In this document: one piece after another, positions 1 through 64,000 of the stretch
Numbering within the stretch: position 1 is the stretch's first letter
How the letters are laid out: each line of letters opens with the position of its first letter
NCBI GenBank assembly: GCA_028722305.1
Contig: JAQYHB010000033.1
Location: 1 to 64,000 of the forward strand
Source: Spirochaetales bacterium
GTDB taxonomy: Bacteria; Spirochaetota; Spirochaetia; Sphaerochaetales; Sphaerochaetaceae
Direction of reading: 5' to 3'
Length of the DNA stretch: 64,000 nt
Notes under the pieces: model-generated
What the model was told of the DNA's origin: nothing
What the model saw: only the letters and a program-made list of their open reading frames with translations
Database searches by the model: none
Translations under genes and position numbers: made by a program

Positions 1-247
1 ACAGCCGAGCAAGTCTACCCTTCTTTCCAGGGGTTGCGCCTAACCTCGCAAAAAACGCGGGTCCCGGGCAACCTCCGGGGGACTATCGTCCCTTTTCCTC
101 CGCAATCGGCCTTCCGCCCCCGATTATCGCCGATTCCCCCCCATTCCGTACAGGGAGAAAATCCCTTCAGGGGTCGCGTTTACCCTCCACTGTTGCTCTT
201 GCCGTTGCACTGTCGCACTTACTCGTTCAATCAACGCATCTTTTCAG
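1..247. other. Unexplained C-rich non-coding stretch
   Basis: This stretch is rich in C and pyrimidines and carries short GC-rich hairpins, for example GGGAC-TATC-GTCCC around 89-104. Open frames through it give Pro/Arg/Leu-rich translations that resemble no protein family. It lies directly before the truncated regulator that follows, where an AlbA_2-type N-terminal domain would be expected, so it may mark a recombination or deletion junction. That is inference; I cannot say what the stretch does. Confidence 0.35.
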
Positions 248-1204
248 ATGAAGGATGTCGATGACACGGAAGTTGAACGTTTTCGAGGACTTGCCGCAAA
301 GAGAGGGAGGATTGCGTCGGAACTTCTGGATGAGCCGAAAGAGGTACTGATGCAGAAGCTCCATCTGGTCAACAGCGGATATCTGACAAATGCGGCAATG
401 CTGCTGTTTGCAAAAGATCCACAGGATTTCCAGCAGGGTGCATACATCAAAATCGGCTATTTTGCATCGGATGCCGATCTTCTGTATCAGGATGAGATTC
501 ATGGCTCACTGTTGGAACAGGTAGATAAAGCCATCGAAGTCATCTACCTGAAGTACATGAAAGCGAAAATCTCATACGAAGGGATTCAGAGGGTTGAAAG
601 ATATTTTGTTCCGGAAGCGGCGTTACGGGAAGCCTTGCTGAATGCTGTCTGCCACAAGCAGTACGAATCCTGTATTCCTGTGCAAGTCAGCGTATACGAG
701 GATCGGTTGTATGTAGCGAATGTCGGCGTTCTTCCGGAAACATGGACATTACACAATCTGCTCGGTAAGCATGAGTCCAGACCATACAATCCCAATTTGG
801 CGACGGTACTATATTACGCTGGATTTATTGAAAGCTGGGGCCGCGGAATTGAGAAAATCCACACGGCATGCAGAGCGGACGGGTTGCCTGAGCCGGAATT
901 TACCGTGCATCCCGGGGACATCATGATACAGTTCACTGCTCCGAAAGACCGGGTTGTCAGGGTGAATGAAAAGGTGAATGAAAAGGTGAATGATTCCCTT
1001 GACGAAAAGGACCAGGGAATATTGGATCTATTATCTGTCGATCCGGGATATACCGTTACTCAGCTCTCGAACGAGCTTGGATTCAGCAGAAAAACAATTG
1101 CGGCACATATGAGAAAATTAAAAGCTGAACACATAATTGAGCGGGTTGGTTCTGACCGTAAAGGATACTGGCGTATATCAAAAAAACCAGGGATACATCA
1201 GTAG
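248..1204 (+). CDS. N-truncated RecG-like/Schlafen-family transcriptional regulator (GHKL ATPase-like plus winged helix)
   Basis: The 318-aa product matches the C-terminal two thirds of the AlbA_2-containing 'putative transcriptional regulator' family. It begins at the short linker that normally follows the AlbA_2 DNA-binding domain (FRGLAAKRGR), then has the ALREALLNAVCHKQY segment, the NPNLATVLYYAGFIESWGRG segment typical of the HATPase_c_4 domain, and a C-terminal winged helix (VTQLSNELGFSRKTIAAHMR). A short VNEKVNEKVN repeat precedes the helix. The N-terminal domain is absent. The frame stays open back to a TAA at 41-43 but has no Met and no recognisable homology before 248, and no good Shine-Dalgarno precedes 248. 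Base composition is lower in GC than in the genes downstream, which suits a horizontally acquired, decaying gene. It is probably a pseudogene remnant. Confidence 0.6.
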   Translation: MKDVDDTEVERFRGLAAKRGRIASELLDEPKEVLMQKLHLVNSGYLTNAAMLLFAKDPQDFQQGAYIKIGYFASDADLLYQDEIHGSLLEQVDKAIEVIYLKYMKAKISYEGIQRVERYFVPEAALREALLNAVCHKQYESCIPVQVSVYEDRLYVANVGVLPETWTLHNLLGKHESRPYNPNLATVLYYAGFIESWGRGIEKIHTACRADGLPEPEFTVHPGDIMIQFTAPKDRVVRVNEKVNEKVNDSLDEKDQGILDLLSVDPGYTVTQLSNELGFSRKTIAAHMRKLKAEHIIERVGSDRKGYWRISKKPGIHQ

Positions 1205-1324
1205 CGAACCGAGGGCGTGGAAAGACAAGAAGGGCATGACCAATGGAACGTGAAGGAGCGGGGAATCTTCGTCCGCCCTGTCCGCAGTCCTTCGTTTCCT
1301 TGCGGAATAATGGATATCTCATTT

Positions 1325-1385
1325 TGCAACAGCAGTTCTTCGGTTTCTTCATATTTGCAACATAAAACACCATTTTGCTGTTGCA
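1325..1385. promoter_or_regulatory. Candidate operator: repeated TGCAACA boxes upstream of the importer promoter
   Basis: A perfect 10-bp inverted repeat, TGCAACAGCA (1325-1334) and TGCTGTTGCA (1376-1385), flanks a third TGCAACA (1356-1362). The first two boxes are 31 bp apart, about three helical turns. The last arm ends one base before the -35 hexamer at 1386. The arrangement looks like a multi-site operator. The cognate regulator is unknown; the TetR gene at the far end of the operon has a different palindrome. Confidence 0.5.
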
Positions 1386-1414
1386 TTGACAGGATTTTGT
1401 GCAATCGGTACGAT
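1386..1414 (+). promoter_or_regulatory. Sigma70-like promoter of the importer/deaminase operon
   Basis: TTGACA at 1386-1391, a 17-nt spacer and TACGAT at 1409-1414. The expected start of transcription is near 1421, leaving a short leader with the Shine-Dalgarno AGGAGGG just ahead of the ATG at 1443. The TGCAACA repeats lie immediately upstream. Confidence 0.6.
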
Positions 1415-1442
1415 GAGTGCATTCTTCCAACAGGAGGGTAAC

Positions 1443-2264
1443 ATGCGCCGGTCGTGGTATGTCGCATTTCTTCTTGTTCCGGTACTTGCGGTGATGCTTT
1501 TCCTCGTCCTGCCGATGGTCGTCTCCATCCTTCCGACCTTTACCAGACCCACTTTTGGACTCGGAAACTACCTTCGCTTCTTCTCCGATGAGTTCAACCG
1601 CCGGATTCTCTACCGTTCCCTCCGCCTTTCCCTGATCACCACGCTTGGCTGTGTCGTCCTTGGACTGCCCACCTCCTATTACCTTTCCATGCTGGACGAG
1701 AGACGCCGTCAGATTCTGCACTCGGTCATTCTGTTTCCCTTGCTTACCAACGCGGTCGTGCGTGGCTTCGCCTGGATCGCCATCCTTGGAAGGAACGGCC
1801 TGCTCAACAGCCTTCTCTCCAGACTCCACCTGATTCAGGCGCCGGTACAGATGCTCTACACCGAGGGGGCCATCGTCGTCGGCTCCATCTACCTCTTCCT
1901 GCCGGTGATGGTCAGCACGCTGGTGCCGGTCATGGAGCGGATTGGGAGCGAGACGGTCGAGGCTGCCGAGACCCTTGGGGCTCCGCCGGTGGCGACCTTC
2001 TTCAAGGTGGTGGTGCCGATGAGCTTCAGCGGTGTCCTGATTGCCGCCGTCATGGTCTTTGCCGGCACAATCAGCGCCTACACAACGCCGACTTTGCTTG
2101 GTGGCAGCAAGAACATGATGCTGGCGACCCTGCTGTACCAGCAGTCCGACACGTTGGCCAACTGGGACGCGGCCAGCCTGCTTTCCTGCGTGATGATCCT
2201 CTGCTCCTTGGGGGTCATGAAGCTTTTCGATGTGGTCGCCGCCCGTCTGGACAAGCGAGGTTAA
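1443..2264 (+). CDS. ABC transporter permease, PotB-like
   Basis: This 273-aa inner-membrane permease is one of a pair. It has about six hydrophobic segments, starting with residues 7-30, and an EAA-type loop (VEAAETLGAPPVATFFKVVV) that contacts the ATPase, as in the spermidine/putrescine/thiamine/iron permease family. The ATG at 1443 was chosen over upstream ATGs because AGGAGGG sits just before it and the signal-anchor begins there. It is the first gene of an operon of two permeases, an ATPase, a binding protein and two aminohydrolases. The deaminases suggest a purine-related substrate; the transporter family alone does not decide this. Confidence 0.85.
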   Translation: MRRSWYVAFLLVPVLAVMLFLVLPMVVSILPTFTRPTFGLGNYLRFFSDEFNRRILYRSLRLSLITTLGCVVLGLPTSYYLSMLDERRRQILHSVILFPLLTNAVVRGFAWIAILGRNGLLNSLLSRLHLIQAPVQMLYTEGAIVVGSIYLFLPVMVSTLVPVMERIGSETVEAAETLGAPPVATFFKVVVPMSFSGVLIAAVMVFAGTISAYTTPTLLGGSKNMMLATLLYQQSDTLANWDAASLLSCVMILCSLGVMKLFDVVAARLDKRG

Positions 2265-2267
2265 GCA

Positions 2268-3059
2268 ATGTACAGGCATCGCTTGTTGAAATGTATCGCG
2301 ATTGTGGTGCTGACCTTCGTCTTCATCCCGTTGATGCTGATCGTGCTGACTTCGTTCAACACCGGGAACGTCATCGGGCTTCCGACTGACGGCATCACTT
2401 TCCGCTGGTTCGGAAGGGTATTCAAGAGCAGGTCGCTGATGAGCGGCCTCAGGCTGAGCCTGGCCCTCGGGGTGGTGGCCGCCGCCTTGGGCATGGTGGT
2501 CGGTCTTTTCGCAGCCATCGCCATGAACAAGCGCCCCGGCAGGCTGAGCGAGTTCTTCCGCAACCTGTTCATGATGCCGAGCTTGATTCCCGGTATCGTG
2601 ATCGGCTATGTGCTGTTCCAGTCCATCGTCGTGCAGTACGCCATTCCGCTTTCCTGGGCGCTGGTCATCGGACATCTTCTGATCGTGCTTCCCTATACGG
2701 TCCGCATTCTGCTGGCAGGCCTGCGCGAGTGCGACCCGAGCATCGAGGAAGCGGCCCGCACGCTTGGCTGTCCTCCGGTGAAAGCCTTCGTGAAGGTGGT
2801 GCTTCCCGACCTGCAGCCCGCGATCCTCAGCGCCTTCATGCTCGCGTTCATCAACTCGTTCAACAACATTCCTGTCTCGCTGTATCTGAAGGGGCCCGGC
2901 ATCAACACCCTGCCGTACGCCATGATGACCTACATTGAGTACAACTATGATCCGACGGTCAGCGCGCTCAGCGTCATGCTGATGGGGCTTACCCTCATCT
3001 TCATGGTACTCAGCAGCCTGATCGCCACCAGCGGCGCGAAGAAAGGGGGCGATAAATGA
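2268..3059 (+). CDS. ABC transporter permease, PotC-like
   Basis: This 263-aa partner permease has six predicted membrane spans and a cytoplasmic EAA loop (IEEAARTLGCPPVKAFVKVV). Its N-terminus (VLTFVFIPLMLIVLTSFNTG) is typical of PotC-type subunits. It starts 3 nt after the first permease and ends in a 4-nt ATGA overlap with the ATPase gene, so the subunits are translationally coupled. It should form the translocation pore as a heterodimer with the upstream permease. Confidence 0.87.
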   Translation: MYRHRLLKCIAIVVLTFVFIPLMLIVLTSFNTGNVIGLPTDGITFRWFGRVFKSRSLMSGLRLSLALGVVAAALGMVVGLFAAIAMNKRPGRLSEFFRNLFMMPSLIPGIVIGYVLFQSIVVQYAIPLSWALVIGHLLIVLPYTVRILLAGLRECDPSIEEAARTLGCPPVKAFVKVVLPDLQPAILSAFMLAFINSFNNIPVSLYLKGPGINTLPYAMMTYIEYNYDPTVSALSVMLMGLTLIFMVLSSLIATSGAKKGGDK

Positions 3060-4048
3060 GCTACGGCCTGTTGAAGGGTATCTGCGTCTCGTACGACAAG
3101 AAGAACATGGTTCTGAAGGACCTGAATCTGGAAATCCGCAAGGGCGAGTTGCTCAGCCTGCTCGGTCCTTCGGGTAGCGGGAAGACCACGACGCTACGCG
3201 TCATCGCCGGCCTGATGCCGACGGTAGGCGGCTCTTTCCTGCTTGACGGCCAGGAGATGACTGACGTGCCGGTCCATGCCCGCTCGTTCGGCATGGTCTT
3301 CCAGAGCTACGCTCTTTTCCCGCACCTCACGGTGCGTGACAACATCGCCTTCGGCTTGAAGCTCCGCAAGGTGGACAAAGAGGAGATGCAGAGGCAGGTG
3401 GAGGAAATGGCCCGCATCTGCGGCATCGACGCCTTCCTCGACCGGGTTCCCAGGAACCTTTCCGGGGGACAGCGCCAGCGTGTCGCGCTTGCCAGGGCCT
3501 TGGTCATCCAGCCCAAGCTGTTGTTGCTTGACGAACCGCTGTCCAACCTGGACGCCCAGCTGAGGATCCAGATGCGCACCGTCATCAAGCGCATCCAGCG
3601 CGAGCTGGGCATCACCACGGTCTTCGTCACCCATGACCAGGAGGAATGCTTCTCCATCAGCGATCGTGTGGCGGTCATGGACAAGGGAAAGATTGTCCAG
3701 TGTGATACCCCGGAGACCATCTACCACCACCCGGCCGATGAGATGGTTGCCCGTTTCGTCGGTTTCAAGAATTTCTACCCGGCATCGGTCTACCGTGAGC
3801 TTGGCGCCGGTCTGCAGGGCGAGGCTCTTTCCTGTACCAGGCCCCAGGACATTTCCATCGCCCAGGGTGGTGCCGGTCTTGAAGGGAAGATTGATGTGCG
3901 GACCTACCTGGGCAACAGTTACCAGTACGAGGTCGCCACCCCGCTTGGGACTTTCACCGTAGTCAGCGCCCAGGAGCCGCCGCTCGCGGTGGACACTCCT
4001 GTCAGCCTCTCGGTGAAGGAAGGGAAAGTTGTGTGTCTTGGCGCGTAA
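3056..4048 (+). CDS. ABC transporter ATP-binding protein, PotA-like
   Basis: The 330-aa nucleotide-binding subunit has Walker A GPSGSGKTT, Q-loop FQSYALFPH, signature LSGGQRQRVALARAL, Walker B LLLLDEPLSNLD and the H-loop VTHDQEE. After about residue 235 comes a C-terminal TOBE-type regulatory domain, as expected for PotA/CysA/MalK-like ATPases. It powers import through the two permeases encoded just upstream. Confidence 0.9.
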   Translation: MSYGLLKGICVSYDKKNMVLKDLNLEIRKGELLSLLGPSGSGKTTTLRVIAGLMPTVGGSFLLDGQEMTDVPVHARSFGMVFQSYALFPHLTVRDNIAFGLKLRKVDKEEMQRQVEEMARICGIDAFLDRVPRNLSGGQRQRVALARALVIQPKLLLLDEPLSNLDAQLRIQMRTVIKRIQRELGITTVFVTHDQEECFSISDRVAVMDKGKIVQCDTPETIYHHPADEMVARFVGFKNFYPASVYRELGAGLQGEALSCTRPQDISIAQGGAGLEGKIDVRTYLGNSYQYEVATPLGTFTVVSAQEPPLAVDTPVSLSVKEGKVVCLGA

Positions 4049-4067
4049 CGCCGAAGGAGATAGCAAG

Positions 4068-5129
4068 ATGAAGAACACATTGGTCACATTGGCGGCGATT
4101 GCGGCTCTCGCCACGCCGCTTGTCGCGCAGGGTTCCAAGGAATCGGGTGGAGCAAAGAGTCCCTCCCAGCTCGTCATTTCCACTTGGGGCCTTTCCGAGG
4201 ACGCGCTCTGGTCCGAGGTCTATGAACCGTTTGAGCAGGCGAACAACGCTAAGGTCACCCTGGATACGGGTAACGGCCAGGAACGCTACACCCGTCTGGT
4301 CAATGATCCGAACTCCACCATCGACGTAATCGAGCTGGCCCAGAAGAACACCGCTGACGGCGTGCTTGCCGGAGCCTTCGACCCGATCAAGCCGGAGGAG
4401 ATTACCGATTTCGACGCCCTGCTTCCAGCGGCTCAGGACATGATCAAGAGCGGTAGCGGCGCTCCGTACACCCTGAACTCCATCGGTCTGGTCTATGACC
4501 CGAAGACGGTTGGTTTCGAGATCAAGAGCTGGTCCGACCTGTGGGATCCTCGCCTGGCCGGCAAGGTCTCCATTCCCAACATCACCACCACGTTCGGGCC
4601 TGCCTTCCTGGCGATGTGCAGCGATGTGGCTGGCGTCGACTGGACCACGGACGGCGGCGAGACCGCGTTCAAGCAGCTTGAGGCCCTGAAGGCCAATGTC
4701 GCCAACGTCTATTCCAAGAGCAGTGATGTCGCCAACCAGCTGGCCAACGGCGAGGTGGGTGTGGCGATCATCGGCGACTTCGGTCTCCCCGTCTGCAGGA
4801 AGGCCGACCCGGATGCCGTCTACGTCGTTCCTTCCGATATGACCTACGCCAACTTCAACGTGATCAATATCACCAAGAAGTGCAAGAACCGCGACCTTGC
4901 CGTCGCCTACATCAACTACCGCCTCTCCGTCGAGGCCGAGAGCCGTACCTGCAAGACCGACGTCCTGAACGAGGCTCCGGTCAACACCAAGGTCCAGCTT
5001 TCCGAGGCTGACGCCAAGGACAAGACGGTGGGCGATGTCGCGGCGAGAGCCAAGATGGTTGACTTCACCTTCGTCAACCAGAACCTGGCTGGCTGGGTCG
5101 ACCGCTTCAACCGGTTGATGGCGAACTGA
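4068..5129 (+). CDS. ABC transporter periplasmic substrate-binding protein, PotD-like
   Basis: The 353-aa exported protein begins with a Sec signal peptide (MKNTLVTLAAIAALATPLVA) followed by QGSKESGG, a mature start often seen in spirochaete binding proteins. There is no lipobox Cys. The fold signature is that of the PotD/AfuA class (STWGLSEDALWSEVYEPFE, then DVIELAQKNTADGV and NSIGLVYDPKTVG). The start was set at the ATG with GAAGGAGAT ahead of it; the ATG 39 nt upstream lies inside the ATPase gene. It captures the substrate for the preceding transporter. Substrate unknown; a nucleobase, nucleoside or polyamine fits the neighbourhood. Confidence 0.85.
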   Translation: MKNTLVTLAAIAALATPLVAQGSKESGGAKSPSQLVISTWGLSEDALWSEVYEPFEQANNAKVTLDTGNGQERYTRLVNDPNSTIDVIELAQKNTADGVLAGAFDPIKPEEITDFDALLPAAQDMIKSGSGAPYTLNSIGLVYDPKTVGFEIKSWSDLWDPRLAGKVSIPNITTTFGPAFLAMCSDVAGVDWTTDGGETAFKQLEALKANVANVYSKSSDVANQLANGEVGVAIIGDFGLPVCRKADPDAVYVVPSDMTYANFNVINITKKCKNRDLAVAYINYRLSVEAESRTCKTDVLNEAPVNTKVQLSEADAKDKTVGDVAARAKMVDFTFVNQNLAGWVDRFNRLMAN

Positions 5130-5148
5130 CAGCGGGAGGGGGACACAG

Positions 5149-6798
5149 GTGAAGCGCTTGGAACATTGCCTGGTGTATCAGAGTGCGCGCCGAGGGTTCG
5201 CCCCCGCCACAATCCTTTTCGATGACCGGGTCCAGTCCGTCTCTCCCGCCGAAAGGAGGGGAGGACGGTACGTGGTGCCCGGTTTCATCGACATCCACAT
5301 GCACATCGAGTCGTCGATGACGACTCCCACCGAGTTCAGCAGGGTAACGCTTCCCCATGGTACCACCACCATCGTGGCTGACTGTCACGAAGTGGCCAAT
5401 GTCTTCGGCATCGAAGGCCTTGGCAAGTTCATGGGACTCGAGGTGTTGAACGACACCTTTTATGCCGTTCCTTCCAGCGTGCCCGCGACCAGCAGCCTGC
5501 TGGAGACGAGCGGCGGAACGATTGACGGGCCTGAAGTCCGCCAGATCGCGAAGGACCGGAGAATCATCTGTCTGGGCGAGGTGATGAACGCCCACGACCT
5601 GCTTGCTGACGGGGACAACCGGACCAGACGGATCATTCAGGCCTTCCGCGAAAGCCGTCCCGAGTGCCCGATCGAGGGCCACTGTCCCCGTCTGACCGGT
5701 TCCGACCTTGACCGGTTCATCGCCAGCGGCGTGGACAGCGACCACTGCAAACAGAGTCCCTCCTCGATCCGGGAGCGGGTGGAGAAGGGAATGTTCCTGG
5801 AAATCCAGTACAAGAGCCTTTCCCGGGAGAATATCGATGCCTTGAAGGATTTCCCCGGCTTCTTCAGCTTCGTCACCGATGATGTGATGCCGGACACGTT
5901 GATGGGCGAGGGGCATCTGGACAGGGTGCTGAGGAAGGCGATCCGTCTAGGCATGCGCCCCGAGGACGTGATTTATGCTGCCACCTGGGCGCCAGCGGTG
6001 AGGATGCACTTGGTCGACAGGGGCATGATCGCCCCGGGAAAGCTGGCCGACTTCGTGGTCCTTGATGACTTGGACACCCTTTCCATCACCCAGGTCTACA
6101 AGCGTGGCAAGCTGGTGTATGACCGTGACGCGAAGCTCTTTCCCCAGAGCAAGCTTCCCGCGTTCGGAAGCGAGATCCTGCAATCGGTTCACCGGAGTCC
6201 GGTAAGCGCTGATGACTTTGTCCTCCGGATTCCGAACGGTAGCCACCAGGTGGTCCACGTCGACCATGAGGCCCCCGGTACCTTGACCCGCAAGACCATC
6301 AGGACCGTCACGATCACGGACGGTACCTATCATGCGCCGGATGTATCGATTCTGGCCTCGGTAGAGCGCTATGGGCATCAGGCTCCCATCGTGCCGGTGC
6401 CGATGCTGCATGGGCTTTCCAAGCCGGGTGCTATCTGCTCCTCGTGGAGCCATGACAGCCACAACCTGCTGGTGATGGCGTCGGATGCGAAGTTCGCTGC
6501 CCGGGCGGTGAACCTGGTCATTGAGAGGCAGGGCGGGATCGCTATCGTCGATCCTGATGGGGAGCAGTTCGTTCCGCTTGCCTATGGAGGCATCGTCAGC
6601 TTGGATCCGATGGAGAGGTTGGGAAAGGAGATTCTGCAGGTCAGAGCTTGGCTGCGGGACCATGGCTACCAGGCTGATGACGAGGTGATGAGCTTCGCGG
6701 TCCTTGCCCTTCCGGTCAGTCCGGTGGTGAAGGTGAGCGACAAGGGGATTGTCGATGCCGCGGCGGGAGCCCTGATTGACTGGAGGGATGCGAAATGA
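5149..6798 (+). CDS. Adenine deaminase-like amidohydrolase
   Basis: The 549-aa amidohydrolase has the Ade family layout: HMHIESS metal motif (residues 50-56), VADCHEVANVFG, EGHCP, FVTDDVMPD, a tail ATWAPAVRMHLVDRG, and the late SHDSHN motif of the C-terminal subdomain. It should convert adenine, or a related aminopurine, to hypoxanthine and ammonia in the cytoplasm using two metal ions. It starts with GTG at 5149 behind GGGAGGGG. Two usually conserved segments differ: the SDHE motif reads SDHC (Cys200), and the segment normally like MIREGSAARN reads LEIQYKSLSREN. Substrate or efficiency may therefore differ from classical Ade. It overlaps the next aminohydrolase by 4 nt. Confidence 0.8.
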   Translation: MKRLEHCLVYQSARRGFAPATILFDDRVQSVSPAERRGGRYVVPGFIDIHMHIESSMTTPTEFSRVTLPHGTTTIVADCHEVANVFGIEGLGKFMGLEVLNDTFYAVPSSVPATSSLLETSGGTIDGPEVRQIAKDRRIICLGEVMNAHDLLADGDNRTRRIIQAFRESRPECPIEGHCPRLTGSDLDRFIASGVDSDHCKQSPSSIRERVEKGMFLEIQYKSLSRENIDALKDFPGFFSFVTDDVMPDTLMGEGHLDRVLRKAIRLGMRPEDVIYAATWAPAVRMHLVDRGMIAPGKLADFVVLDDLDTLSITQVYKRGKLVYDRDAKLFPQSKLPAFGSEILQSVHRSPVSADDFVLRIPNGSHQVVHVDHEAPGTLTRKTIRTVTITDGTYHAPDVSILASVERYGHQAPIVPVPMLHGLSKPGAICSSWSHDSHNLLVMASDAKFAARAVNLVIERQGGIAIVDPDGEQFVPLAYGGIVSLDPMERLGKEILQVRAWLRDHGYQADDEVMSFAVLALPVSPVVKVSDKGIVDAAAGALIDWRDAK

Positions 6799-8102
6799 CG
6801 GCGCTTGTCCATGCCCATATCGTCACTTTTGACGAGGAATTCCACGAATATCCTGATGGCGCGATCGTTTTCGACGAGGGCGGAATCCGTTTTGTAGGGG
6901 CGACGCTTCCCCTGGTGTATACATCCCTGCCGAAACAGGACCTGCATGGGGCGCTGGTCATTCCTGGCTTCTGCAATACCCATACCCATCTCGCCATGGT
7001 TCCCTTCCGCTCGCTTGCCGACGACTATCGCGACCGGTTGCACAAGTTCCTGATGCCTCTTGAGAACGCGGCCATGGACCGACGCCTGGTCTTTGTGTCG
7101 ACCAAGATGGCGATTGCGGAAATGCTGCTGGCCGGCACCACCAGTGCGGTGGACATGTACTATTTCGAGGATGAGGTGGTCAGAGCTGCCAAAGAGATGG
7201 GCTTCCGGCTGTGGGCAGGCGAGACAATCCTCGACGCTCCCAGCCCTGACGCGAGGACGTGGAGCGAAGGGCTTGCGCGGACCGAAGAGACGATCACCGC
7301 CTGCCAAAAGTCCCCTTTGATGACTCCCGTCGTCGCCCCTCACGCTCCTTACTCCCTCTCCATCGACCATCTGGAAAGAGTGGTCTCCTTTGCCAAGGAA
7401 CGGGGTTTGCTGTGGACCATGCACCTGTCGGAGATGCCCTTCGAGGTGGAGGGCATGCGCAGGGAACATGGTTGCACTCCTGTGGAGTGGATGGAGCGGC
7501 ACGGTCTCTTGGATAGGAATCTGCTCGCGGTCCACCTGATCACCCTGAGCGAACATGACAAGGATCTGCTTGCAGAGCGGAACGTGCCGATGAGCCATTG
7601 TCCCGGTTCCAACCTCAAGGCGGGCAAGGGCACCTGTCCAGTGCTGGACCTGATGGACCGTGGCGTGATAGCCACCCTTGGCACCGACGGGGCTTCCAGC
7701 GGCAATACGCTCGACCACTTCACCCAGCTGAAATTGGCGGCAATCGCCCAGAAGACGATGCGCCATGACCGGGGCTTGATGACCGCGCGGGAATGCGCGC
7801 CCATGGGAAACCGCAACGCCGGGCTGGCCCTGCGTTCTCCCATCGGCATGCTGAAGGCCGGCTATCAGGCCGATATCACCGTCCTTTCCCTCCAGAATCC
7901 CCGGATGCACCCCATCTACGATGCGTACTCGGCGCTCTGCTACAGCGCTACCGGCGGGGATGTGCAGGATGTCTGGGTCGCGGGAGTCCGGAAGGTAGCC
8001 GATGGAAAGCTGGTCGGTATCGACCTTCCCTCCCTATACGAGGAATTCGATGACGCCGCCTCGGCCTTCAAGACCGAGGCTTTGCGTCGCCTTGCCGAGT
8101 AA
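6795..8102 (+). CDS. MtaD/SsnA-type amidohydrolase (nucleoside or nucleobase deaminase)
   Basis: The 435-aa protein belongs to the amidohydrolase family of 5'-methylthioadenosine/S-adenosylhomocysteine deaminases, guanine deaminase and chlorohydrolases. Metal and active-site motifs are HTHLAM near residue 57, the HAPYSLS strand, HLSEMPFEVEG, HCPGSNLKAGKG and GTDGASSGNTLDHF. It probably deaminates an adenosine-type or guanine-type substrate, acting with the adenine-deaminase-like enzyme on what the importer brings in. The start overlaps the upstream stop (ATGA). Its 3' end overlaps the convergent TetR gene by 35 bp. Confidence 0.82.
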   Translation: MTALVHAHIVTFDEEFHEYPDGAIVFDEGGIRFVGATLPLVYTSLPKQDLHGALVIPGFCNTHTHLAMVPFRSLADDYRDRLHKFLMPLENAAMDRRLVFVSTKMAIAEMLLAGTTSAVDMYYFEDEVVRAAKEMGFRLWAGETILDAPSPDARTWSEGLARTEETITACQKSPLMTPVVAPHAPYSLSIDHLERVVSFAKERGLLWTMHLSEMPFEVEGMRREHGCTPVEWMERHGLLDRNLLAVHLITLSEHDKDLLAERNVPMSHCPGSNLKAGKGTCPVLDLMDRGVIATLGTDGASSGNTLDHFTQLKLAAIAQKTMRHDRGLMTARECAPMGNRNAGLALRSPIGMLKAGYQADITVLSLQNPRMHPIYDAYSALCYSATGGDVQDVWVAGVRKVADGKLVGIDLPSLYEEFDDAASAFKTEALRRLAE

Positions 8103-8658
8103 ACAAGGCTGCGAATTTCATCACGAGACGCTGGATTTTCCAATCCTCCTCGCTGGAGCCGTCGATGGTCTCTTGCTCGATATATCCGAGTAGGGTGCTG
8201 GAGAAAAGGTTGCTTGCCAGGTCCGGTTCGGGGATGTCCAGCTTTCCCGATTCGCTCAGCGATTCCAGGATCGCCTGGCACTGGAAGGTGACCATGCCCT
8301 TGAGCCGCTGGAAACGCGCCAAGGCCCGCTTGTCGGTGTATTTCTGCTGGCTGATGATCCGCCATGCCTGGCGCATCGGATCGGTGGTGAAAAAGTCCAG
8401 CCAGTGGACTACCGCCCGCTCTAGCACTTCGCCGGCGTTTCCCTCAAGGGCGATATCGACTGTGTCGCCATAGGAATCGAACTGCCGGTAGAGTTCGTCG
8501 ACCAGCGCTTCCTTGTTCACGAAATGGGAGAAGATCGATGCCTTGGTGATTCCTACCGTGTCCGCGATTTCCCCCAGTGAGAGGGTGTCCAGTCCCTTTT
8601 GCGCTCCCAGGATGCGTGCGGCATCGAGGATCTTTTGCTTGGTATGAGTGGTGCGCAT
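8068..8658 (-). CDS. TetR/AcrR-family transcriptional repressor
   Basis: The 196-aa protein has an N-terminal TetR helix-turn-helix (KQKILDAARILGAQKG, then LGEIADTVGITKASIFSHF, residues about 7-50) and a helical ligand-binding domain of normal length. It is convergent with the deaminase operon and divergent from rplU. A perfect 7-bp-arm palindrome sits 9 bp upstream of its start codon, so it probably represses itself. Its ligand and other targets are not evident. Confidence 0.85.
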   Translation of the reverse strand: MRTTHTKQKILDAARILGAQKGLDTLSLGEIADTVGITKASIFSHFVNKEALVDELYRQFDSYGDTVDIALEGNAGEVLERAVVHWLDFFTTDPMRQAWRIISQQKYTDKRALARFQRLKGMVTFQCQAILESLSESGKLDIPEPDLASNLFSSTLLGYIEQETIDGSSEEDWKIQRLVMKFAALFTRQGDAKPRS

Positions 8659-8667
8659 GATTGTATT

Positions 8668-8685
8668 CTACCGAACGATCGGTAG
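8668..8685. promoter_or_regulatory. TetR-type operator palindrome
   Basis: CTACCGA-ACGA-TCGGTAG is an 18-bp perfect inverted repeat with 7-bp arms, placed 9 bp before the start codon of the TetR gene (first base at 8658). Size and symmetry match TetR-family operators, and the position predicts autorepression. The rplU promoter lies about 50 bp further on and is not overlapped. Confidence 0.65.
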
Positions 8686-8736
8686 GTTTTCAACGGATAT
8701 TCCTTGATGATTCCAGAGTTTTCCTCTGAAAGGTGC

Positions 8737-8765
8737 TTGCGGACATTTAGAAAAACGAGTACAAA
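8737..8765 (+). promoter_or_regulatory. Promoter of the rplU operon
   Basis: TTGCGG at 8737-8742, a 17-nt spacer and TACAAA at 8760-8765. The predicted transcript would have a leader of only about 25 nt carrying AAAAGGA before the rplU ATG. There is too little room for a structured L21 autoregulatory leader. Confidence 0.5.
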
Positions 8766-8797
8766 GGTTGGTATCTTTTGAAAAGGAACGTAACGAC

Positions 8798-9112
8798 ATG
8801 TACGCACTTGTAGAGATTCTCGGAAAGCAGTACAAAGCCGTCGAGGGCCAGACCATCCAGGTTGATCATATCAACGACAAGAAGGCCGGGGACGCGCTTG
8901 AGTACGCTTCTGTGCTCGCCGTGGTCGACGAGAAGAGCGCCAAGTTCGGTACGCCGTATGTGGAAGGTGCCAAGGTGCAGGCTTCCTACATCGGCGACAA
9001 GAAGGGCGAGAAGGTTCGTGTGTTCAAGTATGAGCGCCGTAAGGGATATCGCAGGACCCAGGGTCACCGCGAGCAGTATTCGCTGATCAAGATTGATCAC
9101 GTTATCGCGTAA
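8798..9112 (+). CDS. rplU: 50S ribosomal protein L21
   Basis: The 104-aa protein is full length for bL21. It has the typical start MYALVEILGKQYKAVEGQ and the C-terminal KYERRKGYRRTQGHR(E/Q) segment. It binds 23S rRNA in the large subunit. The internal ATG at 8798 behind AAAAGGA was chosen over the upstream in-frame codon at 8768, because the conserved L21 N-terminus begins there. First gene of the rplU-rpmA-obg group. Confidence 0.96.
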   Translation: MYALVEILGKQYKAVEGQTIQVDHINDKKAGDALEYASVLAVVDEKSAKFGTPYVEGAKVQASYIGDKKGEKVRVFKYERRKGYRRTQGHREQYSLIKIDHVIA

Positions 9113-9124
9113 GGAGGGAGAGCA

Positions 9125-9388
9125 ATGGCACATAAGAAAGGTGGCGGAAGCTCCCGCAATGGTCGTGACTCGAATGCGCAGCGCCTTGGCGTGAAGCGCT
9201 ATGGTGGCCAGTTTGTCAAGGCTGGTGAGATTATCGTCCGCCAGCGCGGAACCAAGTTCCATCCTGGCGAGAACGTCGGTCTCGGTACCGATTACACCAT
9301 TTTCTCCAAGATTGCCGGCACTGTTGTCTTCAGCGAGCGCAGAAACCGCAAGGTCATCAGCATCAAGCCGGTCGAGGAACAGAACTAA
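9125..9388 (+). CDS. rpmA: 50S ribosomal protein L27
   Basis: The 87-aa protein is full length for bL27 and begins [17 protein letters not shown]. The mature, function-critical N-terminus that reaches toward the peptidyl-transferase centre is therefore encoded directly, with none of the cleavable extension found in Firmicutes. Consistently, no Prp protease gene lies between rplU and rpmA. Shine-Dalgarno AAGGAGG precedes it. Confidence 0.97.
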
Positions 9389-9394
9389 CCTATC

Positions 9395-10474
9395 ATGTTC
9401 GGCTTCTCTGACGAAACCTATATCGATGTTGCCTCCGGAAACGGGGGCAACGGTTGTGTCTCCTTCCGTCGGGAACTTTGTGTCCCGAAGGGGGGGCCTG
9501 ATGGCGGCGATGGTGGCCGCGGGGGCGATGTCGTCTTCGTGGTGAAGCCGAATCTTCGTACCCTCGACCGCCTGAAGATGCGCCGCTCCTACAAGGCCGA
9601 GAATGGCCAGAACGGTGGCGGGGCACGGTGTTTCGGCAGGGATGGCAGGGACGTGATCGTCGAAGTGCCGGCGGGGACGGTGATCAAGAACGCGCAAACG
9701 GGAGAGATCATCCAGGACTTGACCGGCATGGACCGCTTTGTCTTCCTGAAGGGCGGCAAGGGCGGGCTTGGCAACTGGCACTTCCGCAGCGCCACGCGAC
9801 AGACTCCCCGCTTCGCCCAGAAGGGGCAAGAGGGCCAGTCGATGCGCGTGGGCGTCGAGCTGCTGCTGATTGCCGATATCGGCTTCGTCGGCTACCCGAA
9901 CGCGGGCAAATCCTCGCTTCTCAACGCGTTGACCAACGCCAGGGCCAAAGTGGCCGGTTATCCGTTCACCACGAAGATTCCCCAGCTCGGCATGATGCGT
10001 TACGGGGACCAGGATGTGGTGCTGGCCGATATTCCCGGCCTGATTGACGGCGCCTCGCAGGGTGCAGGCATGGGCATCAAGTTCCTGCGCCATATCGCCC
10101 GGACCAAGGGGCTGGCCTTTCTGATCGATGTGACAGACGACCGCTATCTGAACGCCTATGACGCGCTCTGTGGCGAGTTGAAGGCCTTCAATCCTGAGAT
10201 GCTGGACAAGCCCTCGGTCATTGTCGCCACGCATATGGACGGTGAGCACGCCGAAGAGCATCTCGCCCAGCTGAAGGAAAAGTATCCCGACAAGGAAATC
10301 GTGCCGATCTGTGTGTTCCTTGACCAGGGAATCGAAGAAGTCAAGCAGGCTTTCATGCGCCTTTCCATGCAGGGAAACAACGGAGTCCCGCAGACGGGAG
10401 GGTTCTCCTCCCATCCAGACCTTGACGCTGAATACGTCATGCCGGAGGAGCAGAAGCAGCCGGAGGAGAAATGA
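9395..10474 (+). CDS. obg: GTPase Obg (CgtA), ribosome assembly
   Basis: This 359-aa GTPase has the glycine-rich Obg fold at residues 1-160 (GNGGNGCVSFRRE, then GGPDGGDGGRGGDV), followed by a G domain with P-loop GYPNAGKSSLLNAL, switch region YPFTTKIPQLG and G3 DIPGLIDGASQG. It acts in large-subunit maturation and stress signalling. The usual C-terminal extension after the G domain is short and acidic. It lies 6 nt after rpmA, in the classic conserved order. Confidence 0.95.
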   Translation: MFGFSDETYIDVASGNGGNGCVSFRRELCVPKGGPDGGDGGRGGDVVFVVKPNLRTLDRLKMRRSYKAENGQNGGGARCFGRDGRDVIVEVPAGTVIKNAQTGEIIQDLTGMDRFVFLKGGKGGLGNWHFRSATRQTPRFAQKGQEGQSMRVGVELLLIADIGFVGYPNAGKSSLLNALTNARAKVAGYPFTTKIPQLGMMRYGDQDVVLADIPGLIDGASQGAGMGIKFLRHIARTKGLAFLIDVTDDRYLNAYDALCGELKAFNPEMLDKPSVIVATHMDGEHAEEHLAQLKEKYPDKEIVPICVFLDQGIEEVKQAFMRLSMQGNNGVPQTGGFSSHPDLDAEYVMPEEQKQPEEK

Positions 10475-10478
10475 CACC

Positions 10479-11129
10479 ATGGAGCATGCGGCAGTCATGC
10501 GCCTTGCCACCGTCATGGTGGGGGGCAGCTTCGATCCCGTCCATCTCGGGCACCTTCATCTGATCCATTCCGTTTTGACCTCCACTGGCTACCGGAGATG
10601 CATTCTTGTCCCGGTGGCCAAAAACAATTTCAAACAGGATGTACAGCTCGCCAGCGGGCTCGACCGCTTCGAGATGCTCCGTCTCGCGGTCAAGGCCTAT
10701 CCTTCGCTCTACCCCAATGATCCGAAGTGTTCCCTGATTGTCGATCCGATGGAGCTGGAGCGTGGCGGTATTTCCTACACCAGCGATACCGTAGCCGAGA
10801 TCTATCAGAAATATCCGGTTGAAGGAAAGCTCGGTGTCGTGATGGGGGACGACCTGCTTCCGGGGCTTCCCAAGTGGCACAATTTCGATGAACTGCGCAA
10901 GGTCGCCACCTTTATAGTCGTCCGTAGGGAGGCTGCGGAACCTGTCTGGAATGGACCGGATATCGATTTGAAATACATTCACGACAGCCTGTTCAGTGAC
11001 AGTTCCACGGAAATCCGTGACGCCATTGGCGCGCTGAGACGTCATAGCGCGATACCGGAAGTGGTCCGGGCTCTTATGCCAAAGGAAGTAGCTGACTATG
11101 TTGAAACCCATCGATTGTACCGCCATTGA
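10479..11129 (+). CDS. nadD: Nicotinate-nucleotide adenylyltransferase
   Basis: This 216-aa enzyme of NAD synthesis transfers AMP to nicotinate mononucleotide. It has the nucleotidylyltransferase motif GGSFDPVHLGHLHL near the N-terminus and the C-terminal ISSTEIR-like motif as DSSTEIRDAI. The ATG at 10479 follows CGGAGGAG, which lies within the end of obg. Two later Mets precede the GGSFDP motif, so the true start could be a few codons further in. Overlaps yqeK by 32 nt. Confidence 0.93.
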   Translation: MEHAAVMRLATVMVGGSFDPVHLGHLHLIHSVLTSTGYRRCILVPVAKNNFKQDVQLASGLDRFEMLRLAVKAYPSLYPNDPKCSLIVDPMELERGGISYTSDTVAEIYQKYPVEGKLGVVMGDDLLPGLPKWHNFDELRKVATFIVVRREAAEPVWNGPDIDLKYIHDSLFSDSSTEIRDAIGALRRHSAIPEVVRALMPKEVADYVETHRLYRH

Positions 11130-11685
11130 GGCAAGGATCCGGAGTTGCGAGAGCAACCACCGCTTTACCCACAGCGTCAGCGTGGCGCTGACCAACATCC
11201 GCCTTTCCCATATGTTCGGGGAGACTCTGAATGACAACGAGCTGTACGCCTGTGGCCTGCTCCATGACATCTGCCGGGAGTGGAGCGACGAGCAGCTGTA
11301 CGATTTCATCGATACCCATCACGTGGAGCTTGAACCGGAGGAGCTGTCCCAGTCCCAGCTGCTGCATGGGCCTGTCGCTTCGGCGCTGCTGAAAGAAGAG
11401 GGATATGACGGAAATCTGGCCACCGCGGTCAGGTGGCATACCCTCGGTTCGGTCGACATGGGGCGCATGGGCCTGGTGCTTTTCGTCAGCGATTATCTGG
11501 AGCCGCTGCGCACTCATATCACTGACGCGGAGAGGGGTGAGTTGCTGAACCAGAAAACCCTGGATGCCGTGGCGCTTGCCATCCTCTTGAAGCAGGACCG
11601 GTATTTCCAGGAGATGGGACGGGAGAACGCCCATTCCACCATGGCTCTGGAAGCTTGGCTCAAGGAAAGGAAACGGATTCAATGA
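11098..11685 (+). CDS. yqeK: YqeK-type HD-domain hydrolase (diadenosine tetraphosphatase)
   Basis: The 195-aa HD-superfamily phosphohydrolase has HRFTHSVSVA (first His), CGLLHDICREW (HD pair), LLHGPVASALL, AVRWHTLG and FVSDYLEP. This order is seen in YqeK proteins that cleave Ap4A to two ADP, and the position directly after nadD is the usual one. Start ATG at 11098 behind AAAGGAAG, within the end of nadD. It ends in a 4-nt overlap with the lipoprotein gene. Confidence 0.88.
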   Translation: MLKPIDCTAIEARIRSCESNHRFTHSVSVALTNIRLSHMFGETLNDNELYACGLLHDICREWSDEQLYDFIDTHHVELEPEELSQSQLLHGPVASALLKEEGYDGNLATAVRWHTLGSVDMGRMGLVLFVSDYLEPLRTHITDAERGELLNQKTLDAVALAILLKQDRYFQEMGRENAHSTMALEAWLKERKRIQ

Positions 11686-12233
11686 GGTTCCGTTGGCTTC
11701 CTGTGGGGATTGTCATGCCGCTCCTGCTTTTCGGTTGTTCCCGGAAGACCGAGGCGACATACCTGACCTTTGGCGACGATGCGGTGACGATTATCCGAGA
11801 AGGTTCGGTGCTGACAGTCATTGACATGCCGAGCCGGGTTGTGGAATCGTACGGAGCGTGGCGCGACATCTCCCCAGAAGAGGCGGTGAGGGCGCTGGCT
11901 CCCGTCGAGCAGGGGACGCTCTACGCGGCTCCCGCGGAGAACCTGAAGCGCCTGAAGCTGTTGCTTTCGGCTCTCAGCAGGGAGACGGACGTGGATGACG
12001 GATGGGAGGCGCTTTCCGCCAGCCGCAGGCAGGTGAAGAAGAGCGCGCTTCCCCAGACACTGGAGTCGCTTGCCCAGGCTCCTGGCCTTTGGAAGGAGCT
12101 GGGCAAGGCAAACCATTGGACGCACCTTGACCTTGGCCAGGTGTTGCCAGAGGCGATTGATTGGAATAAGACGGAACCCTGGTTGGATGTGTGGTTCCAA
12201 GGAGCCCTAAGGGCAGGACGGAGGAGAGACTGA
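11682..12233 (+). CDS. Small predicted lipoprotein of unknown function
   Basis: The 183-aa product has a lipoprotein signal (VGIVMPLLLFGC, lipobox LLFGC at about residues 15-19) and a mature part without recognisable motifs. The start overlaps the yqeK stop (ATGA). In related genomes a LytR/CpsA-type envelope protein often sits between yqeK and rsfS; I see none of that family's motifs here. It is co-transcribed with NAD and ribosome-maturation genes, but no role can be assigned. Confidence 0.7.
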   Translation: MRFRWLPVGIVMPLLLFGCSRKTEATYLTFGDDAVTIIREGSVLTVIDMPSRVVESYGAWRDISPEEAVRALAPVEQGTLYAAPAENLKRLKLLLSALSRETDVDDGWEALSASRRQVKKSALPQTLESLAQAPGLWKELGKANHWTHLDLGQVLPEAIDWNKTEPWLDVWFQGALRAGRRRD

Positions 12234-12234
12234 T

Positions 12235-12579
12235 ATGTTGACAGAGAAGATTCTTGATCAGGCTGAAAGCTTGAAGCGTTTTCTTGAGGATAATCGTTGC
12301 GCTGATGTGGAGATCCTTGATGTGAATCCCGAATGCAGCTGGGCCGATTGCTTCGTAATCGCCACGGTGAACAGCACCGGACATCTGCAAGGTGTCGTGC
12401 ACGAGCTGTGGGGAGAGCTGGAGACGCTCGGGCTGAAGGTGAACAACCGCCACAAGAGTCCGGCCGGTGATGGATGGACGTTGGTGGACTGTGGCCCGAT
12501 CGTCATCCACCTGATGAGCTCCGAGCTGAGGGAATTCTATTCCTTGGAGAAGCTTTGGGCGAAGAAGGTCGAAGGCTGA
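12235..12579 (+). CDS. rsfS: Ribosome silencing factor RsfS
   Basis: The 114-aa protein matches the RsfS/YbeB family in length and motifs (DVEILDVNPECSWADCFVIA, then GWTLVDCGPIVIHLM and LEKLW near the C-terminus). It binds L14 and blocks subunit joining when nutrients are scarce. It is the last gene of the operon, and an intrinsic terminator follows. Confidence 0.93.
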   Translation: MLTEKILDQAESLKRFLEDNRCADVEILDVNPECSWADCFVIATVNSTGHLQGVVHELWGELETLGLKVNNRHKSPAGDGWTLVDCGPIVIHLMSSELREFYSLEKLWAKKVEG

Positions 12580-12604
12580 GACCTCCAAGAAAACGAAAAC
12601 AAGT

Positions 12605-12642
12605 ATGCCCCGATGACAGGTGCTGTCTTTCGGGGCATTTTT
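12605..12642 (+). terminator. Intrinsic terminator of the rplU-rsfS operon
   Basis: A perfect 9-bp stem ATGCCCCGA/TCGGGGCAT encloses a second small stem GACAG/CTGTC and is followed by five T. It lies between the rsfS stop and the converging ABC ATPase gene. Confidence 0.85.
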
Positions 12643-12697
12643 GTGGTTTCGATATGTCTCGGACGTTGAGAACCAACGCGTGGACAACAATGCTGGG

Positions 12698-13486
12698 TCA
12701 CTTGGTGAGCAATCCCTCGTCGTCGTCATACTCCTTGTTGCGTACGGTCCTGAAGAGCTTGACCAGTTTGGAAACAGTCAGTCGTTTCTTCTCCTCGCCA
12801 TTGATGTCCAGCACGATTTGTCCGTCATCCATCATGACCAGGCGGTTGCCGTAGTTGATGGCGAACTCCATGTTGTGGGTGACCATCAGCGCGGTCAGGT
12901 TGTACTGGCTGATGTACTGGGTGGTCAGGTCCATGACGATTTGGGCGTTGCGCGGATCCAGGGCGGCGGTGTGCTCGTCGAGCAGGACCAGCTGCGGCTT
13001 GCTCATGACCGTCATCAGCAGCGTCAGCGCCTGCCTTTGCCCGCCGGAGAGCAGTCCGACGTTGTCCTCCAGCCGCGAGGAAAGCCCGATCGGCTCGAGC
13101 AGTTTGGCGAATTCCTCCTTTTTCGCCTTGTTCAGGCTCCGCCGGAGCCCCTTCATGCCTTTGGTCGAGGCGGTAATCATGTTGTCCGCGATCGACATGC
13201 TTGCCGCCGTGCCTTTGGTCGGGTCCTGGAAGATGCGGCCGATGGTGAAGGCCCTGCGGTACTCGGGCATGTGGGTGATGTTCTTGCCGTTCAGGAGGAT
13301 CTCCCCGCTGGTCACCGGATAGGTGCCGCTGATCAGGTTGAACAGCGTGCTCTTTCCACTGCCATTGGAGCCGATGACGCAGATGACATCGCCGTCGTTG
13401 ACCGTCAGGCTCACGTTCTCCAGAGCGGTCTTTTCGTTGACCGTGCCTGGATAGAACACCTTGGTGATGTGCTTGATCTCAAGCAT
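12698..13486 (-). CDS. ABC transporter ATP-binding protein (TrpZ-like)
   Basis: The 262-aa ATPase has Walker A GSNGSGKSTLFNLI, signature LSGGQRQALTLLM, Walker B LVLLDEHTAALD and H-loop VTHNMEFA. The HTAALD Walker-B variant is typical of ATPases paired with ABC_sub_bind-type binding proteins. The start MLEIKHITKVF was placed at 13486; the longer frame upstream overlaps the permease and is not protein-like. It overlaps the permease stop by 8 nt and is the last gene of a minus-strand importer operon. Confidence 0.87.
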   Translation of the reverse strand: MLEIKHITKVFYPGTVNEKTALENVSLTVNDGDVICVIGSNGSGKSTLFNLISGTYPVTSGEILLNGKNITHMPEYRRAFTIGRIFQDPTKGTAASMSIADNMITASTKGMKGLRRSLNKAKKEEFAKLLEPIGLSSRLEDNVGLLSGGQRQALTLLMTVMSKPQLVLLDEHTAALDPRNAQIVMDLTTQYISQYNLTALMVTHNMEFAINYGNRLVMMDDGQIVLDINGEEKKRLTVSKLVKLFRTVRNKEYDDDEGLLTK

Positions 13487-14414
13487 TGTCGGCCTCCTTC
13501 TTCGCTTGGCGCTCGAGCGCCTTTTTCTTGGCTCCACTCTGGGAAGCGCGGCTCCGCATTTCGGCCACATAGAGGCTGACGATAACGAGGATTCCGGTCA
13601 ACAGCTTGAAGTCGTTCGGGGTGATGTGGATCAGGTAGCCGTATTTGCGCCCGAAGAACATCAGCGCCTTATAGATGATTCCCCCCAGCAGGGCGCGCAG
13701 TGTGATCAGTCCGATGCGGTTGCTGGAGAAGAGGAACTCGCCAAGCATGATGCCGGCCAGTCCCTGGACGACCATACCCTGGCCGAGATTCGCGTCAGCG
13801 AAGCCCTGGTACTGGGCCAGCATGGCGCCGGATAGTCCGATCAGGCCGTTGGACAGGCAGAAGCCGATATCTTTCAGCAAAGCGGGATTCATGCCTTGGC
13901 TGATGACCATCTGCTCGTTGCTTCCCATCGCTCCGATGGCGATGCCAAGGTCGGTGCGGAAGAAAAGGTCGAACAGGCCCTTGACCAGCAGCACCAGCAG
14001 GATGGTGCCGAGCAACGAGGCGTACTCGCTGGGCAGGAAGCTGAACCATTTGGGCAGGTAGGTGTAGAGCGTGTTGATCCGCAGGAGCGGGAGGTTGGCC
14101 TTGTTGCCCAAGACTCGCAGGTTGATCGAGTAGAGCATCGTCATGGTGAGGATGCTCGCGAGCAGGCCGGGAATGTGCAACCGGTTGTGGATTTCCGCGG
14201 TTACCAGACCGCAGAGCGCGCCCCCAACGAAGGCGAGCAACATAGCGACGATGATGGGCATGCCCTTGGTGATGCAGACCGCGCAGATGGCGGCTCCCGT
14301 GGCGACGCTGCCGTCGCAGGTCAGGTCCGCCATGTCCATGATGCGGAACGAGATGAGGATTCCCAGCACCATGACCCCGAAAATGAGCCCATCGACAAAA
14401 ATACCTTCTATCAT
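13479..14414 (-). CDS. ABC transporter permease (TrpY-like)
   Basis: The 311-aa integral membrane protein has about eight hydrophobic segments, beginning MIEGIFVDGLIFGVMVLG, and the conserved block ADLTCDGSVATGAAI found in permeases paired with ABC_sub_bind proteins. The basic tail (KKKALERQAKKEAD) is cytoplasmic. The start at 14414 has GAGGT just ahead and matches the family N-terminus; the open frame upstream is not coding. A terminator-like hairpin lies between the upstream binding-protein gene and this start. Confidence 0.85.
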   Translation of the reverse strand: MIEGIFVDGLIFGVMVLGILISFRIMDMADLTCDGSVATGAAICAVCITKGMPIIVAMLLAFVGGALCGLVTAEIHNRLHIPGLLASILTMTMLYSINLRVLGNKANLPLLRINTLYTYLPKWFSFLPSEYASLLGTILLVLLVKGLFDLFFRTDLGIAIGAMGSNEQMVISQGMNPALLKDIGFCLSNGLIGLSGAMLAQYQGFADANLGQGMVVQGLAGIMLGEFLFSSNRIGLITLRALLGGIIYKALMFFGRKYGYLIHITPNDFKLLTGILVIVSLYVAEMRSRASQSGAKKKALERQAKKEADNA

Positions 14415-14426
14415 ATGTACCTCATG

Positions 14427-14455
14427 AAAAATGCCGCCGGTATCGCCCGACGGCA
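14427..14455 (-). terminator. Attenuator-like intrinsic terminator between binding protein and permease
   Basis: On the minus strand a 9-bp stem (TGCCGTCGG/CCGGCGGCA, one G-U pair, loop GCGATA) is followed by five T. It lies within the 59-nt gap between the binding-protein stop and the permease start. Partial termination here would give more binding protein than membrane components, a common arrangement in importers. Confidence 0.75.
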
Positions 14456-14473
14456 CAGTGTAGCATGTTTCAG

Positions 14474-15481
14474 TTATTTCTGGGATACCTGCTTGCCGTC
14501 TTGGATGAGGACGGCGGCATCCTTGAGCACATCGTCGCTGAAGGTGTAGCCGAGCTTCTTCGCCTGGTCCAGGTTGAGCCACAGCTCGATGTCGCTGGTG
14601 TTGGTCATGTAGACCGCGCCGTTGTCGCCGATGGTGCGGGGATCGGTTCCTTTCAGGCACTGCTCGATCACCTTGCCGGTATTGATGCCGATGGCATAGT
14701 AGTCGCAGCCCCAGGCGATCAGGAAGTTCGAATCGGGAGCAACGGACGGATCGCTGGAGAAGAGTCCTTTCTGTGCCTTGTTGCAGACCTCGTCGATGGC
14801 GGGGAAGGCGCTGATGACGGCGTTGTCGGTGGCGATATAGATGGCGTCCACACGATCGATGATCGACTGGGCAGCCATCTTGACCTCGCTGGTGTTGTTG
14901 ACGGCCACCCCGACGAATGCCACGCCAAGCTTCTCGCAGGCGGCCTTTGCCTGCTCCATCTGTACGACGCCGTTAGCCTCGCTGGAGCAGTAGATGTTGC
15001 CGATCGTCTTCGCGTTGGTCACCTTGACAAGCAACTGGATCTGGCTCTCGACCGAGTTCATATCGGAGACACCGCAGACCAGGCCGGTGTTGAGCCCGGC
15101 TTGGTTGGGATCGGTGACGGCGGAGTAGACGACCGGGATGTCGCTGAAGGTGTTGGCAAGCGACTGGGCGCTCGGGGTGGCGATGCCGACCACCAGGTCG
15201 TCCTTGTCGCTCTTGAACTTCTGGGTGATGGAATTGACCGTGGAGATGTCTCCATTGGCGTTCTGCAGGTCAAAGGTGATTTTCAAATCAGTCGTGGCCA
15301 GATAATCCTGCAGGCCCTGCTCGACCTTGTCGAGAGCCGGGTGCGGCAGCAACTTGGATACGCCAATCTTGTAGACCTTTTCCCCGGAACTCTGCTGGGC
15401 GGTTCCCTCTATCTGGCCGCCAGCGATAAGCGGAAGCGAGGCGAGAAGCGCCATCGCACACGCAAGCAACTGTTTTTTCAT
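14474..15481 (-). CDS. ABC_sub_bind-family substrate-binding protein (TrpX-like), copy 1
   Basis: The 335-aa exported protein starts with a signal peptide (MKKQLLACAMALLASLPLIA) and belongs to the ABC_sub_bind family (KIGVSKLLPHPALDKVEQG, DIPVVYSAVTDP, SEVKMAAQSIIDRVDAIYI, TDNAVISAF). Its paralogue lies just upstream and shares the same motif order throughout. Characterised relatives (TrpX) bind aromatic amino acids; that substrate is only a possibility here. It has its own extended -10 promoter. Confidence 0.87.
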   Translation of the reverse strand: MKKQLLACAMALLASLPLIAGGQIEGTAQQSSGEKVYKIGVSKLLPHPALDKVEQGLQDYLATTDLKITFDLQNANGDISTVNSITQKFKSDKDDLVVGIATPSAQSLANTFSDIPVVYSAVTDPNQAGLNTGLVCGVSDMNSVESQIQLLVKVTNAKTIGNIYCSSEANGVVQMEQAKAACEKLGVAFVGVAVNNTSEVKMAAQSIIDRVDAIYIATDNAVISAFPAIDEVCNKAQKGLFSSDPSVAPDSNFLIAWGCDYYAIGINTGKVIEQCLKGTDPRTIGDNGAVYMTNTSDIELWLNLDQAKKLGYTFSDDVLKDAAVLIQDGKQVSQK

Positions 15482-15526
15482 GATTCAAATGCCTCCATTG
15501 TGTTTGAAAACAACAATATTGAGCGA

Positions 15527-15535
15527 AGTATAGCA
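15527..15535 (-). promoter_or_regulatory. Extended -10 promoter element of binding-protein copy 1
   Basis: On the minus strand TGC-TATACT forms an extended -10 box about 45 nt upstream of the start codon. No good -35 is seen; that region is the tail of the preceding hairpin. It would let copy 1 be transcribed separately from copy 2. Confidence 0.5.
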
Positions 15536-15600
15536 CAAAGAAACCGGGCGTGTATACAAAACTATGAATAAAAATCCAGTAGTCATGCATGCACGCCCGG
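15536..15600 (-). terminator. Probable terminator after binding-protein copy 2
   Basis: Inverted arms CCGGGCGTG (15544-15552) and CACGCCCGG (15592-15600), extendable through a G-T pair, enclose a 39-nt loop. On the minus strand they are followed by TTTCTTTG. The long loop makes it weaker than a standard terminator. The promoter of copy 1 begins within its tail. Confidence 0.5.
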
Positions 15601-15630
15601 AAAGGAGGAGGAATGGACGCCTGGTCTTGC

Positions 15631-16647
15631 TCAGCGGTTCTCTATCGTCTTGCCATCCTTGACCACGTAGTTGGCCTGTGCCAGAAGGTCTGCCGGAATC
15701 TCGATGCCGAGATAGCTGGCGCTGTCCAGGTTGAAGATCAGGTCCATCAGCTTCATGTCGGTGAAGAAGACGGCTCCGATGTCCTTTGGATTTTCCCCAC
15801 GCAGCACTCTCTCGACGATTCTGCCCGACTCATACCCGTGGTTGTAGTAGTTGAAGGAGGAGCTCATGAAGAAATCGGTACCCTCGCTGGAAGTGGTGTC
15901 GGAGTTGAACAACGGCTTCTTCGCGGCGTAGCAGACCTCGTCGACGCTGGCGATTGCGCTGACCACCGTGTTGTCGATGGCGACGTACATGCCGTCGACA
16001 CGGTCGATGATCGACTGGGCGGCCATCTTCACCTCGCTGCTGTTCTGTACCGCGGCCCCGACGAAGGTGATGCCGTTGGCCTCGCAGACCTGTTTGGCGA
16101 CCTCCATCTGGTAGACGCCGTTGGCCTCGCTGGCGGTGTAGACCATGCCCATCGTCTTGATGTTGGTCGCCTTGAAGAACATCTCAAGCTGTTCCTTCTG
16201 GGGGCTCTTGTCGCTAGCGCCACAGACATTGGTCTCGGTCTGGTGGTCGTAATCGGCGATCAGGCCGGCGGAGAGCGGATCGGTGACACCGCTGAACACC
16301 ACCGGGATGTCCTTGAAGGTGGTGGCGAGGGCTTGGGCCGGAGGAGTGGCGATGCCGACGACGGCGTCGCACTTGGAGTCCTTGAATTTCTGTGCGATCG
16401 AGATGGCGGTGGAGACATCCCCGTTGCAGTTCTGCCGGTCATAGGTAATGGAAAGGTCGGTCGTCGCAAGGTAATCCATGATGCCCTGCTCGATGGCGTC
16501 CAGAGCCGGATGGCTCATCATCTTCGAGATGCCGACGACATACGTTTTCTGGGTGGCACCCGCTTGGGCGGTCTCCTTCGTTCCCTGGGCGAAGACCATG
16601 GAAGCGATAGCAAAAAGCGCGATACTCGCGATGAATGTCTTTTTCAT
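15631..16647 (-). CDS. ABC_sub_bind-family substrate-binding protein (TrpX-like), copy 2
   Basis: The 338-aa exported protein has a signal peptide (MKKTFIASIALFAIASMVFA) followed by QGTKETAQ, and the family motifs YVVGISKMMSHPALDAIEQ, DIPVVFSGVTDP and SEVKMAAQSIIDRVDGMYV. It is clearly a tandem duplicate of copy 1, diverged in the C-terminal lobe (for example SSSFNYYNHGYESGRIVERV), so the two may bind different ligands for one permease/ATPase pair. First gene of the minus-strand operon, with a strong promoter. Confidence 0.87.
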   Translation of the reverse strand: MKKTFIASIALFAIASMVFAQGTKETAQAGATQKTYVVGISKMMSHPALDAIEQGIMDYLATTDLSITYDRQNCNGDVSTAISIAQKFKDSKCDAVVGIATPPAQALATTFKDIPVVFSGVTDPLSAGLIADYDHQTETNVCGASDKSPQKEQLEMFFKATNIKTMGMVYTASEANGVYQMEVAKQVCEANGITFVGAAVQNSSEVKMAAQSIIDRVDGMYVAIDNTVVSAIASVDEVCYAAKKPLFNSDTTSSEGTDFFMSSSFNYYNHGYESGRIVERVLRGENPKDIGAVFFTDMKLMDLIFNLDSASYLGIEIPADLLAQANYVVKDGKTIENR

Positions 16648-16667
16648 AAGTGGACCTCTTGGATGTT

Positions 16668-16696
16668 ACTTTAGGAAGAAACATCATTCCTGTCAA
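16668..16696 (-). promoter_or_regulatory. Promoter of the TrpXYZ-like importer operon
   Basis: On the minus strand TTGACA (16691-16696), a 17-nt spacer and TAAAGT (16668-16673). Transcription should start near 16661, about 14 nt before the ATG, with AGAGGT as the Shine-Dalgarno. Confidence 0.65.
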
Positions 16697-16824
16697 GATA
16701 CTGTTTACAGAAACAATGCGATTGCAGGGGTATCCATCCCAAAAAGTCGCTAGCGGACATGATCCATTCTGGAAACGAGCGGATATCGCGAAGCAGTGCA
16801 TATTCATGCAGGTTGTTTTCCATC

Positions 16825-16859
16825 TTTTGCATAAAATCCCTTCACATTTTAATGCAAAA
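16825..16859. promoter_or_regulatory. Near-perfect inverted repeat upstream of the poly-gamma-glutamate operon
   Basis: TTTTGCATAAAAT and ATTTTAATGCAAAA (one extra A) flank an 8-nt centre, in an AT-rich stretch. No T-run follows, so it is not a terminator. It lies just ahead of plausible -10 boxes (TTTAAT at 16862, TAGTAT at 16876) for the downstream lipoprotein, and is a candidate operator for that operon. Confidence 0.45.
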
Positions 16860-16904
16860 ACTTTAATCTTGGAGTAGTATTGGTTCCACCAAGGGGGTAA
16901 CCAC

Positions 16905-18197
16905 ATGAAAAAACAGTATATGCATATGACATTTGCGCTGTGTGTCGCCGCATTGCTTGCAGGTTGCGGAAAAAAGCAAGCCGAGACTCCGGCGCCACAA
17001 CCTGTCCAGACTGCGCCGCAGCCGACCATTTCCGCCCTTCCGGCTCCTACCCCGGCTCCCGCACCTGAAGTTCCTGCGAAGAAGGAAGTCCGTGGACCGG
17101 CGACCGTCTATCCGATTGCCAGCGCGTTTCAGGGACAGGATGCCGTTGATCAGTGCTACAATGCCCGTGAGTGGAAGAAGGGTTTCAGCTTGAAGGAAAT
17201 CGTCGAGGACAACTTCTGGTGGCAACCGGGGGCCGAGACGGTCTTTTCCACCGGCACGCTTGGGGACCCGTACCTGGACAGCGCTCCCTACGCAAAAGGG
17301 GCCAGCCGCCTGGTTGTCGACAAGTACGTCACCTTCATGAAGGATGACGAGAGCCAGAAGTTCGATGTTTTCACCGGCAAGGGGCAGAGCGCGACCTATG
17401 ACTGCAACTATAAGGTATATATGGTCGATGGCCCTGAGGCGCTGATTTTCGTCCCCTTTGAGGAAATCGCGCTGGAAAGCCTCTTCGACATGAACGAGAA
17501 CATGTATCTTTCCGGCGCCAACAGCTATGACATCTACGACGTCGACGGAACCAGGACCACCATCGACGAGAATGCTTTCTGTGAGGGCAAGCTGGTCAAA
17601 ACCGCACCTGACAAAATCGACGCGGTTTTCGGCCGGATGGTCGTCGAGAATGTCCGGGACATCGCCGTTGGAGGCATGAGTTCCTCGCTCGAGCCGCTGG
17701 ATGAGGGAATCGCCCATCTGGTGATTGCCCAGAACGCCAAGGGTGTGTACGGGAAGGAAGCCCCCTATCTCGGAAATGTAGCCGGTGCTTACTACGAAGG
17801 CTATGTCCTGGGAACGTTGGCCTCCCGCTATGGTCTTGCTCCCACGACCGTCACGGTCACCAGCGAGGCAGGGGATGAGACCTTCGCCGCCAGCGAGATT
17901 GCCGACAGGCGCCTGATGTACCTGAAGAAGAGCGATTCCTACGCCTTGCTGAAGGAACACCAGATCAAAGGAGAGAGCGGAGACGCGCTCATGGGTGTCT
18001 CCAAGGTCGTGGCGGGGGATGCCGCGTTTGTCGTGGCGGCAGGGGACGCCTCGCTGGCTGACCTGCTCTCGGCTTCCGGTACCCAAGGCAACGATTTCGA
18101 GGTGACCGCCCTTGACGGGAGTGTCAAGACTGTGGCCGATGGGGATCTGGCCTCTGTCAAAGTTTCTGACGTGAAATCGGTCACTATGGTTGACTGA
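16905..18197 (+). CDS. Predicted lipoprotein of unknown function, first gene of the poly-gamma-glutamate operon
   Basis: The 430-aa protein has a lipoprotein signal (LLAGC at about residues 17-21) and then a Pro/Ala-rich linker (residues 25-60) that would hold the folded part away from the membrane. The rest shows no family I recognise. It is 61 nt upstream of the gamma-glutamyltransferase gene, which has the same signal-plus-Pro/Ala-linker design, so the two are probably surface partners. A substrate-binding or scaffolding role is inference only. Shine-Dalgarno AAGGGGG precedes the ATG. Confidence 0.7.
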   Translation: MKKQYMHMTFALCVAALLAGCGKKQAETPAPQPVQTAPQPTISALPAPTPAPAPEVPAKKEVRGPATVYPIASAFQGQDAVDQCYNAREWKKGFSLKEIVEDNFWWQPGAETVFSTGTLGDPYLDSAPYAKGASRLVVDKYVTFMKDDESQKFDVFTGKGQSATYDCNYKVYMVDGPEALIFVPFEEIALESLFDMNENMYLSGANSYDIYDVDGTRTTIDENAFCEGKLVKTAPDKIDAVFGRMVVENVRDIAVGGMSSSLEPLDEGIAHLVIAQNAKGVYGKEAPYLGNVAGAYYEGYVLGTLASRYGLAPTTVTVTSEAGDETFAASEIADRRLMYLKKSDSYALLKEHQIKGESGDALMGVSKVVAGDAAFVVAAGDASLADLLSASGTQGNDFEVTALDGSVKTVADGDLASVKVSDVKSVTMVD

Positions 18198-18216
18198 GAC
18201 TTTTCTTCTTGCCATA

Positions 18217-18238
18217 CCGCACCCAGCGATGGGTGTGG
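18217..18238 (+). promoter_or_regulatory. GNRA-loop hairpin between lipoprotein and gamma-glutamyltransferase genes
   Basis: CCGCACCCA-GCGA-TGGGTGTGG forms a 9-bp stem with one G-U pair, capped by a GNRA tetraloop. No T-run follows, so it is not a terminator. It could be an mRNA-stability or processing element setting the ratio of the two lipoproteins. Confidence 0.4.
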
Positions 18239-18261
18239 CGTAGTATTGACGAGGTGATGTG

Positions 18262-20172
18262 ATGAAACGGATGCGTACGATTGTCCTGGCGTCGGCTCTT
18301 GCCCTGCTTGCCGTCGGTTGTGGAAAGAGGGTGGATACGCGGGTGGCGGAAAGTGTTCCTGCAAGTCCGGTGACCGAGACGGTGGTTGCCCAAGCGCAGG
18401 ATGCGCCAGAGGCTGAAACTCCGGTTCCAGTGCAAAGCACGGCTGAGGCACCTGCACCCGAACAGGTCGAACCTCCGGTCCAGGAGGATGTGCTGAGAAA
18501 GCGGATGCAGCCCTCGCTTCCGTTTGTCACCGACGCGTATGGGTGTGGCGCGGCAGGTATGCATGGAGCCGCGGCCAGCGCAAGCCCTCTGGCGAGCCAG
18601 ATTGCTGTGCAGATTCTGGAAGAGGGTGGCAACGCCGTGGATGCCGCGGTCGCCATGATCTACGCCGTAGGACTGTTGGAACCTGCGGCCAGCGGTATCG
18701 GCGGATGCGGACAGATGGTGGTCTACCTTGCCGACCAGGACAAGTACGAGACGATTGAGTATATGGAGAAGGCTCCGGCCGCGGTGGTCGCGGGCCAGAC
18801 CGATACCTCCACTTCGAGCAATCCGCCATCGACCCAGGCGATTGCCATTCCCGGCACGGTCCATGGCACGTTGTCTGCTTTGGAGAAGTGGGGGACCATG
18901 ACCCCCGAAGAGGTGCTTGCGCCTGTGATCGCCCTTGCCCGCGGAGGCTTCCGGGTCACCGACCGCTGGAACGCCAATATTGAGGGACGCTACGAGAACC
19001 TGAGCGCCTATCCGTATTCGATGGGGCTCTACACGGACGACGGTTTCCTGTACAGCGAAGGGGATGTGGTCACCAACAACGATCTCGCCGACACCCTCGA
19101 GCTGATTGCCCGTGAGGGAATCAAGGGGTTCTACGACAGCGAGTTTACCGACAAGATGGTGGATTATATCCGGAGCCAAGGCGGTATCGTGACCCATGCC
19201 GATTTCGCCAACTACACCTCGGTAGTCCGAAAGCCGATCTCCACCACCTACCGTGGACACAGGATCTATACGGTCGGTGGTCCTTCGACCGGTGGAGCGG
19301 CTTTGCTTGAGGCGTTGAACATCACCGAGCATTTCGACCTTGCCTCCTATGGATTCGACAACCCGATCACCACCCAGATCAAGGCGGAAGCCTTTATCCT
19401 CGGACAGAAGGACGGCAGGGCCTATATGGGAGATCCTGATTATTACCATCTTCCGGTCGACGAGATCATCAGCAAGGAGTACGGAGACAAGCGGGCGGGC
19501 TTGATTTCTCCGGGTAAGAAAATGCGCCTTGCACCGGCGGGAAGACATCGCGTGACGCTGACCAGCACTGGTGAGGAGGCCTTTGCCAGCATGGCGGTAG
19601 ACCAGGGTGGCACCACCCACATGGTCGTCATGGATGCCAAGGGGAACGTGGTCTCCACGACCAACACCAACGGTATCAACTTCGGTTCCTCTCTGGCTGT
19701 GCCGGGCACGGGCTTTGTCTTCAATGCCCATTTGGCAAACCTGACAAACAATCCCAACAATACCGTCAACGTGCTGATGCCGGGTATCCGCGTCTGCTCG
19801 ACCATTTGTCCCACGATTGTTGCCGGTGCCGACGGCAGGCCGGAAATCGCCGTCGGCTCTCCGGGCAACTGGTGTACCGCCTCCGCCACCTACGAGACCA
19901 TCGTGAACTGCATTGATTTCGGTATGGATGTGGCCAGCGCGGTCAACGCTCCCCGTTCCTGGAACGCGGGAGGGTCGAAGGACCAGATCTACTTGGAGGG
20001 AAGCTATAGTCCTGAGACCATCAAGGGAATGCAGGACTTGGGGTTCAATACGTTGGACAGTGACCTGCCATGGAGTTCCCATGTGGGCAGCGTCTCTGCT
20101 GCTGAGATTCGCGGCGGCGTCTATTATGCCGTCGGTGACAACCGCCGCCACTATGGCGCTTCCGCCTATTGA
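18262..20172 (+). CDS. Lipoprotein gamma-glutamyltransferase (Ggt/CapD-like)
   Basis: This 636-aa Ntn-hydrolase of the gamma-glutamyltransferase family would cleave or transfer gamma-glutamyl bonds outside the cytoplasmic membrane. It has a lipobox (LLAVGC), a Pro/Ala/Glu linker to about residue 75, the large-subunit motifs EEGGNAVDAAVAM and EPAASGIGG, the autoprocessing site GGTTHMVV with predicted catalytic Thr451, and the small-subunit VSTTNTNGINFGS motif. In a PgsBC operon it is analogous to CapD or PGA depolymerase, either anchoring or degrading poly-gamma-glutamate. The ATG at 18262 was preferred to the GTG one codon earlier because of its spacing to GAGGTG. Confidence 0.88.
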   Translation: MKRMRTIVLASALALLAVGCGKRVDTRVAESVPASPVTETVVAQAQDAPEAETPVPVQSTAEAPAPEQVEPPVQEDVLRKRMQPSLPFVTDAYGCGAAGMHGAAASASPLASQIAVQILEEGGNAVDAAVAMIYAVGLLEPAASGIGGCGQMVVYLADQDKYETIEYMEKAPAAVVAGQTDTSTSSNPPSTQAIAIPGTVHGTLSALEKWGTMTPEEVLAPVIALARGGFRVTDRWNANIEGRYENLSAYPYSMGLYTDDGFLYSEGDVVTNNDLADTLELIAREGIKGFYDSEFTDKMVDYIRSQGGIVTHADFANYTSVVRKPISTTYRGHRIYTVGGPSTGGAALLEALNITEHFDLASYGFDNPITTQIKAEAFILGQKDGRAYMGDPDYYHLPVDEIISKEYGDKRAGLISPGKKMRLAPAGRHRVTLTSTGEEAFASMAVDQGGTTHMVVMDAKGNVVSTTNTNGINFGSSLAVPGTGFVFNAHLANLTNNPNNTVNVLMPGIRVCSTICPTIVAGADGRPEIAVGSPGNWCTASATYETIVNCIDFGMDVASAVNAPRSWNAGGSKDQIYLEGSYSPETIKGMQDLGFNTLDSDLPWSSHVGSVSAAEIRGGVYYAVGDNRRHYGASAY

Positions 20173-20194
20173 CGCGACAAGAGGAGAAATGCAT

Positions 20195-20797
20195 ATGCAT
20201 GCTATGAGAAAATGGATTGGAGTGGTGGTGATGGCGTGTGCGGTGAGCCTGCATGCCGGCGCCTACACCATGCAGACCAGCAAGACCAACCATATCGTCA
20301 ACGTGGGGACGATTGACAAGAGCCTTTTCCAGACACCTGTCTTCGTCACTTCGTTCGGGCAGAGTACCGACGGCGCCATGCTGCAGACGGTGATGAAACG
20401 TATCGGGGTACCGTTCACCTACAATCCGACTGCCACGGATAGCGAGGTGGCAGGGGCCAAGACGGTGGTGGTCGCCGTCGGCGCCAGCACCAAGGGGCTG
20501 GGGGCCGCCGGCGTTTCCGAGTCTGACGAGGTGAGCCGCGCCAAGGCTGTGATGGCGCGCATCCAGCAGGACGGTATTCCCGTGATTTTCGTCCATATCG
20601 GAGGCGAGACGCGCCGCGGGGCTTTGAGCGACTCCCTGGCCGACTTGGTCCTGCCCTCCGCCAGGTATCTGGTGGTCAAGGAGGACGCCAACTTCGATGG
20701 GAAGTTCACCGATTACGCGAGGGCCAGCGGCAAGCCGATTTCGCTGATTTTCGCGACCAGGGACACCATCGAGGTCTTCACGAAGTTGCTGAAATAA
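20195..20797 (+). CDS. Exported protein of the DUF6305 type
   Basis: The 200-aa protein has an N-terminal signal peptide (VVVMACAVSLHAGA) and a compact alpha/beta domain with the pattern TPVFVTSFGQSTDG, KTVVVAVGASTKGLG, GIPVIFVHIGGE, KPISLIF. It resembles the DUF6305 proteins I recall from poly-gamma-glutamate/TRAP gene clusters; function unknown. Three ATGs are possible (20189, 20195, 20204). 20195 has the best spacing (8 nt) to GAGGAG. It lies between the gamma-glutamyltransferase and the TRAP permease, suggesting a periplasmic accessory role. Confidence 0.65.
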   Translation: MHAMRKWIGVVVMACAVSLHAGAYTMQTSKTNHIVNVGTIDKSLFQTPVFVTSFGQSTDGAMLQTVMKRIGVPFTYNPTATDSEVAGAKTVVVAVGASTKGLGAAGVSESDEVSRAKAVMARIQQDGIPVIFVHIGGETRRGALSDSLADLVLPSARYLVVKEDANFDGKFTDYARASGKPISLIFATRDTIEVFTKLLK

Positions 20798-20819
20798 ACC
20801 GTGTCAGGGGGAATGCCGC

Positions 20820-22097
20820 ATGGATATCGAATTGGTCTGCCTGCTGGTGATGGTCGCCTCGTTCTTGCTCGCCAATCTCGCCCTGAGGCTACCGGTGAGC
20901 CTTTCCATGGTGATCGGGGCGGTGGCCGGGGCTCTGGCAGGCGGCCAGGGAGTGCCCCTCCGCCAGCTGTACGAGGGGACGTTCGCCTATGTGGACACCA
21001 TGCTGATCATCACCACCGCCATGTTTTTCATGGCGGTAACCCAGAAGTCGGGCGCCCTCGAGGCGTTGAACGCCGCCATCGTCACCCACTTCGCCAGGGT
21101 GCCTGCTTTGATGCTGGTGCTGCTGATGCTGGTGGTCATGTTTCCCGGAATGATTACCGGAAGCTCGACCGCCGCGGTCCTTTCGTCAGGGGCTTTGGTG
21201 GCTCCGGTCCTTCTCTTGGTGGGAATCCCCAAAGAGAAGGCGGGCGCCATCATCGCCATCGGCGCCATCATGGGCATGGCTGCGCCCCCGATCAATATCC
21301 CGGCGATGCTCATCGGAGGGGGAGTCGATATGCCCTATATCGGTTTTGGGCTGCCGCTTCTGCTTCTGACGGTTCCTTGCGCGGTTTTCTCTGTCCTCTT
21401 TCTTGGTCTTCCCTACGCGAGACACCTCGACGTGGAGAAGCTGAAAGGTTCCCTGAACACGGAAATAGGCGCGACTTACGGACTTCGCCTGTACCTTCCC
21501 ATCATTGTCCTGGTGGTCCTTTTGGTGGCAAGCAAGCTGGTGCCTGCCTTCCCCCAGCTGGGAACCTGTTTGGTTTTTCTGATTGCCAGCGCCATAGGCC
21601 TTTTCACCGGACGGAAATACAACGTCTGGGACATGTGCCTTGAGGCGATGGAGACCACCATTCCGGTTCTGGCCAAGCTGGTGGGAGTGGGTATGTTCAT
21701 CCAGATCCTGACGCTGGTCGGGTCGAGGGGATGGATCGTGGTCAGCTGTCTGGCTCTTGGCATCGTCTTCGTCCATGTCGCCGCCTTTACCATCATGCCG
21801 GCCTTCGGGGCGATCAGCTCCTACGGCGCAGCCTCGGTCATCGGGGTGCCGTTCCTCTTGGTCATGATCACCCACGGTGCCTGCAATGACATCATCATCG
21901 CCGCGGTGCTCTCGTTTGCCTGTTGCTTGGGGGATTTGATGCCGCCGACTGCCTTGGCGGGCAACTATGCTGCCCAGATTGTAGGGCTTCCGTACCGCAG
22001 GGTGCTGAAGCATTGCGCCATTCCTGTCGTGGTCTGTATCGCCGTGGCGGCGCTATGCATGCGCTGTTCGACCGCGCTCGGATTTTTGACGGTATAG
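20820..22097 (+). CDS. TRAP-type large permease subunit (DctM-like)
   Basis: The 425-aa membrane protein has about 11-12 spans and the DctM hallmarks: early VSLSMVIGAVAGAL, FFMAVTQKSGALEALN, FPGMITGSSTAAVLSSG, AIMGMAAPPINIPAML and a late GDLMPPTALAGNYAA repeat. TRAP permeases use ion gradients to take up organic acids. Neither a DctP-type binding protein nor a full-length DctQ is encoded beside it; a 49-aa membrane peptide follows instead. In this operon the likely cargo is glutamate, gamma-glutamyl fragments or the deacylase product (inference). Confidence 0.82.
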   Translation: MDIELVCLLVMVASFLLANLALRLPVSLSMVIGAVAGALAGGQGVPLRQLYEGTFAYVDTMLIITTAMFFMAVTQKSGALEALNAAIVTHFARVPALMLVLLMLVVMFPGMITGSSTAAVLSSGALVAPVLLLVGIPKEKAGAIIAIGAIMGMAAPPINIPAMLIGGGVDMPYIGFGLPLLLLTVPCAVFSVLFLGLPYARHLDVEKLKGSLNTEIGATYGLRLYLPIIVLVVLLVASKLVPAFPQLGTCLVFLIASAIGLFTGRKYNVWDMCLEAMETTIPVLAKLVGVGMFIQILTLVGSRGWIVVSCLALGIVFVHVAAFTIMPAFGAISSYGAASVIGVPFLLVMITHGACNDIIIAAVLSFACCLGDLMPPTALAGNYAAQIVGLPYRRVLKHCAIPVVVCIAVAALCMRCSTALGFLTV

Positions 22098-22108
22098 GGA
22101 GGCCTGCC

Positions 22109-22258
22109 ATGCTGATGCGCATCTATCTTGTGCTCGTCGCGTTTGTCGTGTTGCTGATCTTTGTCTGCATGTTACGCAAGAAGGGCAACCTCTTTTTCCA
22201 GATTGACGCGGCAATGGTCCTGGTGACCCTGCTATTACGCCTATTCCGGGTAAAGTGA
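22109..22258 (+). CDS. 49-aa single-span membrane peptide
   Basis: The frame MLMRIYLVLVAFVVLLIFVCMLRKK... begins at an ATG behind AGGGAGG, 11 nt after the TRAP permease gene and just before the deacylase gene. It has one strong membrane span (residues about 4-22), a basic turn and a second hydrophobic stretch. It occupies the place of a small TRAP subunit but is far too short for DctQ. The good Shine-Dalgarno and tight packing support a real gene; its function is unknown. Confidence 0.6.
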   Translation: MLMRIYLVLVAFVVLLIFVCMLRKKGNLFFQIDAAMVLVTLLLRLFRVK

Positions 22259-22265
22259 GGTTCCT

Positions 22266-24302
22266 ATGAGACGCCCGATTCCACGCCATATCCTTTCCGC
22301 GTCAGTCCTGACGGTAATCGTCCTGGTGGTGACTCTCCACCTCGCCAAAGTCTTCCGCTCCGCCTTGGTCCCTGAACCGATCTATCCGGGCCCCGGGGTG
22401 ACCGACGTAGCCATGCTGAGCGACTGGATGCCTGCTTTGAAGGGAACCCGCGGCGACACCGAGGTCTATGTTCTGGACAGTGGGGTCGAGGGCGCCGGGA
22501 TGCTGGTGCTCGGAGGCACCCATCCCAACGAGCCATCCGGCTTCCTCTCCGCGGTGGCCTTGATCGAGTCATGCCAGCCCACCGAGGGAGTGTTGTACGT
22601 CATTCCCCGGGCAAACAACAGCGCCTTCACCTGTACCGACCCCCAGGAAGCGGCTCCGATGCGCTACCAGATCGATACCCCGTATGGCGAGCGCTGGTTC
22701 CGCTTTGGCAGCCGCGCTACCAATCCAATCGACCAGTGGCCGGACAGCGAGGTCTACATCCACGCCTCCAGCGGACAACAGCTTTCGGGTAGCGAGACCC
22801 GCAACCTGAACCGCGCCTATCCTGGGCGCGAGGATGGGACTTTCACCGAAAAGGTCGCCTACGGCATCACCAGCCTGATCCGCGACAAGCACATTTCCAT
22901 CACCGTCGACCTGCACGAGGCATCGCCCGAGTACACGACGGTCAACGCGATTGTCGCCCATGAGCGGGCCCTCGACCTGGCAAACATCACGCTGATGATG
23001 GTGGAGGACCAGATGAAGGTCACGGTGGAGAAGTCCCCTTCCAACCTGCATGGGCTGACCCACAGGGAGCTGGGCGATTACACCGATACCTTGGCGTTGC
23101 TGATGGAGACGGCGAACGCTTCCCAGGGGCGGCTCCACGGGGCGATTGACGCCGACCTGGTGGTTACAGGCAAGGATAAGTTCTATGCCAGAGCCGCTAC
23201 GTATGGCGCGGTGACGGTACCCTATACCGATGCGGGGATCAGCATCGACGAACGGTGCGCAAGGCATCTGACCTGCATCGCCAGCTTCGCGGAAATGTAC
23301 GACGGGGATGATGGCTTCATCAGCCTGGGCGACATACCCTCCTACGATGAGATCATCGAAGGTGGAATCGGCCAGATGCTCGCCGGTCCGGAGGGACAGC
23401 GGGCCGCTTTGGGTTCGATTCCCGTTCTCCAGGATCCGATGCTCCAGAAGAGTCCGCGCGCCATCGAGGTTTCCCAGGAATCTGGAAAAACAGTCCAGTA
23501 TCTGGATATCTCGGGAGAACAGGTCGCGTGGGACGGGACGTGGATCATCGAGCCGGAAAGCCAGCTGGATGGACTGACGATGGACTACGGCGATGTCGGA
23601 TACGAGAAGTTCAATCATTCCTATCCGGTGTTTGTTTCCACAAGAAAATTGCTGGAAGGAACCCCTGAGGAGGTGGTGGAATACCACATCCACTCCGACA
23701 ATCCCGGTCCCTCCGTCTATATCGTCGCGGGTATCCATGGCGACGAGCGGGCTGCCTGGTTTGCCGGCCATCTGCTCCAGCGGAAGGTCACCATCAAAAG
23801 CGGGGACCTGTATATTATCGCGCCTGCGAACGCGGCGGGCGCGCGGAGACGGAGCAGGTATGTGGAGGGAACGCTGGACATGAACCGTTCCTTCCCTGGG
23901 AATCTCGACGGAAACGTGGCTGAACAGGCTGCCTACGCGATTTTCTCCCGTATTCAGGAGGTCAAGCCGGAGCTGCTCCTCGACCTGCATGAGGCAATCA
24001 TCTACAAGCAGTCGCGGGATTTTCTGGGGAGCACCTATATCTTCTCGATCCTTGATGGCATCGAGGACCTGTATTTCGATATGCTCTTCGCCACCCAGGA
24101 CGGGACGCTCTGCCACAACGAGTTCGCCTCGACCGGACCGGGCCCGAAGGGCAGCGTCAATGCCGAGGTTTCCGGCCGGCTTGGCATTCCCGCCATCACC
24201 GTGGAGACGTTCCGGGGATTTCCGATGGAACGGCGGGTCTACGACCAGCTGGATACCGTCCATTATGTGCTTTCCTACGAAGGTATGTACGATGAGGAGT
24301 AA
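22266..24302 (+). CDS. Tandem-domain succinylglutamate desuccinylase/aspartoacylase-like zinc hydrolase
   Basis: This 678-aa protein has an N-terminal membrane anchor (about residues 10-28) and two M14/AstE-type domains. Domain 1 has GGTHPNEPSG (His86, Glu89), NRAYPG and VDLHEASPEY. Domain 2 has AGIHGDERAA (His491), MNRSFPG and LDLHEAIIYK, and ends in VETFRGFP. Both carry a zinc HxxE plus a later His, so both could be active. Such enzymes cleave amide bonds on amino acids or peptides. Beside a gamma-glutamyltransferase and PgsB/PgsC it may trim gamma-glutamyl chains or deacylate the product. The duplicated architecture in one chain is unusual for AstE. Confidence 0.78.
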   Translation: MRRPIPRHILSASVLTVIVLVVTLHLAKVFRSALVPEPIYPGPGVTDVAMLSDWMPALKGTRGDTEVYVLDSGVEGAGMLVLGGTHPNEPSGFLSAVALIESCQPTEGVLYVIPRANNSAFTCTDPQEAAPMRYQIDTPYGERWFRFGSRATNPIDQWPDSEVYIHASSGQQLSGSETRNLNRAYPGREDGTFTEKVAYGITSLIRDKHISITVDLHEASPEYTTVNAIVAHERALDLANITLMMVEDQMKVTVEKSPSNLHGLTHRELGDYTDTLALLMETANASQGRLHGAIDADLVVTGKDKFYARAATYGAVTVPYTDAGISIDERCARHLTCIASFAEMYDGDDGFISLGDIPSYDEIIEGGIGQMLAGPEGQRAALGSIPVLQDPMLQKSPRAIEVSQESGKTVQYLDISGEQVAWDGTWIIEPESQLDGLTMDYGDVGYEKFNHSYPVFVSTRKLLEGTPEEVVEYHIHSDNPGPSVYIVAGIHGDERAAWFAGHLLQRKVTIKSGDLYIIAPANAAGARRRSRYVEGTLDMNRSFPGNLDGNVAEQAAYAIFSRIQEVKPELLLDLHEAIIYKQSRDFLGSTYIFSILDGIEDLYFDMLFATQDGTLCHNEFASTGPGPKGSVNAEVSGRLGIPAITVETFRGFPMERRVYDQLDTVHYVLSYEGMYDEE

Positions 24303-24305
24303 GCC

Positions 24306-24563
24306 GTGAAGAGCCAGGAAATCGCCCAGGATTTCGCACTCCGCGCCGCCAAGGCAGGCAACCGGATGGAACGGGCTCTCTGCCTGCACGACGCGCTTAC
24401 GGTGCTCGGACTCTGTCCGGATGCCGCGCGTCTTTTGGGGCTGAGCGATGGTGCGTATCAGGCAAAGGTGGAGGCCTGCCGTGAGGACGGCGAAGGGGGC
24501 GAGGGCTTTTCCGAACTCGAGCTCGAGCAATTGCAGCACTTTCTTGAGCAGGCCCTCGCATGA
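24306..24563 (+). CDS. Small hypothetical protein upstream of pgsB
   Basis: An 85-aa acidic, mostly helical protein without recognised motifs. It starts with GTG at 24306, 3 nt after the deacylase gene, and overlaps pgsB by 4 nt, so it is held in the operon by coupling. No signal peptide or membrane segment, hence cytoplasmic. It may be an accessory factor of the synthase; nothing in the sequence proves that. Confidence 0.6.
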   Translation: MKSQEIAQDFALRAAKAGNRMERALCLHDALTVLGLCPDAARLLGLSDGAYQAKVEACREDGEGGEGFSELELEQLQHFLEQALA

Positions 24564-25612
24564 AGGTCGTTCCCATCTCGCTGGCTTGTCTGCTTCTGGC
24601 GGGTGCTGTCGAGCGCCTTGCCCTGCATCGTTCTCTCCAGAGGATTCCCATCCGTGTGGTGGTCAATGGAACACGGGGCAAGTCGACGGTGGTCCGCCTG
24701 TTGGCCGCCGCCCTGCGCGAGGCGGGAATCCCCGCGCTGGGACGCTCGACGGGAAGCGCGGCGGAGTTGCTGCTCCCCGATGGGTCGACACGTGCGATAA
24801 AGCGTAGGGGGGTAGTCAATCTCGTCCGGGAGCAACGCCATCTGGCCCGCCTGGCGAACGTTCTCGGGGTCCGGGCCTTGGTCTGCGAGTGCTCCGCCAT
24901 CAGGCCTGAGCTGCAACGGGTCTTCCAGCGGCAACTGGTGGAGCCGACCTTGACTCTGATCACCAACAGCTATGCGGACCACGTGGACCAGATGGGAGAG
25001 ACCAGAGACTCGACAGCGGACGTGCTGGCCTCAGGTGTTCACCGGTTCCTCACTACCGATCCGCTGCTGGGTTCTTTGCCTGGGGCGGTGGTCGTGCCTG
25101 ACTTTTCCGTTCCTTCCCGGATTCCCCGGTGGGTCCATCCCGATTGCTACCGGATTGCGCTTTCTGCCTGTACGGAGCTCGGAATTCCGCAAGAGGTCGC
25201 CATCCAGGGTATGTGCAACGTACAGGGGGATATCGGGATGGAAGAGGATCTTGTCGTGGGAGGCAAGCGCTTCATCAACGCCTTGGCACGCAACGATACC
25301 GCCACGACACGGCAGTTGCTCGCAACCCTCGACCTGTCGGAGACCTCCATCGTCTTTGCCAACCGCAAGGACCGGGAGTTCCGTCTGGAGCGCTTTGCCG
25401 GGTGCTTCCAGTCGCTGGGGGTGGACAGCCTGTTCGTCATCGGGGACCACCCGGCGCTCTGCGCGAGGGTCTTCCGCGCCCATGGCATGCATGCGCTTTG
25501 CGTCCCGTTTCCGGAAATCGTGGCGCGGTGTCGCCAGACGGTGGTGCTGACGGGCAATATCAAAGGAGCGGGAGAGTGGCTGCTCTCCTTCCTGGAGGAG
25601 CAAATGCGATGA
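24560..25612 (+). CDS. pgsB: Poly-gamma-glutamate synthase subunit PgsB (CapB)
   Basis: This 350-aa Mur-ligase-like ATP-dependent ligase extends poly-gamma-glutamate on the inner face of the membrane. It has an N-terminal hydrophobic segment (residues 4-18), the characteristic P-loop GTRGKST at 37-43, and later blocks NLVREQRHLARLANVLGV, CECSAIRPELQ and TNSYADHVDQMG that mark PgsB rather than the folate/Mur ligases. It overlaps both neighbours by 4 nt and is followed by pgsC, as in known PGA synthases. Confidence 0.9.
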   Translation: MKVVPISLACLLLAGAVERLALHRSLQRIPIRVVVNGTRGKSTVVRLLAAALREAGIPALGRSTGSAAELLLPDGSTRAIKRRGVVNLVREQRHLARLANVLGVRALVCECSAIRPELQRVFQRQLVEPTLTLITNSYADHVDQMGETRDSTADVLASGVHRFLTTDPLLGSLPGAVVVPDFSVPSRIPRWVHPDCYRIALSACTELGIPQEVAIQGMCNVQGDIGMEEDLVVGGKRFINALARNDTATTRQLLATLDLSETSIVFANRKDREFRLERFAGCFQSLGVDSLFVIGDHPALCARVFRAHGMHALCVPFPEIVARCRQTVVLTGNIKGAGEWLLSFLEEQMR

Positions 25613-26034
25613 ACCAAGTGCTTTTGATTCTCAGCATCGTCTTCGGTTGCCTCTACACCGAGTTGACCGGACTTCTTACGGGAGGGTTGGTCAGTGCCGG
25701 GTACCTATCCATGCATCTGTCCAACCCGGTAAGGATTGCCACCACTGTGGCTGTTTCGTTCGTCACTTACCTATGCGTACTCGGGCTCTCGCAGCTCTTG
25801 ATCGTCTATGGCCGTCGTCGTTTTGTCCTGTGCCTGCTCATCGGCATGGTGCTCTCCGCTCTGCCCGGGATGGCGCCGCTCTCCCTGGACGTCCGTGTCA
25901 TCGGTCTGGTCGTTCCCGGCCTGATTGCCAACGACATGGTCCGACAGGGACCGGTGAAAACCTTGGTCGCGCTTGCCTCCCTGACCTGTGTCTTGGCATT
26001 GGTCGCCTTGATCCTGCTCCACTTGGAGGCCTAG
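25609..26034 (+). CDS. pgsC: Poly-gamma-glutamate biosynthesis protein PgsC (CapC)
   Basis: The 141-aa integral membrane protein has about four spans. It shows the PgsC signature near the N-terminus (FGCLYTELTGLLTGGLVSAG) and a late VIGLVVPGLIANDMVRQG segment. It partners PgsB in the membrane synthase. The start is the ATG overlapping the pgsB stop; the long open frame upstream is a shadow of pgsB. Confidence 0.9.
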   Translation: MNQVLLILSIVFGCLYTELTGLLTGGLVSAGYLSMHLSNPVRIATTVAVSFVTYLCVLGLSQLLIVYGRRRFVLCLLIGMVLSALPGMAPLSLDVRVIGLVVPGLIANDMVRQGPVKTLVALASLTCVLALVALILLHLEA

Positions 26035-26035
26035 C

Positions 26036-27079
26036 GTGCGGCTCAGGTACCCTCTTGTCTCCTTGTTGGTGCTGGCCGCGGGGCTCGTGGCCGGGCTGTG
26101 CACCTTGCGCTCTGCAGACCTGCCTGAACGTGGGGTGATGGAACGGAGCTTCCGTCGGATGCAAGAGGCGGAGGCGTCTATCAAAGCCTACGTGGAAGGC
26201 CAGGGAATCGCGCTTGAGGCGGAAGACCGGGAAGGGACCTATCTGATTGGACCCGAGCTCTCGCCGCTTGTCACCACGATGGGATATCCGGATGTCAAAC
26301 GGACCACCCTGAGTCCGGACAGTGCCGCCTTGCTGGTCCGGCTGTTCACCGAGGCAGGCTTGAGAGAAGGGGATGTGGTCGGGGTGGGCACGAGCGGGTC
26401 GTTTCCCGGATATCTGGTCGCCACCCTCTGCGCGGCCGAAGAGATGGGGCTCAAGGTACGCTTGGCCGCCTCGCTCGGGGCATCGATGTATGGAGCTACA
26501 AGGCCGGAACTCTCCATCCTGACCATTCTGAATCTCCTGCAACAGGATGGGTTCCATTTCGAAGTGGTCGCCGTATCGCCTGGTGGCGATGGAGACCGGG
26601 GAAAGGGTGCCTACGACGGGCTCGTGTATGACGATACAAAGCAGCTTTCCCGATCTTTGCTTCACGCAAGCGGATTCCCGGTTCTTGACGAAGAGGACCT
26701 TGGGTCCAACATTCGGAAACGAAAGGCCCTTTTCGGCCCGATTTCCTGTTTTGTCAATATTGGTGGAGCGGAACCCAATGTGGGTAATGGTGCGGAAATC
26801 CTTGGTCTCGCTCCGGGCTTGGTTGTCCAGAAGCGGAATCTTCCGCTTCGACCTGACCGGGGTCTGGTCTTTGACTACCTGGCCGAGGGCATTCCCGTGT
26901 TGAATCTCTTGCAGGTACGGAAACTGGCATCCCGCTATGGGATTCCCTTCGACCCGAGTCCGTTGCCATCCAATCCGTCTGGTCCCCTGTACCAGAGCCG
27001 GATCGGTCCCTCTTGGATTCCGCTTGCGACCTTGTTGCTGGCGGTGGGAATTCTGCTCTGGGGAAAGGAAAGGAGATAG
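26036..27079 (+). CDS. pgsW: Poly-gamma-glutamate system protein PgsW
   Basis: The 347-aa protein has an N-terminal membrane anchor (SLLVLAAGLVAGLCTL) and a C-terminal hydrophobic segment (IPLATLLLAVGILLWG). Between them is a conserved domain with VGVGTSGSFPGYLVA, RLAASLGASMYGAT and FVNIGGAEPNVGNG, the pattern of the 'poly-gamma-glutamate system protein' family found with pgsB/pgsC in bacteria that lack PgsA. GTG start, 1 nt after pgsC. Exact biochemical role unknown. Last gene of the operon; the tRNA gene converges on it. Confidence 0.8.
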   Translation: MRLRYPLVSLLVLAAGLVAGLCTLRSADLPERGVMERSFRRMQEAEASIKAYVEGQGIALEAEDREGTYLIGPELSPLVTTMGYPDVKRTTLSPDSAALLVRLFTEAGLREGDVVGVGTSGSFPGYLVATLCAAEEMGLKVRLAASLGASMYGATRPELSILTILNLLQQDGFHFEVVAVSPGGDGDRGKGAYDGLVYDDTKQLSRSLLHASGFPVLDEEDLGSNIRKRKALFGPISCFVNIGGAEPNVGNGAEILGLAPGLVVQKRNLPLRPDRGLVFDYLAEGIPVLNLLQVRKLASRYGIPFDPSPLPSNPSGPLYQSRIGPSWIPLATLLLAVGILLWGKERR

Positions 27080-27080
27080 G

Positions 27081-27113
27081 AATACAAAAATGGCCACACC
27101 GTCGGTGTGGCCA
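27081..27113 (-). terminator. Intrinsic terminator of the tRNA-Arg gene
   Basis: A perfect 10-bp stem TGGCCACACC/GGTGTGGCCA with a 3-nt loop. On the minus strand it is followed by TTTTTGTATT. It begins 2 nt after the tRNA discriminator base. On the plus strand no T-run follows, so the PGA operon has no clear terminator of its own here. Confidence 0.85.
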
Positions 27114-27115
27114 CA

Positions 27116-27190
27116 TGGCTCTAGTGCGATTCGAACGCGCGACCTTCTCCTCCGGAGGGAGACGCTCTAATCCAGCTGAGCTATAGAGTC
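27116..27190 (-). tRNA. tRNA-Arg (anticodon CCG)
   Basis: Folded by eye on the minus strand: acceptor GACTCTA/TAGAGCC, D arm GCTC/GAGC, anticodon stem TCTCC/GGAGA with loop CTCCGGA (anticodon CCG, reads CGG), a 5-nt variable loop, T arm GCGCG-TTCGAAT-CGCAC and discriminator A. CCA is not encoded. A20 and C35, the arginine identity bases, are present. Two A-C mismatches stand out: position 2-71 in the acceptor and 50-64 in the T stem. Each is one transition away from a normal pair, so the gene may be slightly degraded or unusual. Confidence 0.9.
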
Positions 27191-27300
27191 GTTGGCCCAA
27201 TATTAACCTGTCTTCCCGATGAAATGCAAGATTATCAGCTTGCATCGTACAAGGGGGTGGGGATATCCTTGACGAAGAAATGCAAAAAGGGGTGTTTTGA

Positions 27301-28215
27301 ATGAAACCTACAGTCGTGGTGCTCGCTGCCGGGATGGGCAGCCGGTATGGTGGAGTGAAACAGATTGACGCGGTCGGCATGCACGGGGAGACCCTGCTCG
27401 ACTTCGGGATGTATGATGCCCGTCGCGCCGGCTTTGCGAAAGTCGTCTTCATCATCCGCAAGGATATCGAGCACGATTTCAGGGAGCGGCTCTTCGATCG
27501 TATCGCCCGCAACATGGACGCCGAATATGTCTTTCAGGAAAAGAGCAGCATGCTTGACCGCGCCCAGCTTGAGGCAAGCAGGGAAACCCGCGTGAAACCT
27601 TGGGGGACCGTCCACGCGATCCTCTGCGCCGAGACCGCAGTCTCGACCCCGTTTGCCGTCATCAACAGCGACGACTACTATGGGCGCAAGGCTTTCGAGG
27701 TCCTTGAGAACCATCTGGAGGGGGTGGACAACGATTCTCCCGAACACGCCATGGTGGGCTATATCCTCGAGAACACGATGAGCAGGGAGGGCAGCGTCAG
27801 CCGCGCCATCTGCTCGATCAGCGATGACGGATACCTGAAGAGCATGGTGGAGAACACCCAGATCGAGTTTGTCGACGGCAAGCCGGTCAGCCACTTCGAG
27901 GGGAAGGATATCAGCCTTTCCGGCAAGGAATGGGTATCGATGAATTTCTTCGGCTTCACCCCGAGGGCTTTCCATGACTTCCGTTCCTACTGGAACGACT
28001 TTGCCAGGGACAATATCCGCGAGCCGAAGAAGGAATGCCTGCTTCCCAACGCCGCCAGCCAGATCGTCACCAGCGGGGACGGCAGGATCAAGGTCTACCA
28101 CACCGACGAGAAATGGTTCGGCATGACCTACAGCGCCGACAAGGAAATCGTCAAACGCGAACTCCGCAAGAAAATCGAGACAGGCTACTATCCCGAGAAG
28201 CTCTGGGAGAAATAA
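27301..28215 (+). CDS. Sugar-phosphate nucleotidyltransferase-like protein
   Basis: The 304-aa protein has the nucleotidyltransferase start VVVLAAGMGSRYGGVKQID and the metal-binding region PFAVINSDDYYG, as in NTP_transferase/GalU-RmlA-type enzymes that make NDP-sugars. Length and motif order fit a stand-alone enzyme. It lies alone between the tRNA gene and a terminator, so the pathway is not shown. Shine-Dalgarno AAGGGGTG precedes the ATG. Confidence 0.75.
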   Translation: MKPTVVVLAAGMGSRYGGVKQIDAVGMHGETLLDFGMYDARRAGFAKVVFIIRKDIEHDFRERLFDRIARNMDAEYVFQEKSSMLDRAQLEASRETRVKPWGTVHAILCAETAVSTPFAVINSDDYYGRKAFEVLENHLEGVDNDSPEHAMVGYILENTMSREGSVSRAICSISDDGYLKSMVENTQIEFVDGKPVSHFEGKDISLSGKEWVSMNFFGFTPRAFHDFRSYWNDFARDNIREPKKECLLPNAASQIVTSGDGRIKVYHTDEKWFGMTYSADKEIVKRELRKKIETGYYPEKLWEK

Positions 28216-28237
28216 GTCTGATCCTGTTCGGGACATG

Positions 28238-28280
28238 CCCTCCTTTCTGGTTGTTGGTCCGGAAAGGAGGGTTTTTATTT
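28238..28280 (+). terminator. Intrinsic terminator after the nucleotidyltransferase gene
   Basis: Stem CCCTCCTTTC/GAAAGGAGGG (10 bp, 14-nt loop) followed by TTTTTATTT. It also separates the convergent LOG gene. Confidence 0.88.
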
Positions 28281-28281
28281 G

Positions 28282-28857
28282 TTATGTGGACAGCTTGTCG
28301 GGCAGTTGTACGTGCTGCCTTGCCATCCGGTCGAGCAGACGGGACGGATCGTTGTCCACCAACAGCGTCTGCTGGCATCTTGGGTCAAGAAAGCCTGTCT
28401 CGACGCTTTTGTGGAGCATGTCCAACAGCGGCTGCCAGTAGCCGTCCACATCCAGGAGCGCCACCGGTTTGTGGTGGTAGCCAAGCTGCCTCCAAGTATA
28501 GGCTTCCATCAGCTCCTCCATGGTTCCGATGCCGCCGGGGAGGGCGAGGAAGCCGTCGCCCAACTCGTACATCTTCTCCTTGCGGCTGTGCATGCCGTCG
28601 GTGATGATCAGCTGGCTTTCCACCTGCTTGGTCCTTACCTGGGGCAAGTCCATCGCTTGCGGCAGGACACCGATCGTGGTGCCCCCGAGACTTTTGAGCG
28701 TGTCCGCGACGACTCCCATGAGTCCCCGGTTCCCCCCTCCGTAGACCAGGTCAAGGCCGGACTTCCTCATGGCCTTGGCAAGATTGACTGCCATGTCCCG
28801 GTAGATGGGGCTACTCCCCATCGTGCTTCCACAAAATACGGTAAGACGGTGCATCAT
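28282..28857 (-). CDS. LOG-family protein (nucleoside 5'-monophosphate phosphoribohydrolase)
   Basis: A protein of about 191 aa with the Rossmann motifs of the LOG/YvdD family: VFCGSTMGSSP, GGGNRGLMG and PGGIGTMEEL. The last two hold the catalytic Arg and Glu. Relatives release the base from nucleoside monophosphates. The start was placed at 28857 (MMHRLTVFCG) rather than the ATG three codons upstream, because a -10 box TACAAT ends 7 nt before it and overlaps the upstream ATG, which suggests a leaderless mRNA. Confidence 0.85.
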   Translation of the reverse strand: MMHRLTVFCGSTMGSSPIYRDMAVNLAKAMRKSGLDLVYGGGNRGLMGVVADTLKSLGGTTIGVLPQAMDLPQVRTKQVESQLIITDGMHSRKEKMYELGDGFLALPGGIGTMEELMEAYTWRQLGYHHKPVALLDVDGYWQPLLDMLHKSVETGFLDPRCQQTLLVDNDPSRLLDRMARQHVQLPDKLST

Positions 28858-28864
28858 GTTCCCC

Positions 28865-28888
28865 ATTGTACCGGTTTTGCTCTACACT
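28865..28888. promoter_or_regulatory. Divergent leaderless promoters of the LOG gene and a hypothetical gene
   Basis: Minus strand: TACAAT (28865-28870) 7 nt before the LOG ATG, with TTTCCA 17 nt upstream. Plus strand: TACACT (28883-28888) 6 nt before the ATG at 28895. The two -10 boxes are only 12 bp apart, so their polymerase footprints must exclude each other. No Shine-Dalgarno is seen for either gene. Confidence 0.5.
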
Positions 28889-28894
28889 GGAAAC

Positions 28895-29344
28895 ATGATG
28901 GACGATGATTTGCCGCAAGGACTGATGCTTCTCCCCGATGAGGAGGAGGTGGTGGATTTCCTGGAAATCCTCTACTGCCGTGCCGTACCTATCCTCGCCG
29001 TGCTCTGCGCGGAAGGCCCTCTCGAGCCGAATCGGATCCAGGCTTTCGAGAAGCGGATGAAAGGGATGTTCCCCGAGGGAAAGGTGGTGGAGGAGATTGA
29101 GAACGCGATCATCGAGGCCGGGCGTTTCCCCCAGGAGCTCTTGCCCTATCTGGTCAACTACCTCTTTCGGACCACGCAACCGTTCCTTGATGACGTCAAC
29201 GCTTTGACCATGAGCCGTATGGTCGTTTCGCTCGCGGGAGAACTTTCCGAGGAGGGGTGGCAGGTGCTTTTGCAGTACGGATCCCGCTTCTTCCTTACCA
29301 AAAACAAGATTCTGCAAGAGGATAGTAGGCAAACCGCTACTTGA
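28895..29344 (+). CDS. Hypothetical cytoplasmic protein
   Basis: A 149-aa protein, acidic at the start (DDDLPQG, PDEEEVVDFLE), predicted mainly helical, with no signal peptide, membrane span or family I recognise. The start is one of two adjacent ATGs (28895 or 28898), 6-9 nt after a -10 box and without a Shine-Dalgarno. Codon use resembles its neighbours. Divergent from the LOG gene. Confidence 0.6.
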   Translation: MMDDDLPQGLMLLPDEEEVVDFLEILYCRAVPILAVLCAEGPLEPNRIQAFEKRMKGMFPEGKVVEEIENAIIEAGRFPQELLPYLVNYLFRTTQPFLDDVNALTMSRMVVSLAGELSEEGWQVLLQYGSRFFLTKNKILQEDSRQTAT

Positions 29345-29369
29345 GTTTGTCTTCTCTGCCGTGTATGAT
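29341..29369 (+). promoter_or_regulatory. Promoter of the first outer-membrane protein gene
   Basis: TTGAGT (29341-29346), a 17-nt spacer and TATGAT (29364-29369), overlapping the end of the preceding gene. The leader carries AAGGAG, properly spaced before the ATG at 29400. Confidence 0.65.
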
Positions 29370-29399
29370 AAATTCCGTATCCCAATGAAGGAGAAAACT

Positions 29400-30449
29400 A
29401 TGAATAGACGTGTTCTGGGATTGATGGGCGCCTTCCTTCTTCTGCCGGCTGTGGCTTTTGCCGTTCCCGTTGCGATTACTTGGGAATGGACCCTTGATGA
29501 TCCCGATGTCACTACATTCAGATATCAGCTTGATGGGGAAGACCCCGATGGATGGACGGTGGTCGATGCCTCCCAGACCTCCTATACTGCGGAGAACATG
29601 GACGGGACGAAGTCCTACACCTTGTATCTGCAACAGTCCTATGATGGCGAGCATTTCAGCGCCAGCGCCACCAGCACCAGCGAGCCACTAGAGACCGGGG
29701 AGGAACAGGTTCCCGCGGAACCGGTAGCGGAACAGGCGCCTGTGGTTGCGGAGACTCCCGTCGCCGCTGAAGAAGCTGTGGCCGAGACACCCGCTCCTTC
29801 CGAGAGCGAGCCAGTCGCCGAGGCAGAGCCGGTCGCGGCTGAAGCGCCTGCTCCCGAGCCGGTTGCCACTGAACAGCCCGTCGCTGAACCGGTCGTCTTT
29901 GCGGAACCTGCTTCCGAGCCGGTTGCCTCGTCTGCAGCCAAGGCTCCCAAGAGCCGTGCTCCGTTCCGCTTCGGCTTCGGTGTGTACGGCAGCGCCGACA
30001 AGGTGCTTGACGAGGATTCCTATCCTGTTCTGAGTTTCAACCACTCCTGGCTTCCTGAACTTGGTGGCGAGATCAAGCTGGAGAACATCCTTGCCGGGAA
30101 GCATGTCGGCATCGGCCTTGACCTGCGAGGCGCATGGATGCCGACTCCCGAGGGCAAGTGGAAGGATGTCTTCGACCATCTGGACGATTTGAACAACGCT
30201 ATGTACGGCTCCGCGGCCCTGGAACTCGACCTGAACTTCGGAAAGACCCTGCTGACGCTTGGCGGTGGTGGTTTCGGTCTCTATGACTTCGACAACTGGA
30301 CCTATGGCGTGCTCGGAAGTGTCGGCATCGGCTACCACTTCACCAAGCACCTGTACATGGGTGTCGACGGGCAATACCGCTATTACCTGGACAACACCGA
30401 GAAGGCGCAGACCCTCAGCGGTAGCGCGTCGACGTTGGTTACTTTCTGA
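29400..30449 (+). CDS. Outer-membrane beta-barrel protein with Pro/Val/Ala/Glu-rich linker
   Basis: A 349-aa exported protein in three parts: signal peptide (GAFLLLPAVAFA); an N-terminal WEWTLDDPDVTTFRYQLDG domain, residues 25-95; a low-complexity linker (about 100-190) built of P-V-A-E repeats; and a C-terminal barrel-like domain with alternating hydrophobic strands ending in Phe (LVTF), the usual BamA-recognised terminal residue. The next gene lacks the linker but shares the N-terminal domain and barrel. The linker could span peptidoglycan. Function unknown. Confidence 0.72.
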   Translation: MNRRVLGLMGAFLLLPAVAFAVPVAITWEWTLDDPDVTTFRYQLDGEDPDGWTVVDASQTSYTAENMDGTKSYTLYLQQSYDGEHFSASATSTSEPLETGEEQVPAEPVAEQAPVVAETPVAAEEAVAETPAPSESEPVAEAEPVAAEAPAPEPVATEQPVAEPVVFAEPASEPVASSAAKAPKSRAPFRFGFGVYGSADKVLDEDSYPVLSFNHSWLPELGGEIKLENILAGKHVGIGLDLRGAWMPTPEGKWKDVFDHLDDLNNAMYGSAALELDLNFGKTLLTLGGGGFGLYDFDNWTYGVLGSVGIGYHFTKHLYMGVDGQYRYYLDNTEKAQTLSGSASTLVTF

Positions 30450-30478
30450 TTTCCATCCTGGTTTTTACGGAGTTTGGA

Positions 30479-30515
30479 GCACCTCGTTTCCACGGGGTGC
30501 TTCTTTTTGTATGAT
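30479..30515 (+). promoter_or_regulatory. Overlapping terminator and promoter between two outer-membrane protein genes
   Basis: An 8-bp stem GCACCTCG/CGGGGTGC (one G-U) with loop TTTCCA and tail TTCTTTTTG forms an intrinsic terminator. The same bases build a promoter: the loop TTTCCA (30487-30492) is a -35-like hexamer, the 3' arm plus T-tract is a 17-nt spacer, and TATGAT (30510-30515) is the -10, ending 6 nt before the next ATG. The first gene is terminated and the second started within 37 bp. Confidence 0.65.
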
Positions 30516-30521
30516 AGAGGT

Positions 30522-31352
30522 ATGAAACGTCTGATTGCCGGCCTGTTGGCTCTTGTGTGCTCGCTTCCGCTCGTCGCCGCCTCCTGGTCCTGGACGACCA
30601 CCGACCCGTTGGTCGTCCGTTACCGTGTGCAGGTGGACGGGACGAACGGAGATTGGATCTACTTGCAGGATGGAGTGCATGCCTATACCTCCAACGGGAA
30701 CGCGTTGGTGCTCCAGTACTCCCATGACGGGGAGAGCTATTCCGATTCTCTGGTCTTTACCTCGAAACCCGGCATCTACCAGGCAGGTTCTGTCTCCATG
30801 AAGGTGGAGGAAAGCCAAGGCGCGTTCCGTGAGCCCAACGGCTTCTGCTTGAGTTTCGTCGGAGGACCCGAGCGGACAATCACCTCGGGCGACTACGCCC
30901 TGTATGACGAGCGTGGCCGTTGGGAGATCGGGCTTGAGGCGGCATGGAAGGAGATGTGGAAGAACGCCGGCCTGATCCTGGGCGGCTCCTATATCCCGGC
31001 GAAGCTCGACGACGATGTGGTGAACACCTTCACCGCCAGCGCGATGATGGGGCTCTCCTTTCCGACCGGCCAATACGAGATTACACTTGGTTTGGGAGGC
31101 TTTTCCTGGTTCTGGGGTGATGCGGATTCCGACCATCTGACACGATGGATGTATGGTTTGCAGGGGATGTTGCGCTATACCTTCAACGTCAACCGACACT
31201 GGTTCGCGGGTTTTGATGTGTTGATGCGCTACTATCTGAAGAGCCGGTTCTTCCATGAAGAGGCCGGCCGGATTGTCAGCAACGAGCCACAGGACAGGGA
31301 CGGAGGGGCGATGACCTTTGGAGCCCATGCGGTGGTGGGGTATCGTTTCTGA
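30522..31352 (+). CDS. Outer-membrane beta-barrel protein, paralogue of the preceding gene
   Basis: The 276-aa exported protein has a signal peptide (LLALVCSLPLVAA) followed by WSWTTTDPLVVRYRVQVDG, clearly related to the N-terminal domain of the upstream gene. It lacks the P-V-A-E linker. The barrel part ends VVGYRF with the terminal Phe. The ATG is 6 nt after a -10 box, so translation may be leaderless. Its stop overlaps the start of the Fic gene by 1 nt. Confidence 0.72.
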   Translation: MKRLIAGLLALVCSLPLVAASWSWTTTDPLVVRYRVQVDGTNGDWIYLQDGVHAYTSNGNALVLQYSHDGESYSDSLVFTSKPGIYQAGSVSMKVEESQGAFREPNGFCLSFVGGPERTITSGDYALYDERGRWEIGLEAAWKEMWKNAGLILGGSYIPAKLDDDVVNTFTASAMMGLSFPTGQYEITLGLGGFSWFWGDADSDHLTRWMYGLQGMLRYTFNVNRHWFAGFDVLMRYYLKSRFFHEEAGRIVSNEPQDRDGGAMTFGAHAVVGYRF

Positions 31353-32059
31353 TGGTCGCGCCATTCATCTCCTTCCATCTTGTGCATCAGCAGCTGGACG
31401 AGCGGGAAGTGCAGGCCCTCGAGGGGGTCTGCGCCCATCGTCATCACGCTGATGCCTGTATCGACGACTATATCGAGCGCCATCAGTTGAACACCGGCTA
31501 TCAGGTGCGGGGCACGTTGAAGGAAGGGGAGAACCTGTTCGGCATCACCGATCCGGCACTTTTGCGCCATACGACAGCCTATTTCAGCGCGCTCCGCGCT
31601 GCCGAGATTCTCTGGCGCAAGGCGGAACCTCCCTTCGGTTTCGATACACTGCTGGACCTGCATGGGGAGCTCTTCGGGGATATCGATCCGTTCGCAGGAA
31701 TGCTGCGGACCTATCCCGAAGGCATCTACTGCGCGCCGGGCCTGATTGAAAGCCAAGGCGAGGGAATCCTGTTCCGACTGCAGTCTGACGGTTATCTCGA
31801 CGGGCGGCTGGCGTTGCTTCCTGGCTATCTGGGAGACTTGCTTGCCCTCCATCCGTTCGCTCGCGGCAACCGCATGGTCATCCATCTGCTGTTCGAGCAG
31901 ATGGGTAGGTTCCGCCATTGGCAGGTGGACTGGGGCGCCCTCGACCTGCGGACAATGGCCGCATGCGAGGATGAAGCCGTCATGGGACGGGGTCGCGATT
32001 TGAGCGCTTATTTGCTTCCGGCTATCTGCCCGAAGACCCAAAGCGGATCGACCCGCTGA
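31352..32059 (+). CDS. Fic-domain protein with degenerate active-site motif
   Basis: The 235-aa protein has the overall Fic order (RGTLKEGENLFGI, FGFDTLLDLHGELFGDIDPFAG) and a core motif at residues 167-178 reading HPFARGNRMVIH. The family motif is HPFx(D/E)GNGRxxR. The catalytic His is kept, but the metal-binding acid is Arg, the second Gly is Arg and both anion-hole Args are Met and His. ATP-dependent AMPylation as usual seems unlikely; altered chemistry or a pseudoenzyme is possible. Coupled to the upstream gene by TGATG and overlapping the convergent CpXC gene by 52 bp. Confidence 0.75.
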   Translation: MVAPFISFHLVHQQLDEREVQALEGVCAHRHHADACIDDYIERHQLNTGYQVRGTLKEGENLFGITDPALLRHTTAYFSALRAAEILWRKAEPPFGFDTLLDLHGELFGDIDPFAGMLRTYPEGIYCAPGLIESQGEGILFRLQSDGYLDGRLALLPGYLGDLLALHPFARGNRMVIHLLFEQMGRFRHWQVDWGALDLRTMAACEDEAVMGRGRDLSAYLLPAICPKTQSGSTR

Positions 32060-32628
32060 AATTTTCCGGAATCGGTTTCCAGAGATTTTCCCTTCGCGTC
32101 CAGCTCGAGGTAGAGGGAGTCAGGAATCCGCACCATTCCCTCAAGCACCCCGGTCGGCCCCAGCTTGCTGAACGAAAGCTGGCCTTCCCGATGCTCGGCG
32201 AAGAGCAACGTGGCTTGCTGGTCGGCCGGATCCTGACGCAGACCCAGGTAGAGCTTGCAGAGTTCCAGCGTCCGGTCGTCGAGCAGGCTCTCGAAGGCCA
32301 GCACCTTTTCCTTCAGCTCGTTCACGCTTCTGACCAGCCTGAGCTTCAAGCCCGCCAGTTCCTCCGGGGCGTCGACCTTGGTTGTCTCCTCCTTGGTGTC
32401 GGGGGCGAGAAGCAGGGCATAGCCAGCCTCCTTGTGGACCACGACCAATTCGTGTTCCACCTGGAAGCGGGTGCCGCACTTGGTACAGGTGTGGGTGAAA
32501 AGAGAGTCGGTCAGGATGCCATACTGTAGGTTCGGCTCTTTCCCCAAATCCACGCTGGTGGGCATCTTCAGGTGCTGCACCGCGTGGCAGGAGGGACAGA
32601 AAAGGTCTACCTCGACATCACTGGTCAT
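32008..32628 (-). CDS. CpXC-domain protein
   Basis: A 206-aa protein with the CpXC pattern: LFCPSCHAV near residue 10 and HTCTKCGTRFQVEHELVV near residue 50, forming a zinc-ribbon-like site, then an alpha/beta C-terminal part. Family function is unknown. It overlaps the 3' end of rlmKL by 11 nt and is probably co-transcribed with rlmKL and hslO. Confidence 0.78.
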   Translation of the reverse strand: MTSDVEVDLFCPSCHAVQHLKMPTSVDLGKEPNLQYGILTDSLFTHTCTKCGTRFQVEHELVVVHKEAGYALLLAPDTKEETTKVDAPEELAGLKLRLVRSVNELKEKVLAFESLLDDRTLELCKLYLGLRQDPADQQATLLFAEHREGQLSFSKLGPTGVLEGMVRIPDSLYLELDAKGKSLETDSGKFQRVDPLWVFGQIAGSK

Positions 32629-34894
32629 CGTCTTCTTCCTTGTTCTCTTTCTTCTTCAGGACAGCCTTGAGGGTCACCTTTTCCTTGAAGCGGGGGATGG
32701 CGCTACGCACCGCCTTGTGGCGGATGAGGAAACAATAGTGGATTCTCGGGTCGCGCTGGAAGTCGTCGCCGATCGTCTGGGGTGTGATGTCCTCGATTTC
32801 GTAGTCCTCGTCAAGGAACGGAGCCAGGTGGAAGCGCCTGAAGTTGCAGGAGAAGATCAGCGTGCCGTCGGTGTCCAGGTGCATCATGCAGGCTTTGATC
32901 AGGTCCACATGGTCGCGTTGCACGTCGAACGAGTTCCTGCCCTTGCTGTTGCTGAAGGTCGGCGGGTCGCAGAAGATCAGGTCAAAGCGGTCGTAGGTGT
33001 CGTAAAGGAACTGCAGCACGTCGCTCCGATAGAAGAAATGGTTCATCGACGTGTAGCCGTTCAGCCGCATGTTCTGCTGTGCCCAGTCGAGGTACGTGCT
33101 CGAGGCGTCGACGCTGACAGTGGACAGGGCACCTCCCTTTGCGGCTTCGACAGTCGCGCTGCCCGTGTAGCAGAAGAGGTTCAGGAAGCGCTTGCCTTTG
33201 GCCATCTCGCAGATTTCGGCGCGGATGGGGCGGTGGTCCAAAAAGAGGCCGGTGTCCAGGTAGTCGCTGAAGTTGACCAGGAACTTGCATCCATTCTCAT
33301 GGACGATGAAGTACTTGCCGGTATCGTTGAACTTCATGTACTGCTTCTTGCCGCTCTGTCGGGAACGGGTCTTTACGAAGATCTTGTCGCGGTCGATGCC
33401 GGTGGCGCGTTCGGTCGCGTCGACCAAGTCCTGAAGCCTGCGCGCGGCGTCCTCCTCGGGGATTTCCTCCGGGGCCTCGTACTCGCTCAGGACGATCCAG
33501 TTCTTCTCGTACATGTCGATGGCTGCGTTGAACTCCGGCATGTCGGCATCATAGATGCGGTAGCAGGTGACCCCCTGCTTCTCCATCAACGGGACAATCG
33601 CATCCAGGTTCTTCTTCAGCCGGTTGTAGACCATCTGGGCGGTGTCGTTCAAGGGCTGCGCCAGGCGTTCCGCCTTGCGGGCCTCGGCACGGGCGGTGCG
33701 CTCGGCCTTTTCCTCCGCGCTGAAGACATAGTAGTGGGCAAGCTGGCAGGGGATGCCGCCATTGTTGACCGTGTTGGTGCGGTCCGGCTTCATGTCGACG
33801 TAGGAAAGCAGCTGCTGGTCGCCACAGAGGATGGCGATATGCCAGCCGAGGAAGAGGCTGGAGAACTTCTCGCCCATCTGCTGGTAGAGCAGCCGCATCG
33901 GTTCGTCGGCTTCCATGCGCACGCCGTACGGGGGATCGGTGATGACATAGCCACGGGGCGCGGGCACCTCGTCGGCGGTGATGTCGGTGAAGTCCTGCAC
34001 GCCGAAGGAAATCAGGTCGGCCACCCCAGCAGCCTGGGCATTGGCCTTGGCTATGCGGATAGCCTTCGGGCTGATGTCCCAGGCGTAGATCTTGATGTCG
34101 TTTTTCCGTCCTTCCTTGCTCTTGGCGACCAAATCGGCCTTGATGGACTCGAACAGTTCCTTGTCGTAGCCGGGAAGTTTCTGGAACGCGAAGGTCCTGC
34201 CCGGGGTGACGATGCCGGGAGCGGTGTCGCTGGCGATCAAGGCAGCCTCGATGGCGATGGTGCCGGCTCCGCAGAAAGGATCAAGCAAGACCGGTCTTTT
34301 CCCTGGCTCGTCGTCCAGCGCCTTTCTCCAGTCGCTTCTCCAGATGACCGCGGCGGCAAGGTATTCGGACAGGACCGCGTCGGTCACGTCGGTACGGTAG
34401 CCACGCTTGTACAGCGCCTTGCCGGAAAAGTCGACGTACCAGCAGATGTGCCCGTCATCCAGATGGAGGTGGAATGTGACATCCGGGTTCTCGACATCGA
34501 CTGACGGGCGCTCGCCATCATAGACGCTGCGGATGCGGTCGGCAATCGCATCCTTCAGCCTGATCGCGGCGAAATGGGAATTGTTCAGCCAATCGGTGTG
34601 CTTGACGGTCTCGGTGACCGAGAAGGAGAGCTGGGGGTTGATCCAGTCCTCCCAGGGAATACGCACGCTCGCGGCATACAGGTCGTCGGTCGATTCGATC
34701 CCGTCTTCCTCATAGAGGCCGAGGAGCACGCGGGTCGAGACCCTGCTGGTCAGACAAAAGGTGTAGGCCGCCTTCAGGTCGGCTTGGAATTCCACCCCTC
34801 CCACGAAAGGCTTGATGTCGGTGCAACCTGCCTGAGCCGCTTCTTCCTTGATGATGTCGCTCTGGTTTTGCGCGGATGTGACAAAAAAGATCAT
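32618..34894 (-). CDS. rlmKL: Bifunctional 23S rRNA methyltransferase RlmKL
   Basis: The 758-aa protein joins two methyltransferases that modify guanines of 23S rRNA. The N-terminal THUMP-RlmL part has LDPFCGAGTIAIEAALIA and ITDPPYGVRM. The C-terminal RlmK part has FLNLFCYTGSATVEAAKGG, SVDASSTYLDWAQQN and FDLIFCDPPTFSNS. Length is normal for the fused enzyme. Its start overlaps the hslO stop by 4 nt, and a C-terminal acidic/lysine tail (KKKENKEEDDDQ) precedes the CpXC gene. Confidence 0.92.
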   Translation of the reverse strand: MIFFVTSAQNQSDIIKEEAAQAGCTDIKPFVGGVEFQADLKAAYTFCLTSRVSTRVLLGLYEEDGIESTDDLYAASVRIPWEDWINPQLSFSVTETVKHTDWLNNSHFAAIRLKDAIADRIRSVYDGERPSVDVENPDVTFHLHLDDGHICWYVDFSGKALYKRGYRTDVTDAVLSEYLAAAVIWRSDWRKALDDEPGKRPVLLDPFCGAGTIAIEAALIASDTAPGIVTPGRTFAFQKLPGYDKELFESIKADLVAKSKEGRKNDIKIYAWDISPKAIRIAKANAQAAGVADLISFGVQDFTDITADEVPAPRGYVITDPPYGVRMEADEPMRLLYQQMGEKFSSLFLGWHIAILCGDQQLLSYVDMKPDRTNTVNNGGIPCQLAHYYVFSAEEKAERTARAEARKAERLAQPLNDTAQMVYNRLKKNLDAIVPLMEKQGVTCYRIYDADMPEFNAAIDMYEKNWIVLSEYEAPEEIPEEDAARRLQDLVDATERATGIDRDKIFVKTRSRQSGKKQYMKFNDTGKYFIVHENGCKFLVNFSDYLDTGLFLDHRPIRAEICEMAKGKRFLNLFCYTGSATVEAAKGGALSTVSVDASSTYLDWAQQNMRLNGYTSMNHFFYRSDVLQFLYDTYDRFDLIFCDPPTFSNSKGRNSFDVQRDHVDLIKACMMHLDTDGTLIFSCNFRRFHLAPFLDEDYEIEDITPQTIGDDFQRDPRIHYCFLIRHKAVRSAIPRFKEKVTLKAVLKKKENKEEDDDQ

Positions 34895-35835
34895 TTTTTC
34901 TCCTTGTCTGCTGGTTCATTCAGCAAACGCTCTAGTGCATCTTTCTCGAATGTGTACCGGGAGCCGCAGTTCCCGCAGGTCAATTCTAACGGAAAAGGTC
35001 CGTTCTTGAGAATATCCTCACGGGTATCCTCCGGCAGATGCTGGAGATAGCCTGCGAAACTTTCCTTGCTGCAGGGGCAGGAGAAGCCGACCATGCCGCT
35101 GTCCAGGTGCTGCGGCCTCAATTCGGCGCAGTGGACGTCGACGTAGGCTTGCATGCCGAGTCCGTTCTCCAGCCAGGCGCCGACCGGCTTCAGGTGGTTG
35201 CCTACCTCCTCGACTTGCTTGATCGCCTTCTCGTCGCAGCCCGGCATCAGCTGGAAGAACAGCCCGCCGGCTCCGGAGGGATGGCCATCCTTGTCGAACT
35301 GCATGGAAAGGTCTACCAGCGTGGGAATCTGCTCGCTCTGGTGGTAATAGAGCGCCAGGTCCTTGGCCAAGTTGCCGTACTCGATCATGATTTGCCCGGA
35401 GACCGGCTCACGATTGCCTTCTATCAGGCGGGTGACGGTAAGGAATCCCGGGCCGTACAGGGGGGAGAGGTTCGCATCCTTCAGCGGTTTGGCAAGCGGG
35501 ATGGGATTGTGGACCAGGCTGCCACGTACCGCTCCGCAGGCCCAAGCCTCGGCGGTGTAGCCCCCAATGGGGCCGCCGCACTCGACGGTCAGTTGCAGGC
35601 GGTCGTTGCCCTTCATCGAGCTTGCCATCAACAGGCTGGCGATATAGGCCTTGCCAAGCACCAGGGTCTCGAGCACCCCGGTATGGAGATTCGCCTGCAT
35701 CTCGTTGACGAGCCGGGTGGCGCCGATGGCAGTCAGACGGACCTGCCCGTCGCAGAGCAGATAGGTGTCTTTCGCGTCGGCAGGGATATGGTCCAGATGC
35801 TCCAGAACCTTGGAATCTAATGGTTGTTTGATCAT
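34891..35835 (-). CDS. hslO: Redox-regulated chaperone Hsp33
   Basis: This 314-aa holdase is activated by oxidation. It has conserved N-terminal blocks GQVRLTAIGATRLVNE and LGKAYIASLLMASSMKG, then GYTAEAWACGAVRG. The C-terminal zinc switch FSCPCSKESF plus LTCGNCGSRY provides four Cys (CxC and CxxC). First gene of hslO-rlmKL-CpXC. The ATG lies 6 nt after a -10 box and lacks a Shine-Dalgarno, so the mRNA is probably leaderless. Confidence 0.92.
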   Translation of the reverse strand: MIKQPLDSKVLEHLDHIPADAKDTYLLCDGQVRLTAIGATRLVNEMQANLHTGVLETLVLGKAYIASLLMASSMKGNDRLQLTVECGGPIGGYTAEAWACGAVRGSLVHNPIPLAKPLKDANLSPLYGPGFLTVTRLIEGNREPVSGQIMIEYGNLAKDLALYYHQSEQIPTLVDLSMQFDKDGHPSGAGGLFFQLMPGCDEKAIKQVEEVGNHLKPVGAWLENGLGMQAYVDVHCAELRPQHLDSGMVGFSCPCSKESFAGYLQHLPEDTREDILKNGPFPLELTCGNCGSRYTFEKDALERLLNEPADKEKK

Positions 35836-35841
35836 GGTGAC

Positions 35842-35895
35842 AATGTACTCGCCGAATCTGGCTTTGACAAGATTTGCGGGTGGTGTATCTAATAC
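35842..35895. promoter_or_regulatory. Divergent leaderless promoters of hslO and the SDR gene with overlapping -35 boxes
   Basis: Minus strand: TTGTCA (35865-35870), 17-nt spacer, TACATT (35842-35847), then 6 nt to the hslO ATG. Plus strand: TTGACA (35864-35869), 16-nt spacer, TATCTA (35886-35891, or TAATAC at 35890-35895), with the SDR ATG at 35900. The two -35 hexamers are the two strands of the same 7 bp, so the promoters cannot be occupied together. Confidence 0.65.
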
Positions 35896-35899
35896 CGGT

Positions 35900-36589
35900 A
35901 TGAGAGCTCACACCTATCTGCTAACGGGCGCCACCCGTCAGGGAAGACTGGGTTACCGGATTGCGCTTCGTTTCCTTGAGGAAGGGGACAACCTCGTCCT
36001 AGCCGTCCATCAGAGTGAAAGCGACCTTCCCGACCGGTTCCCCGGCCAAGTAAGGACCTGCCATGCCGATTTCTCCGACCCCACGTGCGTCATGCGGGTG
36101 TTGGACGAAGCAGGGCCGACGGATGGAATCGTCAACGCGGCCAGCGAGTTCCTATCCGCCCGATTCCAGCAGACGACGGCCAGGGATTTGCGGCGCAGCC
36201 TGGATATCCACGTGGTGGCTCCGTTCCTGCTCGCCCAAGGGTATGCGGCCCGTGGGGAGGGCTCCGCGATTGTCCATATCCTGGATTCCTACGCCTTGGC
36301 GGGAAAGGGTGGAAGGGAAGCCTACCGGCTGGCTAAGAGTGCCCTCGCCGGGGAGATCCGTCTGCTCGCTCCAGCTTTGGCTCCCCGGATCCGGATCAAC
36401 GGGGTCGCTCCGGGAATGATCATTCCTTCGCCGGGCGAAGAGGAGTTCGCCAAGCGGGAGGAAGCATCGTCACCGCTACGGAAACTTGCCACGGTGGATG
36501 ATGTCTATCAGGCAGTCCGCTACCTGCTCGGGGCCGCCTCGGTCACCGGCCAGACAATCTTTGTCGATTCCGGTGCTTTCCTTAGGTGA
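35900..36589 (+). CDS. Short-chain dehydrogenase/reductase, FolM/pteridine-reductase-like
   Basis: A 229-aa NAD(P)H-dependent oxidoreductase. It has a cofactor loop variant TGATRQGRLGYRIA, IVNAAS in place of NNAG, active-site YRLAKSAL (YxxxK), RINGVAPGMII and the closing FVDSGAF. The TGATRxGR-type loop is that of NADPH-dependent pteridine reductases such as FolM, so a dihydropterin substrate is plausible but unproven. Start ATG at 35900 without a Shine-Dalgarno, just downstream of the -10 box. Confidence 0.78.
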   Translation: MRAHTYLLTGATRQGRLGYRIALRFLEEGDNLVLAVHQSESDLPDRFPGQVRTCHADFSDPTCVMRVLDEAGPTDGIVNAASEFLSARFQQTTARDLRRSLDIHVVAPFLLAQGYAARGEGSAIVHILDSYALAGKGGREAYRLAKSALAGEIRLLAPALAPRIRINGVAPGMIIPSPGEEEFAKREEASSPLRKLATVDDVYQAVRYLLGAASVTGQTIFVDSGAFLR

Positions 36590-36608
36590 TGGACGCCCGG
36601 TTTTTCGG

Positions 36609-36614
36609 TATACT
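36609..36614 (+). promoter_or_regulatory. -10 box of a probable leaderless promoter for the sensor kinase gene
   Basis: TATACT at 36609-36614, 7 nt before the ATG at 36622. No Shine-Dalgarno lies in between and no clear -35 is visible. The surrounding TATACTGGAAAACATGA closely resembles TACACTGGAAACATGA at 28883. Confidence 0.45.
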
Positions 36615-36621
36615 GGAAAAC

Positions 36622-37908
36622 ATGAGGTTCCATCGCATGAGCAAAGACCAGAAGGAAAGGCTTCTGTTCCTTTCCCTGCTGGCGGCGGTTTTCATCATCC
36701 TGGTCGGGCTCGAGCTCTTCCTGACCCACGCCCTGTTGCAGAGCGAGACTCTGAAGATGCAGGGCGAGGCGGAGCGCGCCTTCAACACGGTCTACATGGA
36801 CCTGCAGGATGGGGGATCCGGCAAGGCGACGCGTACCATGCAGAACGAGCATGTCGCCGGCTTGGCGGTCTACAACTCGACTGGCAGGCGCATGCTGAGC
36901 TTGGGGGACACACCCTTGGTGCTTGACCTTGCTGCCAACCAATCCTCTTTTGGCCGGGACTTTGCCACCGGGGCAGTCAGCTACAATGCCAAGACGGGCA
37001 ACGTCGAGTATGTCCGCATGGCCCGCCTTTCCATCCTGATGAACACCGAGAACCTGTTCCTTTCGGAGAACGGGAACCTTTCCAATCCGATGGAATTTCC
37101 TGATGTGCTCTATCTGGTCATGGATGGGTCCGAGTACCATGCCCGCCTGGTGGGCACACGGTTCCTCGGTCTGTTCGCCGCGCTGGTAATCGGTGGCTTG
37201 TTCCTGATGGTGCTGCGCTTCTACCTTTCCAACCTTTCCTACCGACAGACGCTGAGCAAGCAGGAGAACCTGGTCAGCCTTGGACAGGCGGCCCGCACGC
37301 TGACCCACGAGATCAAGAACCCGCTGTCGGCAATCAAACTGCAACTCGCCATCCTGAAGAAGACGCTGCCGGACGACCAGAAAGGGCGGTTGGAAGTGCT
37401 TGACTGCGAGGTGGAGCGGCTGGTCCAGCTGACCAACAAGGTCAGCGATTTCCTCCGCAACCCGGTGGGCAGCCCCACTGTCATCGACCTTACCGACCTT
37501 TTCGCCCAGCTGGTAGCCACCTTCGGCAAGAAGATTCCCGTCATCTGCGAGGGAAAGCCAAACGTGCTGATGGATGCCGACCGGGCCCGGTCGGTGTTTG
37601 AGAACCTGCTGAAAAATGCGTTGGAGAGCACTTCCGACGGAAGGGATCCCAAAGTCGAGGTTTCCATCTTCCGCGACAAGCGGCAGATGGTGCACGTGCG
37701 GGTGATGGACCGGGGCGACGGCATCTCCAAGGAAAACGGGAAGAAGATCTTTGATCCCTTCTTCACGACGAAGATCCACGGCTCCGGTATCGGGCTTGCC
37801 ATCAGCCGCCAGTTTGTCAAGGCCCGCGGGGGCGATCTGACCCTTTCCAACCGGGAAGGGGGAGGCGCAGTAGCCGAAGTGGTCCTCCCGGCCAACCTGA
37901 AGGAGTGA
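36622..37908 (+). CDS. Membrane sensor histidine kinase, NtrB-like
   Basis: The 428-aa kinase has two membrane spans (about 14-36 and 186-208) framing a periplasmic sensor domain of about 150 residues. The H-box is LTHEIKNPLSAIKLQ, the N-box ENLLKNALE, with G-boxes RGDGISKENGKKIFDPFF and GSGIGLAI. It autophosphorylates on His and passes phosphate to the response regulator encoded 6 nt downstream. Signal unknown. The start at 36622 was chosen because of the adjacent -10 box; a start 12 codons earlier would be upstream of it. Confidence 0.88.
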   Translation: MRFHRMSKDQKERLLFLSLLAAVFIILVGLELFLTHALLQSETLKMQGEAERAFNTVYMDLQDGGSGKATRTMQNEHVAGLAVYNSTGRRMLSLGDTPLVLDLAANQSSFGRDFATGAVSYNAKTGNVEYVRMARLSILMNTENLFLSENGNLSNPMEFPDVLYLVMDGSEYHARLVGTRFLGLFAALVIGGLFLMVLRFYLSNLSYRQTLSKQENLVSLGQAARTLTHEIKNPLSAIKLQLAILKKTLPDDQKGRLEVLDCEVERLVQLTNKVSDFLRNPVGSPTVIDLTDLFAQLVATFGKKIPVICEGKPNVLMDADRARSVFENLLKNALESTSDGRDPKVEVSIFRDKRQMVHVRVMDRGDGISKENGKKIFDPFFTTKIHGSGIGLAISRQFVKARGGDLTLSNREGGGAVAEVVLPANLKE

Positions 37909-37914
37909 GACCCT

Positions 37915-39258
37915 ATGATGGTGTTGATTGTCGATGATGAGAAGAACATCCTCAGCCTGCTGCAGCAGTATCTGGAGATTGAGGGAATCCTGAGCGTCGG
38001 TGCGGAGAACGGACTTTCGGCGCAGCGGATGCTGAAGGAACGACCCTACGACGCCATGTTGGTCGATTTGAAAATGCCCGGCATGGACGGACTGGAGCTG
38101 ATCAGGTGGGCACGGAGCGAAGGGCTGCACTTGCCGATTATCATGATGAGCGCCCATGGCGAGATCGCCGACGCGGTCACCGCCCTAAAAGAAGGGGCTC
38201 AGGACTATGTCGTCAAACCCTTCGATCCTGAGGAGCTGGTGGCCAAGCTGAAGAAGCTGGTCGAGGCGCAGCAGGTGCAGGAGATGGTCGCCGGGGTGTC
38301 GTCAAGCGATGATGGCGGGGGCGCATTCATCGGGCAGAGCCCCCAGATCCAGAAGATCAAAGCCTTGATCCAGAGGATCCATGACTCCAACTCGACTGTC
38401 CTGATCACCGGCGAGAGCGGTACCGGGAAAGAGGTGGTTGCCCGCGCCATCCACGACGCCAGCCGTCAGAAGGATGGGCCTTTTGTCGCCATCAATATTG
38501 GTGGAGTCCCTGAGAATCTCCTGGAGAGCGAGCTGTTCGGCTACGAGAAGGGGGCTTTCACCGGAGCCGTGGCCCGCAAGAGCGGCAAATTCGAGCTGGC
38601 TGGTGGCGGCACGCTGTTTCTGGACGAGATTGGCGACATGCCCCTAGCCCTGCAGGTCAAGATCCTCAGGGTGCTGCAGGAACGGAAAATCACCAGGCTG
38701 GGTGGCACGACGCCGATGCCGATCAATGCCCGGATCGTGGCGGCGACCAACAAGGATCTGGAGAAGATGGTGCAGGAGGGAAAGTTCCGAGAGGATCTCT
38801 TCTACCGGCTCAACGTGGTGCGGATCCAGATTCCCCCCTTGCGGGAGCGTAAGGATGATATCCCGCTCCTAGCGGCCGGCATCCTCTCCCGCCTGAACGC
38901 CCAGGTGGGGCATAAGGTCAAGGGGTTCACCCCCGATGCCCTGCAGGCGCTGTGCGCCTATGATTTTTATGGAAACGTGAGAGAACTGGAAAACGTGTTG
39001 GAGCGCGCGGTCATCTTCTCCTCGGGAGATGAGATTGCCGTCGATGACCTGGATCTCCGCTCGGGAGCCTTCACCAAGGAGCAGAAGAGCGCTTCGGTGG
39101 ACAAGGAGGCCAAGAGCCTGAGGGATGTCGAGCAGGACGCGATCATCCAGTCGTTGCGCCGCTGGGAGGGCAACCGTACCAAGGCGGCCAAGGAGCTCGG
39201 TATTTCCCGCCGCACGCTGATCAACAAGATCCAGGAGTATGGATTGGAGGAACTGTGA
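37915..39258 (+). CDS. Sigma54-dependent response regulator, NtrC family
   Basis: A 447-aa activator with receiver domain (VLIVDDE, phospho-acceptor Asp51 in VDLKMPGMDG), AAA+ domain with Walker A GESGTGKE, the GAFTGA loop that contacts sigma54, Walker B LFLDEIGDMP, and a C-terminal Fis-type helix-turn-helix (RTKAAKELGISRRTLINKI). It activates sigma54 promoters when phosphorylated by the upstream kinase. Two adjacent ATGs (37915, 37918) are possible starts. Target promoters were not identified. Confidence 0.92.
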   Translation: MMVLIVDDEKNILSLLQQYLEIEGILSVGAENGLSAQRMLKERPYDAMLVDLKMPGMDGLELIRWARSEGLHLPIIMMSAHGEIADAVTALKEGAQDYVVKPFDPEELVAKLKKLVEAQQVQEMVAGVSSSDDGGGAFIGQSPQIQKIKALIQRIHDSNSTVLITGESGTGKEVVARAIHDASRQKDGPFVAINIGGVPENLLESELFGYEKGAFTGAVARKSGKFELAGGGTLFLDEIGDMPLALQVKILRVLQERKITRLGGTTPMPINARIVAATNKDLEKMVQEGKFREDLFYRLNVVRIQIPPLRERKDDIPLLAAGILSRLNAQVGHKVKGFTPDALQALCAYDFYGNVRELENVLERAVIFSSGDEIAVDDLDLRSGAFTKEQKSASVDKEAKSLRDVEQDAIIQSLRRWEGNRTKAAKELGISRRTLINKIQEYGLEEL

Positions 39259-40991
39259 TGGAACATTGGCAGATGGAGAGCCTGTACGGGAATGTTGATT
39301 CCCCGCGCTTTCAGGAAGACCTGAAGCGGGAAGTGGAGCTTGCCCGGAAGCTGCAGGCCGATTTGGAGGATCCCAGCCAGGATTTCGTGGAAACGCTGGA
39401 CCGCTACCAGGAAATCCTGGATATCGACGAGACCCTCGAGGCTTTCGCGAGCTGCATGCAGAGCACGGACACCAAAAGCGCCCTCTTCGCGAAGGGGGTG
39501 AGCCAGGCCGAGGAGGCGGCCCTTGCTGTCGATGATCTGGAAGTCCATATGTTGCTCTTCGTCCAGAGACGGAGGGACGAGGTCGCCGCGCTGACGAGAA
39601 AAGGGGGGAAGCTGGAGGCCTATGCCTTCGTCCTTGGCGAGATGCTCGAGCAAGCTGGCCATACGATGAGTCCCGAGCTGGAAAACCTTGCCAGCGATTT
39701 GGGGCGTTCCGGCACCGAAGCTTTCCGCAGGCTCCAGGACACCGTCAGTTCCCAGGCGGAAATCGAATGGGGTGACGGAAAACGGACCGGTACCCAGCTA
39801 CGCGGCTATGCCTTCAGCCCGGACCGAGAACTGCGCCGAATCGCCTTTGAACGGGAGATCGCCCTGTGGAAGGAGCATGCGCCGGCCTTCGCCGCTGCCC
39901 TCAATGGCGTCAAGGGCGCCACGATTACCTTGGACGGAAGAAGGGGCTGGAAGAGCCCGCTGGAGCGCTCGGTCAGCCAGTCCCGGCTTGATCCGCTCAC
40001 CTTCCATGCGCTGATCGATACCCTGAAGGAGAGCCTTCCGGTCTTCCGCCGCTACCTTGCCGTCAAGGCAAAGGCGCTCGGATTGGAGGAGCTGGCATTC
40101 TACGACCTGTTCGCCCCGGTAGGTGAAGGGAGTACCCGTTATACCTATGGGGAGGCCCAGGAGTTTGTCGTCAGGCAGGTTTCCGCCTTCTCGCCGAGGA
40201 TGGGCGGTTTCATGCAGGATGCATTCCGCAAGGGTTGGGTCGACCCGATGCCCCATGCCGGCAAGGTGGGCGGCGCCTTCGACACCGCCTTTCCTCTTTT
40301 CGGGGAGAGCCGCGTGCTTGCCAACTTTGACGGTACCTACAACGGGGTGTCGACCTTCGCCCATGAGCTGGGCCATGCCTTTCATGACAGCATCGTCCTG
40401 CCACTACCCAGCTTGCTGAGGACCTATCCGATGACATTGGCGGAGACCGCGTCGATTTTCAGCGAGTTCGTCACTCTCAAGGGCGCTCTGAAGGAAAGCA
40501 CCTCCAGAGGAGAGCGGGTGATGCTTGAGGACCAGTTCCTGCAGAACGCCTGCCAGGTCTGTGTCGACATCCTTTCCCGCTTCCTGTTCGAGGACGAGGT
40601 CTTCCGCCTGCGCAAAGAAGGGGAGATCCCGGTAGACACGCTCTGCGAGGTGATGGTCAAGGCGCAGAAAGATACCTATGGTCCGCTGGCGGTCTATCAT
40701 CCCTACATGTGGACGATGAAGAGCCATTACTACAGCAGCGATTTCAGCTATTACAACTATCCCTACGCTTTCGGGCAGCTCTTCGGACTGGGCCTCTACC
40801 GGGTCTACGAGGCGGATCCCGCCCATTTCGAGGAGAAGTACGTCACGTTGCTTTCCGCTACCGGCAGCCATGACGCGGCAACCTGCGCCGCGTCTATCGG
40901 CTTGGACATCAAGGACAAGCGGTTCTGGGAGGAAAGCGTCTCGGTCATCCAAGGCTTCGTGGAGGACTTTGCCCATGATTGTGCGAACTGA
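39258..40991 (+). CDS. M3-family oligoendopeptidase (PepF-like)
   Basis: A 577-aa cytoplasmic zinc peptidase with the HELGHAFHD zinc motif (HExxH) after TYNGVSTFA, the downstream Glu in AETASIFSEFVTLKG, and YYNYPYAFGQLFGLGLY at the C-terminal end, typical of the pepF/M3 family. It degrades short peptides. The ATG overlaps the regulator's stop (TGATG). The methyltransferase gene overlaps its 3' end by 17 nt. Confidence 0.9.
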   Translation: MEHWQMESLYGNVDSPRFQEDLKREVELARKLQADLEDPSQDFVETLDRYQEILDIDETLEAFASCMQSTDTKSALFAKGVSQAEEAALAVDDLEVHMLLFVQRRRDEVAALTRKGGKLEAYAFVLGEMLEQAGHTMSPELENLASDLGRSGTEAFRRLQDTVSSQAEIEWGDGKRTGTQLRGYAFSPDRELRRIAFEREIALWKEHAPAFAAALNGVKGATITLDGRRGWKSPLERSVSQSRLDPLTFHALIDTLKESLPVFRRYLAVKAKALGLEELAFYDLFAPVGEGSTRYTYGEAQEFVVRQVSAFSPRMGGFMQDAFRKGWVDPMPHAGKVGGAFDTAFPLFGESRVLANFDGTYNGVSTFAHELGHAFHDSIVLPLPSLLRTYPMTLAETASIFSEFVTLKGALKESTSRGERVMLEDQFLQNACQVCVDILSRFLFEDEVFRLRKEGEIPVDTLCEVMVKAQKDTYGPLAVYHPYMWTMKSHYYSSDFSYYNYPYAFGQLFGLGLYRVYEADPAHFEEKYVTLLSATGSHDAATCAASIGLDIKDKRFWEESVSVIQGFVEDFAHDCAN

Positions 40992-42105
40992 GAGCTTGGT
41001 GCAGGGCGGGCTCGCTCTGGCGAAGGATCCCGAGGGAAAGATCCTGCTGGTGGATGGCGCCTTGAGCGGGGAAACGGTTGACGCCCAGGTGGACCGGACT
41101 ACCGCCTCCGTCAGCTTCGCCCACGTGACCAACATCCTTTCCGCCAACCCTGACCGCGTCTTTCCTGCCTGTCCGGTCTACCAGGCCTGCGGGGGTTGCA
41201 ACCTCCAGCATCTGGCAAGCGACAAGCAGGCGGAGGTGAAGGATGCCCTGGTCAAGGAGAACCTGCGTCGGATTGCCAATGTGAAGGATATCCCCTCCGA
41301 TCCGGTGGCCTCAGGTCCGGCCTGGGGCTGGAGAATCCGCTGCCGGTTCCATGTCGACCTTGTCCATGGAAAGGTGGGGTTCCTGGCTTCCAAGAGCAAC
41401 CAGCTGGTTGCCTTGGACGACTGCCCGGTGCTGGTGGACTCGCTCCGGAACCTGTTGCAGGAAAAGAAACAGCTCCTTGTCGAGGGGCGGAAGGCGATGT
41501 TCCGGGGCAAGGGAACCCGTGGGTTCTTCGAGGTGGCTTGCTTCGCCGGGGACGATGGGGTCTCGTTTGACGAAAAGCCGGTCCATGTCTCGGTGGCGGG
41601 GGTCGATTTCCTGGTTTCCGGAAAAGTTTTCTTCCAGTCCAACCGCGAGGTGTTGCCTGCCATGGCTTCCTTCATCCGCCGGTGGGGAGAGGGAGACAGG
41701 ATCGTCGACCTGTACAGCGGGGTAGGTACCCTGAGCGCCTTCCTGGGGGAACGGGACCATGTGGCGCTTGTGGAGAAGAATCCTTCCTGCCGCGCCCTTG
41801 CCAGCAGGAACGTCCCGTGGGGCAAGGCCTTTACCGGGGATGCCGGCCGCTTCAAGGCCAGGGGTCCGATCGACCTGGTCCTGGTCGATCCCCCTCGGCT
41901 CGGGCTGGACAAGGGAGTTCCTTCCCTGATCGCCTCTTGGAAGCCGAGACGGATTCTGTACATGTCCTGCAACAGTGTGACGCTGGCCCGGGATGTTGCC
42001 CGTTTCCTGCAGGTAGGGTATGCTCCGAGAAGACTCGCGGTATTCGACATGTATCCCCAGACATGGGAGCAGGAAGCCTGCGTCGTGCTGGATCGGAAGG
42101 AGTGA
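40975..42105 (+). CDS. RlmD/TrmA-type (uracil-5-)RNA methyltransferase
   Basis: A 376-aa SAM-dependent methyltransferase of the RumA/TrmA family. It has an iron-sulfur cluster motif CPVYQACGGC (Cys66, 72, 75) with a further Cys in LDDCPVL, SAM-binding VDLYSGVGTLSAFL, VLVDPPRLGLD and the catalytic Cys in YMSCNSVTLARD. It methylates a uracil C5 in 23S rRNA or tRNA; which one cannot be told. The TRAM domain at the N-terminus is short. The ATG lies within the peptidase gene. Confidence 0.87.
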   Translation: MIVRTESLVQGGLALAKDPEGKILLVDGALSGETVDAQVDRTTASVSFAHVTNILSANPDRVFPACPVYQACGGCNLQHLASDKQAEVKDALVKENLRRIANVKDIPSDPVASGPAWGWRIRCRFHVDLVHGKVGFLASKSNQLVALDDCPVLVDSLRNLLQEKKQLLVEGRKAMFRGKGTRGFFEVACFAGDDGVSFDEKPVHVSVAGVDFLVSGKVFFQSNREVLPAMASFIRRWGEGDRIVDLYSGVGTLSAFLGERDHVALVEKNPSCRALASRNVPWGKAFTGDAGRFKARGPIDLVLVDPPRLGLDKGVPSLIASWKPRRILYMSCNSVTLARDVARFLQVGYAPRRLAVFDMYPQTWEQEACVVLDRKE

Positions 42106-42108
42106 GGT

Positions 42109-44016
42109 ATGCGTGACGGTTTCATCAAGGTGGCCTTGGGTTCTCCCATCGTCCAGGTCGCTGATGTGGCGTACAACGTGGAGCGCGTCAAGGACTTGGT
42201 GGAACGAGCCGCCAAGGGCGGTGCGCGGCTGATCGTGCTGCCCGAGCTCTGCCTTACCGGCTATACCTGCGGCGACCTGTTCTTGCAGCAGTCCCTGCAG
42301 GAGGGGGCGGTCGAGGGACTCTCCTCGGTAGTCCTGTTCAGCCGCGGCTATGACTTGGTCATCGTCGTCGGTCTGCCGCTTGCCCTCGGCTCCCGGCTCT
42401 ACAATGTGGCTGCCGTCATCTACAACGGGAAGATTCTCGGGGTGGTGCCCAAAAGCCATATCCCGAACTATCGGGAATTCTATGAGCGGCGCTGGTTTTC
42501 CCCGGCTCCGGAAGAGACTACGGAAATCTCCCTCTGCCGGCAGGTGGTTCCCTTCGGTACCCGCCTGCTTTTCTGCTGTGCGGCTCTCAGGGACTTCACC
42601 TTCGGTGTGGAGATTTGCGAGGACCTGTGGGTTCCCCGCTCTCCGTCGGTCGATCTTGCCCTCGCGGGGGCGACGGTGATCCTGAATCCAAGCGCGAGCG
42701 ATGAGCTGGTGGGAAAGACCGAATATCGCAGGAGTCTGGTGGCCATGCAGAGCGCCAAGCTTGTCTGCGCCTACCTGTATGCCGACGCCGGCTTCGGCGA
42801 GTCATCGACCGACCTGGTCTTCGCGGGCCACGACCTGGTCTGCGAGAATGGAGCCGTCCTGGCTGAAAGTTACGGCCAGCCGGGGGCCTTGGTGATGACG
42901 GAGATCGACGTGGGGCGGCTCGCTTTGGAGCGCAGGCGGATGACGACGTTCAACGAGCCGCACGAGGAGATGAGGGTCGTTTCCTTCACCCTGCCGCTGT
43001 CCGATACGACGCTGACCCGCCGTTTCAGCCCGAAACCCTTCGTTCCCGAGGATGACAGGGAACGCTCCGCGAGGTGCGAGCAGATTCTCAGCCTGCAGAG
43101 CATGGGGTTGGAGAAGCGCCTTGCCCATATCCAGTGCCGTAGGGTGGTCATCGGCCTTTCCGGTGGCTTGGACTCGACCCTTGCCTTCCTGGTCTGCGTG
43201 CGCGCCTTCGACCATCTGCATCTGGATCGCAGCGGGATCTACGCGGTGACCATGCCGGGTTTCGGCACCACCAAGCGTACCAAGGGCAACGCGACCAGGC
43301 TTGCCGAGGCCTTGGGTACCTCGATCCGCGAGGTGCCCATCGGATTGGCGGTGGAGCAGCACTTCAAGGATATCGGCCATGACCCGAACGTGACCGACAT
43401 CACCTACGAGAACAGCCAGGCGAGGGAACGTACCCAGATCCTGATGGACCTTTCCAATCAGGTTGGCGGAATCGTCGTCGGCACGGGGGACCTCTCCGAG
43501 CTTGCCCTTGGGTGGGCGACCTACAACGGGGACCACATGTCGATGTACGGGGTCAACGCGTCGGTGCCCAAGACGCTGGTGCGGCTGCTGGTAGCACACG
43601 TCGCCCAGGGGGAGGAAGATCCGGTCAAGGCCATCCTTCAGGACGTGATCGCCACGCCGGTCAGCCCTGAGTTGCTGCCGGCCAAGGCTGACGGGACAAT
43701 CAACCAGGTGACCGAGGATATCGTCGGTCCCTACGAGCTGCACGACTTCTTCCTCTATTACATGGTCCGCTGGGGTTTTTCTCCCCGCAAGATCTGGCGC
43801 ATCGCCCTCGCGACGTTCAAGGATTCCTATTCGGAAGAGGTGCTGCGCAAATGGTTGAAGAACTTCTACAAGCGCTTCTTCCAGCAGCAGTTCAAGCGTT
43901 CCTGCCTGCCCGATGGACCAAAGGTCGGCTCGGTGGCCCTCTCTCCGAGGGGCGACTGGCGTATGCCAAGCGACGCCGCGGTGGCGCTGTGGATGCGGGA
44001 GATCGAGCTGCTCTAG
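42109..44016 (+). CDS. nadE: Glutamine-dependent NAD+ synthetase
   Basis: A 635-aa two-domain enzyme. The N-terminal nitrilase-type glutaminase (to about 290) has the Glu-Lys-Cys triad in LPELCLTGYTCGDLF, PKSHIPNYREFYERRWF and GVEICEDLWVP. The C-terminal synthetase has the ATP loop GLSGGLDSTLAFLV and GTGDLSELALGW. It amidates nicotinate adenine dinucleotide, the final step after NadD encoded earlier in the window. Starts 3 nt after the methyltransferase gene. Confidence 0.94.
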   Translation: MRDGFIKVALGSPIVQVADVAYNVERVKDLVERAAKGGARLIVLPELCLTGYTCGDLFLQQSLQEGAVEGLSSVVLFSRGYDLVIVVGLPLALGSRLYNVAAVIYNGKILGVVPKSHIPNYREFYERRWFSPAPEETTEISLCRQVVPFGTRLLFCCAALRDFTFGVEICEDLWVPRSPSVDLALAGATVILNPSASDELVGKTEYRRSLVAMQSAKLVCAYLYADAGFGESSTDLVFAGHDLVCENGAVLAESYGQPGALVMTEIDVGRLALERRRMTTFNEPHEEMRVVSFTLPLSDTTLTRRFSPKPFVPEDDRERSARCEQILSLQSMGLEKRLAHIQCRRVVIGLSGGLDSTLAFLVCVRAFDHLHLDRSGIYAVTMPGFGTTKRTKGNATRLAEALGTSIREVPIGLAVEQHFKDIGHDPNVTDITYENSQARERTQILMDLSNQVGGIVVGTGDLSELALGWATYNGDHMSMYGVNASVPKTLVRLLVAHVAQGEEDPVKAILQDVIATPVSPELLPAKADGTINQVTEDIVGPYELHDFFLYYMVRWGFSPRKIWRIALATFKDSYSEEVLRKWLKNFYKRFFQQQFKRSCLPDGPKVGSVALSPRGDWRMPSDAAVALWMREIELL

Positions 44017-44023
44017 AGGCAGT

Positions 44024-44053
44024 TTGCCATACCTGTTGGGAATGCATTATAGT
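44024..44053 (+). promoter_or_regulatory. Promoter of the outer-membrane protein pair
   Basis: TTGCCA (44024-44029), then TTATAG/TATAGT (44047-44053) at 17-18 nt. The leader holds GAGGAGGG before the ATG at 44081. Confidence 0.6.
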
Positions 44054-44080
44054 TTCTCCCAGCGAGAGGAGGGAAAGAAG

Positions 44081-44677
44081 ATGAGCAAACGATGGATGGC
44101 GCTACTGGCCATCGCCACCTTGGGCATTGCCTCGGTGTTCGCACAAGAGGCGGCTCCTCCGTATGTATCCTTGGGAGTCGGCGGCAACCTCTCCCTTTCC
44201 GTCCCCTTCGAGTCGGCTCCTGTCGCCAACTTCCATCCTTCGCTTGAGGCGAGGGCGAGGGTCATGTGGTTTGACTTCTCCCTGGTGGGCGGGTACACCC
44301 GTCTGGATGACGGCTACGACGAGCTCTCCGCCTTCCTTGGCATCGGCATCTGCAACCGGGACGCCCGCAAGTTGAGGGTCGGGCTGGAGTTCGGCCCACG
44401 TCTGCGTTGGGTCCTGAAGGATGGCGAAGGCTATTACCTGGACGGAGACGGGACTCCGAACCGGGTGGACAAAAGCGTCGATTATCTTGCCTATTCTCCC
44501 GTCGACTATCGTCTGACGGCCGACTATATGCTGAGTAACAATGTGGTGCTGGGCGGGTTTTATCAGGTAGATACCGATTATCGGTTCGAATCGTGGGAAC
44601 GAGTCGTCGACTTGGTCAACCTTGACTGGGAAACCGGCAGGCTCGGTTTTACCTGCATGTATTTCTTTGACCTGTAA
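44081..44677 (+). CDS. Small outer-membrane beta-barrel protein
   Basis: A 198-aa exported protein with a signal peptide (LLAIATLGIASVFA) and an OmpW/porin-like pattern of amphipathic strands from YVSLGVGGNLSLSV to the final TCMYFFDL. No ligand-binding motifs are evident. The start ATG follows GAGGAGGGAAAG; the upstream open frame is a shadow of nadE. The following gene encodes a protein of similar size and motif order (SYMIDTDY / FYQVDTDY), so the pair arose by duplication. Confidence 0.7.
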   Translation: MSKRWMALLAIATLGIASVFAQEAAPPYVSLGVGGNLSLSVPFESAPVANFHPSLEARARVMWFDFSLVGGYTRLDDGYDELSAFLGIGICNRDARKLRVGLEFGPRLRWVLKDGEGYYLDGDGTPNRVDKSVDYLAYSPVDYRLTADYMLSNNVVLGGFYQVDTDYRFESWERVVDLVNLDWETGRLGFTCMYFFDL

Positions 44678-44691
44678 GGAGGGCTTATCGT

Positions 44692-45306
44692 ATGAAGCGG
44701 TTCTTCTCCCTGCTTGTGACGCTGATGTTGGTTTCGGTTTCCGCGTTCGCGGAAATCCTTGATTTCCAAATTGGTGGAGCGGCGCTCTACAACGTGGACG
44801 CGGAGAGCATCCAGGACGACAGCGACGGGTTGCTTGATATCGGGAACTACAACTTTGGTCTCGACGCCCGCCTGAAGGCGCTGGTCTTCGAGGGCACCGC
44901 CCTGTTCCTGTACAATGGCAAGACGACCGCCGCGATCGACGGCCACGAGAGCGAGCGCTACCACGAGACCTCGCTGTTGATGACCGGAGGAGTGGCCTTC
45001 GATATGGTCGACACGGTCCGCCTGGGCTTCGGTATCGGACCCCGCGTGCGCGTGCTTTCCCGTGGTGGCGACAACTACGTGCTTGCCGACGACAAGCTGG
45101 TTTCCAGTCCCTCATTCGGAGACATGTGGATCCATGCCCCGTTCACTTACCGGTTCACTTGCGACCTGCTCCTGAAACCGGTCGCCATCGGTCTGAGCTA
45201 CATGATCGACACCGACTATACGATCGACGAGAACGATATCTCCGACCTGTTCGGGGTCAAATGGCGGAGCGGGAAGTTCGGTCTCTCCTTATTGTTGAAC
45301 TGGTAA
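44692..45306 (+). CDS. Small outer-membrane beta-barrel protein, paralogue
   Basis: A 204-aa exported protein with a signal peptide (LLVTLMLVSVSAFA), repeated amphipathic beta strands and a C-terminal aromatic residue (SLLLNW). It shares with its upstream neighbour an R/G-GPR(V/L)R segment and the late VDTDY/IDTDY strand. Co-transcribed with it (14-nt gap, AAGGAGGG). Function unknown; a small porin or structural barrel is likely. Confidence 0.68.
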   Translation: MKRFFSLLVTLMLVSVSAFAEILDFQIGGAALYNVDAESIQDDSDGLLDIGNYNFGLDARLKALVFEGTALFLYNGKTTAAIDGHESERYHETSLLMTGGVAFDMVDTVRLGFGIGPRVRVLSRGGDNYVLADDKLVSSPSFGDMWIHAPFTYRFTCDLLLKPVAIGLSYMIDTDYTIDENDISDLFGVKWRSGKFGLSLLLNW

Positions 45307-45340
45307 AGCGTGGAAATGAGCCGGATAGCATCCTTTGGGC

Positions 45341-45369
45341 TTGCAACTAAAATATTAGTGTGCTAGCAT
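45341..45369 (+). promoter_or_regulatory. Promoter of the uxuA operon with palindromic operator in the spacer
   Basis: TTGCAA (45341-45346), a 17-nt spacer and extended -10 TGC-TAGCAT (45361-45369). The palindrome ACTAA-AATA-TTAGT (45346-45359) lies between the boxes, where a bound repressor would block polymerase. The GntR-family protein encoded in the operon is the natural candidate. A Shine-Dalgarno CGGAGG precedes uxuA. Confidence 0.55.
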
Positions 45370-45390
45370 GGGGCATACGGAGGAACCACC

Positions 45391-46458
45391 ATGAAAATGA
45401 CTTTCCGGTGGTACGGCGACAAGGCTGATACCATCTCGTTGAACCAGATCCGCCAGATTGGCTACGTGAAGGGAATCATCTCGACCCTGTACGACATTCC
45501 TGCGGGCGAAGTGTGGCCCAGGGAGCGGATTCACGCGTTGAAAGCGGAAGTAGAGGCGGAGGATCTTACCCTTGAAGGCATTGAGAGCGTCAACATCCAC
45601 GACGACATCAAGATCGGCCTGCCTTCCCGCGACAAGTACATCGAGAATTACATCAAGACTCTCGAGGCGCTGGGGGAGGAGGGCATCCACCTGGTCTGCT
45701 ACAACTTCATGCCGGTCTTCGACTGGACCCGTACCGACCTGCGCAAGCCACGCCCGGATGGTTCGACGGTCATGGCCTACGACCAGAAGTACATCGAAGG
45801 CAAGAACCCGCTGGAGTTCGCCGAGGAGATCCGCAAGAACTCCCTCGGCCACGACATGCCGGGATGGGAGCCGGAGCGGCTTTCCCATGTCCTTGACCTG
45901 TTCGAGGCCTACAAGGACGTCGACGAGAACAAGCTCTTCGACAACATGGTCTACTTCCTCAAGGCGATCGGACCGGTCTGCGAGAAGTACGACATGAAGA
46001 TGGCCGTCCATCCGGACGATCCCGCCTGGCCGGTCTTCGGGCTACCCCGCATCGTCCGCAGCAAGGAGACGATCGCCAAGATCCTCAAGGCGGTCGACAA
46101 GCCCTACAATGGCTTGACCTTCTGCGCCGGAAGCCTGGGCACCAATCCGAAAAACGACCTGCCAGGCATCATCCGTTCCTTCCCGGGCCGCATCCACTTC
46201 GCCCATGTGCGCAACCTCCACCACTTTGCCCCTGGCGTCTTCGAGGAGGCTGTCCATCTTTCCAGCGATGGCTCGTTCGACCTGTACGAGATCTGCAAAG
46301 CGCTCTATGACATCCACTTCGAGGGTCCGATCAGACCGGACCACGGGCGCAATCTCTGGGGCGAGCAGTGCATGCCTGGCTATGGACTGTATGACCGTGC
46401 CCTTGGCGCCGCCTACATCTGCGGTCTTTGGGAAGCGATCGAGAAGAGCAATCGATGA
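45391..46458 (+). CDS. uxuA: Mannonate dehydratase
   Basis: A 355-aa enzyme converting D-mannonate to 2-keto-3-deoxygluconate in hexuronate breakdown. The start MKMTFRWYGDKADTISL, the GIESVNIHDDIKIG strand, MAVHPDDPAWPVFGLPRI, LTFCAGSLG and IRPDHGRNLW provide the metal-binding Cys, His and Asp residues of the UxuA TIM barrel. First gene of uxuA-gntR-uxuB. Confidence 0.95.
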   Translation: MKMTFRWYGDKADTISLNQIRQIGYVKGIISTLYDIPAGEVWPRERIHALKAEVEAEDLTLEGIESVNIHDDIKIGLPSRDKYIENYIKTLEALGEEGIHLVCYNFMPVFDWTRTDLRKPRPDGSTVMAYDQKYIEGKNPLEFAEEIRKNSLGHDMPGWEPERLSHVLDLFEAYKDVDENKLFDNMVYFLKAIGPVCEKYDMKMAVHPDDPAWPVFGLPRIVRSKETIAKILKAVDKPYNGLTFCAGSLGTNPKNDLPGIIRSFPGRIHFAHVRNLHHFAPGVFEEAVHLSSDGSFDLYEICKALYDIHFEGPIRPDHGRNLWGEQCMPGYGLYDRALGAAYICGLWEAIEKSNR

Positions 46459-47123
46459 GTTTCACACGTAGCGACCAGATCTATCAGGAGCTGAGGGGGG
46501 ATATCCTCTCCCTGAAGCTTGCCCCTGGCACCGAGCTGAAGCTGCAGGAGCTTGCAGACCGCCTTTTGGTCTCCAAGAGCCCGATTCGCGACGCCCTGCA
46601 GCAGCTCAAGAGCGAGGGTCTGGTGGACATCTGGCCGCAGAGCGGCACCCGCGTCAGCCTGATTGACCTGTCCCAAGTGGAGGTGGAGCGGTTGCTCCGG
46701 ACCACCTTGGAGCAGGAGGCTGTGCGCGCCTTCTGCAGGAAACCGGACGAGCGCGCCCTTACCCAGATGCGCTTCCTGATTGAGGAGCAACGTTGGGCTG
46801 CGGGCCAGAACGCCTATCTGCGGTTCCTGCAACTGGACGACGCCTTCCACCAGCAGATTTTCGTCGGTTGCGGCCTGGGGAGGTTCTGGGACATCCTCCA
46901 GAGCCAGCTGGGCAACTACCAGAGGGTCCGTATCCTCAGCTTTGAGGAACCGGAAGTGGTTCCGGCTGTGGTGGAAAGTCACAAGAAACTCTTGCGGGTG
47001 CTCGAGGAGAAGAACCTCGACGAGGCGCTGCGTCTGGAATCCGGACACGTCCGGAAACTGGATTCCGAGCTGGGGCCGCTGATGCAGCTGTTCCCAGGTT
47101 ACTTTACCAATACAAAACGATAG
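46455..47123 (+). CDS. GntR-family (FCD type) regulator of the uxu operon
   Basis: A 222-aa regulator with an N-terminal winged helix (YQELRGDILSLKLAPGTELK, then LADRLLVSKSPIRDAL) and an FCD all-helical ligand domain containing FHQQIF and ESHKKLLRVLEE, where metal/effector His residues sit. Probably senses a hexuronate intermediate and controls this operon. The ATG overlaps the uxuA stop. Confidence 0.87.
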   Translation: MSFTRSDQIYQELRGDILSLKLAPGTELKLQELADRLLVSKSPIRDALQQLKSEGLVDIWPQSGTRVSLIDLSQVEVERLLRTTLEQEAVRAFCRKPDERALTQMRFLIEEQRWAAGQNAYLRFLQLDDAFHQQIFVGCGLGRFWDILQSQLGNYQRVRILSFEEPEVVPAVVESHKKLLRVLEEKNLDEALRLESGHVRKLDSELGPLMQLFPGYFTNTKR

Positions 47124-47133
47124 GAGTACAAAC

Positions 47134-48744
47134 ATGCGTTTGACTACGAAAGGTTTGCAGGATACCAAGGCCTGGCAGGCCAAGGGATACAAGCTTCCTT
47201 CCTTTGATCGGGAGGCGATGGTCAGGAAGACCAAGGAGAACCCCGTCTGGATCCACTTCGGCGCAGGCAACATCTTCCGCGGCTTCCATGCCATGTTGAT
47301 GCAGAAGCTGCTCGAGGCTGGAATTACCGACCGTGGCATCATCGTCGGCGAGGGTTTCGACTACGCCATCATCGACGACATCTACCGTCCGCACGACGAC
47401 CTGTCCCTGCTGGTCACCCTGAAGGCTGACGGCTCGATCGAGAAAGAGGTGGTCGCCTCCGTCGCCGAGGCTCTTCGCTGCGACAAGAGCTTCCCCGGGG
47501 AGTGGGCTCTGTTCCAGAAGTACTTCGCCAGCGACAGCCTCCAGATGGTCACCTTCACCATCACCGAGAAGGGCTACGCGCTGAAGGGCAAGGACGGTTC
47601 CTATTTCCCGTTCGTCCAGACCGACATCAAGAACGGACCGGACGGAGAACTTGGCAGCATGGTCAGCAAGCTGACCAGTCTGATGTACACCCGTTACAAA
47701 GCCGGCAAGAAACCGCTTGCCTTGGTCTCCACCGACAACTGCTCCCACAATGGCGAGAAGCTCCAGAGCGGAGTGCTCGCCATCGCCCGGGAGTGGGTCG
47801 CCGCGGGGTTCTGCGAGGCTGGTTTCCTCGACTACCTCGGTAAGCAGGTCGCCTTCCCGTGGTCGATGATTGACAAGATCACCCCGAGACCCGACAGCAA
47901 GGTCAAGGCGATGCTGGAGGCGGATGGCTTCGAGGATACCGACGTCGTGGTCACCGACAAGCACACCTATATCGCCCCGTTCGTCAACGCCGAGCAACCG
48001 CAGTACCTGGTCATCGAGAACAGCTTCCCTGCCGGTCGTCCCGCATTGGAGAAGGCCGGTGTCTATCTGACCGACCGCGACACCGTCAACAAGGTGGAGC
48101 GCATGAAGGTCTGCACCTGTCTCAACCCGTTACACACCGCCTTGGCGGTCTATGGCTGCCTGCTTGGATACACGCTGATCGCCGACGAGATGAAGGATCC
48201 GCAGCTGAAGCAGATGGTAAAGACTCTCGGCTACAAGGAAGGCATGCCGGTCGTCACCGATCCGGGCATCCTGAACCCGAAGGATTTCATCGACGAGGTG
48301 GTGGAGAAGCGCATTCCCAACCCCTTCATGCCGGATACCCCGCAACGTATCGCCACCGATACCAGCCAGAAGCTGGCCATCCGCTATGGCGAGACGATCA
48401 AGGCCTATCAGGCCAGCAAGACGCTCAAGCTGGACGACCTGGAGATCATCCCCCTCGTCTTTGCCGGCTGGTGCCGTTATCTGATGGCGGTCGATGATGA
48501 GGGAAAGGCCTTCACGCCGTCCAGCGATCCTCGTCTCGAGGAGGAGAGTGCCTACCTGAAGGACGTCAAGTTGGGGGACAAGGGTCCCTTCGACCAGATC
48601 CTCCATCCAATCCTCTCCGATGCGACGCTCTTCGGTGTCGACCTGGAGAAGGCCGGTCTGGCGAAGAAGGTGGTCGCCTACTTCACCGAACTGGTGGCTG
48701 GAAAGGGCGCAATCCGCAAGACGCTGGTCAAGTATGTGAAATGA
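47134..48744 (+). CDS. uxuB: D-mannonate oxidoreductase (fructuronate reductase)
   Basis: A 536-aa member of the mannitol/fructuronate dehydrogenase family that reduces fructuronate to mannonate with NADH, the step before UxuA. It has the N-terminal HFGAGNIFRGFHAMLMQKL nucleotide-binding region, a STDNCSHNG segment, FPWSMIDKITPRP, and KVCTCLNPLHTALAVYG with the active-site Lys/Asn/His. Shine-Dalgarno TAGGAG. A terminator follows the operon. Confidence 0.92.
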   Translation: MRLTTKGLQDTKAWQAKGYKLPSFDREAMVRKTKENPVWIHFGAGNIFRGFHAMLMQKLLEAGITDRGIIVGEGFDYAIIDDIYRPHDDLSLLVTLKADGSIEKEVVASVAEALRCDKSFPGEWALFQKYFASDSLQMVTFTITEKGYALKGKDGSYFPFVQTDIKNGPDGELGSMVSKLTSLMYTRYKAGKKPLALVSTDNCSHNGEKLQSGVLAIAREWVAAGFCEAGFLDYLGKQVAFPWSMIDKITPRPDSKVKAMLEADGFEDTDVVVTDKHTYIAPFVNAEQPQYLVIENSFPAGRPALEKAGVYLTDRDTVNKVERMKVCTCLNPLHTALAVYGCLLGYTLIADEMKDPQLKQMVKTLGYKEGMPVVTDPGILNPKDFIDEVVEKRIPNPFMPDTPQRIATDTSQKLAIRYGETIKAYQASKTLKLDDLEIIPLVFAGWCRYLMAVDDEGKAFTPSSDPRLEEESAYLKDVKLGDKGPFDQILHPILSDATLFGVDLEKAGLAKKVVAYFTELVAGKGAIRKTLVKYVK

Positions 48745-48761
48745 CGCGCTTGTCGGGAACT

Positions 48762-48796
48762 GACAGGGCAGGGCGGAAGCCCTGTCCTGATTTTTT
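48762..48796 (+). terminator. Intrinsic terminator of the uxu operon
   Basis: Stem GACAGGGC/GCCCTGTC (8 bp, 9-nt loop) followed by CTGATTTTTT. Confidence 0.82.
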
Positions 48797-48828
48797 ATGC
48801 CCAGTACGGATTTGCAAGCAGGAAGAAG

Positions 48829-48859
48829 CAAAAAAGAACGGAGCCTCTTGCGGCTCCGT
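48829..48859 (-). terminator. Intrinsic terminator of the SecB-like gene
   Basis: On the minus strand stem ACGGAGCC/GGCTCCGT (8 bp, 6-nt loop) followed by TCTTTTTT. Confidence 0.85.
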
Positions 48860-48867
48860 CCCGTCAT

Positions 48868-49254
48868 TCAGGCCTGCGTCTGCTGTTCGAGGCTCTTGAA
48901 GGTGATCAGCGGCAGTCTCGCGAGGGCGAGATAGTGGTTGACCTCTTCGTAGATGACCGGCCTCAGCTGGTCGGTGATGTACTGGCCCTCGAAGCGGCCC
49001 TGGTCGGTGATCGGGTCCTTGCTTTCCAGCCAGACCAGATAGCGCAGTTGCAGGGAAAAGCAGACGACAGCCGCTCCATCCTGCTCCTGGCTGATCTCGA
49101 AGTCGACCGAATACAGGCTCGTAATCTGATCCCCATTCTTGTTGGGGTTTGTCTCACTCTTGCGGCGCATGCCGAATTTCAACGGAGTGCCCTGTTTCGG
49201 GGCGTTCTGCAGTTTGAACTCGGCGCCAGCCAAACGGAAATCCAATAAATCCAT
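48868..49254 (-). CDS. Conserved hypothetical protein, possible SecB-like fold
   Basis: A 128-aa cytoplasmic protein predicted to be mostly antiparallel beta with a C-terminal helix. The pattern YSVDFEISQEQDGAAVVCFS, a second strand LQLRYLVWLESKD and the helix PVIYEEVNHYLALARLP recall SecB-type export chaperones, but key SecB signatures are not clear enough for naming. Single gene with its own terminator and GAGGAG Shine-Dalgarno, divergent from the following membrane protein. Confidence 0.5.
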   Translation of the reverse strand: MDLLDFRLAGAEFKLQNAPKQGTPLKFGMRRKSETNPNKNGDQITSLYSVDFEISQEQDGAAVVCFSLQLRYLVWLESKDPITDQGRFEGQYITDQLRPVIYEEVNHYLALARLPLITFKSLEQQTQA

Positions 49255-49402
49255 TATCTCTGTTACTCCTCTGATGGGGGACAGTATACTTCATTTGGCG
49301 TTTCTTCGCAGTAAAAAGTCTGGAAAATCCTTGGGGTGGCGGAGAAATCGACCTGCTTGCGCGAACGTCCCAAGGAAGGTAGTCTCTCTAAGAGAGGTCA
49401 AC

Positions 49403-49792
49403 ATGCTCCATACTATTTCGTCCTGTATCCGCGCGTTGTTCGTTTCAGTCATCATCTATCTGGTGCTCTTTACCTTTGTTCCGTCGCTGAGCAATCCCTA
49501 CCTAGGGGTCAGCCTCTCCTCTCTCAGACACCCGGTAGAGAAGGCCTTGGTCGACGAGATGCGGAGCGATAGCGTGAAGGAGGCCCTTTCCGAGGCGGTA
49601 AGCGCCGGGGATGTGGAGAAGGTGGTGGTCGACGCCATGGAAAAGGCGGGGAGCTACACGACCAATGAAATCCAGCAGGCGAAAAAACTGCTTGCCAACC
49701 CCGAGTTCGCCAATGACATCAAGAAAGCCGCCCAACGTGGGGGCATCGCCTTCAGCCAGAAGCTCCGGGCCATGATCGAGACCGCGAAATGA
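49403..49792 (+). CDS. Small membrane-anchored hypothetical protein
   Basis: A 129-aa protein with one N-terminal membrane span (ALFVSVIIYLVLFTFV) and a helical remainder. The start at 49403 follows GAGAGGT, which lies in the 3' arm of a short hairpin (CTCTCT-A-AGAGAG, 49384-49396) that could mask it. First gene of a run leading through two metallo-beta-lactamase proteins to polA. It overlaps the next gene by 4 nt. Function unknown. Confidence 0.65.
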   Translation: MLHTISSCIRALFVSVIIYLVLFTFVPSLSNPYLGVSLSSLRHPVEKALVDEMRSDSVKEALSEAVSAGDVEKVVVDAMEKAGSYTTNEIQQAKKLLANPEFANDIKKAAQRGGIAFSQKLRAMIETAK

Positions 49793-50562
49793 GGCTGACC
49801 TTCCTTGGAACCGGCACCAGTCACGGCATCCCTGTTCCGGGGTGCGCCTGCAAGGTCTGCCGGTCGACCGACCCGAGGGACAATCGCATGCGGACCTCGA
49901 TTCTCCTGGAGAAGGATGGGAAGAACCTGGTGGTTGACACCGGTCCCGAATTCCGTCTGCAGGCGCTACGGGCCGGCATCACGCACCTGGAGGCCGTGCT
50001 CTACACCCATAGCCACGCCGACCATTTCAATGGCTTGGACGACCTGAGGGCGTACTGCAAGGAACGGACCCTTGATGTCTACGGAGACCAGGAGGTGCTG
50101 GAGCGCATGCGTCGTTGTTTCGGTTACGCCTTCCGCAGGCCAGATGGTCCCTTGGACAGGCTTCCCCATCTCGCCTCCCATTTCCTGGAGCCCTTGCAGG
50201 CCGTTTCCATCGCAGGTTTCTCGGTGACGCCGATTCCCTTGCTGCATGGAAACCTGCCAATCTACGGCTATCGGATCGACGACCTTGTCTACGCCACCGA
50301 TTGCAACCGGATTCCCGACGCGTCAAGACCTTTCATGCAGGGAGCCAAGGTCCTGGTGCTGGACGCGTTGCGCCCGAGTATGCATCCGACCCATTTCTCG
50401 ATTGGAGAGGCGGTCGACGAGGCCCGGAGCCTTGGGGCGGAGGAGTGCTACCTGATTCATTTCAGCCATGATGTCAGCCATCAGGAGCTGGCTGCCTCGC
50501 TTCCCGAGCACATCCACCCCTCCTACGATACCTTGACTCTGGAGGTAGGGCCATGCGCGTGA
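49789..50562 (+). CDS. PhnP-like metallo-beta-lactamase-fold hydrolase, copy 1
   Basis: A 257-aa MBL-fold protein with the N-terminal LGTGTSHGIPVPGCACKVC motif (an extra Cys-type metal site as in PhnP), VVDTGPEFR, the YTHSHADHFNGLDDLR dinuclear metal motif and a late HFSHD. Relatives include PhnP phosphodiesterases and lipoate-related hydrolases; the substrate is unknown. The next gene is a tandem paralogue starting 9 nt before this one ends. Confidence 0.82.
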   Translation: MRLTFLGTGTSHGIPVPGCACKVCRSTDPRDNRMRTSILLEKDGKNLVVDTGPEFRLQALRAGITHLEAVLYTHSHADHFNGLDDLRAYCKERTLDVYGDQEVLERMRRCFGYAFRRPDGPLDRLPHLASHFLEPLQAVSIAGFSVTPIPLLHGNLPIYGYRIDDLVYATDCNRIPDASRPFMQGAKVLVLDALRPSMHPTHFSIGEAVDEARSLGAEECYLIHFSHDVSHQELAASLPEHIHPSYDTLTLEVGPCA

Positions 50563-51434
50563 CCTTCCTGGGAACCGGAACCAGCGAAGGGATTCCCATC
50601 ATCCGTTGCCACTGCCCGGTATGCGAGGATGCCATGACACATCCCGGGCACCACAACCGGAGGATGCGCACCTCGATTATGGTCGAGAAGGAGGGAAGGC
50701 GGTTGGTGGTGGATACCGGGCCCGATTTCCGCATGCAGATGCTCTGCCACCATGTCGAGCAGATCGACGGGGTGCTCTATACCCACAGCCACGCCGACCA
50801 TATCGGGGGCATCGCGGACCTGCGCGAGTTCAGCCGCATGCCGACCATGCCGGTTCCCACCTGGGTCCGGCCTGTCCCGGTCTATGGGGATGCCAAGCTG
50901 GTTTCCTTCATCCGCGAGCATCACGACTACGTCGAGCGGGGCAACCGGCCCTTTTGCCAGTTGCACCAGCTCAAACCCTTCGGCCAGGTCTTCATCAGTG
51001 GCTTTTCGGTGACCCCGCTTGTCGTATGGCATGGACTGCAGGCCGGGTTCATTTCCGGCTACCAGCTGGGGAGCCTGCTCTACCTGACCGACGTGAAAAC
51101 CATCCCTGGCTACCCCAATCCAGACCCTGAGTATCCGATGCCGGATTGTCCCTACGATACCTGGAGCTATCTGCAAAGCCGTCATTTCGACACGATGGTC
51201 ATCGACTGTCTGGAGCCTATGCATCATAATGGAAGCGGATCATGGCGGGCTTCTCCAAGCCACCTGACCATCCAGGAAGTCGAGGAGATTGTCTCCATGC
51301 TTGACGTCGGACGAGTCTTCCTGATCCATATCGACCATCAGCTGAGCCACCAGAAGCTGAGTGGATCTTTTTGGTCGGCGAGGCACATGTATCCGTCCTA
51401 TGACGGACTGACCATAGAGGTACCCAATGAGTGA
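50553..51434 (+). CDS. PhnP-like metallo-beta-lactamase-fold hydrolase, copy 2
   Basis: A 293-aa tandem paralogue of the preceding gene with the same blocks: LGTGTSEGIPIIRCHCPVC, VVDTGPDFRMQ, YTHSHADHIGGIADLR and LIHIDHQLSH. It is longer by a loop around residues 100-130 and by a segment before the last metal His, so the two probably differ in substrate. It overlaps polA by 8 nt. Confidence 0.82.
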   Translation: MRVTFLGTGTSEGIPIIRCHCPVCEDAMTHPGHHNRRMRTSIMVEKEGRRLVVDTGPDFRMQMLCHHVEQIDGVLYTHSHADHIGGIADLREFSRMPTMPVPTWVRPVPVYGDAKLVSFIREHHDYVERGNRPFCQLHQLKPFGQVFISGFSVTPLVVWHGLQAGFISGYQLGSLLYLTDVKTIPGYPNPDPEYPMPDCPYDTWSYLQSRHFDTMVIDCLEPMHHNGSGSWRASPSHLTIQEVEEIVSMLDVGRVFLIHIDHQLSHQKLSGSFWSARHMYPSYDGLTIEVPNE

Positions 51435-54126
51435 GTTGTTTGAGAGAAAGAAGCTGTACATCATCGATGGCTACGCGCAGATCTACCGTTCGTATTTCGC
51501 CATGATGAACAATCCGCTACGGGATGGAGAGGGCAAAAACGTCTCCTCTGTCTATGGCTTTTTCAAGGCGTTGGGAAAGCTGGTCCGCGAGTACCATCCC
51601 GACTACCTTGCCGTGGCGATGGACAGCCATGGCCCGACCTTCCGCCATGAGCTGTACGCCCCGTACAAGCAGAACCGGCAGAAGGCTCCCGACGACCTGC
51701 ATGCCCAGGTGCCGGTCATCTGCCATCTGCTGGACGCGATGGGGGTGCCGCACTTGCAGAAGGATGGATTCGAGGCCGATGACATCATCGCAACACTCTG
51801 CGACCAGGCCGAGTCGCAGGGTATCGACACCGTGGTCTTCACCGGAGACAAGGATTTGTTGCAGCTGGTGGACGAGCACGTCAGCGCCTTGCGTCCACCA
51901 AAGCCGAAGACCACCGCATACCGGCTCTTCGGGCCGAAAGAGGTCGAAGAGGAGTTCGGGGTCAGGCCGGAGCAGATAGGTGACTATCTCTGCTTGCTGG
52001 GGGATGCCAGCGACAACGTCCCAGGGGTGGATGGCATCGGTCCCAAGGGGGCGGTGAAGTTGCTTGCCCAGTACGGTACCTTGGATGCGGTCTATGCCCA
52101 TCTGGACGAGCTGACTGCGGGGACACGGGCGAAACTGGAGGCGGCAAGGGACCACATGGAGCTGACCAGGAAGCTGATTTCCCTCAGGCACGACGCCCGG
52201 ACAGTCGATTCCTTCGAGAGTCAGTGCGGAACGGGCAATTACCAATATGATGCGGTGGCACGTGAGTTTGACGCGATGAAGCTGCCCAGCCTGGTCAAGG
52301 AGATGCGGGATCTGGCGGGAAACAAGGCTCCTGTGGTGGAAGTCCGTCCCGAAGGCAAGCGTGGGGTCTATGTGGGTACCCGCGATCTGGCCTTGGTGGA
52401 ATCACTCTTCAGGCAGGCTTTCCAGGAAAGTAAGGTGCTTGCCTTCGATACCGAGACGGACAGCACCGACGACATGCTGGCCAACCTGCTTGGCTTCTCC
52501 TTCACCTGGGTCGAGGGGAAGGGATGGTATGTGCCGGTCGACGGGGAAAACCGCGAGGCTGTCAAGCGGCTGTTGTCCGCGTGGTTGCCCCGCTTCGGCA
52601 TTGTCGGGCAGAACTGCAAGTACGACGTGAAGGTCATGCTCCGCTACGGGGTGCCTGCCTTCCCGGTGGTCTTCGACACGATGATCGCCGCCTGGCTGCT
52701 GGACAGCGCCGGCCATATCTTCAACCTCGACTATTTGGCCGACAAGTATCTGAACTACAAGACGGTCCATTACGACGATGCCATACCCAAGGGGAAGACA
52801 ATCAGCGACATCCCTCTGGAAGAGGCAGCCAACTACAGCGGCGAGGATAGCGATTTGGCCCTCAGGCTTTACCATCTGTTTTCCGCAAAACTGAAGGAGA
52901 AGGGGCTGGACCGGCTGATGGACGAGGTGGAGATGCCGTTGCTTCCAATCCTTGCCGGCATGGAGATGCAGGGAATCGCCCTGAATCTTGGACGGATCAA
53001 GTCTCTTGCCAGCGAGTTCACCAGCATGATGGAACGTACCCAGGCGGAAATTTTCCGTCTTGCGGGGAAGGAGTTCAACCTGAATTCTCCGAGCCAACTG
53101 GCCCAGGTGCTCTTTTCCGACCTGGCCATTCCCCCAGGGGCGAAGACCCGGACAGGTTTCTCCACTGCCAGCGATGTGCTGAACGAGAGGGCTGACGATT
53201 ACCCGATTGTCCGGCAGATCCTCAACTGGCGCCAGATCAGCAAGCTGAAGAACACCTATATCGACACCCTTCCGGACATGGTCAACCCTGTCACCGGGCG
53301 GGTGCATCCCCACTTTTTGCAGACCGGTACCGAAACAGGGAGGCTTGCCTGCAACAATCCCAACCTGCAGAACATTCCGGTGCGCAGTGAGGAGGGACGG
53401 AAGATCCGCTCCAGTTTCGTCGCCAAGCCGGGGTGCCTGTTCCTCTCAGCCGACTACTCGCAGATCGAGCTGGTCGTGCTGGCCCACCTGGCCCAGGACA
53501 GGGAACTGATGGCGGCCTTCCGGGAAGGGGAGGACATCCACAAGGCGACTGCGGCGAAGGTTTTCGGAGAGTTCCCCGAGTTTGTCACCCCTGAACAGCG
53601 CCGGATTGCCAAGACGATCAACTTCGGTGTCGTCTACGGCATCAGCGCCCACAGCCTGGCGATGGACCTCCATATCACCCACAGCCAGGCGAAGAAGTTC
53701 ATCGACGACTACTTCGCCACCTATACAGGGGTCGCCACCTATATCAAGCAGGTACAGGACGACGCGGCCCGGACCGGCTATGTCTCGACCCTGCTCGGCC
53801 ATCAGAGGGAAATCAAGGAGATTTCCAGTGCCAATCGGACCGAACAGGCCAAGGCCCAGCGCATCGCCGTCAACACGACGGTCCAAGGCTCGGCCGCCGA
53901 TATCGTCAAGCTCGCCATGTTGCGTGTCTCCGAGAAGATGCGGCAGGAAGGCATGCAGAGCTCCCTGCTCCTGCAGATTCACGACGAGCTGATCTTCGAG
54001 GTGCCTGAAGAGGAGAAGGAGGCGATGGAGAAACTGGTCAGGGAGGCCATGGAGCATGCCTACCGGCTTTCCATCCCGCTACGCGTCAGCATCGAGTGCG
54101 CGCATACCTGGGGGGAGATGCATTGA
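51427..54126 (+). CDS. polA: DNA polymerase I
   Basis: An 899-aa enzyme with all three activities: 5' nuclease (residues 1-290, LYIIDGYAQIYRSYFAM, FEADDIIATL, GDASDNVPGVDGIGPK), 3'-5' exonuclease with intact acidic motifs (AFDTETDS, NCKYDVKVM, YSGEDSD), and the family A polymerase (SADYSQIELVVLAHLAQD, RIAKTINFGVVYGIS, QIHDELIFEV). Many spirochaete and Gram-positive enzymes have a dead proofreading domain; this one appears active. Involved in replication and repair. Followed by coaE after 1 nt. Confidence 0.95.
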   Translation: MSELFERKKLYIIDGYAQIYRSYFAMMNNPLRDGEGKNVSSVYGFFKALGKLVREYHPDYLAVAMDSHGPTFRHELYAPYKQNRQKAPDDLHAQVPVICHLLDAMGVPHLQKDGFEADDIIATLCDQAESQGIDTVVFTGDKDLLQLVDEHVSALRPPKPKTTAYRLFGPKEVEEEFGVRPEQIGDYLCLLGDASDNVPGVDGIGPKGAVKLLAQYGTLDAVYAHLDELTAGTRAKLEAARDHMELTRKLISLRHDARTVDSFESQCGTGNYQYDAVAREFDAMKLPSLVKEMRDLAGNKAPVVEVRPEGKRGVYVGTRDLALVESLFRQAFQESKVLAFDTETDSTDDMLANLLGFSFTWVEGKGWYVPVDGENREAVKRLLSAWLPRFGIVGQNCKYDVKVMLRYGVPAFPVVFDTMIAAWLLDSAGHIFNLDYLADKYLNYKTVHYDDAIPKGKTISDIPLEEAANYSGEDSDLALRLYHLFSAKLKEKGLDRLMDEVEMPLLPILAGMEMQGIALNLGRIKSLASEFTSMMERTQAEIFRLAGKEFNLNSPSQLAQVLFSDLAIPPGAKTRTGFSTASDVLNERADDYPIVRQILNWRQISKLKNTYIDTLPDMVNPVTGRVHPHFLQTGTETGRLACNNPNLQNIPVRSEEGRKIRSSFVAKPGCLFLSADYSQIELVVLAHLAQDRELMAAFREGEDIHKATAAKVFGEFPEFVTPEQRRIAKTINFGVVYGISAHSLAMDLHITHSQAKKFIDDYFATYTGVATYIKQVQDDAARTGYVSTLLGHQREIKEISSANRTEQAKAQRIAVNTTVQGSAADIVKLAMLRVSEKMRQEGMQSSLLLQIHDELIFEVPEEEKEAMEKLVREAMEHAYRLSIPLRVSIECAHTWGEMH

Positions 54127-54127
54127 T

Positions 54128-54745
54128 ATGCTGGTTGTGGGATTGACCGGCCGCGCCTGCAGCGGCAAGAATGTGGTGGCCGACCTTCTCGTACAGGAGA
54201 CAGGCTGGACGAGCATCGACTTCGACAAGCTAGGCTGGCCGGTTCTGGAGGAGAGCCACGAGGAGCTCAAGGCGCTCTTCGGCCCCGGGTGCGTCACTCC
54301 AGAAGGGACGGTGGACCACCGGATGATCCGCGAGGCGGTGTATCGGGATCCGGTATTGCGCGGAAAGCTGGAATCAATCACCCATCCGAAGATTGTCGCC
54401 ATGTGCCACCAATTGACCCAGCAGGCCCGGCAGAGGGGAGAGCGGGCAATCATCTGGAACGCTCCGCTCTTGCAACGCGTCCACTTGGACGAGGAGTGCG
54501 ATGCGGTGGTTTTCGTCGATGCTTCTCCAGAGGTCCGCTTTTCCCGGGCCGAGAAACGTGACGGGATGGATCGGGCCCAGTTCGAGGCCCGCGAGCGCAA
54601 CCAGAGCGATGTGGATCCCAGAACGGTATCTCCCAAGGCAAGACTTTTCATGATTGTGAATAATGGCGGTGACGATTTGTCTCTTCATCGACAAGTCGTC
54701 GAGTGTTGTGCTAAGATAGCTGAGATACGGAAGGATGGACAATGA
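54128..54745 (+). CDS. coaE: Dephospho-CoA kinase
   Basis: A 205-aa kinase for the last step of coenzyme A synthesis. It has P-loop GLTGRACSGKNVVA, SIDFDKLGW (usual form DAD), HPKI region ITHPKIVAM, and lid-region Arg residues in RFSRAEKRDG. The ATG lies 1 nt after the polA stop, the Shine-Dalgarno being inside polA (GGGGGAGAT). The DAD motif is altered to DFDK, a mild divergence. Overlaps the next gene by 4 nt. Confidence 0.88.
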   Translation: MLVVGLTGRACSGKNVVADLLVQETGWTSIDFDKLGWPVLEESHEELKALFGPGCVTPEGTVDHRMIREAVYRDPVLRGKLESITHPKIVAMCHQLTQQARQRGERAIIWNAPLLQRVHLDEECDAVVFVDASPEVRFSRAEKRDGMDRAQFEARERNQSDVDPRTVSPKARLFMIVNNGGDDLSLHRQVVECCAKIAEIRKDGQ

Positions 54746-55581
54746 AACAGACGGGACGTGTTACGTTGCTGGTGGTTACGACCGTTGTCGCTGTGGGGGG
54801 ATTCGCCACGCTTTGGATGACTCGCCCGTCACTGGACAACGAGATGATCGAGGTTGCCCGCGAGCGGCAACTCCAGCCATTGATTGAGGTCGAGGAGCCT
54901 GCACGGGTCAGACGCACCGTGGAAGAGGAGCGTCAGAGACAGGTCGAGCAGCTCTATCCCTACATCCAGCGGAAGATTCTCGACGACCAGACAATCGCCG
55001 ACCATCTGCTCGGTCAGGTAGAGGCGGAGATTGACCAGAAGGTGCAGTCCGCTGTCACCAGCCAGCTACAGGACGCCATTGCCTCCGATATCGCCTCCTT
55101 CCGCGACGAGGTCGCCGCGCAGCTAGAGGAACTGAGGACTTGGACCGACGACGAGATCCAGGCCAAGCTGGAGGCCTACGTCCCGCAGGCCGTCGACTCG
55201 GTGATTCCCCGCATTGTCCCTGTCGTGGCCGCCGAGTTCGAGGCGCACAAGGCCGACTACATCGCCCGCCTTGCCAGCGATCTCGGACCCAACATGGAAG
55301 GTGTTGCGGAAGATACCATCGAGGCGCAGCGTGAGGGAATCATCACCGAGGCTGTCGGTCGCGCTCTGGACTCGATCGAGCAGGATTTGCAGAGCGGCGC
55401 CCTGCAGGCGCCAACGGCAGAGCCCGCGGCCAAGAATTCCGTCATCACCGCTCCCTCTTTCGAGATCCGCGAGAATCCAATCGTGCTGACCCCGGAGGAA
55501 TACACCGAGCAGCGCGAGACGATCCGCAAGGAACAGATCAAGAAGGTGCTTGACTTGCTCGGAACGTCCGATTCCAACTGA
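54742..55581 (+). CDS. Membrane-anchored coiled-coil protein of unknown function
   Basis: A 279-aa protein with one N-terminal span (VTLLVVTTVVAVGGFATLWM) and then a long, highly charged helical region rich in Glu, Gln, Arg and Ala (about 35-215), predicted coiled coil, ending in a Pro-containing tail. The topology suggests a periplasmic or envelope-spanning structural protein. It overlaps coaE by 4 nt. No family recognised. Confidence 0.68.
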   Translation: MKQTGRVTLLVVTTVVAVGGFATLWMTRPSLDNEMIEVARERQLQPLIEVEEPARVRRTVEEERQRQVEQLYPYIQRKILDDQTIADHLLGQVEAEIDQKVQSAVTSQLQDAIASDIASFRDEVAAQLEELRTWTDDEIQAKLEAYVPQAVDSVIPRIVPVVAAEFEAHKADYIARLASDLGPNMEGVAEDTIEAQREGIITEAVGRALDSIEQDLQSGALQAPTAEPAAKNSVITAPSFEIRENPIVLTPEEYTEQRETIRKEQIKKVLDLLGTSDSN

Positions 55582-55592
55582 GCAATCAGGAT

Positions 55593-55630
55593 AAACAGAA
55601 GGGCCCGCCGTGAGGCGAGCCTTTCTGTTT
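55593..55630. terminator. Probable bidirectional terminator
   Basis: Arms AAACAGAA (55593-55600) and TTCTGTTT (55623-55630), extended by G-U and G-C pairs with an inner GCC/GGC stem, lie between the converging coiled-coil protein and KamA-family genes. The T-rich 3' arm serves the plus strand; by symmetry the minus strand ends in TTCTGTTT too. Confidence 0.6.
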
Positions 55631-55637
55631 GTAGCCT

Positions 55638-56687
55638 TTATCCTTGTGCTTTCGGGTCGTGGTAGTGGCGTATGTGTCCATCAGGGGTCCGGAACGTCCA
55701 TGATCCGTCATCGTCATGGCTGACAAGATAGTCTTGGCAGAGGGGAATCTTGCCACCACCGTGGGGAAGGTCCGAAGTGTAGACCGGCATGGCCAGCCCG
55801 CTGAGTCTTCTGCGGAGTTCCTGCTCGATCTGCATGCCTTTTCCCAGAGGGACCCGGAAATAGTCGGTTCCCTCGACCAGGTCTCCCTGGAAGAGGTAGT
55901 AGGGCTTGATCCGCGCGGCGAGCAGCTTGTTGCACAGCTCTTCCAAGGTGTCGGCGTCGTCGTTGACTCCTCTGAGCAACACCGACTGGTTCATGGCCGG
56001 GATGCCGTGGTCGACGAACTTGGCGACAGCGGCTATTGCCTGGGGGGTAAGCTCGCGGGGGTGGTTGAACTGCACCATCAGATAGAATGCGGCGCTCTTG
56101 TGGGAGACAATGGTCTGGATCAGGTGGTCGGTGACCCGTTCGGGGAAGGTGACCGGGACGCGGGTGCAGAGGCGGATGATCAGATCCGGCCTGGCGGTGC
56201 GGAAGATGGTCAGCATCTCGTCGATTTTCTCATCGTCAAGCGTCAGCATGTCACCGCCGGTGAGCAGGATTTCGGTCACCTCGGGATGTCCGGCGCAGTA
56301 ATCCGCCGCTTTTTGGATATCCTTTCGGGATGCCGGACCGTGCATCGTTCCGGTGAAACGGCGGCGGAAGCAGTGCCGGCAGTAGGTGGCACAGTAGTCG
56401 GTGACTAGGAAAGCCACCCGGCTCTTGTAGCGATGGATCAGCCGGTCGGTGATGGAATGGGCGACCTCCTCGAGAGGATCGATGTCCTCCCAGGTGCGGG
56501 CATGGTACTCGTGGATGGTGGGCACCACCTGGCGCCTGATGGGGTCGTCGGGGTCGTTTGGATCGATCAGATGGAAATAATAGTCGGAAATCTTGACCGG
56601 AAGGTGTCCCTTCTCCTGGAAGGATGCCTCGTCCGGGGTCAGCGCGAGACGTTTTTTGAGGGACTCGAGAGAACAGATGCTTTCCAT
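55638..56687 (-). CDS. KamA-family radical SAM enzyme (lysine 2,3-aminomutase/EpmB-like)
   Basis: A 349-aa radical SAM protein with the cluster motif CATYCRHC (Cys99, 103, 106), the downstream ILLTGGDMLTL glycine motif and the PLP region IKPYYLFQGDLVEGTDYFRVPLGKG with a candidate PLP Lys. The family includes lysine and glutamate 2,3-aminomutases and EpmB, which acts on EF-P; no epmA or efp gene is in the window to decide. The start at 56687 (MESICSLESL) was chosen because a -10 box ends 7 nt before it; the upstream open frame has only a TTG. Confidence 0.83.
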   Translation of the reverse strand: MESICSLESLKKRLALTPDEASFQEKGHLPVKISDYYFHLIDPNDPDDPIRRQVVPTIHEYHARTWEDIDPLEEVAHSITDRLIHRYKSRVAFLVTDYCATYCRHCFRRRFTGTMHGPASRKDIQKAADYCAGHPEVTEILLTGGDMLTLDDEKIDEMLTIFRTARPDLIIRLCTRVPVTFPERVTDHLIQTIVSHKSAAFYLMVQFNHPRELTPQAIAAVAKFVDHGIPAMNQSVLLRGVNDDADTLEELCNKLLAARIKPYYLFQGDLVEGTDYFRVPLGKGMQIEQELRRRLSGLAMPVYTSDLPHGGGKIPLCQDYLVSHDDDGSWTFRTPDGHIRHYHDPKAQG

Positions 56688-56694
56688 GCGGTCT

Positions 56695-56745
56695 GTTGTA
56701 CAGGAAAGGGGGAAAGTTTGCAACAGAAGCGATTTGTGCTATCAT
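56695..56745. promoter_or_regulatory. Divergent leaderless promoters sharing one palindromic -35 box
   Basis: TTGCAA at 56718-56723 is its own reverse complement and serves as -35 for both directions. Minus strand: 17-nt spacer, TACAAC (56695-56700), then 7 nt to the KamA-family ATG. Plus strand: 16-nt spacer, TATCAT (56740-56745), then 7 nt to the MFS gene ATG at 56753. Neither gene has a Shine-Dalgarno. Confidence 0.65.
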
Positions 56746-56752
56746 TTTCCCC

Positions 56753-58048
56753 ATGGCTGCACCCAAGAAAAGCCTGAAGGGCTACTATCTGACGACATTC
56801 CTGATCGGGCTTGGTTTTTTCACGGTCGGGTTGATGGATCCCCTGTACGATACCTTCGTCCCGGTCTTCCTGCTACGCTATATCCAAAGCCATGCGCTGG
56901 TTGGCGCCATCATGACGCTGGACAACCTCCTTGCCGTCTTTCTGATTCCCATTTTCAGCTCGCTGAGCGACCGGTTGCATACCCCCATCGGCAGGCGTAT
57001 GCCTTTCATCATCATCTGCCTGCCCGTGACGGCCGTGGCCTTCGGCCTGATCCCCTACGCGGCGCTGACCCATCTGTACGCGCTGATTTCGCTTCTCTTC
57101 ATCCTGAACCTCTTCAAACAGGCCGCCAGGGGTCCGATTATCGCGCTGATGCCGGACATGGTTCCCGGTGACTTGCGGAGCGAGGCGAATGGGGTGATCA
57201 ACACGATGGGTGGAATCGCCGCCATCGTCGGCACCATCGGACTGGCGCGCTTGATGAACGTGCCGGTCAAGGTGCCCGGTTTTCCCGAGCCACAGAAAGA
57301 TGTGCTTGCCTTTCCTGTCGCGGGAGTCTTGGTCGTCGTCGCCTGTCTCCTGCTCTTCCTTTTTGTCAAGGAACGCAACGGCAAGGGTGATGGGCGTGAG
57401 GAGGAAGGCCATGAACCCCTGTTGCACTCCATTTCCGTCATTTTTCACGAAAAGAACAAAAGCGCGCTCTACATCCTGCTATCCCTGTTCTTGTGGTTCC
57501 TCGCCTATCAGGGCATCCTTCCCTTTATCGGGGCCTACTCCATCCACGAGCTGGGTACCAGCGGGGGGTCGGCGAGCCTCGCCGCAGGCATGGTCGGCAT
57601 TGCCTATGCCATCTTCGCCATTCCCTCTGGCCGGTTCGCCCATACGCATGGTCGTGGAAAGACAATCCGGGGGAGTCTCGTTCTGGTGGTGGTCGTCCTG
57701 CTTCTTGTCTTCGCGCATGGGCGCCTCTCGCATTCCTGGAATCCTTCTCTCAGGCTTGCTTCGTTCTGGGCTTTGATGTTCCTGTTCGGAATCTTCTGGG
57801 TCGCCATCGTCACCAACAGCTTCCCGATGCTGTGGCAGATGTCCAGTTACGAGACGGTGGGTGTCTACACCGGGCTCTACTATTTCTTCAACCAACTCGC
57901 CTCGATTCTCGCCCCTCCGCTGACCGGTGGTTGCATCGACCTGTGGGGATATCGTTCGATCTTCCTGTTCGGAAGCGTGATGATGGGGCTTGCCTACCTG
58001 CTGATGCGCCATGTGGACCGCGGAGAAGCGGAGGACTTCCATGGATAA
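56753..58048 (+). CDS. MFS transporter (SLC45/GPH-like)
   Basis: A 431-aa membrane protein with 12 predicted spans. It has an N-terminal segment FFTVGLMDPLYDTFVPVFL, an inter-helix SDRLHTPIGRRMPFI loop of the MFS A-motif type and a cytoplasmic central loop around 205-235. The GRR(M/R)PFI form is common in sugar transporters of the SLC45/GPH groups. It overlaps the peptide-export adaptor gene by 8 nt, so it is transcribed with the export genes; whether it belongs to that system is unclear. The ATG lies 7 nt after a -10 box. Confidence 0.8.
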   Translation: MAAPKKSLKGYYLTTFLIGLGFFTVGLMDPLYDTFVPVFLLRYIQSHALVGAIMTLDNLLAVFLIPIFSSLSDRLHTPIGRRMPFIIICLPVTAVAFGLIPYAALTHLYALISLLFILNLFKQAARGPIIALMPDMVPGDLRSEANGVINTMGGIAAIVGTIGLARLMNVPVKVPGFPEPQKDVLAFPVAGVLVVVACLLLFLFVKERNGKGDGREEEGHEPLLHSISVIFHEKNKSALYILLSLFLWFLAYQGILPFIGAYSIHELGTSGGSASLAAGMVGIAYAIFAIPSGRFAHTHGRGKTIRGSLVLVVVVLLLVFAHGRLSHSWNPSLRLASFWALMFLFGIFWVAIVTNSFPMLWQMSSYETVGVYTGLYYFFNQLASILAPPLTGGCIDLWGYRSIFLFGSVMMGLAYLLMRHVDRGEAEDFHG

Positions 58049-58571
58049 CGGGACCGGGAAGCGGATATACCGCGAGGAGAGCCTGAAGGGGCTGAACTCC
58101 CCGGAGGAGCTGGATGTTTATGTGACAACCAACCGGCCATGGTGGTGGGCCCTCGGACTGGGCCTTGCCGTCCTGCTGTCCAGTACCGTCGGTTGGCTTT
58201 TCTTCGGTCACCTGCCGTTGACCGCGAATATCAAGGGGATGGTCACCGACAATACCCACATCACGGCCTACGCGGACGCTGCCTCATTCACCACAGGGCT
58301 GGAGGACGCGTTTGTCAGCGTCTCTTACCTAGGCCGGAACATTGGAACCGGGAAGGTGGTCTCCATCGACGAGCACCCCTATTCGCAACTTGAGCTGAAC
58401 GTGCGGTTGTCCAGCGACTGGCTGCGCTCCAACATGGTGACCAGCCAGTTCATGCGCCGACTGGTAATCCAGATGGACGAGCCGGTGGGAGTGGACGAGG
58501 AAACCCTGTGCGATGTCACCATCACCCTCAGCGACAAGCATCCGATTGAGTATTTTGTTAACGGGAGATGA
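58041..58571 (+). CDS. Short HlyD/NHLM-type membrane fusion protein lacking the periplasmic hairpin
   Basis: A 176-aa protein. The N-terminal part (SLKGLNSPEELDVYVTTNRP, then one membrane span around 35-57 ending WLFFGHLPL) matches the start of NHLM_micro_HlyD secretion proteins. The remainder is a short beta-rich domain like the membrane-proximal part of HlyD adaptors. The lipoyl domain and long alpha-hairpin that normally reach toward TolC, about 200 residues, are missing without any frameshift. It lies 3 nt before the peptidase-ABC gene. It probably docks on the transporter but cannot bridge the periplasm alone. Confidence 0.72.
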   Translation: MDNGTGKRIYREESLKGLNSPEELDVYVTTNRPWWWALGLGLAVLLSSTVGWLFFGHLPLTANIKGMVTDNTHITAYADAASFTTGLEDAFVSVSYLGRNIGTGKVVSIDEHPYSQLELNVRLSSDWLRSNMVTSQFMRRLVIQMDEPVGVDEETLCDVTITLSDKHPIEYFVNGR

Positions 58572-58574
58572 GCT

Positions 58575-60713
58575 GTGTCGGTGGCAAGGGTTCCCCAGAT
58601 CATGCAGATGGAGGCGGCCGAGTGCGGGGCGGCGTGCTTGGCCATGGTCTGCGCCTATTACGAGAAGTATATCCCGCTGAGCAAGGTGCGCCTGGACTGC
58701 GGTGTCAGCCGTGACGGGTCCAGCGCCCTTGCCTTGGTGCAGACAGCCCGTTCCTACGGTTTCGAGACCACCAGCGTCACCTGTGACCTCGCCTACCTGC
58801 GCCACCAGGCGCAGCTTCCCGCCATCATCCATTGGGGATTCGACCATTATGTGGTGTTGGACGGCTTTTTCGGGCGCAAGGCGGTGATCAATGACCCGGC
58901 GCGTGGGAAGGTGAGGGTTCCGATGGAGACGCTGGACAGGATGTTCACCGGCGTCTGCATGAGCTTTACCCCTGGCCCGCGTTTCGAGAAACAGTCCAGG
59001 CGGTCCAGCGTTTCCCGCTACGTGCTTGGACGGGTGGGGTTGATGTGGAGGTCGATGGGTTTCGCCATGCTCTGCACGCTAATGACTACCATCGTCACCA
59101 TCGGTTTTACCCTGATGAACAAGGTCTTCCTTGATTCGATCCTGTCAAGCACGCCCGGTTGGCTCCAGCTCTACGGTGCGGCCTTTCTCGGGCTGATCCT
59201 TATCCAGTTTGTCACCAGCCTCATAGAGAAGCTGGCGATGCGGCGCTTCCGTACGGAGATGACCATACTCGGTTCGGTACGGTTCCTCTGGTACAGCCTC
59301 TGCCTGCCTATGGAGTTCTTTACCCAGCGCTATGCGGCGGACATAGCGGGCCGCATGGACGAGGCTGAGGAGATGTCCTCGATTATCGCATCTTGGATCG
59401 TCCCTCTGTTGGTCAACGTGCTGATGGCGATCTTCTATGTTTGGATCATGCTGTCCACTAGCGTTCCGTTGACCGCCATCGGCTTGGTCTGCACCGTCCT
59501 GATCCTGTCCGCCAACCTGATTTCCCGGACTTCCCAGCGCAACTACGCCGAGAACATGGCGGTGGAGCAGGCGCACCTGCAGACCATCGAGATTGGCGGC
59601 ATCAGCATGATAGACACCATCAAGAGCTTGGGCGCGGAGACTGGCTACTTCAACCGGTGGGCGGACCGCAGGGCGTCGCTCAACCGGATTATCGTCCATC
59701 ATGTCCCGAGCGTGGTATTCTCGGCGGTGATTCCCGAGTTCCTGCAGGAGCTTTCCAGCTTGTTGATCCTTTCCCTCGGCGTGCTCTTCGTGATGGACGG
59801 ACGGCTGACGCTGGGTGTGCTGATTGCATTCCAGAGCTTCATGAACCAGTTCCTGTATCCGATCGAGCATCTGATTGCCAGTCACGACAAGGTGGCGCAG
59901 TTGCATACTTCGGTAACCCGCATCGACGATATCCTCTCCTATCCGAAGGATCCTTTGCTAGCCCAGGGAGACGCAAGCCGCCCCTTAGTGAAATTGGCAG
60001 GGGATATCGAGTTCCGGGACTTGGTCTTTGGCTACAACCATCTGCAGCAGCCGATCCTGCAGGACCTCAGCCTGAAGATTCCCAGAGGCAAGAAGCTCGC
60101 CATTGTCGGCAGGACGGGTAGTGGCAAAAGCACGTTGGGAAAGTTGATGCTGGGGCTTTACCAGCCTTGGAGCGGTGATATCCTGCTTGACGGGGTCAAC
60201 CGAGGCGAATATCCCCGCGAGGTGCTTGCCGCCTCGATTGGCGTGGTCGACCAGGATATCAAGGTGTTTCCGGGCACACTGATGGAGAACCTGAAGTTCT
60301 GGGATCCGACCATCAAGGACGAGGCGGTCGTCCAGGCTTGCAAGGACGCGATGATCCACGACGAGATCATGCTCCGCGAGGGCGGCTACTACTGCCAGGT
60401 CGAGGAGAATGGGCGGAACTTCTCCGGCGGCCAGTTGGAGCGCTTCGAGATTGCCCGGGTTTTGGCAGCCAACCCGAGCATCCTGTTCCTGGATGAGGCT
60501 ACCAACGCGTTGGACGCCGACACCGAGGTTCAGATCATGCGGAACATCTGGGCTCGAGGACTCACGACGGTCGTCATCAGCCACCGGCTCGCCGCAATCA
60601 AGGAATGCGACGAGATCATTGTCATAGACCAGGGAAGGATCGTCGAGCGGGGTACCCATGCAGGGCTCTTTGCCTCCGGCGGACTGTATTCCCACTTGGT
60701 CATGGTGGAGTAG
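58575..60713 (+). CDS. Peptidase C39-containing ABC transporter (NHLM ABC1/PCAT type)
   Basis: A 712-aa exporter that removes a double-glycine leader and exports the peptide. The N-terminal C39 peptidase (1-140) has Gln11, catalytic Cys17 in AAECGAACLAM, His91 in HWGFDHYVVLDG and Asp107 in VINDPARG. A six-helix membrane domain (about 150-450) follows, then an ATPase with GRTGSGKSTLGKL, FSGGQLERFEIARVL and ILFLDEATNALD. GTG start behind GGAGATGAG. Its substrate is most likely the GG-leader peptide encoded at the end of the operon. Confidence 0.9.
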   Translation: MSVARVPQIMQMEAAECGAACLAMVCAYYEKYIPLSKVRLDCGVSRDGSSALALVQTARSYGFETTSVTCDLAYLRHQAQLPAIIHWGFDHYVVLDGFFGRKAVINDPARGKVRVPMETLDRMFTGVCMSFTPGPRFEKQSRRSSVSRYVLGRVGLMWRSMGFAMLCTLMTTIVTIGFTLMNKVFLDSILSSTPGWLQLYGAAFLGLILIQFVTSLIEKLAMRRFRTEMTILGSVRFLWYSLCLPMEFFTQRYAADIAGRMDEAEEMSSIIASWIVPLLVNVLMAIFYVWIMLSTSVPLTAIGLVCTVLILSANLISRTSQRNYAENMAVEQAHLQTIEIGGISMIDTIKSLGAETGYFNRWADRRASLNRIIVHHVPSVVFSAVIPEFLQELSSLLILSLGVLFVMDGRLTLGVLIAFQSFMNQFLYPIEHLIASHDKVAQLHTSVTRIDDILSYPKDPLLAQGDASRPLVKLAGDIEFRDLVFGYNHLQQPILQDLSLKIPRGKKLAIVGRTGSGKSTLGKLMLGLYQPWSGDILLDGVNRGEYPREVLAASIGVVDQDIKVFPGTLMENLKFWDPTIKDEAVVQACKDAMIHDEIMLREGGYYCQVEENGRNFSGGQLERFEIARVLAANPSILFLDEATNALDADTEVQIMRNIWARGLTTVVISHRLAAIKECDEIIVIDQGRIVERGTHAGLFASGGLYSHLVMVE

Positions 60714-60715
60714 CG

Positions 60716-62893
60716 ATGGAAGACAAGACGATCAGGGAACGGATGGAATCGGACGAGAGGACTGTCGAGCGCTCGTTCACCGATATCGCCAGCCTTCTGG
60801 TAGGGGAAAAAGTGACCTCGTCCGGCGAGCTGAGACGGCGCAGCGCTCGCAACTCCGCCGAGGAAATCTGCAAGTATTTCCATCTGGATGACACCAGCGT
60901 TAGCCGTGAGAGCGACGAGGATGGCACGGTTCATCTGGAGCGCATCCTGCGCCCGGCGGGCTACATTTCCCGCAGGGTGAAGCTGGAGAAGGGCTGGTGG
61001 AAACGGAGTCGTTCGGTCATGCTTGCCAAAAGCGCCGACGGCCAGGCGGTCATAGCCCTGATTCCCCGCAAGTTTGATGGATACACCTTCTTTGATTACC
61101 GCGCGGGACGCCGGAGGACGGTCAATGCCCTGACGGCGACGGAGATTTCCGACCATGCCAAGGTTTTCATCAAGCCCCTTCCCCAGCGGGAGCTGGATCA
61201 TAAGGACGTAGGCAGGTATCTTCTCGGAAACATCTCGCTTCCCGATTTGTGGTTCTTTGTCGTTCTCGCGGTCCTGGTGACGTTGCTGAGTTTCTTTACC
61301 CCTGTCGCCTACCGGTATCTGATCGGAAGTCTTGCTCCTACCGGACAAAAGATGATGGTGTTCTCCTCCTTTTTCTGCCTTGCCGGGGTGTTGCTGGGAA
61401 AGGCGTTTTTCAGCATGTGCAAGGCGGTGGACGGCTACCGGCTGGGAAACTCGCTGGAGTTCGATTTTCAGAACGCCGTCATGGGGCGGTTGATGTATCT
61501 GCCGAGTTCCTATTTCTCCAAGTTCGCCACCGGAGAGGTCTCTGCCCAGATCAACGCTCTCGGCAAGGTACCCAGACTGGTGACCAACCTATTGACGGGC
61601 AGCGGACTGGAGATGGTGATGATGCTTTCCCTTTTGGTCCAGGCAAACAAGTTCGGCGGGCCGATAGTCTATGTGACGTTGCTTTTCCTTCTGGCCGAGG
61701 TGTTGATCGCCCTTTCCGCAGAGCGTCGGTTGCTCCGGGCGGAGCGGATGGTACAGAAACGTTCATCGGTGTTGTATACCTTCGTCTACAACATGTACGA
61801 GGGCATGCAGAAGCTGAAGAACGGCGGCGCGGAGAAACGGGCCTTCGCCCGGTGGGCGTCGCTGTACCGCAACGCGCAGGATCCCACCTATGTCCAGCCG
61901 CTTTCCCTGATTGTCAGCAATGTCCTGATCCGTACCCTCAGCTATCTGGGGACGCTGGTCGTTTGCTTCATGGCGGTCCAAAGAAGCCTTTCCCAGGCGG
62001 ACTATGTCGCCTATACGGTTACAATCGGGATTATCAGCAGCGCCTTCTTCTCTGTCGTCGATGTAGTGCAGTCCTTTGCGAGAATCCAGTCGAATCTCGA
62101 GGTCGGGGATCCGATCCTTTCATCGGTTCCTGAACTGACCAGCGAGAAGCACTTCGTGCGTGACTTGGAGGGCAAGATCGAGGTGAACCACGTTGGCTTC
62201 AAGTATCCGGGACAGAACACCCACGTCCTCTCAGGGTGCTCCTTCACGATCAACGCGGGGGATTACGTTGCCTTGGTGGGGCGCACGGGCAGTGGCAAGA
62301 GCACGCTGGTCAAGCTGTTGCTCGGTTTTCTGAAGATGGATGATGGAGCGATCTATTATGACGGCAAGGACCTCAACACGCTGGACCTTCCCTCGCTCCG
62401 TTGCCATATCGGTACGGTGATGCAGAACGGCAAGCTCTTCGCGGGGGACATACGTAGCAACATCTCAATCATGGATTCCTCAATCAGCGATGAGGAGATC
62501 CAGAAAGCCTGCGAGATAGCCGGCATCTGGGAAGATATCCGGAAAATGCCGATGGGGCTCCACACCTTTGTAGGCGAGGGGGCTGGAGGTCTTTCCGGAG
62601 GGCAGAAGCAGCGTATCATGATCGCGAGGGCGTTGGTCTCTCATCCAAGGATGATGATTCTGGACGAGGCGATGAACGCGCTGGACTACCTGACACAGAA
62701 ACGCATCTCCATGTATCTGGAGAACGAGAAGTGCACCCGTATCATCGTCAGCCATCGTCTCTCCACCATCAAGCAGTGCTCGAAGATCCTGGTCCTGGAC
62801 CAGGGGCGGATTGTCGAGGAAGGGACGTATGAGGAACTGGCCGTTCCTGGCACCCAGTTCTCGCATCTGGTGGGCGCGTCCAATGCGCTGTGA
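60716..62893 (+). CDS. Second ABC transporter of the peptide-export operon (NHLM ABC2 type)
   Basis: A 725-aa protein with an N-terminal cytosolic region of about 175 residues (no C39 motif), a membrane domain of about six spans (from about 180; LWFFVVLAVLVTLLSFFTPV) and an ATPase with GRTGSGKSTLVKLL, LSGGQKQRIMIARAL and MMILDEAMNALD. This layout is that of the NHLM_micro_ABC2 family, always paired with a peptidase-bearing ABC1. The two may work as a heteromeric exporter. The ATG lies 2 nt after the ABC1 stop; the upstream open frame is a shadow. Confidence 0.87.
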   Translation: MEDKTIRERMESDERTVERSFTDIASLLVGEKVTSSGELRRRSARNSAEEICKYFHLDDTSVSRESDEDGTVHLERILRPAGYISRRVKLEKGWWKRSRSVMLAKSADGQAVIALIPRKFDGYTFFDYRAGRRRTVNALTATEISDHAKVFIKPLPQRELDHKDVGRYLLGNISLPDLWFFVVLAVLVTLLSFFTPVAYRYLIGSLAPTGQKMMVFSSFFCLAGVLLGKAFFSMCKAVDGYRLGNSLEFDFQNAVMGRLMYLPSSYFSKFATGEVSAQINALGKVPRLVTNLLTGSGLEMVMMLSLLVQANKFGGPIVYVTLLFLLAEVLIALSAERRLLRAERMVQKRSSVLYTFVYNMYEGMQKLKNGGAEKRAFARWASLYRNAQDPTYVQPLSLIVSNVLIRTLSYLGTLVVCFMAVQRSLSQADYVAYTVTIGIISSAFFSVVDVVQSFARIQSNLEVGDPILSSVPELTSEKHFVRDLEGKIEVNHVGFKYPGQNTHVLSGCSFTINAGDYVALVGRTGSGKSTLVKLLLGFLKMDDGAIYYDGKDLNTLDLPSLRCHIGTVMQNGKLFAGDIRSNISIMDSSISDEEIQKACEIAGIWEDIRKMPMGLHTFVGEGAGGLSGGQKQRIMIARALVSHPRMMILDEAMNALDYLTQKRISMYLENEKCTRIIVSHRLSTIKQCSKILVLDQGRIVEEGTYEELAVPGTQFSHLVGASNAL

Positions 62894-62902
62894 CGTTCTC
62901 TC

Positions 62903-62931
62903 TTGCCTATTTCTTGTTTTTGAAGTAAATT
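62903..62931 (+). promoter_or_regulatory. Possible separate promoter of the precursor peptide gene
   Basis: TTGCCT (62903-62908), a 17-nt spacer and TAAATT (62926-62931), in the 59-nt gap after the ABC2 gene. The leader would begin close to AAGGGAG, the Shine-Dalgarno. It would allow more precursor than transporter to be made. Confidence 0.4.
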
Positions 62932-62952
62932 AAGGTAAGGGAGAAACTTCGT

Positions 62953-63186
62953 ATGAAGTGGCTGAAAAGATCTTACGGTACAGCCAATGCACTGACTGAT
63001 ACCGACCTTTCCCAAGTGGAAGGTGGAGCGAAAGTCGCCACCATCCATTTACATGCGGAAGTGCCGAACCGGGTGGAGACGACGGTAGGGGCTGATGGTT
63101 CCTACGCTGTCACTGCGAATGGCGATGCACGACTGAGCACGTATCAGGATGGTGATGGAGTTCGGGTGAACGTCGTCGCTAGCTGA
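62953..63186 (+). CDS. Double-glycine-leader peptide precursor (bacteriocin/RiPP-like)
   Basis: A 77-aa peptide. Residues 1-25 form a leader fitting the GG-leader consensus exactly: Leu14 at -12, Leu19 at -7, Val22 at -4 and Gly24-Gly25 at -2/-1 (NALTDTDLSQVEGG). Cleavage by the C39 domain encoded upstream would release a 52-aa core beginning AKVATIHLHAEV. The core has no Cys, is rich in Val, Thr, Asp and Gly, and is not obviously amphipathic. No LanM, YcaO, radical SAM maturase or cyclodehydratase is adjacent. Could be an unmodified bacteriocin, signal or secreted effector. AAGGGAG precedes the ATG. Confidence 0.8.
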   Translation: MKWLKRSYGTANALTDTDLSQVEGGAKVATIHLHAEVPNRVETTVGADGSYAVTANGDARLSTYQDGDGVRVNVVAS

Positions 63187-63201
63187 CGGCATCCACATCA
63201 C

Positions 63202-63232
63202 AAAGGGCGGCCGAAAGGTCGCCTTTATTTGT
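63202..63232 (+). terminator. Intrinsic terminator of the peptide-export operon
   Basis: AAAGGGCGGCC-GAAA-GGTCGCCTTT forms a stem with a GNRA-type tetraloop, one G-U pair and one bulge, followed by a T-rich ATTTGT tail. It lies 15 nt after the precursor stop. Confidence 0.75.
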
Positions 63233-63653
63233 GGGATGGCCAGTCTTGCGGGAGGAGTTCTCGTAGATTCGGTGGAAGAACTACGGGAGACCTTCCTGGT
63301 GTACTTTGCCGGTCCTGCTCTGGGGCTAGACGTCAGTCTTGACGGATCCGAATGTTGATCGGACCATAATCACAGATTCATTGCCATCGAATAAGGTCTT
63401 GCGCATGGTGGCTTGGGCATCATTTGGGATTGCCTGTTGCTTTTGAGGTATATCCCGAAGAATTCCTCTTGATCAAAAGCTTCCAGGAGTTGCCACTTGT
63501 TGGCAGAGTTGTGTATGAATTTGGCAAACCGATATCAACAACTTGACAAATTTTAAAAAATACTTGGCAACTTTTTCCTGTTTCCCGACCTCCTGTTTGA
63601 GCCTTTATGTGTCCCCTTGCAGGAATCCCTTCTCCGTGCCATCATCCTTTATC
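63233..63653. other. Long AT-richer intergenic region
   Basis: About 420 bp without a convincing gene, falling in GC content towards 63540 (TTGACAAATTTTAAAAAATACTTGG). A 40-codon frame at 63236-63358 (begins MASLAGGVLVDSVEELRETF) lacks a Shine-Dalgarno and is doubtful. Near the right end TTGCAG (63617-63622), a 17-nt spacer and CATCAT (63640-63645), 8 nt before the next ATG, form a plausible leaderless promoter. No transposase fragment, terminal repeat or RNA gene was recognised. Confidence 0.4.
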
Positions 63654-64000
63654 ATGTTCCAACCGATTCCCACCCAGCGGGCCCATGTCCTGTGCGAGAT
63701 GCTGAAGACCGACCTTGATGTCCATCAGACGATGGACTGGGAGGGCGAGGGAGCCATATCGACCGAGGCTATGTTCAGCGGAAGCCGAGGTCATATGATC
63801 GGCCTGTTGCTGTGCAAGGACGAGAAGCAGAACAAGCATCTGCTCAAGGCCTTCAGCGGGGTCTATGATGGGCATTGGGAAATCCCGGGTTGGACCGGCC
63901 CCTGCTTCGATGTTCCTCGCTACAAGGCGATCCTGGAAGCATATGACCAACGGATCAAACGCGCGGAGCGGGAAGGCAAGGAGAGCGCCTCGCTCTCCCT
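63654..64000 (+). CDS. RluA-family pseudouridine synthase, N-terminal part (runs off the window)
   Basis: The frame starting MFQPIPTQRAHVLCEMLKTD stays open to the window end (115 complete codons). It contains MFSGSRGHMIGLLLCKD, LLKAFSGVYDGHW and IPGWTGPCFDVPRY. This is the accessory N-terminal region of long RluA-type pseudouridine synthases (the '(M/R)GLLV..LKAFSG...PGF.PP.FD' block); the catalytic domain would lie beyond the window. No Shine-Dalgarno; a -10-like CATCAT lies 8 nt upstream. The open frame on the opposite strand here is a shadow. Confidence 0.7.
   Translation, partial: MFQPIPTQRAHVLCEMLKTDLDVHQTMDWEGEGAISTEAMFSGSRGHMIGLLLCKDEKQNKHLLKAFSGVYDGHWEIPGWTGPCFDVPRYKAILEAYDQRIKRAEREGKESASLS

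What the first reader, a model, noticed from the sequence alone, without database searches (positions are those of the whole stretch)
16905..27079. Ten-gene poly-gamma-glutamate operon joining synthase, surface transferase, deacylase and TRAP permease
PgsB (GTRGKST P-loop), PgsC and PgsW form a synthase core without PgsA. The same operon encodes a lipoprotein gamma-glutamyltransferase with an intact autoprocessing Thr, a tandem-domain zinc deacylase, a lone TRAP large permease, a DUF6305-like exported protein, an unknown Pro-linker lipoprotein and two very small proteins. The set suggests a cycle of making, anchoring or cutting, and re-importing gamma-glutamyl polymer, not just a capsule.
Basis: partly seen in the sequence, partly recalled or inferred. 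Interest (0 to 1): 0.75.

Follow-up and report, generated by a model that had tools for sequence, protein, structure and literature searches.

The report
Gamma-glutamate polymer synthesis and salvage operon
This is a gut-spirochaete operon that joins the genes for making a gamma-linked glutamate polymer to genes that appear to cut it outside the cytoplasm and take the pieces back up; in its class the uptake gene set was found only in genomes that also carry the synthase, which ties several unnamed proteins to one testable job.

Summary
All ten genes are present at 16905-27079 and are coding. PgsB, PgsC and PgsW follow a lipoprotein, a gamma-glutamyltransferase-family (GGT) lipoprotein, DUF6305, a DctM-type permease, a 49-residue membrane protein, a double-domain zinc deacylase and an 85-residue protein. 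No PgsA was found.

The accessory set is a real, conserved module. Among 393 Spirochaetota genomes, PgsC and PgsW occur in the same 24. DUF6305 occurs in 15, all within those 24, and these are every PgsW carrier of the window's class. The 49-residue protein belongs to an undescribed microprotein family (47-58 residues, ending LLR-x-L-x-K) lying between DctM and deacylase. Three sister genomes carry genes 1-7 in the same order as a separate operon, with the deacylase as two genes, so the window operon probably arose by joining module and synthase plus a gene fusion. In other lineages an unrelated Ntn hydrolase, peptidase C69, takes the GGT's place.

Anchoring is not supported: the window GGT keeps its catalytic Thr but has lost the canonical donor-binding Arg, Asn and Asp (Asp433 is Asn, a change that abolishes transfer but not hydrolysis in E. 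coli GGT). Polymer, activities and transport remain untested.

The parts
16905..18197 (+). g1: 430-aa lipoprotein with Pro/Ala-rich linker, unknown fold; first gene of the module
   Evidence: Lipobox AALLAGC; no Pfam/NCBIfam family; homologues (106-163 bits with g1 as phmmer query) in the same position before GGT in L124, L125, L127
18259..20172 (+). g2: GGT-family Ntn-hydrolase lipoprotein (start probably ATG at 18262)
   Evidence: PF01019 409 bits, TIGR00066 over cut-off; catalytic Thr kept, canonical Arg114/Asn411/Asp433 replaced by Met/Gly/Asn; lid loop missing
20195..20797 (+). g3: DUF6305 exported protein (signal peptide; start 20195 or 20204)
   Evidence: PF19823 151 bits; found only in PgsW genomes, 15 of 15; AF2 model alpha/beta, pLDDT 80.6
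20820..22097 (+). g4: DctM-type large permease, no DctQ/DctP beside it
   Evidence: PF06808 45.5 bits; 11 hydrophobic segments; alignment A6
22109..22258 (+). g5: 49-aa membrane microprotein of an undescribed family between DctM and deacylase, C-terminus LLR-x-L-x-K
   Evidence: Found in all but one of the DctM-deacylase gaps searched by hand (the exception is L032) and in 13 loci as a BLAST cluster; alignment A7; genome survey
22266..24302 (+). g6: membrane-anchored zinc deacylase with two AstE/AspA-type domains (about 1-400 and 400-678)
   Evidence: PF24827, two stretches; HxxE, NR and DLHE motifs in both halves; two separate genes in L124, L125, L127, the second a lipoprotein in L124 and L125
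24306..24563 (+). g7: 85-aa soluble protein, overlaps pgsB by 4 bases
   Evidence: Syntenic weak homologues of 103 and 85 aa in L124 and L125 (15-21 bits); conserved in sister species
24560..25612 (+). g8: PgsB-type amide ligase (GTRGKST P-loop, one N-terminal membrane helix)
   Evidence: TIGR04012 E 4e-57, below cut-off
25609..26034 (+). g9: PgsC (about 5 hydrophobic segments)
   Evidence: TIGR04011 over cut-off, PF14102 105 bits
26036..27079 (+). g10: PgsW, alpha/beta domain between two terminal membrane helices
   Evidence: TIGR04332 257.5 bits; AF2 pLDDT 94.5, pTM 0.90; best PDB matches TM no higher than about 0.3; basic flanks RLR/KERR suggest the domain faces outward
27090..27114 (.). 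terminator-like hairpin (near-palindrome) between pgsW and the tRNA
   Evidence: 11-bp stem
27116..27190 (-). tRNA-Arg(CCG), 3' border of the operon
   Evidence: ARAGORN

Best explanation
The operon codes for making, trimming and salvaging a gamma-glutamyl polymer (probably poly-gamma-glutamate). PgsB and PgsC polymerise and pass out the chain with PgsW, whose domain faces away from the cytoplasm, in PgsA's place. Outside the inner membrane a GGT-family hydrolase (C69 peptidase in other lineages) and a double zinc deacylase shorten the chain. Products are captured by DUF6305 and imported by a DctM permease with a 49-aa membrane partner. Shown: gene content, conserved module, strict co-occurrence with PgsBCW, fusion of two deacylase genes, motifs. 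Inferred: polymer identity, localisation, order of steps, direction of transport.
For: PgsC and PgsW occur in the same 24 of 393 genomes. DUF6305 occurs in 15 genomes, all inside those 24 (about 3e-21 if genomes were independent). The microprotein is found in all 15, with one strong hit elsewhere. Module order is conserved with the synthase or as a separate operon in PgsW genomes. An Ntn hydrolase accompanies the module: GGT or C69. A deacylase cutting N-acyl-glutamate-type amides suits a chain in which every residue after the first is an N-acylated glutamate; the C-domain's weaker hits MpaA and M99/Csd4 cut gamma-glutamyl bonds in murein peptides (chemistry from general knowledge). PgsBC without PgsA makes PGA in B. 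subtilis (PMC6029982). B. subtilis GGT is reported to trim PGA fragments to glutamate (PMC8062742).
Against: No polymer, expression or activity data exist. PgsB scores below its curated cut-off, so another gamma-linked product is possible. R114L kills E. coli GGT (PMC8062742) and the window GGT has Met there, so it may have changed substrate altogether. DctM direction is not shown. DUF6305 resembles no known binding protein. Nine PgsBCW genomes of other classes lack DUF6305, so the module is not needed for synthesis. Co-occurrence counts are not phylogenetically independent.
Confidence: 0.6

Rival explanations
1. The module scavenges gamma-glutamyl peptides of other origin (murein fragments with gamma-D-Glu-mDAP bonds, or dietary gamma-glutamyl peptides in the gut); PgsBCW is linked for a regulatory reason and works on something else.
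For: Module stands apart from PgsBCW in several genomes; deacylase has weak hits to murein-peptide hydrolases MpaA and M99; many hosts are gut or rumen bacteria.
Against: A free-standing scavenging module should also occur in genomes without PgsBCW; of 369 such genomes only one fragmented genome has a piece of it, on a 3.9-kb contig.
Confidence: 0.17
2. Capsule operon of the cap type: GGT acts like CapD and attaches polymer to the cell surface; the deacylase trims, and the permease supplies glutamate.
For: GGT beside pgsB/pgsC recalls the B. anthracis cap operon; the GGT is a lipoprotein and lacks the lid loop.
Against: GGT is replaced by C69 peptidase in many lineages; in the window clade position 433 is Asn, or Leu in L125, and D433N in E. 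coli GGT abolishes transpeptidation but not hydrolysis (PMC8062742); Arg114 and Asn411 are also lost.
Confidence: 0.12
3. DctM, DUF6305 and the microprotein form the exit route for polymer or oligomers, standing in for PgsA, and are not importers.
For: PgsA is missing and a permease sits in the operon; transporters of this superfamily can run either way (general knowledge).
Against: Nine PgsBCW genomes of other classes have no DUF6305; PgsBC alone suffices to secrete PGA in B. subtilis; DctM-type permeases are known for small solutes with exported binding proteins (general knowledge).
Confidence: 0.08

Closest known systems
Bacillus pgsBCA(E) with ggt and pgdS (PGA synthesis and stationary-phase degradation)
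   Same: PgsB and PgsC; GGT trimming of PGA reported in B. subtilis (PMC8062742)
   Different: Here PgsW instead of PgsA; one operon; zinc AstE/AspA deacylase, DctM, DUF6305 and microprotein added; GGT donor pocket changed
Bacillus anthracis cap operon with CapD
   Same: GGT-family protein encoded with PgsB/PgsC-type genes
   Different: CapD anchors the capsule; here Asp433 is Asn and the slot is filled by peptidase C69 elsewhere; no CapA
TIGR04332 'poly-gamma-glutamate system protein' (PgsW) loci
   Same: PgsBCW core, PgsW over cut-off
   Different: The library names only the protein; the DUF6305-DctM-microprotein-deacylase module and the GGT/C69 alternation were not found described in the papers searched
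TRAP transporters (DctP-DctQ-DctM)
   Same: DctM-type large permease with an exported partner
   Different: No DctP or DctQ in the operon; 47-58-aa microprotein and DUF6305 instead
PghP zinc gamma-PGA hydrolases (phage and B. subtilis)
   Same: Zinc hydrolases of carboxypeptidase-A-like fold acting on gamma-glutamyl bonds (PMC4497714)
   Different: g6 belongs to AstE/AspA, membrane-anchored, two domains; PGA activity untested

Membership tests
PgsBCA poly-gamma-glutamate synthase | PgsB over curated cut-off | tested here: not met
   TIGR04012 193.6 bits against 222.7, still the clear best hit; P-loop present
PgsBCA poly-gamma-glutamate synthase | PgsC/CapC | tested here: met
   TIGR04011 97.9 (96.45), PF14102 105 (27)
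PgsBCA poly-gamma-glutamate synthase | PgsA/CapA (PGA_cap) | tested here: not met
   None in operon; the only genome hit is a 5'-nucleotidase
PgsBCA poly-gamma-glutamate synthase | makes gamma-linked polyglutamate | not testable with these tools
   needs chemistry
PgsW (TIGR04332) | family score and adjacency to pgsBC | tested here: met
   257.5 bits (cut-off 100); same 24 genomes as PgsC
Gamma-glutamyltransferase | family profile | tested here: met
   TIGR00066 379.3 (357.85); PF01019 409
Gamma-glutamyltransferase | N-terminal-nucleophile Thr | tested here: met
   Thr at E. coli position 391
Gamma-glutamyltransferase | donor pocket Arg114, Asn411, Asp433, Ser462-Ser463 | tested here: not met
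   Met, Gly, Asn, Ser-Thr; canonical in modules L092, L108, L136, L137, L138
CapD-type anchoring transferase | transpeptidation to the cell wall | tested here: inconclusive
   Only indirect: residue 433 is Asn; activity not testable here
TRAP transporter | DctM large permease | tested here: met
   PF06808 45.5 (23.8)
TRAP transporter | DctQ and DctP partners | tested here: not met
   None in the operon or module loci; microprotein and DUF6305 instead
AstE/AspA zinc deacylase | zinc and substrate motifs | tested here: met
   PF24827 84.7 bits; HxxE, NR and DLHE motifs in both halves
DUF6305 | family score | tested here: met
   151 bits (25)

The most novel reading that the evidence does not exclude
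DctM, DUF6305 and the 47-58-residue microprotein form a new class of three-part transporter, with a microprotein in place of DctQ and DUF6305 in place of DctP, dedicated to recovering gamma-glutamyl oligomers. With exchangeable Ntn hydrolases it makes a bacterial polyglutamate storage-and-recall cycle that moves between phyla as a unit.
Probability: 0.4. Interest if true: 0.75.

Novelty: new variant of a known kind. Interest (0 to 1): 0.62.

Why it matters
PGA is known mainly as a Bacillus capsule or secreted polymer. Here many gut and environmental spirochaetes and some Clostridia encode a synthase whose genomes also carry, in the spirochaete class without exception in this sample, a specific outside-hydrolysis and uptake kit. 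That turns DUF6305, an unnamed microprotein family, PgsW and a deacylase clade into one functional system with direct biochemical tests, and suggests that the polymer may be a recoverable glutamate or nitrogen store and not only a coat.

Tried and rejected
(1) PgsA elsewhere in the genome: the sole PGA_cap hit (L122) is a 5'-nucleotidase with PF02872, rejected. (2) PgsW as a SIS-domain protein, suggested by the motif GTSGSFPG and weak MurR hits: the good AF2 model gave no convincing PDB match, left open. (3) DUF6305 as a TRAP-type or other binding protein: only generic Rossmann-like matches, not shown. (4) GGT and C69 mutually exclusive genome-wide: rejected. G008 and G025 have both (C69 in the PgsBCW locus, GGT in the separate module) and G321 and G391 carry distant C69s; the alternation holds at the level of a module. 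(5) PgsW without PgsBC in L025-L028: rejected, pgsC lies just beyond the fetched edge. (7) Papers on DUF6305, PgsW or spirochaete PGA: none relevant found. (8) First DUF6305 alignments held a mistyped row, replaced by A5 before folding and genome search; the PDB sequence search used the first one.

Full report
WHAT IS THERE. Ten + strand ORFs fill 16905-27079. Pfam and NCBIfam identify g2 as GGT, g3 as DUF6305, g4 as DctM, g6 as AstE/AspA, g8-g10 as PgsB, PgsC and PgsW; g1, g5 and g7 match no family above cut-off. PgsB is below its curated cut-off (193.6 against 222.7). A sister species (L014, uncultured Spirochaetaceae RUG023) has the same ten genes in the same order, 86-93% identical, differing mostly at third codon positions, g5 and g7 included. 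The operon ends at a hairpin and a tRNA-Arg on the other strand.

SYNTHASE CORE. In 393 Spirochaetota genomes PgsW (TIGR04332) and PgsC (PF14102 over cut-off) are found in exactly the same 24. PgsA is missing: the one PGA_cap hit in this genome is a 5'-nucleotidase. PgsW folds with high confidence (pLDDT 94.5) as an alpha/beta domain between two terminal membrane helices. Basic residues outside both helices (RLR, KERR) place the domain outside the cytoplasm by the positive-inside rule (inference), where PgsA's domain also lies. No solved structure resembles it convincingly. B. subtilis can make PGA from pgsBC alone (PMC6029982), so absence of PgsA is no obstacle.

THE ACCESSORY MODULE IS REAL. 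Named loci from Spirochaetales, Clostridia and a Rhodobacteraceae bin show DUF6305-DctM-small ORF-deacylase next to pgsBCW (in the Rhodobacteraceae contig DUF6305 is a fragment before pgsB and DctM-microprotein-deacylase follow pgsW). A DUF6305 profile rings in 15 of the 393 genomes, all within the 24, and these are all PgsW genomes of the window's class; the nine from other classes lack it. If genomes were independent this would be about 3e-21; they are not, but 11 genera are involved. Minimal PgsBCW loci exist, so the module is not needed for synthesis itself.

A MICROPROTEIN FAMILY. g5 is not an isolated small ORF. Of 17 DctM-deacylase gaps examined by hand, 16 hold a 47-58-aa hydrophobic protein ending in LR followed by a few residues and mostly a final K, the Rhodobacteraceae locus included; no such ORF was found in L032. 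Thirteen loci gave it as a BLAST cluster; alignment. A profile finds it in all 15 DUF6305 genomes at E below 1e-6 and strongly in one other (G229), where it lies in a DctM-microprotein-deacylase-C69 fragment on a 3.9-kb contig. It sits where a TRAP system would have DctQ; that it acts as a permease subunit is inference.

HOW THE OPERON AROSE. Sister genomes G025, G008 and G027 have a separate operon: g1-like protein, GGT, [DctM', microprotein', deacylase'], DUF6305, DctM, microprotein, deacylase, second deacylase and, in G025 and G008, a g7-like protein, with no pgsBCW in it (G027's contig ends in the second deacylase). Their pgsBCW lies elsewhere, in G008 and G025 with C69 peptidases. The window has the same order minus the bracketed trio, with the two deacylases fused (N half 72-76% and C half 52-59% identical to the separate genes) and pgsBCW attached. 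The simplest reading is the joining of module and synthase into one operon. G380, G399 and G414 carry a compact GGT-DUF6305-DctM-microprotein-deacylase operon apart from pgsBCW.

GGT OR C69. C69-type loci carry one to four Peptidase_C69 genes between deacylase and pgsB or pgsW. GGT-type modules occur in the window's genus, G321, G391, G294, G363, G380, G399, G407 and G414. Both families are Ntn hydrolases (general knowledge), so a hydrolytic step, not transpeptidation, appears conserved. The window GGT clade keeps Thr391 but has Met/Leu114, Gly411, Asn/Leu433, Thr463, Asn484, whereas L092, L108, L136, L137 and L138 are canonical at 114, 411, 433 and 462-463. In E. coli GGT D433N abolishes transpeptidation and keeps 82% hydrolysis, R114L is inactive, and hydrolase-only GGTs of extremophiles have Ser at 114 (PMC8062742). 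A hydrolase, perhaps with an altered substrate, is therefore more likely than an anchoring transferase.

MECHANISM. Signal peptides, lipoboxes and membrane anchors put g1, g2, g3 and g6 outside the inner membrane. Proposed flow: PgsBCW makes and exports the chain; g2 and g6 shorten it (every bond of PGA joins a gamma-carboxyl to the amino group of a glutamate, so each residue after the first is an N-acyl-glutamate, the bond type of AstE substrates); DUF6305 captures products; DctM with g5 imports them. Inferred throughout: substrate, order, direction.

ALTERNATIVES. Scavenging of unrelated gamma-glutamyl peptides is disfavoured by near-absence of the module from PgsBCW-less genomes. Anchoring is disfavoured by the GGT pocket and the C69 swap. 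Export by DctM is disfavoured by module-free PgsBCW genomes. None is excluded without biochemistry.

LIMITS. Most genomes are metagenome bins; contigs often end inside loci; the phylum survey is a sample; module membership was called with profiles built here. G391's GGT is split by a stop. The literature search covered open-access PMC only.

Noticed in passing
L095 (G391) 2627-4402: GGT of this module is split by an in-frame TAG; either a pseudogene, an assembly error or read-through.
   Followed up: no
L094 (G407) 5253-6544: DctM appears in two overlapping frames, a possible frameshift; the same genome has two further loci with GGT, deacylase and DUF6305 or DctM (L126, L144).
   Followed up: partly
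L012, L013, L025, L027, L028: C69 peptidase genes are tandemly duplicated up to four times, interleaved with an unannotated exported family of about 120-225 aa (cluster c9).
   Followed up: no
L124, L125, L127: A second, more divergent DctM-microprotein-deacylase trio sits inside the separate module, suggesting two transporters with different specificity.
   Followed up: partly
L143 (G229), 3.9-kb contig: DctM-microprotein-deacylase-C69 in a genome where no PgsW was found: the one exception to co-occurrence, possibly an assembly gap.
   Followed up: yes
L093 10899-16339: pgsBCW followed by genes that read like a glutamate-cysteine-ligase-type enzyme, an ATP-grasp enzyme and a C39-like peptidase; a different gamma-glutamyl neighbourhood worth a look (read by eye only).
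   Followed up: no
L110 50-853: A PgsBCW locus without DctM has a lipoprotein AstE/AspA deacylase directly before pgsB.
   Followed up: partly
window 13479-16647 (-): Divergent ABC transporter genes with two consecutive ABC_sub_bind binding proteins and a BPD_transp_2 permease upstream of the operon.
   Followed up: partly
window 28282-28866 (-): Reads like a LOG-family (lysine decarboxylase-like) protein; not checked.
   Followed up: no
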